Assembly (NCBI GenBank): GCA_012730105.1
Contig: JAAYBJ010000158.1
Coordinates: 1 to 35,565, forward strand
DNA length: 35,565 bases
Direction of reading: 5' to 3'
Source of the DNA: Candidatus Hydrogenedentota bacterium
GTDB taxonomy: Bacteria > Hydrogenedentota > Hydrogenedentia > Hydrogenedentales > CAITNO01
Numbering within the stretch: the first letter of the stretch is position 1; every line of letters starts with the position of its first letter. Shown piece by piece: positions 1 through 35,565 of this stretch. A model generated the notes under the pieces. It was not told where the DNA came from and ran no database searches. It was given only the letters and a program-made list of their open reading frames with translations. The position numbers and the translations under genes are program-made.

Positions 1-476
1 AACACCCCGAAATACGCCACGCCCACACCGCCAATGGCCAAAACGCTGCACCCCGCAATCAATATCTGCACAACCCGGCGCTCATTGTCATAGAGGCCCG
101 GAAAAATGAAGGCGCAAAGTTGCCAGAGGAGAAAGGGCAGGGCCAGCAGAAGTCCCCCATAACCCGCAATCTTAAACTTAACCACGATAAACTCAAGGGG
201 ATTAAGGACGGTCCATTCAACGCTTTCCGTGCCCTTTTGCGGCTCGGCCTCGGGAGGTGTTTCCTCGGCAGCCTCACCCTCGGCTTCCGTATCGATTTTT
301 AAGACGCCATGGGCGCTCAGCGGCGAAAGCGGCCACGCCAGCAGTTCAAAGATCTGATTGGAAAGAGCGTAACAAACGAAGACGGAAACCCCCAGCGCGA
401 TGCATGACCGTATGATTCGGGTGCGGAGTTCGCCCAGGTGTTCCGTAAAACTCATTCTTTTTTCATCTTGGGACAC
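1..476 (-). CDS. tatC: Sec-independent protein translocase TatC, partial (C-terminus beyond the left edge)
   Basis: TatC is the multi-spanning core of the twin-arginine translocase; it recognises RR signal peptides and exports folded proteins. About 158 residues are visible. The N-terminal HLGELRTRI block (residues 13-21), the first membrane helix (about 22-45), and the conserved PLEFIVVKFK and LPFLLWQLCAFIFPGLYDNERR region (about 93-134) match the family. I chose the GTG at 474-476 because AGGAG lies 8 bases upstream and it gives an MSQDEKRMSF start; an internal ATG at 453-455 is the alternative. The first periplasmic loop carries an extra acidic stretch (about residues 62-86, rich in E and P) that is not typical of short TatC proteins. 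The gene is the last of a minus-strand group after the HU gene. No tatA is in the window. Confidence 0.93.
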   Translation of the reverse strand, partial: MSQDEKRMSFTEHLGELRTRIIRSCIALGVSVFVCYALSNQIFELLAWPLSPLSAHGVLKIDTEAEGEAAEETPPEAEPQKGTESVEWTVLNPLEFIVVKFKIAGYGGLLLALPFLLWQLCAFIFPGLYDNERRVVQILIAGCSVLAIGGVGVAYFGV

Positions 477-600
477 TGGGAAAACTCCTGTAAACATCCC
501 TGCCGGATATTCGCATCCACCCCTTGTACCACCGACCACCAGGCGGGACGGGCGGATTGACGGGGGACACTGCGGGATTATGGATTATCAAGACGTGCAT

Positions 601-628
601 TCCGGCGTCATACCGTCGATGCGCCGGA
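601..628 (-). other. Hairpin between the HU gene and tatC
   Basis: Arms TCCGGCG (601-607) and CGCCGGA (622-628) are perfectly complementary with a 14-base loop. They lie directly after the HU stop codon on the minus strand. There is no T-run, so this may be an mRNA-stabilising or processing hairpin, or a weak or factor-dependent terminator. The rest of the 153-base gap to tatC shows nothing clear. Confidence 0.35.
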
Positions 629-629
629 C

Positions 630-926
630 TTACTCTCCGGATTGCGTTCCGGCATCGCGGACGCGTTCACGCAATTCCTTGCCCATTTTAAACCTGACGG
701 AACGTTTCGGGCCCACCATCACGGGCTCACCGGTACGCGGGTTACGCGTTTTGCGGCCGTCCCGTTCTTCAATTTGGAATACACCGAAGCCCCGGATCTC
801 TATGCGTTCCCCACTGCCCAGGGTATCCAGTACCACATCCAGAAAGGTATCCACATATGCACGGACCGCGTCCGGTTCCATCTGCATGCGTTCGGCAAAA
901 CGCATCACCAAGTCTTTTCTGGTCAC
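630..926 (-). CDS. HU/IHF-family DNA-binding protein
   Basis: A 98-residue nucleoid protein that binds and bends DNA as a dimer. The N-terminal helical half (MTRKDLVMRFAERM...) is followed by the DNA-binding beta arm: GFGVF at residues 46-50, then RDGRKTRNPRTGEPV. The RNPRTGE motif with the intercalating proline is at about 61-67. The C-terminus (KRSVRFKMGKELRERV) completes the fold. Length matches HU/IHF. The start codon is GTG (924-926) without a strong Shine-Dalgarno. It sits 66 bases downstream of the tail-anchored protein gene and 153 bases upstream of tatC in the same direction. HU and the IHF subunits cannot be told apart confidently, so no symbol is given. Confidence 0.93.
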   Translation of the reverse strand: MTRKDLVMRFAERMQMEPDAVRAYVDTFLDVVLDTLGSGERIEIRGFGVFQIEERDGRKTRNPRTGEPVMVGPKRSVRFKMGKELRERVRDAGTQSGE

Positions 927-992
927 GCTAAATAATCCCGTATGCGTTGTACGCTGTCGATTGAATAGTGAGGATCCGCGAACGAGCCCGGG

Positions 993-1577
993 CTACTGCA
1001 TTCCCAGCGCATTCTTGTACATGGTCCCGAGGCCGCCGATATCCAGGACAAACACAATCGCGATGACGGCAATCACCGCGCCGATAATCAGGATGGTTTT
1101 CAAGGTGGCCGGGTCCATGCCGCCGCCCCCGCCCCCGCCGCCGCCGGTCGCCAGATCGGCGGTGGCCACAAAGATCTTCTCGCCCTGTTCCGCCCGCAGT
1201 TTTTTGTCTTCTATACTACCGAGGGTTTCATTGATGGCAATAAACGCCCGGTGCCACTCGGTCTGCAGTTTTTTGAGAGCCACCTCGGACTGGGAATAAA
1301 TCGCCTCCAGATTGGTCGCACCCGAAACAATATTCATGGTGTTGGCATCCAGACTATAATCATCCATCAACGTCTGCTGCAACACCCGGTGCTGACGCGC
1401 CAGTTTACTCTTGATCTTGAGAAACTGGTTTTCCAGCTGGGCCTTGTTGACCCCCGGATTGGGATAGGTGGTCAGAATCTGGTTAAACAACAGCCAGTCA
1501 TTCATGAACTCACGGCAAAGTTCAACGCGGCGTTCCAGCAGTTGAACCGTTCGCAATTGTTTCTTGCTCAGTGCCAT
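993..1577 (-). CDS. Unknown protein with polyglycine hinge and C-terminal membrane anchor
   Basis: A 194-residue protein I do not recognise. Residues 1-140 are charged and mostly helical, with leucine-rich heptad-like stretches (for example RTVQLLERRVELCREF) compatible with coiled coil. Nine consecutive glycines follow at about residues 144-152, then a single hydrophobic helix (TILIIGAVIAVIAIVFVL) and a short tail. The layout suggests a cytoplasmic soluble domain joined by a flexible hinge to a tail anchor. The start has a clear GGAG about 10 bases upstream. The glycine tract is encoded by a GGC/GGG run at about 1121-1147, which could be prone to slippage. Its place upstream of the HU and tatC genes gives no functional clue. 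Confidence 0.75.
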   Translation of the reverse strand: MALSKKQLRTVQLLERRVELCREFMNDWLLFNQILTTYPNPGVNKAQLENQFLKIKSKLARQHRVLQQTLMDDYSLDANTMNIVSGATNLEAIYSQSEVALKKLQTEWHRAFIAINETLGSIEDKKLRAEQGEKIFVATADLATGGGGGGGGGMDPATLKTILIIGAVIAVIAIVFVLDIGGLGTMYKNALGMQ

Positions 1578-1697
1578 AATAAGAAAAATCTCCTTTGAGA
1601 AGCAGGCTCCACATCACTTCAGGACACTTAATCTAGCATAAGCCGGGTACAAAATCAAACAAACTCATCCCTTTACGGTTCGGGAACCCGGTGAAAG

Positions 1698-2474
1698 TCA
1701 CCGCATACTGATGAAATGTGCCAGCAGACCGTCACTTAATCGAACACGCTCGATATCCAGAAAAATCCGGCGGTGCAGCCGGTAAATCCGGCCTGCCAAA
1801 CGGCCCCCGTCATAAATGCATCCATTTGTAATGCTGTAAGGACTCTGTGCCGGGTCCGCCGGAAATATCTCCACTTTCGCATCCCGAAGTGTCGCGCGCC
1901 GCTGAATGGACGCGACTTGTTCTTTTCCTGTGTATACACGCAGTTGCTGAGCGCCATGCACCGCTCGCACATCAAAAACGGCATTACTGCGGGCGCTTCG
2001 GACATGCCAATGCACATTATATTGCTTAATTTCCACACAATGCGAGATGTCCCCCGCCTCGTCCCTACACTCGAATCCTTCCTTGCCCGGCTGGGCGGGA
2101 CGTGAAAGAAGTATATGATGCTCGAATGGATCGGGAATATCGTGGTCCCGTTCCGGTTCGGGAACGTTACGCGCTATCGCCAGGGCAACCCGAATCCGCC
2201 AATCATTCAACAGGGCGCGCATTGTAAAAGCGATCATACCGAAGATAAGGATGCCAATGAAGGCATAAAAGCCCGCGAGCGTCCAGGTGCGGTTATCGAT
2301 ATGGATACCGTACGCCAGCGCGGCAAGCGATTCGACTACGCAAAGGGCATAGGCGAAAATCAAGCCGATGGTGACCGGGCTGATTACCTTGGGCAGGGTG
2401 TAATAACACACGGCCCGTTCGTACTCCGTAATTACGCCTTCCTTCGAAACAGTACGCACACTAGATACTCCCAT
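1698..2474 (-). CDS. Unknown integral membrane protein with two membrane helices
   Basis: A 258-residue protein not assignable to a known family by eye. Two hydrophobic helices lie at about residues 29-55 (VISPVTIGLIFAYALCVVES) and 66-88 (TLAGFYAFIGILIFGMIAF). A soluble C-terminal region of about 170 residues follows; its later part (about 170-258) alternates short hydrophobic strands with YDGGRLAGRIYRLHRR and IFLDIERVRL segments. That resembles small all-beta LURP-one/scramblase-like folds, but this is only an impression. The ATG start lacks a strong Shine-Dalgarno. It is transcribed away from rnpB, so the 2475-2563 region must hold divergent promoters. Nothing indicates an operon partner, because 120 bases separate it from the next gene. 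Confidence 0.65.
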   Translation of the reverse strand: MGVSSVRTVSKEGVITEYERAVCYYTLPKVISPVTIGLIFAYALCVVESLAALAYGIHIDNRTWTLAGFYAFIGILIFGMIAFTMRALLNDWRIRVALAIARNVPEPERDHDIPDPFEHHILLSRPAQPGKEGFECRDEAGDISHCVEIKQYNVHWHVRSARSNAVFDVRAVHGAQQLRVYTGKEQVASIQRRATLRDAKVEIFPADPAQSPYSITNGCIYDGGRLAGRIYRLHRRIFLDIERVRLSDGLLAHFISMR

Positions 2475-2563
2475 GGCGGAAACATACGCCCCGCACAGTA
2501 TAGCACCGCGAGACGGTTACGCCCAATCCATGCAACATATGGAAATGGTATTGCCGCGCGGTT

Positions 2564-2569
2564 TATACT
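2564..2569 (+). promoter_or_regulatory. Probable -10 element of rnpB
   Basis: TATACT lies 7 bases before the 5' strand of the P1 helix of the RNase P RNA, as expected for a sigma-70 type -10 with transcription starting near 2575-2577. No convincing -35 hexamer is seen at the usual distance. A similar TATACTGGAC string occurs on the minus strand upstream of the gene at 4110-5027 (about 5082-5091). Confidence 0.5.
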
Positions 2570-2576
2570 GGACAGG

Positions 2577-2934
2577 CAAGCGGGCCGAACGGTCGCGGTG
2601 CGGCTTCGGGCCGCATCGAGGAAAGTCCGGGCTCCACAGGGCAGGACGCTTCGTAACGCGAAGGCGGAGCAATCCGACGGAAAGTGGCACAGAAAATACA
2701 CAGCCCGTTTCGTCGGGCAATGGTGAAAAGGTGCGGTAAGAGCGCACCAGCGTCGTGGCGACACGGCGGCTCGCTAAACCCCGTCCGGAGCAAGTCCAAA
2801 TAGGGAACCCATGGCGCGGCCCGCGTCGGTTCCGGGTAGGACGCTTGAGGCATGCGGCGACGCATGTTCCAGATGAATGACCGTTCACGGGCGCGCAAGC
2901 GCCCCGGACAGAACCCGGCTTACAGGCCCGCTTG
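2577..2934 (+). ncRNA. rnpB: RNase P RNA, bacterial type A
   Basis: Catalytic RNA of ribonuclease P, which trims 5' leaders from pre-tRNAs. The ends form a perfect 10-bp P1 helix: CAAGCGGGCC (2577-2586) with GGCCCGCTTG (2925-2934). Between them are the universally conserved blocks in order: GAGGAAAGTCCGGGCTCCAC (about 2624-2643), the GGAAAGTGGCACAGAAAATA region (about 2680-2699), GGTGAAAAGGTGCGGTAAGA (about 2722-2741), the AAACCCC/GGAGCAAG region near 2776-2795, and ACAGAACCCGGCTTACAGG near the 3' end. The GATGAATGACCG element near 2873 is the conserved P4-associated strand. Length of about 360 bases fits type A. The mature 3' end may extend a few bases past P1. Downstream is the alkyltransferase gene, only 38 bases away. 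Confidence 0.97.
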
Positions 2935-2972
2935 CACTTGACAGCTGTTGGGACATAAAGCAGGAGATGCCG

Positions 2973-3485
2973 ATGACCCTTGCCGCCGCCAATTTCCGCT
3001 TTCATTTTCCGGGCGGGGCCTTCTATGGCTATTTTTCATCGGAAGGCCTGCAGGCACTGCATTTGTATCCGGACAGCGCGCCGCCCCCGGTAGTGCTCCA
3101 TTCGGCGCCGAACATCGTGTGGGGCCAGATTCTGTACAGGCTCCTCGAACAATACTTCACGGGTTGCCCGACGGATTTTTCGCCCATTCCCCTCGACCTG
3201 AGCGCGGGCACGGCATTCCAACAATGCGCGTGGCGCGCGGCATGCGACATTCCACACGGCAGCACCGCCAGTTACGGCGCCCTGGCACGAAGGATTGGCA
3301 CGCCCGGCGCGGCGCGGGCCGTGGGCGGAGCCATGGGCGCGAACCCGGTGATTCTTGTTGTGCCCTGTCACCGCATCATCGCTTCGGACGGTTCACTGGG
3401 CGGATACGGTCCCGGGTTATCGTGGAAGAAATGTTTCCTGGCCCTTGAACAGAGCCATTCCGCCTGGACGCCCCCCGCTCAATAA
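2973..3485 (+). CDS. ogt: Methylated-DNA--protein-cysteine methyltransferase
   Basis: DNA repair protein that transfers the alkyl group from O6-alkylguanine to its own cysteine. About 170 residues: an N-terminal ribonuclease-like domain (1-80), then the C-terminal active-site domain with GTAFQQCAWRAACDIPHGSTASYG (DNA-recognition helix region), RAVGGAMGANP, and the catalytic VVPCHRII block followed by DGSLGGYGPGLSWKK. The reading frame continues upstream into rnpB. I place the start at ATG 2973 because AGGAG ends 6 bases before it; ATG 2967 is too close to that site. The 3' end overlaps the convergent nitroreductase gene by 7 bases. Assignment as Ogt/MGMT-type rather than the C-terminal half of Ada follows from the lack of an Ada metal-binding N-domain. 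Confidence 0.93.
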   Translation: MTLAAANFRFHFPGGAFYGYFSSEGLQALHLYPDSAPPPVVLHSAPNIVWGQILYRLLEQYFTGCPTDFSPIPLDLSAGTAFQQCAWRAACDIPHGSTASYGALARRIGTPGAARAVGGAMGANPVILVVPCHRIIASDGSLGGYGPGLSWKKCFLALEQSHSAWTPPAQ

Positions 3486-3976
3486 CATTCCCAGTGCAGT
3501 ACATCCTTCAAGGCCCGCTTGGGCGGGGCGGGAATGGCGGCGGGATGCCCCAGGGCAATAAGGCTGACCAATTTTTTGTCCGCCGGGACACCGAGCAATG
3601 CACCCATTTCCCCTGCGTATTCTTTTTTATCACCTGCCACCCAGCATCCGCCCACACCGAGCGCCCAGGCGGCGTTTAATATGTTCTGCGTGGCGGCCGA
3701 GCCGTCTTCGAGGTAATACCGGGTGTCGCTACAGAACACGGCGATACACGCGGCCGCGCCGGCGATGTGCTTGCCGTGCTGGGTTATGTCCGCGATGCGC
3801 GCCCGCATCGCCGGGTCCGTGACCACCACGAATTCCCAGGGCTGTTCATTGCGGGCCGTACAGGCAAGGCGGCCGCAATCCACAATGGCTTCCAGTATTT
3901 CACTGCTTAGCTGCTTGCTCCCGTCATACACACGCACGCTTCTGCGTTCGCGCAGAACTTGCAGGGCATCCATCAT
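3479..3976 (-). CDS. Nitroreductase-family FMN oxidoreductase
   Basis: A 165-residue protein of the NfsB/FRase-like flavin fold, expected to reduce nitro or quinone-like compounds with NAD(P)H as a dimer. Visible hallmarks are the N-terminal RRSVRVYDGSKQLSSEILEAIVDCGRLACTA block with the FMN-phosphate-binding RRSVR, the NEQPWEFVVVTD strand (about 43-54), the ILNAAWALGVGGCWVAG flavin-contact region (about 99-115), and the LGVPADKKLVSLIALGHP segment near the C-terminus. It is short compared with many members (about 180-220 residues). Start ATGATG has GGAAG about 7 bases upstream. It converges with the alkyltransferase gene with a 7-base overlap. Substrate unknown. Confidence 0.9.
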   Translation of the reverse strand: MMDALQVLRERRSVRVYDGSKQLSSEILEAIVDCGRLACTARNEQPWEFVVVTDPAMRARIADITQHGKHIAGAAACIAVFCSDTRYYLEDGSAATQNILNAAWALGVGGCWVAGDKKEYAGEMGALLGVPADKKLVSLIALGHPAAIPAPPKRALKDVLHWECY

Positions 3977-4109
3977 GATGATACTTCCTTGTAATTTGGG
4001 TTCTTTCCGGCACCTTCACCGGAGTACACAGGTTAACGGGAATCAACCGGCAGGCTGCCGGGCACGTGCGCGGACCGCCTGGAAGTGGGGCAATTCATGG
4101 CATCATCCG

Positions 4110-5027
4110 CTACGGCGCGACTTCCACCGCTTCCCCTTTCTTGAGATACAGGATAACATCACGGCCGGAGGCCGCATGTCTGGAAATGCTCAACACGCGG
4201 TGGTCGGAATCCCCGACCTGGGTCTCCGCGTACTGGTGGGCGGATTCTTCGTCATCAAACACTTCAATATTGATATTATCGTAGCCCTCGTATTGCTTGC
4301 GCAAGTCCCGGCCAAGTTGCTCGATGTCTTCGCGCCGGCTGCGCGGTGGCACAACGCCCACGATGCCTTTCAGCGATGCGGCGCCTTCACCAATCTCCGC
4401 CACCATCTCCGGGGAACGTCCCCACTCCTGTACGGTGGAGAAAGAAAAGGGTTCCGGTTCGCCTTCCTCCTCATCCTCTTGGAAGGCGTCCTCAGGAACA
4501 TCAGGCGGCAACATGGGTTCCCCGGGGAACGACTCCATGTGCCCCTCCCCTGCCGTCATCGTTTCCGGCGCCGCTTGTTCCTGTGCCTCCAGCACTTCCC
4601 GGATGATGCCGATACCGGGACGTGGCACACGGGCAGGGTCAGGCAAACCATATTCGGTATGTTGTTGGCCCAAGCGAAAAACCTCCTGGCGCAGATACTC
4701 ATTCTCCTGGCGCTGGTCGGCCATCACCTGATTGACGAGCAGATCGAGGGTCGCCTGAAGCAGGCGCAGTTCATCCCGAACGGTCTGAATTTCCAGCCGG
4801 AGCGCCTCCATGGGATCCTTGGGTGTCTTCGCATCTTCCTTTTCGCGAAGTTCTTCGGGGACGGGATCCTGTCCGGACACTTCCTCCTGGGGCAACACGC
4901 GCACTTCAATATGAGTTTTAGGGATCTCGAAGTCCGGCTTGGTCGGGTCTCCTTCGGCAACAGCGAGTGCCGCAACAGAGAGGAGAACGCCTGCCCCTAC
5001 AAGGTGTTTTAACATGGTCTTCATCAT
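4110..5027 (-). CDS. Secreted acidic coiled-coil protein of unknown function
   Basis: A 305-residue exported protein I do not recognise. Residues 1-24 form a Sec signal peptide (MMKTMLKHLV, a hydrophobic core, then an ALAVA cleavage site). Residues about 73-120 (EALRLEIQTVRDELRLLQAT and onward) are a predicted coiled coil. Residues about 125-200 are low-complexity, rich in P and E, including an EDEEEGEPEP run. The C-terminal 100 residues look folded, with a GIVGVVPPRSRREDIEQLGRDL segment and alternating strands ending in VILYLKKGEAVEV. This layout fits a periplasmic spacer or trimer-forming protein, but no function is assigned. It is 118 bases downstream of the GH9 gene on the same strand. 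A TATACT -10-like element lies at 5086-5091 on the minus strand, so it may have its own promoter. Confidence 0.7.
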   Translation of the reverse strand: MMKTMLKHLVGAGVLLSVAALAVAEGDPTKPDFEIPKTHIEVRVLPQEEVSGQDPVPEELREKEDAKTPKDPMEALRLEIQTVRDELRLLQATLDLLVNQVMADQRQENEYLRQEVFRLGQQHTEYGLPDPARVPRPGIGIIREVLEAQEQAAPETMTAGEGHMESFPGEPMLPPDVPEDAFQEDEEEGEPEPFSFSTVQEWGRSPEMVAEIGEGAASLKGIVGVVPPRSRREDIEQLGRDLRKQYEGYDNINIEVFDDEESAHQYAETQVGDSDHRVLSISRHAASGRDVILYLKKGEAVEVAP

Positions 5028-5145
5028 GTGCTCAGGTATCCTGAAACCGCTTTCATTTCCCCGGTGCAGCCCGTGCCGCCAGTCCAGTATAGCATTTCAG
5101 ACGGCATCCAGCCCTTACATAACGCCTGTGTGCCGCGGAAAGTTG

Positions 5146-8100
5146 TCACAAGCCGGGCTCGTGCGCGGAAACCAGTTGCGCCAGGGCGTTCAGCAGCGCC
5201 GTATTATGGGGAAGCCACACTTCATTGGATTCGTAACCGGGAATATCCCGCCCGGTCATGTCAAAGCGCGGCCGGTCGTCCCCAACCGAACGCCAGGTGA
5301 TTCCGTTGACCACGCCCCCGGGGACGGCGCCCCGTTTCACTCCGGAAAAAGCGTACCGGTGGTGATAGGAAGGCGCAAAGACGCTGCCCACCTCTTCCAT
5401 CAGACTGATGTTATAGGGATTCACGCCGAGGACCCAGTTAAACTGGTCGTAAATAAACCTCATAAATTCCGGCCTGCATTCATAGCGGCACGCCATGGCC
5501 ATGTATGCCGCCGCTTCCAGGAGGTAACTGTTTGTGCCCACGCGCCAGCCGCCTTTATCCGCGGGTGTCCCAAAAAAATTTGGCTTGTCGGCCGGGCCAA
5601 AGGTATACACTCCAAAGGGATTCGCCGCGAGCGTAAGCATCTGTTCCGCCTTGCGCAGCACCTCGGGCCCCAACCGCGCCGCCAGGGATGTCCCGAATAC
5701 GGCATCATAACGGCCGGCCGTTTCAATGTGCGCGGACGAGGGCTCCGTCACGCCTGTTTCGGGAAACAGTTCCGCACTCAGCGCCGAGGCGATCTCGGCA
5801 CGGCCCGCCTCGCCCGTGCAGGCGAATAAATCAACGGCCGTGCTCAACTGCGGCAGACCGCGGTGCCCTTCTTTCAGCGCATAGTCCAGGCTGCGCGCCG
5901 CAGTGTCCACCCATTCCCGGTATTCCGTATCCATGGCGTTTTTACCGCCAAACAGGGCAGCGATGCGCGCCAGCGCCGCCTGATGCATATCCGGGTTGTC
6001 CCCGGACACCCGGCTGCCCGGCCGCTCATCCCCGGTTCCGGGAATGTTGTCCGTTTCCAGTTCCGGCGGGCCCCAGAAACCGTAACCGGAGGTGATGGCT
6101 CCGAAAGCGGAACCGTCCGCCATGACCATGCGGCGCACATGGTCGCCGCCCCACAGGATCTCATCAAAAAACTCACTGAAACCCGAGGTCGCTTTGCCCA
6201 GCGCGTCAAAGGCGTCCTGCTGTGCGGTGTAGGCGCAGGCCAGCCCGTACACATAGGGGGCGTTGTGATATTTATTGTAATCACCCGCGTCGTGCCAGCC
6301 GCCCCAGAGGGGATACTGGCCCGCACTGTCCGGCCCTGCGGCATCATCCAGGTGGCAAGCCTCATGGAATCCCGGGATGGCCATGCCGCAGCGCTGGTAA
6401 TAGAAAAAGCGGTAACCGGGCCGCACGCACGCGTCCCACAGCCGGTTTACACCGACTTCAAAGGGCCAGGAGGATTCGGCCTCCCCGTCTAAAAACACGC
6501 GTATCCGGTACTTGCCCGGCACATTCACCTCCGAGAAATCACCGGAATAGTAGTAATAGCCCCAGTCCCTTCCGTAATGACCGGTTATACGGGCCGGGGA
6601 TTCAAGCGCTCCATTATGAACGGTGGCGCTCTCCCCGTTCACAACTTGATAAGAAAACGTCGCCGCCTTGAAATTGGACTGAACGACAAAACGCTTGGGT
6701 GCGCCGACATCATACCCGGCCTGGTTGACAAGTACCTCGAAACGGGACGGCTCCGTGCGAACGACCCGAATATCGGCACTATCCCAATATACGGCGGGCC
6801 CCTCAGATTCCAATGCCACGACGAGGTAACGCGCGCCCGCCGGCGGTACTGCATCAACAAGATCAAGAGGTATCCATCCCCTGTCTTCCCTCTTTTCGGA
6901 CAAGGTGTCTTCACGCAGCACGCCGGTATTGCCCAACCACTGCAACCGGGCGTGCGCCAGACCGCCCAGACGATATACGGCCGCAGAGACCTTCCGCCAG
7001 GAAGGGTTAACCGGTACAGGCTCCGACAGAATAAGCCCCGCTCCGTCCGCGCGCAGGGATCGGGCCCCGTCACGGGCCTGTTCTTCCGATAGTTGCCACG
7101 ATACCTCGCCCAGCGTGGCCATGCGCCAACCCTGCGGACGGGATGTCACGGTTGCATAAAAGGGGCCGTTGGGGTCAAATTGTTCCAAGCCCTCCTTGAC
7201 TTTTCCTCTCTCGAAATCGCCGAAGATTTCCAGGGATTCCTCCAGTTCCACGTATCCGGGCGCGCCTGATCCAAGTTGAAAAGACGATCCGCTTTGCCTC
7301 GCGTCGAATCGCCGGGCCGGCCAGGGCACGCACAGATCCGAATACCGTGCGTCCGTTGACAGGCAACGCAGTTTCCGGTCGCTACCGCACAGCAGGACAT
7401 CCGTCATGCCGTCCCCGTCCACATCCGCCAGGGAGAGCGGGAAAATAAGGCGCATACCCGTGCCGTAACGCCACTGGAGCCTTCCTTGCCCATCCAGGCA
7501 GTACAGAAAATGATCTCCCGAAGCGGCCAGCACATCCGCCTGCCCATCCCCCGTGACATCACCCAGGCTTATGGCGATATGCACTGAAGTCAATGTCTGA
7601 AAGGTCCACAACAACACGCCTGCGGGTGAAAATACATATACATGGCCGGCACTGTCACCCAGTACGATCTCGTCCCGGCCGTCGGCGTTAATATCCCCAA
7701 CCGCAACCGACCCGGCGCTGTAGGTGTCCGGAATGGCATGCAGGGGGGCTTTCCAAACCGGAACGCCCGTATCCGCGTCAAAGCGCCACAGGAACGCGTC
7801 ATCCCGCGACGCGGCATAGATCTCCGCCTTGCCGTCTTGATCGGCATCGGCCAGAATCACCCCGCCCGGGAAGTCGTCGCCCGTATTATGTTCATACACC
7901 AGACCGCCCCCGTGGCTGACCCGGAAAATGCCGTACCCGCTCGCGCCAAAAAGATCCACGATGTCGTCGCCGTCCACATCCGCCGCCGCCATGCCGCCCC
8001 GTATGCGCAAGGGCGGACTCCCTTCCGTTTCAGGCAGATGCCATAAAAGATCCCCCCCTTCCCCGTAGGCATGGATGCCCTTGTTTTCGGTGGGAACCAC

Positions 8101-8532
8101 CAGCATCTGTTTCCTAGAATCCGGTCCGGGCATCCATAAGACGCCGCCCCATTCAACGGCGCCCGGTTCGCGCCGCCACAACAGCGCACCCGTCGATGCG
8201 TCGAGGCAAACCACGCTCCCATCGCCGTTGGCAACGGCAAGCCGACGGAGGCCGTCATCGCTTGCATCGCTCAAGGCCGCAGAAGAAACCAGTCGCTTGG
8301 CCCAGTTCCCGTCATATTCCCAAAGCGGTTCTCCCGCAGCGCTGATGCAGCGCAAAATGCCCGCTTCGCTGTCGCAGATAACCGTCTCCAGCCCGGGGGA
8401 CGGCGCCATGTCGGCCACCAGGGGCGGCGCATAGAGATTGGACAGCGCTTCATACTGCCAGGTGAGTTCCGGTTCCCTGACCATGGAGGTGGTTGAGGCC
8501 AGGGCAATCATCACGACAAGGGACAGCGACAT
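5146..8532 (-). CDS. Exported beta-propeller / glycoside hydrolase family 9 fusion
   Basis: A 1128-residue secreted enzyme expected to hydrolyse beta-1,4-glucan or a related polysaccharide by inversion. Residues 1-17 are the signal peptide. Residues about 20-400 form an FG-GAP/PQQ-like propeller: repeated blades such as SLGDVTGDGQADVLAAS and AVGDINADGRDEIVLGDS carry calcium-binding DxDxDGxxD-type loops. Residues about 430-595 look like a carbohydrate-binding-type jelly roll. From about 600 follow the GH9 immunoglobulin-like domain (FEVLVNQAGYDVGAPKRFVV) and the catalytic (alpha/alpha)6 barrel. The barrel has GGWHDAGDYNKY with the catalytic aspartates at about 748/751, SYHHRY at about 1055-1060, and the acid YESNEVW with Glu at about 1104. 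The start at 8532 has GGAGA 7 bases upstream; the frame is open 11 codons further. A propeller fused to GH9 is unusual. Confidence 0.93.
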   Translation of the reverse strand: MSLSLVVMIALASTTSMVREPELTWQYEALSNLYAPPLVADMAPSPGLETVICDSEAGILRCISAAGEPLWEYDGNWAKRLVSSAALSDASDDGLRRLAVANGDGSVVCLDASTGALLWRREPGAVEWGGVLWMPGPDSRKQMLVVPTENKGIHAYGEGGDLLWHLPETEGSPPLRIRGGMAAADVDGDDIVDLFGASGYGIFRVSHGGGLVYEHNTGDDFPGGVILADADQDGKAEIYAASRDDAFLWRFDADTGVPVWKAPLHAIPDTYSAGSVAVGDINADGRDEIVLGDSAGHVYVFSPAGVLLWTFQTLTSVHIAISLGDVTGDGQADVLAASGDHFLYCLDGQGRLQWRYGTGMRLIFPLSLADVDGDGMTDVLLCGSDRKLRCLSTDARYSDLCVPWPARRFDARQSGSSFQLGSGAPGYVELEESLEIFGDFERGKVKEGLEQFDPNGPFYATVTSRPQGWRMATLGEVSWQLSEEQARDGARSLRADGAGLILSEPVPVNPSWRKVSAAVYRLGGLAHARLQWLGNTGVLREDTLSEKREDRGWIPLDLVDAVPPAGARYLVVALESEGPAVYWDSADIRVVRTEPSRFEVLVNQAGYDVGAPKRFVVQSNFKAATFSYQVVNGESATVHNGALESPARITGHYGRDWGYYYYSGDFSEVNVPGKYRIRVFLDGEAESSWPFEVGVNRLWDACVRPGYRFFYYQRCGMAIPGFHEACHLDDAAGPDSAGQYPLWGGWHDAGDYNKYHNAPYVYGLACAYTAQQDAFDALGKATSGFSEFFDEILWGGDHVRRMVMADGSAFGAITSGYGFWGPPELETDNIPGTGDERPGSRVSGDNPDMHQAALARIAALFGGKNAMDTEYREWVDTAARSLDYALKEGHRGLPQLSTAVDLFACTGEAGRAEIASALSAELFPETGVTEPSSAHIETAGRYDAVFGTSLAARLGPEVLRKAEQMLTLAANPFGVYTFGPADKPNFFGTPADKGGWRVGTNSYLLEAAAYMAMACRYECRPEFMRFIYDQFNWVLGVNPYNISLMEEVGSVFAPSYHHRYAFSGVKRGAVPGGVVNGITWRSVGDDRPRFDMTGRDIPGYESNEVWLPHNTALLNALAQLVSAHEPGL

Positions 8533-8628
8533 GGGATTCTCCTTATCTCTGGACAATCGAGGCAAATGAAATAATCAGGGTTATGCAACAGTTCCCCGGC
8601 CTCTCGCGATCGCCTGAATAACCGGCGC

Positions 8629-9339
8629 TTATACCAGTTTCGGCAGCAGCTCCAGAAAATGATTCCAGGAAGGCAGAACATGGTCCGCCCGGGTGCCATC
8701 GGCAAAACTATCATTTACTTCCGTAAAAAGCCCCGCCAGACTGTTGACCTGGTGGGCACCGACAATGTCGGTAGGTTCCAGGTCGCCGATATGAAAGAGT
8801 TCGTGGGGCGCCACACCCAGGCGTTCCGCCGTGCTTTCGAACATGAAACGCTGCGGCTTGGCCACGCCCGTTTCATCGGAAAAGGCGAATGATTTAAAAA
8901 GCGGTAAAAAACCTTCCCGTTCAAGGAGGACGCGCAGGTTGCGCCCCGGACTAAACCCGGTGTCGGATATAAGTGCCACGGGCACCTTTTCCGCGGCAGC
9001 CATCACCGCCTCAAGGGCATTGTCAATCGGCGCGGGAGGATGGACCAGGATAGCTGTTCCAAAGACTTCGGCCAAGTCCTCAGCGCTATCCGAATCCAGG
9101 TACAGCTGATACTTGTCGCAGGCAAGTTCCACCGCGTCCTTGGGCGTCAGGGTATGCTGCGTTTCCAGGTGCTTCCGCATGAAATGGTCCATGATCTCGC
9201 GGAGCGTCTCGTCTGATTCCTCCTCACTGATACCGGTGGCGTCGGAAAGGGCCTTCACCCGGAGGGCATGGCGTTTCGCACCATTGGCGTCACGGAAAAG
9301 GGTGCACCAGAAATCGAAAGTTATCGCACGAACGGTCAT
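8629..9339 (-). CDS. HAD-superfamily hydrolase
   Basis: A 236-residue cytosolic protein with all four haloacid-dehalogenase motifs. Motif I is FDFWCTLFRD with the nucleophile Asp9. Motif II is LISDTG with its Ser/Asp (about 124-129). Motif III is the lysine in GVAKPQRFMF. Motif IV is HIGDLEPTDIVGA. The helical cap lies between motifs I and II (about 20-95). Position +2 after the nucleophile, which is Asp in typical phosphatases, is Trp11, so a classical phosphatase acid/base residue is missing; many uncharacterised HADs share this. The start ATG has AAGGA about 11 bases upstream. It is 96 bases upstream of the GH9 gene on the same strand and divergent from the sialidase/M23 gene. Substrate unknown. 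Confidence 0.9.
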   Translation of the reverse strand: MTVRAITFDFWCTLFRDANGAKRHALRVKALSDATGISEEESDETLREIMDHFMRKHLETQHTLTPKDAVELACDKYQLYLDSDSAEDLAEVFGTAILVHPPAPIDNALEAVMAAAEKVPVALISDTGFSPGRNLRVLLEREGFLPLFKSFAFSDETGVAKPQRFMFESTAERLGVAPHELFHIGDLEPTDIVGAHQVNSLAGLFTEVNDSFADGTRADHVLPSWNHFLELLPKLV

Positions 9340-9436
9340 GGTTACGGCTATCCTTGTGAGGCTGTGACGGGCGTCCGCTGCAACGTCTTGCTCTTTGCCC
9401 CGGCAAAGCGGACTGTGTTTCCCATCAGCGAGTGTT

Positions 9437-9442
9437 TATAAT
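9437..9442 (+). promoter_or_regulatory. Candidate -10 element for the sialidase-like/M23 gene
   Basis: A consensus TATAAT sits 91 bases before the chosen start codon in the divergent intergenic region between the HAD hydrolase and the sialidase-like/M23 gene. No good -35 hexamer lies at 16-18 bases, so the call rests on the -10 and location only. Confidence 0.35.
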
Positions 9443-9532
9443 ACCGAACGCAACACCGAATTACAAGGCTCCGGAAGGAACGGCGCGTTTGCGCCGACCC
9501 TGCCGGTCACCCACAGAAAAAGGCATCCCATC

Positions 9533-12178
9533 ATGCATTATTCAAAGGTTCAGAGAAGTATTGTATTCCTCCTGGCGGCGGGATTGTTCCCTGCCTTTTC
9601 GGCCTGTCCGGACGAATGCGCGCCGGTTCCCTTCGACATCAGCCTGGACACCGTGGTAGAGCATGACGACGGCAAGTTTTTGTGGTTTCATCCGCGCATC
9701 GCCGTCATTCCCCAGGCAGGCAAGGAAGGCAACCCGGCAGTATTCATGACCCTGCAGAAGCACCTGCAGGTGTCAGATTTTTATTCCGGACTTTACTCCA
9801 TGCGCACTGATGACCTGGGCAAGACCTGGGCGGGACCCACCGAAATCCCGGAACTCGCCTGGCGCGACGGGCCGAAGGGTTCCATCCTGGCGGTATGCGA
9901 CGTCACCCCCGGCTATCATCCCATTACCGGCAAGGTGCTCGCCATCGGCGCGCAACTGTACTACCAACCCGACGGCAGCCTGTTTGAAAAAACGGACCGC
10001 GCGGACCAGACCGCCTATGCCGTTTACGATCCGGGAACCGGAAAATGGACCGGATGGAAGGTGATCGAAATGCCCGGTGATCCGAAATTTAATTTCGCGC
10101 GCAATGCTTGCGCACAATGGCTGATCGAGCCAAACGGCGATCTCCTGTTGCCCCTGTATTTCGGCGTTGACGCGAAACAGGATTTTTCGGTCACCGTGGC
10201 GCGCTGTTCTTTTGACAGCAAAACGATCACCTATCTTGAACACGGCACGGAAATGACCGTCAGCGGCGGCCGCGGCCTGTGCGAACCGTCCCTGGCCCGA
10301 TTCCGGGACCGCTACTTCCTGACCCTGCGCAACGATGCGGGCGGATATGTCACCTCAAGTCGCGACGGGCTTCACTTTGACCCCATCACCCCGTGGCAGT
10401 TTGACGACGGAGGGGAGTTGGGCTCCTACAACACGCAGCAGCACTGGGTCACTCATTCGGACGGACTTTTCCTGGTCTATACACGGCGAGGCGCGGACAA
10501 CGACCACGTTTTCCGCCACCGTGCTCCGCTCTTTATCGCACAGATCAATCCCGACACGCTGCGGGTTCTGCGTGCCACCGAACGCGTGCTGATCCCGGAA
10601 CGGGGCGCGACACTGGGTAACTTCGGCGCCGCGGCCGTCAACGAGCATGAATCCTGGGTCACCGTCAACGAGGGTATCTGGGATGACGACATTTGCGCGC
10701 GCGGCGCGAAAGGCACCCTGTTCTGCGCCCGGATACACTGGCAGGCCCCCAACCTCGCCGTACGCTTCCCCTACCCTTCGCAGCCCACCCTCTTCTCCTT
10801 AACAGACATGAACGTCAACGAACCCGCCGAAGTCTCGCTGTCGGACGGCGTTCCTGCGGCCGTTGAAGTTCTGGAACTGACGGAAACCCGCGACCCCATC
10901 CGGGACGCCATGCGCCGCGCAGACGTGCGCGTGAAAATCAACGACGAAGAAACAGTGATCAACTCCGGCCTGTATAACCGGCCCGTTTCCGTTGGCGGCG
11001 TGCTGGTAGACTGTCCCGTCACCAAGGGGTACAACCTCGGTAGCGGCGACGATCCCTGGAGCCTGAAGAAAGACGTCCGACTGCGTGTTTGGCCGGGGAA
11101 CAGTCCGCTGACCGATCCGGCCACGTTTGTATATCCCATTAACCAGGTATGGCACGGATCACTTACCTGGTTCGACAACGAACCTGTGGACGGCGGCGCC
11201 ACGATATCAAAAACCGTCTATTACCACTCGGGCATCGACATCGGCGGCGTGGAAGGGCGCACCCGGGTGCTGGCCGCAACGGATGCACTGGTCGTGTCCG
11301 CAAGGGACATCACCTTGCCGGGCTTCACGGAAGACACGCCGATCAAGCCCCGCGCCGATGTTATTTACCTGTATGACGCCCGGGGCTGGTTCTATCGCTA
11401 CAGTCATTTCCACACCATCGACACTGCCATACAACCGGGAATCTATGTCCGCAAAGGCGACTTTCTCGGGCTGGTAGGCAAGGAGGGTGCCAGCGGCGGG
11501 TGGTCTCACCTGCATTTTGAAATCAAGTGCCGGCAACCCGGCGGCGGCTGGGGAACATTACCTTCCCACGCGCTTATCCGGGAAGCTTATATGCGGGAGT
11601 ATCACCCCGATCTGCTCGCCTGCGCCCGACAGCGACACCTGATCAAAGCGGGCGAAACGGTAACCTTGGACGCCTCCCATTCCTGGAGCGCGGCAGGCGA
11701 TATCATCGCCTATGAATGGCGCTTTACGGATGGCGAAACGGCTTCCGGCGTTCAGGTGGAACGAACGTATCCGCAACCGGGCAAATACGAGGAAATTCTG
11801 AAGATAACGGACAGTGCGGGAAAGGAGGACTATGATTTCGCGCTGGTGCAGGTTCTCGACCCGGAACAGCCCGAACGCTACACGCCTTCGCTGCACCTCG
11901 CTTTTGCACCCAGCCTGAACCTCAAGCCCGGCGACGCGGTCACCTTTTCCGTGCGGGCCTTCGGTTTTGACGGCGGTGAAGAACACTGGGATTTCGGGGA
12001 CGGCAGTCCCGGGATACGGACGCAGTCGGGACAAAACAAGGATCCACACGCCCCGAACGGCTACACCTTTCTTGAGCACGCCTACGAAAACGCCGGAGAG
12101 TACATCGTCACGGTACACCGCGAGAACACAAAAGACATCCCGGCCTTCGCCCACCTGCAGGTGCGGGTCGGACCGTGA
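9533..12178 (+). CDS. Exported sialidase-like / M23 metallopeptidase / double PKD protein
   Basis: An 881-residue secreted multidomain protein. Residues 1-24 are a signal peptide ending near AFSAC, so lipoprotein processing at Cys25 is possible. Residues about 40-400 form a sialidase-like beta-propeller with an Asp-box motif (RTDDLGKTW, 91-99) and a late blade (FGAAAVNEHESWVTVNEGIW). Residues about 535-670 are a lysostaphin-type M23 domain: zinc ligands His565 and Asp569 in HSGIDIGG, and the HLHFE motif with His659 and His661; the YRYSHFH segment also fits. Two PKD domains follow (about 700-775 and 795-880, with YEWRFTDG and EHWDFGDGSP). The expected role is binding and cleaving peptide cross-links or glycan-linked proteins outside the cytoplasm. 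I chose ATG 9533 because it precedes the signal peptide; the frame is open further upstream. Confidence 0.9.
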   Translation: MHYSKVQRSIVFLLAAGLFPAFSACPDECAPVPFDISLDTVVEHDDGKFLWFHPRIAVIPQAGKEGNPAVFMTLQKHLQVSDFYSGLYSMRTDDLGKTWAGPTEIPELAWRDGPKGSILAVCDVTPGYHPITGKVLAIGAQLYYQPDGSLFEKTDRADQTAYAVYDPGTGKWTGWKVIEMPGDPKFNFARNACAQWLIEPNGDLLLPLYFGVDAKQDFSVTVARCSFDSKTITYLEHGTEMTVSGGRGLCEPSLARFRDRYFLTLRNDAGGYVTSSRDGLHFDPITPWQFDDGGELGSYNTQQHWVTHSDGLFLVYTRRGADNDHVFRHRAPLFIAQINPDTLRVLRATERVLIPERGATLGNFGAAAVNEHESWVTVNEGIWDDDICARGAKGTLFCARIHWQAPNLAVRFPYPSQPTLFSLTDMNVNEPAEVSLSDGVPAAVEVLELTETRDPIRDAMRRADVRVKINDEETVINSGLYNRPVSVGGVLVDCPVTKGYNLGSGDDPWSLKKDVRLRVWPGNSPLTDPATFVYPINQVWHGSLTWFDNEPVDGGATISKTVYYHSGIDIGGVEGRTRVLAATDALVVSARDITLPGFTEDTPIKPRADVIYLYDARGWFYRYSHFHTIDTAIQPGIYVRKGDFLGLVGKEGASGGWSHLHFEIKCRQPGGGWGTLPSHALIREAYMREYHPDLLACARQRHLIKAGETVTLDASHSWSAAGDIIAYEWRFTDGETASGVQVERTYPQPGKYEEILKITDSAGKEDYDFALVQVLDPEQPERYTPSLHLAFAPSLNLKPGDAVTFSVRAFGFDGGEEHWDFGDGSPGIRTQSGQNKDPHAPNGYTFLEHAYENAGEYIVTVHRENTKDIPAFAHLQVRVGP

Positions 12179-12217
12179 GCTAACGCACAGACCCTGGTCA
12201 GGAACAAACAGCATGAG

Positions 12218-12276
12218 GCGACATCGACCGATCGGACGGATTAAACCGATCGGTCTGATCCCTTCCGAGATGTCGC
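12218..12276. other. Long bulged inverted repeat after the sialidase/M23 gene
   Basis: Outer arms GCGACATC (12218-12225) and GATGTCGC (12269-12276) and inner arms GACCGATCGG (12226-12235) and CCGATCGGTC (12246-12255) are both perfect. They form an 18-bp stem with a 10-base loop and a 13-base bulge on one side. There is no T-run, so this is not a plain intrinsic terminator. It could be an mRNA 3'-end structure, a leader element for the next gene or an operator dyad. Confidence 0.55.
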
Positions 12277-12315
12277 GAAAACCGCCCTACCTTTCATCGC
12301 CGCTTTTTGTTATGA

Positions 12316-12321
12316 TATAAA
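12316..12321 (+). promoter_or_regulatory. Candidate -10 region for the Gfo/Idh/MocA-like gene
   Basis: An AT-rich patch contains overlapping TATGAT (12311-12316) and TATAAA (12316-12321) in an otherwise GC-rich gap, about 135 bases before the start codon. The -35 match is weak. Confidence 0.3.
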
Positions 12322-12454
12322 ATCTAACCGGTCGGCGGTAGTGGGCAACAACTGCCGTACCCGGACATTCTGTATCGTGGTTCGGTTGCCGGGGAGGCGG
12401 GATCCCGGGCCCGTACCAGTTTTGAACACTGTTATGGGGAAAAGGAAGGAACGC

Positions 12455-13420
12455 ATGGAGTCTGTAAAAATCGGTTTCATCGGCTGCGGCGGCATAGCCG
12501 CAGTGCACCGGGACCGGCTCGTACGAAGAAATGATATTGAACTTGTCGGATGTTGCGACATCCTCCCCGAACAGGCGGAAAGCTTTGCGGCCCGATGGCG
12601 GATACCTATTTTTAAGGACGCTGTTTCCCTGTACGACAATGCCCGCCCGCACGCAGTCTACATCTCGGTACCCCCATTCGCCCACGGCGCACTCGAAACG
12701 GAGGCCGCCGCGAGGGGCATCCACCTGTTCGTCGAAATGCCTGTCGCCCTGGACCTCCAGACGGCACGCGCCATAAGCGCGGCCATACGCAAGGCGAAGG
12801 TACTCGCCATGGTCGGGTACTGTTACCGGTACTGTGATTTGACGCAGCAAGCCCACCGCCTGCTGGCCGGGGAAGTCATTTCCCTGGCAACGGGCAGGTT
12901 CCATTGCGGCATGCCCGAAGCAGACTGGTGGCGGCGCCGGGAACAAAGCGGCGGCCAGATCGTGGAACAGACCACCCATGTCATTGACCTGCTGCTTCAC
13001 CTTTGCGGCCCGGTTTCAGAAGTGCATGCCATGGGCGCCCACGGCTGCATGTCTAAAATAAAAAATTTCGACGTGGACGAAAGCAGCGTGATCAATCTGC
13101 GCCTGAAAACAGGGGCAGTGGCTTCCATTTCGTCCACCTGCATTTTGAACCACCCCGGCAGCATGTCTTTGGAAATCGCCACGCCGCGTCTCTGTCTTGC
13201 CTTGACCAATGAAACGTTGCGCGTCCGGGAGGACCACAAGATCGTCGAATATCTCAACCATACCGACATGTACGAGAAAGAGAGCGAACTGTTTATCCAT
13301 GCCGTTCAACAGGGCAAGCGCGGTGGCATTCGAAGCACCTACGCAGACGCGATAAAAACGCTGCGCGTGACACTCGCCGCCAACGAGTCTATTCAAACAG
13401 GCCTGCCTGTCGTATTATAA
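12455..13420 (+). CDS. Gfo/Idh/MocA-family oxidoreductase-like protein with altered EKP motif
   Basis: A 321-residue protein. The N-terminal Rossmann fold starts with KIGFIGCGGIAAVHRDRL (nucleotide-binding GCGGIA at 10-15), followed by YISVPPFAH, where sugar dehydrogenases of this family read the NAD(P) ring. The C-terminal alpha/beta substrate domain runs from about 125 to 321 and includes GGQIVEQTTHVIDLLLHLCG, the usual helix carrying the family's catalytic histidine. The motif that is normally EKP, with a lysine contacting cofactor and substrate, reads EMP (residues 94-96). Activity may therefore be altered or absent. AAGGAAGGA just before ATG 12455 fixes the start; the frame is open further upstream. 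The aldo-keto reductase follows 78 bases later, suggesting cotranscription. Substrate unknown. Confidence 0.9.
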   Translation: MESVKIGFIGCGGIAAVHRDRLVRRNDIELVGCCDILPEQAESFAARWRIPIFKDAVSLYDNARPHAVYISVPPFAHGALETEAAARGIHLFVEMPVALDLQTARAISAAIRKAKVLAMVGYCYRYCDLTQQAHRLLAGEVISLATGRFHCGMPEADWWRRREQSGGQIVEQTTHVIDLLLHLCGPVSEVHAMGAHGCMSKIKNFDVDESSVINLRLKTGAVASISSTCILNHPGSMSLEIATPRLCLALTNETLRVREDHKIVEYLNHTDMYEKESELFIHAVQQGKRGGIRSTYADAIKTLRVTLAANESIQTGLPVVL

Positions 13421-13498
13421 TGGCGGTGCGAACAGAAGGTTCCGGCAGTCTTCCAGCCCCGGTTTCCGGGAAAGCCGCCGATGATGCAAGGAGTATTC

Positions 13499-14494
13499 AT
13501 GTACTATAGAACACTCGGAACGAGCGGTCTTAACGTTTCCGTGATAGCTTTCGGCGCCTGGCAGATAGGCGATCCGGACTTCTGGGGAGCGGACGCCGAG
13601 GCCGACCCGGACGGCGTGGTGGGCGCTGCGGTCGACGCGGGGATCAACCTGTTCGATACAGCCGAAGTGTACGGCGACGGGCGCTCGGAAGAGGTGCTGG
13701 GGAAAGCCCTCCGGGGGCGCAGAGACAAAGTGTACATCGCCTCCAAGGCATTCACGGAAAGCTGCACGCCCGAAGGACTGCGCATCGCCTGCGAAAACAG
13801 CCTGCGCCGCCTGGGCACTGACCATATCGACCTGTACCAGATTCATTGGCCCTTTACCGCCTCCGCCTATGAGGAAATCACGCCCGTACTCCAAGCCCTG
13901 AAAACGGAAGGCAAAATACGGGAAATCGGCGTGTCCAATTTCGGTCCGGAAGACCTCGACACCTGGATGAAAATTGGCGCGGCGGTGTCCAATCAGATCG
14001 GGTATAACATGCTCTTCCGCGCGCCGGAATATGAGATGCTCCCGGCGTGCCGGCGCTACGATCTGAGCATCCTGGCCTACATGCCCCTCATGCAGGGACT
14101 GTTGTCCGGACGCTATCGACAACTGGACGACATCCCCATGAAGCGTCGCAGGTCGCGCCATTTCGCCGCTTCCCGGGAAGGCACGCGCCATGGCGAACCA
14201 GGTCACGAAGAACTGCTGTCGGATACACTGGAAGAATTGTCGGACTTCGCCGAGGCGGTCCATGTTCCCCTGGCAGTGCTCAGTTTGAGCTGGCTGATCG
14301 CTCAGCCGGGCCTCACCTCGGCCATTGTCGGCGCCCGCAAAATCAACCAGCTGCTGGCCAACCTGCAGGCGGCGGAACTCGACGTGGGTCCGGCCGCCAT
14401 CGCCCAGCTGAATGAAATCTCTTACCCCCTGAAACGGGCTATGGGCTATAATTGCGACATGTGGGAAACGGACGCGAATTCTCGAATTCATTAA
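13499..14494 (+). CDS. Aldo/keto reductase
   Basis: A 331-residue NADPH-dependent aldo/keto reductase with a TIM-barrel fold. The catalytic tetrad is visible: Asp53 and Tyr58 in FDTAEVYGDG, Lys83 in ASKAF, and His116 in DLYQIHWP. The C-terminal cofactor segment is present (LTSAIVGARKINQLLANL). The N-terminal MYYRTLGTSGLNVSVIAFGAW is typical of the YajO/AKR11-13 type. AAGGAG lies 5 bases before ATG 13499, which decides the start; the frame is open 6 codons upstream. It lies 78 bases after the Gfo/Idh/MocA-like gene and 13 bases before a glycosyltransferase gene, so the three likely form one transcript. The physiological carbonyl substrate is unknown. Confidence 0.93.
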   Translation: MYYRTLGTSGLNVSVIAFGAWQIGDPDFWGADAEADPDGVVGAAVDAGINLFDTAEVYGDGRSEEVLGKALRGRRDKVYIASKAFTESCTPEGLRIACENSLRRLGTDHIDLYQIHWPFTASAYEEITPVLQALKTEGKIREIGVSNFGPEDLDTWMKIGAAVSNQIGYNMLFRAPEYEMLPACRRYDLSILAYMPLMQGLLSGRYRQLDDIPMKRRRSRHFAASREGTRHGEPGHEELLSDTLEELSDFAEAVHVPLAVLSLSWLIAQPGLTSAIVGARKINQLLANLQAAELDVGPAAIAQLNEISYPLKRAMGYNCDMWETDANSRIH

Positions 14495-14507
14495 ACTGAC
14501 GGTTACC

Positions 14508-15470
14508 ATGATTACATTTGTCATCCCCGTATATAACGAATCGGCCACGCTGGAGCGGCTGGCGCAAGGCATTCATGAAAACATCGGCAGCCACCCCTAC
14601 CGCATTCTGTTCATCGACGACGGCAGCACCGACGGCTCCTGGGATATCTTGCGCGCCCTGCGCGAACGAAACAGCGTCGTGGACATTGTCCGGCTGCGCC
14701 GCAATTTCGGCAAGACAAGCGCCTTGGCCGCCGGATTCGCCCTGGCGCACGGGGACATCATTGTCACCATGGACGCCGACCTGCAGGACGACCCCAAAGA
14801 AATACCGGCGTTGCTGGCCAAACTCGATGAGGGGTATGACGTGATATGCGGCTGGAAACAGCGGCGTCATGACCCCTGGCACAAAACCGTGCCGTCCCGA
14901 ATTTTCAACGCGTGGATTTCACGCACCTTCCAACTCCCGCTGCACGATGTTAACAGCGGTTTTAAGGTAATCCGGGGCGAGGTGGCGTCTCAGCTGCCCT
15001 TGTGGAGTGACATGCACCGCCTGATTCCCGTGTTTGCCGCCAATATGGGTTACAAGGTGACGGAAATTCCCGTACAGCACCATCCCCGCACCCACGGCAA
15101 ATCCAAGTACGGCTTTGAAAGGTTTATACGGGGCGCCATGGACGCCATCACCGCGACTTTTCTGACACGTTACGGCGACGCGCCCGGCCAGTATTTCGGC
15201 CGGATGATGTTGTTCTGCGGCTCCTTGGTCATTCTTTCCCTGATCGTAGCACTGATTTCCGGGTTGGCCGTCCCGGCCTTGTACAGTGACGCGCCGCACA
15301 ATGAACAGCTGGCACTCACGGCCATCGTGCTGATGCTGGTGCTGATCAGTCTTGTAATTATCAGTATCGGCGCGCTGGGACTCGGCCTGGGCTTGTTGGG
15401 AGAACTGCTCTTACGTTACCTGCCGGCGCCGGATCCGAAACGGCGCATCGCGGAAACACACATGGGGTGA
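14508..15470 (+). CDS. Membrane-anchored GT2 glycosyltransferase (polyprenyl-phosphate type)
   Basis: A 320-residue enzyme resembling dolichol/undecaprenyl-phosphate glycosyltransferases (DPM1/GtrB/ArnC style), which load a sugar from a nucleotide donor onto polyprenyl phosphate at the inner membrane. Motifs: VIPVYNES (5-12), FIDDGSTDGSWD (35-46), NFGKTSALAAGF, the donor/metal-binding MDADLQDDP (88-96), and the HPRTHGKSKYG stretch (192-202) seen in this subgroup. Two membrane helices lie at about 233-257 and 270-298, followed by a basic C-terminal tail. The gene starts 13 bases after the aldo/keto reductase stop. A second, different GT2 is at 24222-25355. The sugar is unknown. Confidence 0.92.
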   Translation: MITFVIPVYNESATLERLAQGIHENIGSHPYRILFIDDGSTDGSWDILRALRERNSVVDIVRLRRNFGKTSALAAGFALAHGDIIVTMDADLQDDPKEIPALLAKLDEGYDVICGWKQRRHDPWHKTVPSRIFNAWISRTFQLPLHDVNSGFKVIRGEVASQLPLWSDMHRLIPVFAANMGYKVTEIPVQHHPRTHGKSKYGFERFIRGAMDAITATFLTRYGDAPGQYFGRMMLFCGSLVILSLIVALISGLAVPALYSDAPHNEQLALTAIVLMLVLISLVIISIGALGLGLGLLGELLLRYLPAPDPKRRIAETHMG

Positions 15471-15547
15471 CGTGAAGCCCGGGTATGCCTGTCTTGTAAG
15501 CGTGTAATCAAGCGTTGATACGGCGTCTGAATAGAGGAGATTACTAT

Positions 15548-16039
15548 ATGGTCAACAAGATGGAAAGTCACCCTCTGGAAGGGAAAAAGGCGCCCGGTTT
15601 TTCCCTGGAATCCGGCAGCGGCGCCACAGTCATACTTTCGGGGCTCAAAGGCAAAATCGTAGTGCTGTATTTTTACCCGAAAGACAACACTTCCGGATGC
15701 ACCCTGGAAGCAAAGGAATTCCGCGACCTCCGGCAGGAATTCGACGCACTGGGCGCCGTTGTACTCGGCGTGAGCCCGGATAGCGCGGCTTCCCACTGCA
15801 AATTCGCCGACAAGTATGAACTGGGCTTTGAATTGCTGGCCGATACCGATCACACCCTTGCGGAACAATACGGGGTGTGGGCGGAGAAAAGCATGTATGG
15901 TAAAAAGTACATGGGCATTGTGAGAACCACCTTTCTCATTGACGGCAAGGGTAAAATCCATCACGTCTGGAGCAAAGTGAAACCCGCGGGCCACGCCGCG
16001 GAAGTGCTCGACACCGTCCGGGAACTGGCCACTTCTTAA
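15548..16039 (+). CDS. bcp: Peroxiredoxin, BCP/PrxQ family, shifted resolving cysteine
   Basis: A 163-residue thiol peroxidase that reduces hydroperoxides using thioredoxin-type donors. The thioredoxin fold and peroxidatic site are present: YFYPKDNTSGCTLEAKEFRDL with peroxidatic Cys51. The family's common resolving cysteine five residues later is Lys56 here. Another cysteine, Cys84 in the SAASHCKFADKY helix, lies near the position used by the second PrxQ subgroup with a resolving cysteine in helix 3, so it may serve instead; this is inference. The C-terminal strands RTTFLIDGKGKIHHVW are standard. GAGGAG before ATG 15548 fixes the start. Its role next to a glycosyltransferase and a symporter is probably general oxidative defence. 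Confidence 0.92.
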   Translation: MVNKMESHPLEGKKAPGFSLESGSGATVILSGLKGKIVVLYFYPKDNTSGCTLEAKEFRDLRQEFDALGAVVLGVSPDSAASHCKFADKYELGFELLADTDHTLAEQYGVWAEKSMYGKKYMGIVRTTFLIDGKGKIHHVWSKVKPAGHAAEVLDTVRELATS

Positions 16040-16110
16040 GTGGGTTTTACGCGGTCGCTTTCCCTTTTTTGCCCGGTGTAATAACGCAACAAATTAAAAA
16101 GGATGCATTC

Positions 16111-17901
16111 ATGCTGTTAACGCCTGTCGATTGGGGCATTGTTTTTCTTTTCTTCCTACTTTCTCTTGTCATCGGCCTGGTGGTCACCAAAAAGGCGGGC
16201 TCCAACACCACAGAATTTTTTGCCGCGGGCCGGAGCATGCCCTGGTGGTTGTTGGGTGTATCCATGGTCGCCACCACCTTCTCCACCGACACGCCCAACC
16301 TGGTGGCGAATATCGTGCGGAAAAACGGCGTGGCTGGAAACTGGGTCTGGTGGGCTTTTTTGCTGACCGGCATGCTGACCGTGTTTGTTTACGCCCGCCT
16401 GTGGCGTCGCTCCGGGGTACTGACGGACCTGGAATTTTATGAATTGCGTTACAGCGGCAAATCAGCAGCCTTCCTGCGGGGGTTTCGCGCGATTTACCTG
16501 GGCGTCTTCTTCAATATTATCGTCATGGCATCCGTATCGCTGGCCGCGATCAAGATCGGCAGCGTCCTGCTAAACCTCAGCCCCATGCAGACCATCCTGA
16601 TCGCGTGCACCATTACGGTCATTTACAGCTCGATGGGCGGGCTGCGCGGCGTGCTGTACACGGACCTGTTTCAGTTCACCATGGCCATGATAGGCGCTGT
16701 GGGGGCGGCCATTGTATCCCTGCGTCACCCCGATATCGGCGGCCTGGCCAACCTCCTTTCCCATCCGGAGGTCCGGGACAAACTCGCCATCCTGCCCGAC
16801 TTTCTCGCCAAAGACCAGAGGCAGATGCTTATCGCGGTTTTTCTAATGCCCATTATGGTCCAGTGGTGGAGCGTGTGGTATCCCGGCTCTGAACCCGGCG
16901 GCGGCAGTTACATCGCCCAAAGGATGCTCGCCGCCAAGGATGAAAATCATGCATTGGGCTCGGCCTTCTTCTTTAACGCCGCCCACTACGCCCTGCGCCC
17001 GTGGCCCTGGATTATTGTGGCCTTGTGTTCCCTGGTCGTCTTCCCGAACCTGGACGCGCTACGCGAGGCCTTCCCCCATGCCGCCTCCCTTGTTAATGAC
17101 GATATGGGCTATCCCGCCATGCTGACCTTCCTGCCGGCAGGGTTGCTGGGGCTGGTGGTGGCCTCCCTCATCGCCGCGTACATGTCCACCATCTCCACCC
17201 ACCTGAACTGGGGCGCCTCCTACCTGGTCCATGACTTTTACCGCCGCTTTGTCCGCCCGAACAGCAGCGAGCATGAACTGGTCCAGGTAGGGCGGGTGGT
17301 CACGGTGGTGCTGATGATTATGGCGGGCGCGCTTGCGCTGGCCATGGAAAGCGCGCTCGACAATTTTAAAATCATGCTCATGGTCGGCGCGGGCACGGGC
17401 CTGATCTTTATCCTGCGCTGGTTCTGGTGGCGCATCAACGCGGCCAGTGAAATCGCGGCCATGGTCATTTCCTTTCTCGTGGCCGTGTATTTCAGTTTTT
17501 TCCACGCCCGGACCGGACTGCCCCCGATTTCGGACTGGTTGCAGCTCTTGCTCACCATTGGCATTACCACGGCGGGCTGGCTCGCAGTCACCTACCTGAC
17601 CCGCCCTGTAGACCAGGACACCCTGGTTAATTTCTGCCGCCAAATCCGCCCAGGCGGTCCCGGCTGGGCCCGGATTTACGCCCTGCTCGGAAAAGAAGAG
17701 ACTTCCGTTGCGGTAGCGTGGCAGGTACCCCAGGGCATCCTGTGCATGGTATTGGGATGCACCGCCATATACGCCGCGCTCTTTTCCACAGGCTACCTGA
17801 TTTACGGCCGATACGCCCTGGGCATCACCCTCGGCGCCGTTGCGGTTGTCGCCTCCGTATTGCTTGCATACAGCTGGAAAAAACTCATCCGGCAATCCTG
17901 A
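16111..17901 (+). CDS. Sodium:solute symporter (SSS family)
   Basis: A 596-residue inner-membrane transporter with about 13-14 predicted helices, coupling sodium entry to uptake of a small solute. Family features: the N-terminal VDWGIVFLFFLLSLVIGL helix, GSNTTEFFAAGRSMPWWLLGVSM with the core-fold loop, STDTPN in helix 2, the GGLRGVLYTDLFQFTMAMIGA region, LPAGLLGLVVASLIAAYMSTISTHLNWGASY where serines around the sodium site are expected, and late helices through VLLAYSW. Sodium/glucose, proline and sialic-acid transporters share this fold, and the sequence alone does not give the substrate. AAAGGA about 9 bases before ATG 16111 supports the start; the frame is open 14 codons upstream. It lies 71 bases after the peroxiredoxin gene and converges with pcm. 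Confidence 0.93.
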   Translation: MLLTPVDWGIVFLFFLLSLVIGLVVTKKAGSNTTEFFAAGRSMPWWLLGVSMVATTFSTDTPNLVANIVRKNGVAGNWVWWAFLLTGMLTVFVYARLWRRSGVLTDLEFYELRYSGKSAAFLRGFRAIYLGVFFNIIVMASVSLAAIKIGSVLLNLSPMQTILIACTITVIYSSMGGLRGVLYTDLFQFTMAMIGAVGAAIVSLRHPDIGGLANLLSHPEVRDKLAILPDFLAKDQRQMLIAVFLMPIMVQWWSVWYPGSEPGGGSYIAQRMLAAKDENHALGSAFFFNAAHYALRPWPWIIVALCSLVVFPNLDALREAFPHAASLVNDDMGYPAMLTFLPAGLLGLVVASLIAAYMSTISTHLNWGASYLVHDFYRRFVRPNSSEHELVQVGRVVTVVLMIMAGALALAMESALDNFKIMLMVGAGTGLIFILRWFWWRINAASEIAAMVISFLVAVYFSFFHARTGLPPISDWLQLLLTIGITTAGWLAVTYLTRPVDQDTLVNFCRQIRPGGPGWARIYALLGKEETSVAVAWQVPQGILCMVLGCTAIYAALFSTGYLIYGRYALGITLGAVAVVASVLLAYSWKKLIRQS

Positions 17902-18028
17902 CATTGCGAATGCAGGGAAAGGCGGGTTCCGCTAAGCAGTGAATATGCTGTGGATATCCGCGTTAATTCCGAATCCTGCGAAGGACCTGGCGCACGATAC
18001 AACGTGTCGCTCCACCCGGCCTACTCTA

Positions 18029-18046
18029 AGTAGATTTTCGTCTACT
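18029..18046. other. Hairpin over the pcm stop codon
   Basis: Arms AGTAGA (18029-18034) and TCTACT (18041-18046) pair around a 6-base loop and include the pcm stop codon (18042-18044). CTACTCT also occurs twice as a direct repeat (18021-18027 and 18042-18048). It may act as a bidirectional terminator or 3'-end structure between the convergent symporter and pcm genes; it lacks a strong T-run. Confidence 0.3.
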
Positions 18047-18710
18047 CTGTTTCCCATCCCTGCCGCCCCACCAGGGGAACAAAACGACAGGCCATGCCCC
18101 ATTCCCGGGTAAATTGCCCTGCATGGCAGGTTATAGTCACCAGGTTTTGAAGATGCGTGTTTCCCACCGGCGCCACCAGGCGTCCCCCTTCGGCGAGTTG
18201 GTCCTGCAGCGCTTGGGGAGTATCAGGAGTGCCGGCAGTGACCAGAATTCCATCATAGGGTCCCTCTTCCGGGAAACCGAGCGTACCGTCGCCGACAATC
18301 ACCCGCACGTTGTCATACCCCAACTCAGCAAGCAGCCTTTGCGCCTTGTCCGCGAGAATTGCATGGCGCTCCACACTCACCACACGGCGGGACAATTGCG
18401 CCAATATGGCCGTTTGATAGCCCGAACCAGTGCCGATTTCCAGAACCACCGCCTGCGGATGGAGACAAAGCATCTCCGTCATGACCGCCACCATGTAAGG
18501 TTGCGAGATGGTCTGGCCGCAGTCGATGCCGATAGGATGGTCCTCATAGGCTTCCGCCTTCCAGGCGTCCGCCACGAAGAGGTGTCGCGGCGTCGTTTCC
18601 AGGGCGGCCAGCACGCGGGAATCCCGCACGCCACGCCGTGAAATCTGCGTTTCCACCATGCGCCGCCGTGCCTCCCGGTAAACTTCGTTTTCATCCTCCA
18701 TAAAGCGCAT
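18042..18710 (-). CDS. pcm: Protein-L-isoaspartate O-methyltransferase
   Basis: A 222-residue SAM-dependent methyltransferase that methylates isoaspartyl residues in aged proteins, starting their repair. Family signatures: RRRMVETQISRRGVRDSRVLAALETTPRHLFV (17-48), the GIDCGQTISQPYMVAVMTEML block that holds the substrate pocket, the SAM-binding VLEIGTGSGYQTAILAQL, VGDGTLGFPEEGPYDGILVTAG and LAEGGRLVAPVG. Length matches Pcm. ATGs at 18708-18710 and 18699-18701 are both possible starts; neither has a strong Shine-Dalgarno. It is divergent from rpsA. Confidence 0.95.
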   Translation of the reverse strand: MRFMEDENEVYREARRRMVETQISRRGVRDSRVLAALETTPRHLFVADAWKAEAYEDHPIGIDCGQTISQPYMVAVMTEMLCLHPQAVVLEIGTGSGYQTAILAQLSRRVVSVERHAILADKAQRLLAELGYDNVRVIVGDGTLGFPEEGPYDGILVTAGTPDTPQALQDQLAEGGRLVAPVGNTHLQNLVTITCHAGQFTREWGMACRFVPLVGRQGWETE

Positions 18711-18776
18711 GATACGTTCCCGGGCCGCTGCCCCTGTCGTCTTGGGAAAGCCGCACTACAAATAATCGTCAATTCC

Positions 18777-18806
18777 TTGAAAGTCTAATATTTTTCTTGT
18801 TATAAT
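18777..18806 (+). promoter_or_regulatory. Sigma-70-type promoter of rpsA
   Basis: TTGAAA (18777-18782) and a consensus TATAAT (18801-18806) are separated by 18 bases. The predicted transcription start near 18813 gives a leader of about 48 bases before the chosen rpsA ATG. This is the best-matching promoter in the window, as fits a highly expressed ribosomal gene. Confidence 0.8.
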
Positions 18807-18860
18807 AGCAATCCTCCACATTCCGTGGAAATTTCCATATCAAAGGAGCAAGCAAGATTA

Positions 18861-20915
18861 ATGAGTGAAGAACAACAGGTCTCTCAACTGGCCCGGGATT
18901 CAAAAGCCATGGTTACTTTCCATGACGACCTGGAGGCCGAACTGAACGAACAACTCGCGTCTGCCAATATGACGGCATTACTCGAGGAAGCCTTCCAGAA
19001 CTTCAAGGAAGGCGAAGTGGTCCGCGGCCGCATCGTAAACATCACCGATGACCGCATCATGGTGGACATCGGGTACAAGAGCGAAGGCATTGTGGACAGG
19101 ATGGAGTTTACCAACCCCGAAGAAGCGGTGGTGGGCGCCCAATACGATTTTTACATTGAAGAGCCGGAAAACGAGCTCGGCGCGCCCATCCTTTCGAAAC
19201 AGAAGGCGGACCGCATCAAGAACTGGGAGCATGTCCAGGAGGTTTATAACAACGACGGCGTCATCGAAGGCGTCATCACCCGGCGCGTCAAGGGCGGGCT
19301 CAAGGTGGATATCGGCGTGGATGCCTTCATGCCGGCAAGCCAGCTGACCTTCCGGCCGACGGGAGACCTGGACCGCTACATCGGCGAAAAGATGGAGGTC
19401 AAGATTGTCAAGTTGACCCGCCGCCGTCGCAATGTCGTGGTCAGCCGCCGGCGGCTCCTGGAAGAACTCCGCGCCGAAGAGAAGAAAAACCTGCTGGAGC
19501 GCATCAAGGTCGACACAGTCATCGAAGGCGAAGTCAAGAACATCACCGACTTCGGCGCCTTCGTGGATGTGGGCGGCATTGACGGGCTGCTGCATGTTAC
19601 GGATATGAGCTGGGGCCGCGTCAAGCATCCGTCCCAGATCGTGAAGGTGGGCGACAAAGTGGAAGTCGTTGTTCTGAGTTTCGATCCCATATCGGAGCGC
19701 ATCAGCCTCGGCATCAAACAGAAATCTGAAAACCCGTGGATCACCGTCGCCGATCGCTACCCCGTCGGCGCCATCATGCGCGGACGCGTGGTCACCATGA
19801 CGGATTACGGCGCCTTCGTGCATCTTGAAGAGGGAGTCGAAGGCATGGTCCACGTCAGTGAAATGAGTTGGACCCGGCGCGTCCGCCACCCCAGCGAAAT
19901 GCTTAACGAGGGTGATGAAGTGGACGTGATGGTGCTCAGCGTGGATCCCGATGAAGAAAAGATCGCCCTCGGCATCAAGCAGACCATGCCGAATCCCTGG
20001 AAGCAGCTGGGCGAACGGTACCCCATCGGCTCCACCATCACGGGAACCGTGCGGAATCTGACGGATTATGGCGCTTTCGTGCAAATTGAAGACGGTATTG
20101 ACGCCTTGCTGCACGTAAGCGATTTGTCTTGGACCAAGAAGGTAACCAACCCCGGCGAAATCCTGCAGAAAAACCAGGAAATTGAAGTCCAGGTACTCAG
20201 CATCGACCCCGACGCGGAAAAAATCAGCGTGGGCCTCAAGCAGCTGCATTCCGATCCGTGGCTTTCTGTGGTGGAAAGCCTGCCCATCGGCGCCCATGTC
20301 GAAGTGGATATCGTGAAGCTGGTCGCCTTTGGCGCCTTTGCCCGGCTGGACAACGGCGTTGAAGGCCTGATTCATGTCAGCGAGCTTGCCCAGGACCGCG
20401 TCAACAAGCCAGAAGACGTGCTCAAGGTCGGCGACCGCGTGTGGGCGAAGGTAATCAGTATCAGCCCCGCAGACCGTCGGATTGGCCTGAGCATCCGCGA
20501 ATATGAGCGCGACCAGAACCGCTCCGCCCTGGACGAACAGGGCGAGTCTTCCGGAACGGTGGACGTGGGCGCTGCGCTGAGCGGCGCCGTGCCGCAGAGC
20601 ATGATCCAGGCCGGGCGCAGCCTTGCCGACGTTGCTCATGACCTGATGGCCGCGGTCAACCGGGTGGAAACCGCCCGGGCCGCCGAGCGTGAAGCCAAGG
20701 CGGCTGCGGAAGCGGCGGCGCAGGAAGAGGAATCCGCCAAGGCGGACGCCCCGGAACCTGTCGAAGCGGCCGAAGCGCCCGAGGAAACAATTCCTGAAGA
20801 GGCGATTGTTGAGGCTGCCGAAGCGCCTGCGGAATCCGAAGAGGAACCCCCTGTGTCTGGTGTACCTGAGGCGACCGCTGAAGAAGCGGCGCCGGACCCG
20901 GAGAAGGAAGCCTAG
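18861..20915 (+). CDS. rpsA: 30S ribosomal protein S1
   Basis: A 684-residue protein that binds mRNA on the 30S subunit and helps initiate translation. Six S1 (OB-fold) domains are visible in order, beginning near residues 51, 132, 217, 302, 387 and 475. Domains 3-5 carry the full RNA-binding signature (for example NITDFGAFVDVGGIDGLLHV, then HVSEMSW). Domains 1 and 2 are divergent, as in other S1 proteins where they dock on the ribosome. The last 120-130 residues after the sixth domain are an Ala/Glu/Pro-rich, acidic, probably disordered tail, longer than in Escherichia coli S1 (557 residues in total). AAAGGAG lies 12 bases before ATG 18861; an in-frame GTG at 18825 is less likely. A clear promoter and an intrinsic terminator bound the gene. 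Confidence 0.95.
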   Translation: MSEEQQVSQLARDSKAMVTFHDDLEAELNEQLASANMTALLEEAFQNFKEGEVVRGRIVNITDDRIMVDIGYKSEGIVDRMEFTNPEEAVVGAQYDFYIEEPENELGAPILSKQKADRIKNWEHVQEVYNNDGVIEGVITRRVKGGLKVDIGVDAFMPASQLTFRPTGDLDRYIGEKMEVKIVKLTRRRRNVVVSRRRLLEELRAEEKKNLLERIKVDTVIEGEVKNITDFGAFVDVGGIDGLLHVTDMSWGRVKHPSQIVKVGDKVEVVVLSFDPISERISLGIKQKSENPWITVADRYPVGAIMRGRVVTMTDYGAFVHLEEGVEGMVHVSEMSWTRRVRHPSEMLNEGDEVDVMVLSVDPDEEKIALGIKQTMPNPWKQLGERYPIGSTITGTVRNLTDYGAFVQIEDGIDALLHVSDLSWTKKVTNPGEILQKNQEIEVQVLSIDPDAEKISVGLKQLHSDPWLSVVESLPIGAHVEVDIVKLVAFGAFARLDNGVEGLIHVSELAQDRVNKPEDVLKVGDRVWAKVISISPADRRIGLSIREYERDQNRSALDEQGESSGTVDVGAALSGAVPQSMIQAGRSLADVAHDLMAAVNRVETARAAEREAKAAAEAAAQEEESAKADAPEPVEAAEAPEETIPEEAIVEAAEAPAESEEEPPVSGVPEATAEEAAPDPEKEA

Positions 20916-20936
20916 ACATTGTAAGCATTGCCTTTC

Positions 20937-20971
20937 CGCGAGCGCCGTTTCCTAATGGCGCTCGCGTTTTT
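20937..20971 (+). terminator. Intrinsic terminator of rpsA
   Basis: A perfect 10-bp GC-rich stem, CGCGAGCGCC (20937-20946) with GGCGCTCGCG (20957-20966), has a 10-base loop and is followed at once by TTTTT. It lies 22 bases after the rpsA stop codon. Confidence 0.9.
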
Positions 20972-21111
20972 GTATTCTTCCGTGACAACGCCTGTTCGGT
21001 GATCCGCACCCGGGCGGAAAACCAAGTCCCCGTATTATCCGCCACAACCAAACTTGTCGGCACACAGGGACGCTCACAGGTTCCCGGCACGGAATCATTC
21101 AGGAACAAAGC

Positions 21112-21139
21112 CGCCGGTTATCGTGTTATACAACCGGCG
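21112..21139 (+). promoter_or_regulatory. Dyad in the ilvB leader
   Basis: Arms CGCCGGTT (21112-21119) and AACCGGCG (21132-21139) flank a 12-base loop, 47 bases before the ilvB start. The loop and right arm include TTATAC, a possible -10. It could be an operator or an RNA hairpin controlling ilvB. No leader peptide rich in Ile/Val/Leu codons was recognised. Confidence 0.35.
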
Positions 21140-21185
21140 ATACCAGGGCAACGCGGCGGCGCTGCCGTATAGGGAGAGACTAACG

Positions 21186-23006
21186 ATGGTTGGAACCAAA
21201 GCAAAACGATCACAAACCCATGGCACGGTGATGACCGGCGCGGACATGACCCTCCAGGTCCTGGCCGACGAGGGTGTCGACACCATATTCGGGTACAGCG
21301 GCGGCGCCATTCTGCCCACCTATGACGCCATATTCCGATACAACAAGAATCATTCCGGCAAACCCATCAAGCTGGTTGTGCCGGCGAACGAGCAGGGCGC
21401 GGGCTTCATGGCGGCGGGCTACGCCCGTTCCACCGGCAAGGTGGGCGTGTGCATGGTCACTTCCGGACCGGGCGCCACCAACACGGCAACCCCCATCCGC
21501 GACTGCATGGCGGATTCCATACCCGTGGTGCTGATCTGCGGCCAGGTCGCCCGCGCGGTCATCGGCACGGACGCCTTTCAGGAGGCGCCCGTTTTCAGCC
21601 TCATGAGCGCCTGCGCCAAGCATGTTTTCCTGGTCAAGGATCCGACAACGCTGGCAGCCACGATCCGGACGGCGTTTCAGATCGCGCTCAGCGGGCGCCC
21701 CGGACCGGTGGTCATCGACATTCCCAAGGATGTCCAGAACTGGGAAGGCCCCTACGACAGCGAAAGCGTGCTGCAGTTGCACGGCTACCAGGAGCGTGTC
21801 AATTCCACCCGAAACCAGACCATGCCCGCGGAAACCGCCCGGGAGTTCTTCAAACTGCTGAAGCGCGCCAGGAAACCGCTGCTGTACGTAGGCGGCGGCG
21901 CCATCATCAGCGGCGCGACAAAGGAACTGCGCGCGTTCATGAAGCATTTTCAAATCCCGGCTGTGACCACCCTGATGGGCATCGGCGCCATCGACACGTC
22001 GGACGACCTGTGCCTGCACATGCTGGGCATGCACGGCGCGGCCTACGCCAATTACGCCGTGGATGAATGCGATTTCCTGCTCGCCGTGGGCGCGCGCTTT
22101 GACGACCGGGTTGCCGGCGCGCCGCGCCTGTTCGCGGCCAACGCCGTCATCGCGCATATCGACATTGACGCGGCGGAAATCGGCAAGGTCAAGCCGGTGA
22201 ACTGGCATTACGTGGGCGACGCGGCCACGGCACTTCGGGATCTGCTCGAAGCGGGCAAGGCGGTTGAATTAAACCACCAGCCCTGGCTGAAAGAAGTACG
22301 CGCCCTGAAAAAAATGCACCACTTCGATTTCAATCGTGAATCCGAAGTCATCCAGCCTCAGGCCGTGCTTGAAATGCTGAACGCCATGACCAAAGGCGAG
22401 GCCATCATCGCGACCGGCGTCGGGCAGCACCAGATGTTCAGCGCCCAGTATTTCGACTTCAAGCATCCGCGCAACTGGATCACCTCCGGCAGCATGGGCA
22501 CCATGGGCTTCGGCCTGCCCGCCGCCATCGGCGCCCAGATCGCCAATCCCGGGAAACTGGTCATTGACGTGGACGGCGACGGCAGCATACGTATGAACAT
22601 CGGCGAGTTGGAAACCTGCGCCAACTACAAAGTGCCCGTGAAGGTGCTGCTGCTGAACAACCACGGAGACGGCATGGTCGTCCAGTGGCAGAGCCTGTAT
22701 TACGAGGGGCGGTTTTCCGGAACGGACAAAACCTTGCACAGCAAGGACTTCGTGAAGGCCGCCGAGGCGGACGGTTTCAAGTTTGCCCGGCGCGTGACCG
22801 ACTACAAGGATTTGAAGCCGGCGCTGGAAGCCTTTATCAAATTCAAAGGCCCCGCCTTCCTCGAAGTGGTAACCGACAAGCACGCCTTCGTGTATCCCAT
22901 GGTCGGCCCCGGCCTGCCTTACAAGGACATGCTGACCGGGCCCTTTATCGAAGGCCGCGAACACAAGCACACCTCGGAACTTCTGGATACATCGGACAGC
23001 ATCTGA
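21186..23006 (+). CDS. ilvB: Acetolactate synthase large subunit
   Basis: A 606-residue thiamine-diphosphate enzyme that condenses pyruvate with pyruvate or 2-oxobutyrate, the first common step of branched-chain amino acid synthesis. Domain 1 has GADMTLQVLADEGVDTIFGYSGGAILPTYDAI and the catalytic glutamate Glu69 in PANEQGAGFMAAGYAR, then TSGPGATNTATPIRDCM and GQVARAVIGTDAFQE. The middle FAD-binding-type domain follows. The C-terminal domain has SMGTMGFGLPAAIGAQ, the metal/ThDP site DGDGS (about 463) with NN about 30 residues later, and GMVVQWQSLYYEGRFSGTD. AGGGAGAG before ATG 21186 supports the start. No regulatory subunit gene (ilvN/ilvH) or other ilv/leu gene is adjacent, so it may pair with a subunit elsewhere. 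Its own terminator follows. Confidence 0.92.
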   Translation: MVGTKAKRSQTHGTVMTGADMTLQVLADEGVDTIFGYSGGAILPTYDAIFRYNKNHSGKPIKLVVPANEQGAGFMAAGYARSTGKVGVCMVTSGPGATNTATPIRDCMADSIPVVLICGQVARAVIGTDAFQEAPVFSLMSACAKHVFLVKDPTTLAATIRTAFQIALSGRPGPVVIDIPKDVQNWEGPYDSESVLQLHGYQERVNSTRNQTMPAETAREFFKLLKRARKPLLYVGGGAIISGATKELRAFMKHFQIPAVTTLMGIGAIDTSDDLCLHMLGMHGAAYANYAVDECDFLLAVGARFDDRVAGAPRLFAANAVIAHIDIDAAEIGKVKPVNWHYVGDAATALRDLLEAGKAVELNHQPWLKEVRALKKMHHFDFNRESEVIQPQAVLEMLNAMTKGEAIIATGVGQHQMFSAQYFDFKHPRNWITSGSMGTMGFGLPAAIGAQIANPGKLVIDVDGDGSIRMNIGELETCANYKVPVKVLLLNNHGDGMVVQWQSLYYEGRFSGTDKTLHSKDFVKAAEADGFKFARRVTDYKDLKPALEAFIKFKGPAFLEVVTDKHAFVYPMVGPGLPYKDMLTGPFIEGREHKHTSELLDTSDSI

Positions 23007-23027
23007 CATTCCTGAAATACCGGTATG

Positions 23028-23065
23028 CCGGCGGTGAGACTTTATTTCACCGCCGGATTTGTTTT
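23028..23065 (+). terminator. Intrinsic terminator of ilvB
   Basis: A 10-bp stem, CCGGCGGTGA (23028-23037) with TCACCGCCGG (23047-23056), has a 9-base loop and is followed by ATTTGTTTT. It starts 22 bases after the ilvB stop. Confidence 0.85.
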
Positions 23066-23090
23066 GTCCGCCGTAAAACCGCCATATACT
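23062..23090 (+). promoter_or_regulatory. Candidate promoter for the alpha/beta hydrolase gene
   Basis: TATACT (23085-23090) lies 17 bases after TTTTGT (23062-23067), or 15 after TTGTCC (23064-23069). The -35 match is poor, but the site is directly behind the ilvB terminator and 85 bases before the next start codon. Confidence 0.35.
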
Positions 23091-23175
23091 GCGGTCCGTT
23101 TGCAATCATGCCTTCCAGAACAGGACAATACAAAAGCGTCATGCTCTTTTATTCGGGAAGACAGGAGACCTCATA

Positions 23176-24066
23176 ATGTGGAATACATGGACTGACCAAA
23201 AGGTGACACGGTACGAGCGGGACGTGCCGCGCGACCCGGAATCCGGCATTATCCGGGAGGCCGAACCCCGCGAGCTTGGGCCGATCGACACGGGAAAGGC
23301 GATATTGATGGTCCACGGATTCGTGGGCTCACCCAATAATTTCAACGACCTGCCTGACCGTGTCGCCGCGTCCGGCTGGCATGTACGGGTCATGCTGCTG
23401 CCGGGACACGGCACATCGCCCCGCACATTTGAAACCACCAGCGCAGCCGAACTTGAACAGGCGGTTATGAATGAATTGGAAGCGCTCCGAGAAGGTTTCT
23501 CCACCGTTGTGTTGATGGGTCATTCCATGGGCGGCGCTTTGGCCACCCTCGCCGCGGCCCAATGCCCGGTTGACGGGTTAATCCTGGCTTCCCCGTATTA
23601 TGCCGTCACCCATCGCTGGTATTACGGACTGCGCCCCGAAACTTGGGCACGCATCCTGACACCGGCGGTGCGCTGGGTGTATCACTCCCCGAAGCGTCAA
23701 CCGGTCAACCGGCGGGAATCCAGCGAGCGAATTGTCTCGTACCCCTGGATACCCACCGCGGGGATCAGGACCGCCATCACCCTCGCGGCCGCTGCGCGTG
23801 AGAGCCGGGTAACCGCAGGGATTACCATGCCGACCCTGTTGATTCACTCCAGGAAGGATTCCGTGACCGACCCTGCCATGTCGGAGAAAGTCTTCAACAG
23901 TTTTCCTGTGTCAAAGAAAACGGTGGTATGGCTTCACCGTTCCGACCATATCATTTTTTGGGACTACGATGACAAACAGGTCATAGACGAGGTGCTGTCC
24001 TTCCTGGAAACCATCAACGCTTTGGATTGCCCCGCCCGCCAAAGGAATCGGGGCCTTCTCCCCTGA
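23176..24066 (+). CDS. Alpha/beta hydrolase, carboxylesterase-like
   Basis: A 296-residue cytosolic serine hydrolase resembling Est30-type carboxylesterases and monoacylglycerol lipases. The oxyanion-hole region is ILMVHGFVGSPNNF (43-56). The nucleophile elbow is GHSMGGA with Ser117. The acid is Asp228 in HSRKDSVTDP and the base is His258 in RSDHIIFWD, completing the triad. A cap of about 50 residues (about 140-190) covers the site. AGGAG lies about 7 bases before ATG 23176. It stands alone after the ilvB terminator, with 155 bases to the next gene. Substrate unknown; short-chain esters are likely for the family. Confidence 0.9.
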   Translation: MWNTWTDQKVTRYERDVPRDPESGIIREAEPRELGPIDTGKAILMVHGFVGSPNNFNDLPDRVAASGWHVRVMLLPGHGTSPRTFETTSAAELEQAVMNELEALREGFSTVVLMGHSMGGALATLAAAQCPVDGLILASPYYAVTHRWYYGLRPETWARILTPAVRWVYHSPKRQPVNRRESSERIVSYPWIPTAGIRTAITLAAAARESRVTAGITMPTLLIHSRKDSVTDPAMSEKVFNSFPVSKKTVVWLHRSDHIIFWDYDDKQVIDEVLSFLETINALDCPARQRNRGLLP

Positions 24067-24221
24067 AAACATGTTCTGTATGCAGACCGGGCGGCCCCGG
24101 CGAATTACTCCGCCGAGATTGTGAAAATCTGTCCGGGATAGGGACGAGCAGGTTCCGGCGGACTTGCGACAGCATGCCCACACAAATTAGACTGTGTACC
24201 TGTTGAAAGGAAACTGTTTTC

Positions 24222-25355
24222 ATGGGTAATGCACATGCAGGGACGCCTTCCGTGTCGGTCATCGTGCCCACCTACAAAGAGGCCCTGAATCTCCCTGTCC
24301 TCATAGAGCGGGTTGAAGCCGTACGCGACAGCGGCCATCTTGACCTCGAAATGCTCATTATGGATGATGACAGCCGCGACGGGACGGAAGAAGCCGTGGC
24401 GTCCATGAACCGTGACTGGGTGCGGTTGATTGTGCGCACAAGCGACCGGGGCCTGAGCGCGGCGGTATTGGACGGGTTCCGACAGGCCCGTCACGAAATC
24501 TTCCTCGTTATGGATGCCGACCTCAGCCATCCACCCGAAACCATCCCCGAAATGCTTCACCGGCTCTGTTCCGGAGCGGATTTTGTGCTGGGCTCCAGGT
24601 ATGTCAAAGGCGGTTCCACGGAGGAGGCCTGGGGGTTTCTGCGCTGGATCAACAGCAAGGTTGCCACGCTACTGGCGCGCCCCTTCACCCGGCTTAAGGA
24701 TCCCATGAGCGGTTTTTTCGCCTTCCACCGTTCCCTGCTGGACAATGCGCCGCCCATGAACCCGGTCGGCTACAAGATCGGCCTGGAAGTGCTGGTAAAA
24801 TGCAATTGCCGCAACGCCGTGGAAATTCCCATATATTTTCATCAGCGTTTCCGGGGTGAAAGCAAGTTGTCCCTGCGGGAACAGCTGCTCTACCTGGAAC
24901 ACCTGCGCCGGCTCGCCGAATACAAGTACGGGGACTGGGCGCGGTTTATGGAGTTTTCCTTTGTGGGGTTTTCAGGCACCTTCGTGAACCTGGCCGTGCT
25001 TACCCTGCTCGTCTGGCTCGGCATGCCGGTGCGTGCAGCGGTTGCCGTGGCCATATTCTCGGCCATGTTTACAAACTTCCTGCTTAATCGCCAGTTCACC
25101 TTCTCCTATGCCCGGGATCGGCATTGGGCGGGACAGCTTTTGGGCTTTGTCGGGGCCAGTTCTCTGGGAGCCCTGGTTAATTACATCGTCACCCTGTCCG
25201 TTTTACATTACTGGCCGTTCACGGAACGTTTCCCGCAAATCGCGGCGTTGTTCGGCATTGTTGCGGGACTGGCGTCCAACTACCTCCTGAGCCGTTATAT
25301 CGTCTTTAAAAAGCCCGCGCCGGCCGATTACCCGGCGTCCCGAGAAAGGAATTGA
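24222..25355 (+). CDS. GT2 glycosyltransferase fused to a GtrA-like membrane domain
   Basis: A 377-residue bifunctional-looking protein. Residues about 10-240 are a polyprenol-phosphate mannosyltransferase-like GT2 domain: VSVIVPTYKEALNLP (11-25), LIMDDDSRDGTEE (45-57), MDADLSHPPE (97-106) and LGSRYVKGG (123-131). The GESKLSLREQLLYLEHL segment matches the usual end of the DPM1 domain. Residues about 243-363 are a GtrA/DPMS-type domain with four membrane helices, including SFVGFSGTFVNLAVLTLL, FLLNRQFTFSY and ASNYLLSRYIVFKK, which is implicated in lipid-linked sugar flipping or anchoring. AAAGGA lies about 8 bases before the ATG. Its stop overlaps the next gene's start by one base (TGATG), so the two are translationally coupled. 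Confidence 0.93.
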   Translation: MGNAHAGTPSVSVIVPTYKEALNLPVLIERVEAVRDSGHLDLEMLIMDDDSRDGTEEAVASMNRDWVRLIVRTSDRGLSAAVLDGFRQARHEIFLVMDADLSHPPETIPEMLHRLCSGADFVLGSRYVKGGSTEEAWGFLRWINSKVATLLARPFTRLKDPMSGFFAFHRSLLDNAPPMNPVGYKIGLEVLVKCNCRNAVEIPIYFHQRFRGESKLSLREQLLYLEHLRRLAEYKYGDWARFMEFSFVGFSGTFVNLAVLTLLVWLGMPVRAAVAVAIFSAMFTNFLLNRQFTFSYARDRHWAGQLLGFVGASSLGALVNYIVTLSVLHYWPFTERFPQIAALFGIVAGLASNYLLSRYIVFKKPAPADYPASRERN

Positions 25356-26581
25356 TGGAACCCGGAAGCACTGGCATTAAGAATACAGCCCTTGTCCTGG
25401 GCTCCGTAATTGTTGTACTGCTGGCCACCCTGGCGGCGGACCGGGTATTCGGCATGATCAGGCGTCCCCCGGGGCTGCCGGAACGGATTGAACTCATTTT
25501 CCCGCCCTTTTCGGAACAGCATTACGAATCAGCGGACTTCCGCTATTCCGTTTACATCAACTCCATCGGCATACGGGACCGGGAACTGCCCCGGGAACGG
25601 GGAGACGCCTACCGGATACTGGCCATAGGCGACTCCTACACCTATGGCTGGGGCGTGGACATTGAAAACACCTGGATGCGCATGCTGGAACAGCGGTTGC
25701 GCGAATCGGGTAAAGAAGTGGAAATCCTCAACCTGGGCAAGCCGGGATCCGGGCCGCCTTTTTACTCGGAGATCGCCGAAAAGGCCATACCCCTGCTGCG
25801 TCCCGACCTCGTGCTCGTGTGCATGCTCCAGGGAAACGATATCCGGGCCGCGGGTCCGGAAGAGGCCCCCACTCCGGCGAAAAGTTTCTGGGACAGCATA
25901 CGCCGGGTCTACCCGAACTTCACCCTGTACATGCGCGACCTGCGGCGGGAACGGGAATTCGGCGGACGCAGCCACGAGGAGATGCCGAAACAGGTCAGTA
26001 CCGCGGAAGATAACCGCGCCTGGACGGCCAACACCGCCCGGGAATTCCTGGAAAAGATGACGCCGGAACAACGCGCGCGTTTCGATGCCTTTGACGATGA
26101 AGTGAAGGCTGCCTACCAGAGCGGCAATCTTAACCCCTACATGGTGGATCTGGGAATGCAAAACCCCGATTTTTACATCCTGACCATGGACGTGGAAGAT
26201 GCGTGGACCCAGACCTGCATCGATCGCACGGCGAGCCATTTTTCGCGCATCAAGCGTGTGGCCGATGAATACGGGTCCCAAACCGCCATCCTTTGCATCC
26301 CCGAGGGACCCTATGTCAACCGGGAAGCCCTCAAAAACATGGGCCGTGTCGGCTACAATGTCCCGGAATGGCTGCTCACCACGGACAGCGCGGATGAAAA
26401 CATCCGCCGCGCGTCAACACTGGCTAATCTCCCCTTCTACGAAGTAACCGGGAGTTTCCGCGCGCGGCAGGATGAACCCGGCCTCTACTTTGAACTGGAC
26501 GGCCACCCCACGCGTGACGGGAATCAACTCTTCGCGGACGCGTTTCTACCCTTCCTGGAGGAAATAATCGCGCCTCATTAA
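25355..26581 (+). CDS. Membrane-anchored SGNH-hydrolase-like protein
   Basis: A 408-residue protein with an N-terminal signal-anchor helix (about 10-30, TALVLGSVIVVLLATLAADRV) and an exported SGNH/GDSL-type domain. Block I is LAIGDSYTYGWGV with the candidate nucleophile Ser94. Block II may be LGKPGSGPP (Gly at about 130-132). Block III is MLQGND with Asn161. Block V is ELDGHPTRDGNQ with Asp382 and His384. Such domains often add or remove acyl groups on polysaccharides. Being translationally coupled to the lipid-linked sugar transferase gene supports a role in glycan decoration, which is inference. The start is ATG 25355, overlapping the upstream stop, with AAAGGA before it; a TTG one codon upstream is possible. 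Confidence 0.85.
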   Translation: MEPGSTGIKNTALVLGSVIVVLLATLAADRVFGMIRRPPGLPERIELIFPPFSEQHYESADFRYSVYINSIGIRDRELPRERGDAYRILAIGDSYTYGWGVDIENTWMRMLEQRLRESGKEVEILNLGKPGSGPPFYSEIAEKAIPLLRPDLVLVCMLQGNDIRAAGPEEAPTPAKSFWDSIRRVYPNFTLYMRDLRREREFGGRSHEEMPKQVSTAEDNRAWTANTAREFLEKMTPEQRARFDAFDDEVKAAYQSGNLNPYMVDLGMQNPDFYILTMDVEDAWTQTCIDRTASHFSRIKRVADEYGSQTAILCIPEGPYVNREALKNMGRVGYNVPEWLLTTDSADENIRRASTLANLPFYEVTGSFRARQDEPGLYFELDGHPTRDGNQLFADAFLPFLEEIIAPH

Positions 26582-26592
26582 CGGCGAAACAA

Positions 26593-26612
26593 GACGTCCT
26601 GTTCAGGACGTC
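26593..26612. terminator. Perfect hairpin between the SGNH gene and the small ORF
   Basis: GACGTCCTG (26593-26601) and CAGGACGTC (26604-26612) are perfect complements separated by two bases. It lies 12 bases after the SGNH stop and over the end of the minus-strand micropeptide ORF. On the minus strand it is followed by TTGTTTC, so it may terminate that transcript; on the plus strand no T-run follows. Confidence 0.45.
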
Positions 26613-26677
26613 GCAGCGATCATTACCATCATCATGAAGAAAAACATAAAGAAAAATACTGCGATTGCGTCTTCCAT
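26603..26677 (-). CDS. Candidate 24-residue membrane micropeptide
   Basis: This ORF is too short for ordinary gene calling. It starts with ATG (26675-26677) preceded by AAGGAG at 8 bases, one of the better Shine-Dalgarno sites in the window. The product begins MEDAIAV, continues as an uninterrupted hydrophobic run of Phe and Met (FFFMFFFMMMVMI) and ends AATS. That is the shape of a single-span small membrane protein. A possible extended -10 (TGGTAGAAT, about 26760-26768 on the minus strand) and a structured leader lie upstream, and a perfect hairpin covers its stop. It is oriented like the anti-sigma gene but lies 214 bases beyond that gene's stop. Function unknown, and chance cannot be excluded for so short a frame. 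Confidence 0.45.
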   Translation of the reverse strand: MEDAIAVFFFMFFFMMMVMIAATS

Positions 26678-26768
26678 GACCTGCACTCCTTACCAATTAT
26701 TCTCTTTCCGCGACAGCCGCGCGGGATAACACTTCCCGCTGAAAACCGCTGTCACTTTCATTCTACCA
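26678..26768 (-). promoter_or_regulatory. Possible promoter and folded leader of the micropeptide ORF
   Basis: On the minus strand an extended -10, TGGTAGAAT, sits at 26768-26760. The following leader contains a nested hairpin: outer arms at 26748-26753 and 26712-26717 (GACAGC/GCTGTC), and inner arms at 26735-26739 and 26721-26725 (GCGGG/CCCGC). The Shine-Dalgarno follows an AT-rich patch. The rest of the gap to the anti-sigma gene (26769-26890) shows nothing I recognise. Confidence 0.35.
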
Positions 26769-26890
26769 TACAAACATACATTGTGGGCGTTACATTTCCA
26801 AAATTTGGCGGAATTTTTCGTTGCAGGAAAAGAGGAACGGCTTGAATCGTCTGATGAAGCCCGCCCCGCCCCGTCAACACGGCGTTGAGT

Positions 26891-28711
26891 TCACCTGACC
26901 AGCCTTTGGAGATACCGGATATCCCCTGTCTGAAGGATATCATTGACCGCTGTCAAGACCATATTAATGTCCTCGATATTGGTCACCTCTTCCAGCAGAT
27001 GGGTATATTCCAGAAAAATATTGAGACCTTCCACAAACACATCGTAGGTAGCCTGAATGGTCTGCAGCCCCCCTGGAATATCCATGATATCCGCCAGGGC
27101 ACTCATGGCCTCGATGGCGGTGACCTGGGTATCGAGGCCGGCCAGGTACTCGTTACTGTAGTTCGCCCCCTGCATCACCTGTTGTCCGAGGAGGCCAATA
27201 CTTTTATAGACCGCCATGGCGGCGTCATAATCGCCCACGGATTCAAAATATTGGCCGTATCCGAGCAAATCGGTCTTCATCTGGGAAATGGCGCCGTATT
27301 CGTCCGTGCCCGCATAGAAGGCTGCCACCGTGTCCGCAAGTTCAACAGCCAATCCCGCGGCTTGGAGCGCGGCGCTGTGATATTGGGCGTTTGCCAGGCC
27401 GTAGGCATTTCCCGTTTCAAGGGCCGCCGCGGATTCAAGACCCGCCAGCGCTCCCGAGTAATCGCCCATGGCGAAACGGAGTTGGGCGTCCATGTAATGG
27501 ACCAGTGCGTTGTCGGGGGAGACTTCGCGCAATGCGGCCAAATGTTGCAGGGCTTCCTCATAGCCGGCCGGATCGCCCATAAGCTGACTGGCCAGGGCGA
27601 AACGCAACGCGGGATCTCCCGGGGTCTGTTTGACAGCGGCCCGCAGTAAATCCGCCGCTTCCCCGTCGGGCAGGAACCGGCTCATTCCGGCGATTTGCGC
27701 GGCAGTCAGATGGCCCCCGGCAAACAGACGCCGCACCTCGTCCGGATCGAGCGCACCCCACCGGGCCAGCATGGCCAAGGCATCGGCCTGTCCTGCCAAG
27801 GCCTTTTGCTTCGCGCGGAGGATATCCTGCACGGTAAATCCCGATTCCGCAGGTGCCTCCTCTTCGTAGGCGGGGACTACGCCTTCCCGGGATGCGGGGC
27901 GGGCCATCGCGGACAACTGTTCCAGTTCACCGGAACCAGCACCGGAAAAGGAAAAAGCCTCGCCTTCGCGCAAGGGGGGCGCCGGATTTTCCGGCCGTTC
28001 CTCCACCGTAAGTGCGGGGCGGGACTGCGCGTTCCGGGCAACTTCCATTCGACGCACGCGCGCGGGCTGGACCATCACGACCAGGAACAGCCCGATCCCC
28101 ACAACCAGCCCGGCCGCCACGGCCGCAATCAAGCGCCATGACAGTGACGCGTTGCGCCTGGCTGCCGACTTCCGCATTGCATATTCGGACAGAGAGGTTG
28201 GCTGGGTGGAGGATTCCTTGCGGACCCCAGCCATCACCTTCGACACGAGATTGACGCGCGGCGTTTGAACACGCAGGAGTTCACCCACCGTCGCCAGTTC
28301 CTGTTCAAGGGACGTATTGTTTTCCCCGGATTTCACCCCGGGCAACAATGTCGAAATGTTCCCGGCAAGGTCAACCATCGGCTGGGCGGCCTTCAACGCG
28401 TCGCCAAGCTGAACCAGTTCATTTTCCAGAGGACTTGCCGCAATCACGGTATCGTTGAGGGTCTCCATCACGGAATCCACGGCATGAATCGACGGCACGG
28501 CGACCCGGAGTTCCCGGCCGAGGTCAAACAACGCCTGTTGTTCCGCCTGCAGCGCTTCCAGGGCACGGCACAGTTCGGCGTTCCGCTGCAACTCTTCCCG
28601 AAGCGCTGTTTCCGCTTCCGCGTCCAGAACGCCGTCCAGGTAGTCCAGCAGGACATCTTCCGTAAATCTGTGACCGTCTTTCTTCAACGAATATCCATTC
28701 TTTTTTCGCAC
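26891..28711 (-). CDS. Anti-sigma-factor-like membrane protein with long repeat domain
   Basis: A 606-residue protein encoded directly after, and overlapping by 28 bases, the ECF sigma gene, which makes it the likely cognate anti-sigma factor. Residues about 14-70 (FTEDVLLDYLDGVLDAEAET, then a long helix) resemble the anti-sigma N-domain, but the HxxxCxxC zinc motif is absent. A single membrane helix lies at about 193-214 (LIAAVAAGLVVGIGLFLVVM). The remaining 390 residues would be outside the cytoplasm: a P/E-rich linker, then TPR-like helical repeats from about 330 onward (for example PGDPALRFALASQLMGDPAGYEEALQHLAAL) and a helical C-terminus. The start may be GTG 28711 or a TTG at 28685-28687 that overlaps the sigma stop (TTGA). 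It probably senses an envelope signal. Confidence 0.8.
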   Translation of the reverse strand: MRKKNGYSLKKDGHRFTEDVLLDYLDGVLDAEAETALREELQRNAELCRALEALQAEQQALFDLGRELRVAVPSIHAVDSVMETLNDTVIAASPLENELVQLGDALKAAQPMVDLAGNISTLLPGVKSGENNTSLEQELATVGELLRVQTPRVNLVSKVMAGVRKESSTQPTSLSEYAMRKSAARRNASLSWRLIAAVAAGLVVGIGLFLVVMVQPARVRRMEVARNAQSRPALTVEERPENPAPPLREGEAFSFSGAGSGELEQLSAMARPASREGVVPAYEEEAPAESGFTVQDILRAKQKALAGQADALAMLARWGALDPDEVRRLFAGGHLTAAQIAGMSRFLPDGEAADLLRAAVKQTPGDPALRFALASQLMGDPAGYEEALQHLAALREVSPDNALVHYMDAQLRFAMGDYSGALAGLESAAALETGNAYGLANAQYHSAALQAAGLAVELADTVAAFYAGTDEYGAISQMKTDLLGYGQYFESVGDYDAAMAVYKSIGLLGQQVMQGANYSNEYLAGLDTQVTAIEAMSALADIMDIPGGLQTIQATYDVFVEGLNIFLEYTHLLEEVTNIEDINMVLTAVNDILQTGDIRYLQRLVR

Positions 28712-29274
28712 TTGCTTCGTAATACATTCAAGGCCCGGTGAATCCGGGTGCGCACGGCGCCTTCGCTGGTTTCAAGCACCTCGGCAATTTCGCGGGAAGA
28801 CATCTGCTCAAAATAGCGCATTACCAACACCTCACGCACCTCTTGGGGCAACCCATTCACAAGATTCAACAGCTGCCGTTTCCGTTCGTCCGCCAGAATG
28901 CTCTCCAGAGGATGCTCTGTGGCGGCAGCCGGCAAATAACGCACGGCGCCACCGTCTCCGGACTCGTACCCGTCCAGGCTTTCCATGGGTACCACTTTTC
29001 TGCGTTTCAGGATGTTAAGGCACATATTGCGCGCGATACACAACATCCACGGACGGAACACCCGCGCGGCGTCAAAGCGCTCCCTAGCGGTATATACGCG
29101 GAGAAACGTTTCCTGCGCGGTTTCGCGGGCGGCTTCCAGATCGCCCAGATAATGGAGGCAAAAGCGGAACACATCGTTCTGATACCGTTCCACCAGGCCG
29201 GCCAGCGCTTCCTTGTCACCTTCGCAGAGTAAGGTCATCAACTTTTCATCGCTGCATTCAGCATAAGCGTTCAT
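28684..29274 (-). CDS. ECF-family RNA polymerase sigma factor
   Basis: A 196-residue sigma-70-family factor with only regions 2 and 4. Region 2 (about 20-90): LAGLVERYQNDVFRFCLHYLGDLEAARETAQETFLRVY, with the core-binding and -10-recognition RPWMLCIARNMCLNILKRRK. A linker of about 45 residues follows. Region 4 (about 130-190): LLNLVNGLPQEVREVLVMRYFEQMSSREIAEVLETSEGAVRTRIHRAL, a -35-binding helix-turn-helix. The ATG at 29274 has GGAGG 5 bases upstream and is preferred to the in-frame GTG four codons earlier. It is coupled to the following anti-sigma-like gene by a 28-base overlap. Targets are unknown; the gene sits alone with a 331-base upstream region. Confidence 0.95.
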   Translation of the reverse strand: MNAYAECSDEKLMTLLCEGDKEALAGLVERYQNDVFRFCLHYLGDLEAARETAQETFLRVYTARERFDAARVFRPWMLCIARNMCLNILKRRKVVPMESLDGYESGDGGAVRYLPAAATEHPLESILADERKRQLLNLVNGLPQEVREVLVMRYFEQMSSREIAEVLETSEGAVRTRIHRALNVLRSKCEKRMDIR

Positions 29275-29310
29275 GCTTTCCTCCACTGATTCACGCGCCC
29301 GGACAGTACA

Positions 29311-29374
29311 GGCAGGCGTTCATGAACGTGTCTGAATTGCACACGCCTAAAATACAATTTGCCTGCCTTTTTTG
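29311..29374 (+). other. Nested inverted repeats upstream of the sigma gene
   Basis: Within the 331-base gap upstream of the sigma gene, GGCAGGC (29311-29317) pairs with GCCTGCC (29361-29367), and inner CGTGT (29327-29331) pairs with ACACG (29341-29345). The 10-base palindrome GTTCATGAAC lies at 29318-29327. On the plus strand the outer stem is followed by TTTTTT, like a terminator, though no plus-strand gene precedes it. On the minus strand it falls in the probable sigma promoter/leader region, so operator or leader-RNA roles are possible. Nothing else is clear in 29375-29526. Confidence 0.45.
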
Positions 29375-29526
29375 TTACAACAATTCTCCGGCGGAAACTG
29401 TCTTTTTTACCCGTTTGGGTATTGAGAGGAACCGTAACTATTGCTTGGGTTTCCTTTTTTTCAAAAACACAATATATGGTAATCGCGGCGCAAAGGCGGC
29501 ATAACGGCATCCCAGGCGCGGTCCAT

Positions 29527-29585
29527 AAAAAAGGGGAAAACAGGCGATGAACTCGCCGGGCGAGTCCCGTTGCGCCGGTTTTCCC
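29527..29585 (-). terminator. Intrinsic terminator of the corrinoid-protein gene
   Basis: Read on the minus strand, GGGAAAAC and GGCG (separated by one base) pair with CGCC and GTTTTCCC across 29534-29585. An inner 7-bp hairpin, ACTCGCC/GGCGAGT, sits in the loop, and six Ts follow (29527-29532 as A on the plus strand). It begins 21 bases after the corrinoid gene stop. Confidence 0.85.
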
Positions 29586-29605
29586 ATGTAATCGAAATCG
29601 GGGGA

Positions 29606-30271
29606 TCAGGCTACTTTGGCATCAAGCCATTCTATAATCCCCTGCGGGTCGGGAGAATAGGCATCGGCGCCGATTTTCTTGCAGAACTCCCAAGTCAGGG
29701 GCGCACCACCCACCACGACGATGGTTTCCGGGAACTTGGACTTGATCAGCCGGGTTGTCTCCTCCATGTTGACCATGGTGGTTGTCAGCAGGGCGCTCAG
29801 GCCGACCATGCTTCCAGGCCGCTCTTCAACCTTGGCCAGGAAGGCCTCGGGGCTGACGTCCACGCCCAGGTCGATAACTTCGTAGCCGGCGCCTTCCATC
29901 ATCATGCGGACCAGGTTCTTACCGATGTCGTGCAGGTCGCCTTTGACCGTGCCGACGATGAGCACGCCCCGGCGCTTGGCCGCACCGGATTCGAAATGGG
30001 GCTTGAGCTGATCCATGCCCGCGGTCATGGCCTTGGCCGCCATGAGCAGGTCCGGCACAAAGACTTCATTCCGGCTGAACTTTTTGCCCACATCATTCAT
30101 GCCCGGCATCAGCCCTTTGGTAAGCACGTCATTGGGATCGGCGCCCGCCGCAAGGGCGTCACGCACCAGTTCAAAAACCCCGTCCTGTCCTTTCAGGTCC
30201 GGCGGCCAGGGCGACTTGACGTCCACTTTTCCACGGGCCACACAGGATGCGATTCGTTCAAACGTTTCCAT
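29606..30271 (-). CDS. Corrinoid (B12-binding) methyltransferase protein
   Basis: A 221-residue cobalamin carrier of the MtaC/MtbC/MetH-B12-domain type, which passes methyl groups between methyltransferase partners. Residues about 25-98 are the helical cap (VRDALAAGADPNDVLTKGLMPGMNDVGKKFSRNEVFVPDLLMAAKAM). Residues about 102-220 are the Rossmann B12 domain with the DxHxxG signature Asp112-Leu-His114-Asp-Ile-Gly117 (lower cobalt ligand His114), SALLTTTM and VGGAPLT for the nucleotide tail. GGGAGAAAG before ATG 30271 supports the start; the frame is open 13 codons upstream. No methyltransferase, reductive activator or B12 gene is next to it, so its substrate partner is unknown. It has its own terminator. 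Confidence 0.93.
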   Translation of the reverse strand: METFERIASCVARGKVDVKSPWPPDLKGQDGVFELVRDALAAGADPNDVLTKGLMPGMNDVGKKFSRNEVFVPDLLMAAKAMTAGMDQLKPHFESGAAKRRGVLIVGTVKGDLHDIGKNLVRMMMEGAGYEVIDLGVDVSPEAFLAKVEERPGSMVGLSALLTTTMVNMEETTRLIKSKFPETIVVVGGAPLTWEFCKKIGADAYSPDPQGIIEWLDAKVA

Positions 30272-30327
30272 CGTCTTTCTCCCTTGGGTACCATGATTCG
30301 TTGTTGACAAAAAAGGAGCCTGTCACT

Positions 30328-30343
30328 CAGGGACGGGTCCCTG
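30328..30343. promoter_or_regulatory. Perfect 16-bp dyad upstream of the corrinoid gene
   Basis: CAGGGAC and GTCCCTG are perfect complements with a 2-base centre, 57 bases upstream of the corrinoid gene start. Its size and place fit a dimeric repressor operator. No cobalamin riboswitch consensus was recognised in this gap. Confidence 0.4.
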
Positions 30344-30530
30344 CGTGCTGACTCGAATACCATCCATCCCGCCGCGCACTGCGGCACCGCATGCTCCCCG
30401 CGCGTGAATAGTCACAGCCACGAACGAAAAACACACATGGCGGTCTCATGCGAAATCATACCATAAATATAAAGATGCAAAAAATTTTCATTACTGGCAA
30501 CATTATCCATGTCCCCTGCCCCTTGTTCCC

Positions 30531-30630
30531 TTTTGAATTCCGGGGACATGTTCCCAAGTACACTTCCGTGAATGGGGCTAGAAACTTTAACCTTTTGGTT
30601 AATTGGGAAACGTGTCCCCGGAATTCAAAA
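30531..30630. repeat. 100-bp inverted-repeat element (MITE/REP-like)
   Basis: The arms at 30531-30557 and 30603-30630 are inverted copies of a 27/28-base unit (TTTTGAATTCCGGGGACA at the outer end, then a GTT/GTTT-CCCAA inner end) with one mismatch and one indel. The 45-base centre includes AACCTTTTGGTT. The element sits between divergent genes and encodes no protein. Its sharp palindromic ends resemble mobile REP or miniature elements mobilised in trans; no transposase is in the window. Confidence 0.65.
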
Positions 30631-30681
30631 CCGACAACGCCTTGCGTATGATGGCACTGCATTCCAACCCGCTGAAAAAAG

Positions 30682-30687
30682 TATAAT
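30682..30687 (+). promoter_or_regulatory. -10 element of the kelch / glycosidase-like pair
   Basis: A consensus TATAAT lies 53 bases before the kelch gene start, just after the inverted-repeat element. No good -35 is seen at 16-18 bases. Confidence 0.45.
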
Positions 30688-30740
30688 GCATGTTAAACCG
30701 CAAAGAAACTGAAATAGTCTTACTGTTACAAGGAGTACTC

Positions 30741-31835
30741 ATGCCAGCCTGCCGCACCCGCAACCCGCTTAAACTCACCCACGTCGGGCTTGTCCTTTTC
30801 CTGGCATTCCTGGGTCTGGCATATCCGGCCACGGCGAACGATACATGCCCGTACCGCTGGGTCAATGTGACCATGACCGCGCCCTTCGCACCGCGCGACG
30901 GCGCCGGGGCGCTGGTATACCGGAACCGGATGTGGCTGATCGGCGGCTGGAATTCCCGGAATGAGGCCTATTTCCCCCTCGACTGCGTGAATGATGTCTG
31001 GAGTTCACCGGACGGCCGAAACTGGACGCTGGAAAAGGAAAACACCTTCGGCACACCATCCTTCAACCCGGAGGGTGACTGGGAAGGCCGCCATACGGCC
31101 GGGTATGTCGTGCATCAAGGCAGGATGTGGATTGTGGGCGGCGACCCGATCCAGGGACACTACCAGAACGATGTCTGGAACTCGGAGGACGGGATACACT
31201 GGGTTCACGTCAACAAGGACCGGCCGGCGCCCTGGGCGCCACGGGTACTGCACTATACGCTGGCCTTTCAAGACAAGATCTGGGTCATGGGCGGGCAGAC
31301 CCTGCCGCAGCACGCCCCCGCCGAAGAACGGTTCTACAACGATATCTGGAACTCGGGGGACGGGATCCACTGGCAACAGGTAACACCCCAGGGCCCGCAT
31401 TGGCCGCCCCGGGGCATGATCGGCGGCAACGCCGTCTTCAAGGACCGCATGTGGGTGCTCGGCGGCGGCACCTATGACACCCCGGAGCAGCCCGAACGCC
31501 TGTTCTACAACGATGTGTGGTGTTCGATGGACGGAACGCGCTGGGAACGGGTTTTGGAAGCGGCGCCGTGGCATCCAAGGCAGTATCATGATGTCGCGGT
31601 GTTTGACGGGAAACTGTGGGTAATGGAAGGCTGGAATCAGGAGAACCGGAATGATGTCTGGTATTCCGAAGACGGCATCACCTGGCACGAAGTTTCCGAC
31701 ACGCCCTGGAAACCGCGACACGCCGCCAGCGTGTTTGTTTTTCAGGATGCGCTGTGGATGGTGGCGGGGAACAACATGGAACCGGATGTCTGGAAACTGG
31801 AAGGGGTGAAAGGAAACACGACATGCAAGCCCTGA
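30741..31835 (+). CDS. Exported kelch-type beta-propeller protein
   Basis: A 364-residue secreted protein. Residues 1-33 form a long signal peptide (LKLTHVGLVLFLAFLGLAYPATA). The rest is a beta-propeller of kelch type: each blade has a WLIGGW or WVMGG-like strand followed by a DVW.S.DG..W segment, seen five times (DVWSSPDGRNW, DVWNSEDGIHW, DIWNSGDGIHW, DVWCSMDGTRW, DVWYSEDGITW). Such propellers usually bind carbohydrate or protein partners. No catalytic residues could be assigned. AAGGAG lies before ATG 30741; the frame is open 17 codons upstream. It overlaps the following glycosidase-like gene by 13 bases, so the two are coupled and probably act together outside the cytoplasm. Confidence 0.88.
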   Translation: MPACRTRNPLKLTHVGLVLFLAFLGLAYPATANDTCPYRWVNVTMTAPFAPRDGAGALVYRNRMWLIGGWNSRNEAYFPLDCVNDVWSSPDGRNWTLEKENTFGTPSFNPEGDWEGRHTAGYVVHQGRMWIVGGDPIQGHYQNDVWNSEDGIHWVHVNKDRPAPWAPRVLHYTLAFQDKIWVMGGQTLPQHAPAEERFYNDIWNSGDGIHWQQVTPQGPHWPPRGMIGGNAVFKDRMWVLGGGTYDTPEQPERLFYNDVWCSMDGTRWERVLEAAPWHPRQYHDVAVFDGKLWVMEGWNQENRNDVWYSEDGITWHEVSDTPWKPRHAASVFVFQDALWMVAGNNMEPDVWKLEGVKGNTTCKP

Positions 31836-34264
31836 TGCTTTTACTGTGCCTTCTGCAGACCTCCGGCGCGGCGGCGGACCTGCCCGTCACCAGCAAGACC
31901 ATCGCGGAGGTAGTGCGCGAAGCCCTGCCCCCGGAGGACCTTTCCTGCACCGTCACGGACACCGCGATTTCCGTGCAGGGGCCCACTTTTCGCTACACCA
32001 TTGACCGGGCCAACGGCGCTGTTAGCGGACTGGATGTCACCCGCGAAGGGAAGCGTGTGATCACGCTGCGCGAACCGGTTGCGCTCCGGCTCGATGATTC
32101 AAGCCTTACCGGCGCCGTTGGCGGCGCCACACGGGTCCTGAAAGAGAGCTTGGACCAGGTGGTCCTGTCCACGGAGTGTCTTTGGGTTCCCGGGGTGCCT
32201 TGCACCGTCACCACCACCATTTTCAACGACGGCGTCCTGGTTTCCGAAGTCACGCTCACCCCGGAGGCGGATCTGGTGCTGCGCCAGGGGATTCGCTGTG
32301 AAGCGTCCGCCGCCGGACGGTTCAGCCATTACCTGCACAAGCGCCGCGACACGAACGGCATGGACTGTTACCAGGGCGCCCTGCCGCAGCCCGGCGAGAC
32401 CGCACGTCTGAACACGCCCACCTCCTGCCTCGAAGTCTACAGCGACGAAGCCGCCCTCGCCCTGTTTACCGACATGGGCGATTTCTACCGTTCCCCCGCA
32501 TCGCTGGACACGGCCGCGGTCCGGGTGAATGCCGTTGAAAACGGCGAATGCCTCCTGAACCTGTACCAGCACCTGATTCACGCCGGGCCGGACGGCGACG
32601 CCTACACCCTTCCCGCCGGGAAAGCCTTCAGCTTCCGGGTCGGCCTCGCCGTCGCGCCGAACCGCCTGCCGCACCCGCGCTGGCGCGACCTGCGCATGTT
32701 CATCTGGGTGGGTGATGGAAACCACCCCTATCCGTCTGACGCGGAAATCCACGCGGCCGCACAACTGGGGTACACCTTGTTCCAGATGCACCGCCTGGGC
32801 CCTCCCGGCGCCCCCCGCCCGCCGGTGGGTGAACTGGAGCGGGTGCTCAAGACCGTGCATGACACCGGGATGTTCTTCATCTGGACCGCCAACGCCGACC
32901 TCATGTATCGCCACGATCCGGAGGTGGTAAAGAGGATCGAAGAAGGCCGCTGGGCCGAGTGGCAGGGTTTTAACTACGGCGGCCAGTACAAGGCAAGCAT
33001 GGACGCCTTTTGCGACACACTGGCGACCTGCCTCGCCTCGCCCAACGGCCTGGCCGATTACCGTATCGAATGCGACAAGCGCATGCTGGAACGCTATCCC
33101 GTGGACGGCATGTACATTGATGACAACCTGGCCTATGAGAACTGCACCCTGTGGAAAGAGCACGGGCACCCGCAGCAGGTGTATGACTGCCTCATCGAGC
33201 TGCACGAGATAAACTGGCGACGGCGGCAGGCGCTACGGGCAGGCTGTCCCCATGCGGTGCTCATCGACCACTGCAGCCATGGCTTTGTTCTGCCCGTCAT
33301 CGCCCCCTTCGACTGCCACCTCTTCGGCGAAGGCTATACCTTTGCCTCCGTCGAATCCTATCGCGACACCTTTGGCGCCTTCAATAATATGTATGCCCAG
33401 GGGTGCCTGTGGGCGGGCGACAGCGAAACCACCCGTTGCGGCGCGGAACGGGCCTATGCTTTTGATCTGCTCACCGGCGGCGGCCAGTACAGCTACCTGG
33501 ATTGGCGGCTCTGGCCGGAAAAATTCCCCTATGCTTCGGGGGTCAACAAAAACGAACCCCTCTTCGTCAGCACCTACAACCTGGCCCAGTATTACTTCGG
33601 CCTGTATGAGTCTACCTTCTCGGATTCCCTGGAGACAACCGTACCCGGCAGCTATGCCGCCCTGTACCATAACCGGGTCTGGAATGACGCGCTTGTGGCG
33701 CTGGCCAACATGAACGACGCCGGGACCTCCTGCTCGCTGGCGGAACCCAACGCGCCGGCCGCACTGCTGAACAGCGCCAGGCCTGTGGTGGTGTATGACG
33801 TTCACGCGCGCCGCACGCTCGGGAAGGGACCGGACGGAAACCATGCGCCCTTTGTCAATGTTCCGCTACATTCCTCCCAACTCCGCCTGTTCTATCTGAG
33901 AACTGTTCCGGAAAATAGCCCTTACCATCTGTGGGGCGGGAAACGCCTTGCCGAACAGTGGAACGCAGGGACAGGCAACCTGTCCCTGCTCTTGGACGGA
34001 CCCGAAGGCGTGGAAGAGGTCGTGGTGCTGGGCACGGGCGGCGCGACGGCGACAGAAATTCTCATAAATGCGCAGCCTGCGGTGTTTTTCCATGATAAGG
34101 AACAAGACCTGGTTTTCGGGAACGTGGTTTTCGGAAAGGAATCGCTCCGCCTGGAGGCCCGTTTCAGCGCAACTACGCCCAAAAGCGAAGGGGCACTACC
34201 GGGAAAAGCGATCGAACCCGGCGCCCTCGGCAAGTACTACGCCGCACAGGACAACGACACCTGA
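31823..34264 (+). CDS. Exported TIM-barrel glycoside-hydrolase-like protein
   Basis: An 813-residue secreted protein whose exact family I cannot name. Residues 1-18 are a signal peptide (MQALMLLLCLLQTSGAAA). Residues about 20-285 are beta-rich, like the N-terminal super-sandwich of GH31/GH36-type enzymes. Residues about 290-610 look like a TIM barrel: MFIWVGDGNHPYPS, LGYTLFQMHRLG, the DGMYIDDN strand end at about 428-435 whose aspartates fit a catalytic nucleophile, VLIDHCSHG, and HLFGEGY with a candidate acid glutamate. A beta-sandwich C-terminus follows. Members of the alpha-galactosidase-like clan and uncharacterised planctomycete families share this layout. AAAGGA precedes ATG 31823. Translationally coupled to the kelch gene. 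A GGGGC/GCCCC hairpin at about 34303-34320 may end the transcript. Confidence 0.8.
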   Translation: MQALMLLLCLLQTSGAAADLPVTSKTIAEVVREALPPEDLSCTVTDTAISVQGPTFRYTIDRANGAVSGLDVTREGKRVITLREPVALRLDDSSLTGAVGGATRVLKESLDQVVLSTECLWVPGVPCTVTTTIFNDGVLVSEVTLTPEADLVLRQGIRCEASAAGRFSHYLHKRRDTNGMDCYQGALPQPGETARLNTPTSCLEVYSDEAALALFTDMGDFYRSPASLDTAAVRVNAVENGECLLNLYQHLIHAGPDGDAYTLPAGKAFSFRVGLAVAPNRLPHPRWRDLRMFIWVGDGNHPYPSDAEIHAAAQLGYTLFQMHRLGPPGAPRPPVGELERVLKTVHDTGMFFIWTANADLMYRHDPEVVKRIEEGRWAEWQGFNYGGQYKASMDAFCDTLATCLASPNGLADYRIECDKRMLERYPVDGMYIDDNLAYENCTLWKEHGHPQQVYDCLIELHEINWRRRQALRAGCPHAVLIDHCSHGFVLPVIAPFDCHLFGEGYTFASVESYRDTFGAFNNMYAQGCLWAGDSETTRCGAERAYAFDLLTGGGQYSYLDWRLWPEKFPYASGVNKNEPLFVSTYNLAQYYFGLYESTFSDSLETTVPGSYAALYHNRVWNDALVALANMNDAGTSCSLAEPNAPAALLNSARPVVVYDVHARRTLGKGPDGNHAPFVNVPLHSSQLRLFYLRTVPENSPYHLWGGKRLAEQWNAGTGNLSLLLDGPEGVEEVVVLGTGGATATEILINAQPAVFFHDKEQDLVFGNVVFGKESLRLEARFSATTPKSEGALPGKAIEPGALGKYYAAQDNDT

Positions 34265-34353
34265 GATAAAGCGCACCCCTTCTTACATCCGTGGAGAATA
34301 CGTGGGGCCTTGCCGCCCCATCCTCTTCGCGTTACCATCCTCTAAGCGTTTGT

Positions 34354-34502
34354 TCTCGTTCCCAAATTCCATTTGGGAACGCAATTGTCCGCGAAGTTCT
34401 ACTTCGCAAATACACGACAGAACACAAATGCCCTTGGGGTGATGAAAAAGGAAATAGAATTTCAAGAGAGAGCGCGTTCCCAAATGGAATTTGGGAACGA
34501 GA
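34354..34502. repeat. Inverted pair of 29-bp palindromic units beside the CRISPR array
   Basis: TCTCGTTCCCAAATTCC... at 34354-34382 and its exact inverted copy at 34474-34502 are each 29 bp and each internally palindromic (GTTCCCAAA/TTTGGGAAC). Between them is a further hairpin, GCGAAG/CTTCGC (34391-34407). The overall form resembles a REP-pair (BIME) or miniature mobile element. It fills part of the gene-free stretch between the glycosidase-like gene and the array. Nothing else is recognised in 34265-34353 apart from a weak hairpin. Confidence 0.7.
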
Positions 34503-34660
34503 GCCAAACAAGACGGTCTTTAACAAAAGAGCCTTACAAACGGGCTTTCAGCAAAGCTCTCCATGTCTCATTCCAAACAACCCAAACAAACGTCAGTCCG
34601 TTTTTTTCGCGACCAGGGAAAATGCAAACACTGTGATGATTGTGTTGTTGGCCAAATATT

Positions 34661-35565
34661 GCTTCAATGGGGCCGCCGAAATTCATCGGCGGAAATCATC
34701 TGCTGGATCAGCCGGTCGTGTCTGGCAAAATGGCTTCAATGGGGCCGCCGAAATTCATCGGCGGAAATCGCCCGCGGCCTGGTTGGAGTGCGCGAAGAGG
34801 TGACGCTTCAATGGGGCCGCCGAAATTCATCGGCGGAAATATGCTTGTTCCGGGTGTTGGCGCTGCGTCAATCGCGAGCTTCAATGGGGCCGCCGAAATT
34901 CATCGGCGGAAATGGAAATTTCTGGCGGCAAAAAAAATAGGGCGCAGCTCGCTTCAATGGGGCCGCCGAAATTCATCGGCGGAAATTCCTCAATACCTAA
35001 CCGTAAACAAGCCGTAACACGCCGCTTCAATGGGGCCGCCGAAATTCATCGGCGGAAATTTTTAGCCGGGCTTGAGGTGCTTATTACGGAACAACAGCTT
35101 CAATGGGGCCGCCGAAATTCATCGGCGGAAATCCGTGCAGGAATCGTATCACAACCCGTGACAAATGTGCTTCAATGGGGCCGCCGAAATTCATCGGCGG
35201 AAATTAATTGAATGGCATGAATTGGCGGTGAAGGTGCTTGTGCTTCAATGGGGCCGCCGAAATTCATCGGCGGAAATCGTGGGTAACCAGCGGCCAGGTA
35301 AGGGAGTAGATTGGCTTCAATGGGGCCGCCGAAATTCATCGGCGGAAATGGAAGCGACACGGAAGAAAAGAAAGAGGAAACATTGCTTCAATGGGGCCGC
35401 CGAAATTCATCGGCGGAAATCATTCTGATATACCTTTTGATCTACCCAATCCGAAGCGCTTCAATGGGGCCGCCGAAATTCATCGGCGGAAATATGGAAC
35501 GAACTATTTGCACCTCCGGAGGTGGCGCGGCTTCAATGGGGCCGCCGAAATTCATCGGCGGAAAT
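34661..35565 (-). CRISPR. CRISPR array, 13 repeats and 12 spacers, incomplete at right edge
   Basis: Thirteen perfect copies of a 36-base repeat (plus strand starts GCTTCAATGG and ends CGGCGGAAAT) start at 34661, 34733, 34805, 34878, 34951, 35024, 35097, 35169, 35242, 35314, 35385, 35458 and 35530. The 12 spacers are 35-37 bases and all different. The repeat holds a 7-bp stem, CCGCCGA/TCGGCGG, with a 6-base loop. Read on the minus strand it ends CCCCATTGAAGC, close to the ATTGAAA(C/G) 3' end common in type I and III repeats, so crRNA is probably made leftward with the leader beyond 35565. The final repeat coincides with the window end. No cas genes are present here, so the subtype is undetermined. 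Bases 34503-34660 hold no degenerate repeat and no gene. Confidence 0.97.

What the first reader, a model, noticed from the sequence alone, without database searches (positions are those of the whole stretch)
34661..35565. Perfect 36-base CRISPR array with no cas genes in view
Thirteen identical repeats with unique 35-37-base spacers show an array that is active or recently active. No cas gene occurs in the preceding 34 kb, so the effector either lies to the right or acts from elsewhere. The repeat combines a strong short stem (CCGCCGA/TCGGCGG) with an ATTGAAGC end, a form I associate with type I arrays but cannot assign to a subtype.
Basis: partly seen in the sequence, partly recalled or inferred. 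Interest (0 to 1): 0.7.

Follow-up and report, generated by a model that had tools for sequence, protein, structure and literature searches.

The report
Half of a split type I-G CRISPR
This is the far end of an ordinary bacterial CRISPR immune memory whose Cas genes seem missing only because the assembly broke inside the repeats; the complete, well-known type I-G gene set sits at the start of another contig of the same genome.

Summary
The array is real: 13 identical 36-nt repeats and 12 unique 35-37-nt spacers at window 34661-35565. The "no cas genes" part is an assembly effect. The window is the whole contig C105, and it ends on the last base of a repeat. The only other place in the 5.6 Mb genome with this repeat (up to 3 mismatches) is base 1 of contig C329: six more identical repeats in the same orientation and register, then a leader-like region and, on the minus strand, a complete type I-G operon in the order cas3g, cas8g1/csx17, cas7g/csb1, csb2 (cas5-cas6), cas4-cas1, cas2. 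The window therefore most likely holds the older, leader-distal half of that array. The 36-nt repeat, 7-bp stem, 4-nt gap and 8-nt ATTGAAGC tag match the published Csb2 processing geometry. Related Hydrogenedentota genomes carry near-identical repeats beside type I-G genes. The genome's two other type I loci (I-C, and I-MYXAN by NCBIfam naming) each have their own, different repeats. No spacer matched phages, plasmids, relatives or other parts of the genome; eight also missed exact seed matches in viral contigs. Only the physical join between the contigs is inferred.

The parts
34661..35565 (-). Leader-distal (older) part of a type I-G CRISPR array: 13 identical 36-nt repeats, 12 spacers of 35-37 nt. 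On the inferred crRNA strand (minus) the repeat reads ATTTCCGCCGATGAATTTCGGCGGCCCCATTGAAGC.
35530..35565 (-). Last repeat, ending on the last base of the contig (C105 is 35565 bases long). The array resumes with the same repeat at C329:1-36 on the same strand.
34661..34696 (-). Terminal (leader-distal) repeat, still perfect. No further degenerate copy lies to its left: the best match in 34301-34655 has 18 mismatches of 36.
34341..34513 (.). Flanking dispersed palindromic repeat element (about 170 bp, folds into a long hairpin). It is not part of the CRISPR array. Its two most similar other copies (92% and 89%) are on C329, upstream of and inside the cas locus, which is weak support for linkage.

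Best explanation
The window holds the leader-distal half of the CRISPR array of one ordinary type I-G CRISPR-Cas locus in a Candidatus Hydrogenedentota genome; the assembler broke the contig at a repeat. Gene order on the transcribed strand: WYL-domain regulator, cas3g, cas8g1 (csx17), cas7g (csb1), csb2 (cas5-cas6 fusion), cas4-cas1 fusion, cas2, leader, 6 repeats, contig break, the window's 13 repeats. Shown here: repeat identity, strand, register, gene identities, and that no other contig carries the repeat. Inferred from the published I-G systems: Cas4-Cas1/Cas2 adds PAM-selected spacers at the leader end on C329; the array is transcribed towards the window; Csb2 cuts 4 nt after the 7-bp stem, giving crRNAs with the 8-nt ATTGAAGC handle, a spacer of about 36 nt and a 28-nt 3' hairpin (about 72 nt in all); Cas7g, Cas8g and Csb2 form Cascade, which recruits Cas3g to destroy matching DNA.
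For: The repeat occurs (up to 3 mismatches) only at the end of C105 (13 copies) and the start of C329 (6 copies), always on the same strand, with whole repeats at both contig ends. The genes on C329 score far over the NCBIfam cut-offs of the I-G-specific models: NF049935 cas4g/cas1g 769 bits, TIGR04113 csx17 550, TIGR02621 cas3g 750, TIGR02570 csb1 96, TIGR02165 csb2 152, cas2 49, and PADLOC agrees. Solved relatives: 8b2x type I-G Csx17, 8ane Cas7, and the 7mi4 Cas4/Cas1 fusion. Repeat geometry (36 nt, 7-bp stem, 4 nt, 8-nt tag) equals that measured for Thioalkalivibrio sulfidiphilus Csb2 (PMC9638904). Near-identical repeats lie beside I-G cas genes in relatives G003, G060, G008, G052, G023 and beside cas4-1/cas2 in G061. 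The region between cas2 and the first repeat has conserved blocks in six genomes, so the leader is on the C329 side. The genome's other two cas loci (C256 I-C; C150 I-MYXAN) have their own, different repeats.
Against: No read or single contig spans the C105/C329 junction; spacers at the break may be missing. Two arrays sharing one repeat at separate sites is not strictly excluded. No spacer target was found, so the PAM and target type are untested.
Confidence: 0.95

Rival explanations
1. Two separate arrays share one repeat: a small array beside the I-G operon (C329) and a second one elsewhere (C105) that is served in trans by the same Cas proteins.
For: The physical join is not shown, and such trans arrays are common in other genomes (general knowledge).
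Against: Both contigs stop exactly at whole repeats. They are the only two contig ends with this repeat and they face each other in the right orientation. The two closest copies of the palindromic element next to the window array lie around the C329 cas genes. Two separate arrays would be expected to leave four broken or closed ends; only two are seen.
Confidence: 0.04
2. A true orphan array with an unknown or missing effector.
For: No cas gene was found on the window contig.
Against: A complete I-G operon with the identical repeat exists in the same genome, and near-identical repeats sit beside I-G genes in relatives.
Confidence: 0.01

Closest known systems
Type I-G (formerly I-U) CRISPR-Cas with Cas8g1/Csx17, as in Thioalkalivibrio sulfidiphilus HL-EbGr7 (PMC9638904; PDB 8ane, 8b2x)
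   Same: Same gene set (cas3g, cas8g/csx17, cas7g/csb1, csb2), 36-nt repeat, 7-bp stem, 4-nt gap and 8-nt 5' handle.
   Different: Different organism and repeat sequence; a WYL-domain gene lies upstream; no biochemical test here.
Cas4-Cas1 fusion adaptation modules of type I-G (PDB 7mi4; Methanosarcina barkeri Cas4/1, PMC10274657)
   Same: Fusion protein of 596 aa with both domains matched over the whole length (768.7 bits; phmmer 4e-180 to 7mi4).
   Different: Only sequence compared.

Membership tests
Type I-G CRISPR-Cas | Cas8g1/Csx17 large subunit | tested here: met
   TIGR04113, 550 bits, cut-off 150; PDB 8b2x Csx17, E 8.6e-75
Type I-G CRISPR-Cas | Csb2 (Cas5-Cas6 fusion) | tested here: met
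   TIGR02165, 152 bits, cut-off 45. A C-terminal histidine (H518, in ASHFGLGLF) is invariant among the full-length relatives compared; its equivalence to Tsu H503 was not aligned.
Type I-G CRISPR-Cas | Csb1/Cas7g | tested here: met
   TIGR02570, 96 bits, cut-off 38; PDB 8ane Cas7, E 6.7e-82
Type I-G CRISPR-Cas | Cas3g helicase-nuclease | tested here: met
   TIGR02621, 750 bits, cut-off 400
Type I-G CRISPR-Cas | Cas4-Cas1 fusion and Cas2 | tested here: met
   NF049935, 769 bits, cut-off 560; TIGR01573, 49 bits, cut-off 24.5
Type I-G CRISPR-Cas | Repeat processed 4 nt 3' of a 7-bp stem to leave an 8-nt handle | tested here: met
   Sequence geometry matches: CCGCCGA/TCGGCGG stem, CCCC, ATTGAAGC (compared with PMC9638904). 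Cleavage itself was not tested.
Type I-G CRISPR-Cas | TTN PAM at protospacers | tested here: inconclusive
   No protospacer found
Type I-G CRISPR-Cas | Array physically contiguous with the cas operon | tested here: inconclusive
   Contiguous on C329 (6 repeats); for the window's 13 repeats it is inferred from matching contig ends

The most novel reading that the evidence does not exclude
In this order of Hydrogenedentota, one repeat and adaptation module (Cas4-Cas1/Cas2) is paired with two different I-G effector modules: Cas8g1/Csx17 in the window's genome, G060 and G008, and Cas8g2/Csb3 in G052 and G023. Cas4-Cas1 stays 67-76% identical while effector proteins are mostly 28-51% identical or not detectable by BLAST, which suggests that effector cassettes were exchanged beneath a conserved memory. 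Both effector variants are already known.
Probability: 0.6. Interest if true: 0.25.

Novelty: new member of a known kind. Interest (0 to 1): 0.08.

Why it matters
It matters little as biology: it adds one more complete type I-G locus, from an uncultured phylum. It is a useful caution, because a CRISPR array that ends exactly at a contig edge should be searched for its continuation in the same genome before it is called an orphan.

Tried and rejected
Spacer targets: blastn of all 17 spacers against phages and plasmids gave no match. Exact 22-nt seed-side scans of eight spacers in IMG/VR gave none. A search of 60 genomes (the genome itself and relatives) found only the array itself, so there is no self-targeting and no shared spacer. 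The exact repeat has no match in GTDB genome contigs; a near variant is found in two Candidatus Hydrogenedentota MAGs. Rfam: only a sub-threshold hit to CRISPR-DR16, plus spurious microRNA hits on the palindromic element. Assignment of the array to the I-C or I-MYXAN loci of the same genome was rejected because these have different repeats. No tRNA was found in the window.

Full report
Thirteen identical 36-nt repeats with 12 unrelated spacers of 35-37 nt run from 34661 to the last base of the window, 35565. The genome search shows that the window is the complete contig C105 of a 5.63 Mb, 343-contig assembly that is 98.5% complete, so the array is cut by the contig end and not just by the window edge.

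The missing cas genes are on another contig. With up to three mismatches the repeat occurs 19 times in the genome: 13 times at the end of C105 and 6 times at the start of C329, all perfect and all on the same strand. C105 ends on the last base of a repeat and C329 begins on the first base of one. The simplest reading is one array of at least 18 repeats and 17 known spacers that the assembler broke at a repeat. The same kind of break is seen at the I-MYXAN array of this genome, where contig C150 also ends on a repeat, and in relatives G018, G060 and G003, whose contigs end at or close to copies of this repeat.

After the sixth repeat of C329 (400) come about 210 bases and then, on the minus strand: cas2 (614-904), a cas4-cas1 fusion (907-2697), csb2 (3277-4872), csb1/cas7g (4886-5977), csx17/cas8g1 (5934-8120), cas3g (8117-10777) and a WYL-domain gene (10788-11801). 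The six cas genes score over the curated cut-offs of their NCBIfam models, five of them I-G-specific, and PADLOC agrees. The closest solved structures for the Cas8g, Cas7g and Cas4-Cas1 proteins are type I-G Csx17 (8b2x), Cas7 (8ane) and a Cas4/Cas1 fusion (7mi4). Motifs read directly from the translations include the Cas3 Walker A (PTGLGKT) and HD (LWHDWGK) motifs, so the genes look intact.

Orientation: the region between cas2 and the first C329 repeat contains conserved blocks in six related loci, as expected of a leader. Transcription therefore runs from C329 towards the window, and the window's left end (34661) is the oldest end. On that strand the repeat reads ATTTCCGCCGATGAATTTCGGCGGCCCCATTGAAGC and folds into a 7-bp stem followed by CCCC and ATTGAAGC. 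This is the geometry reported for T. sulfidiphilus type I-G: a 36-nt repeat, a 7-bp stem, cleavage by Csb2 4 nt beyond the stem, an 8-nt handle and mature crRNAs of 72 nt (PMC9638904).

Association by relatives: repeats identical or near-identical to this one lie beside I-G genes in G003, G060, G008, G052 and G023, and beside cas4-1/cas2 in G061. Two of the matching records are named Candidatus Hydrogenedentota. The genome's other type I loci, I-C on C256 and I-MYXAN on C150, have clearly different repeats, so there is no ambiguity about which system owns the window's array.

Function of individual spacers remains open. No match was found in phages, plasmids, 60 genomes including the window's own, or (eight spacers, exact 22-nt seeds) viral contigs. 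Such a lack is common for uncultured hosts (general knowledge) and does not bear on identity.

Verdict: a real, ordinary type I-G CRISPR-Cas locus split by assembly. The claim of an array without cas genes is explained, and interest is low.

Noticed in passing
window 34341-34513; also G000:C329:11888-12046 and C329:3078-3225: A dispersed element of about 170 bp with palindromic ends (CGTTCCCAAATTCCATTTGGGAACG) that folds into a long hairpin; 93 BLAST matches (many of them partial or reverse-strand hits to one copy) across the genome. The three most alike copies (89-92%) bracket and interrupt the I-G locus, two of them in direct orientation around the whole array and operon.
   Followed up: partly
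L055 (G052:C117) 4830-12898 and L057 (G023:C142) 7775-16459: Relatives with almost the same repeat and 74-76% identical Cas4-Cas1 carry the other I-G effector variant (Cas8g2/Csb3 with divergent Cas7g, Csb2 and Cas3g), suggesting effector-module exchange under a conserved adaptation module.
   Followed up: partly
G000:C256 (L023) 7030-14993 and G000:C150 (L025) 7531-15933: The same genome has two more complete type I systems: I-C, and a Cmx8-containing I-MYXAN type with its own Cas4-Cas1 fusion. That makes three type I systems with three unrelated repeats.
   Followed up: partly
L051 (G003:C238) 1-5214 and L050 (G003:C327): In a same-genus relative, cas2 and the array are separated from cas4-cas1 by contig breaks and unrelated sequence that includes a transposase-like ORF: an insertion or a chimeric assembly.
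   Followed up: no
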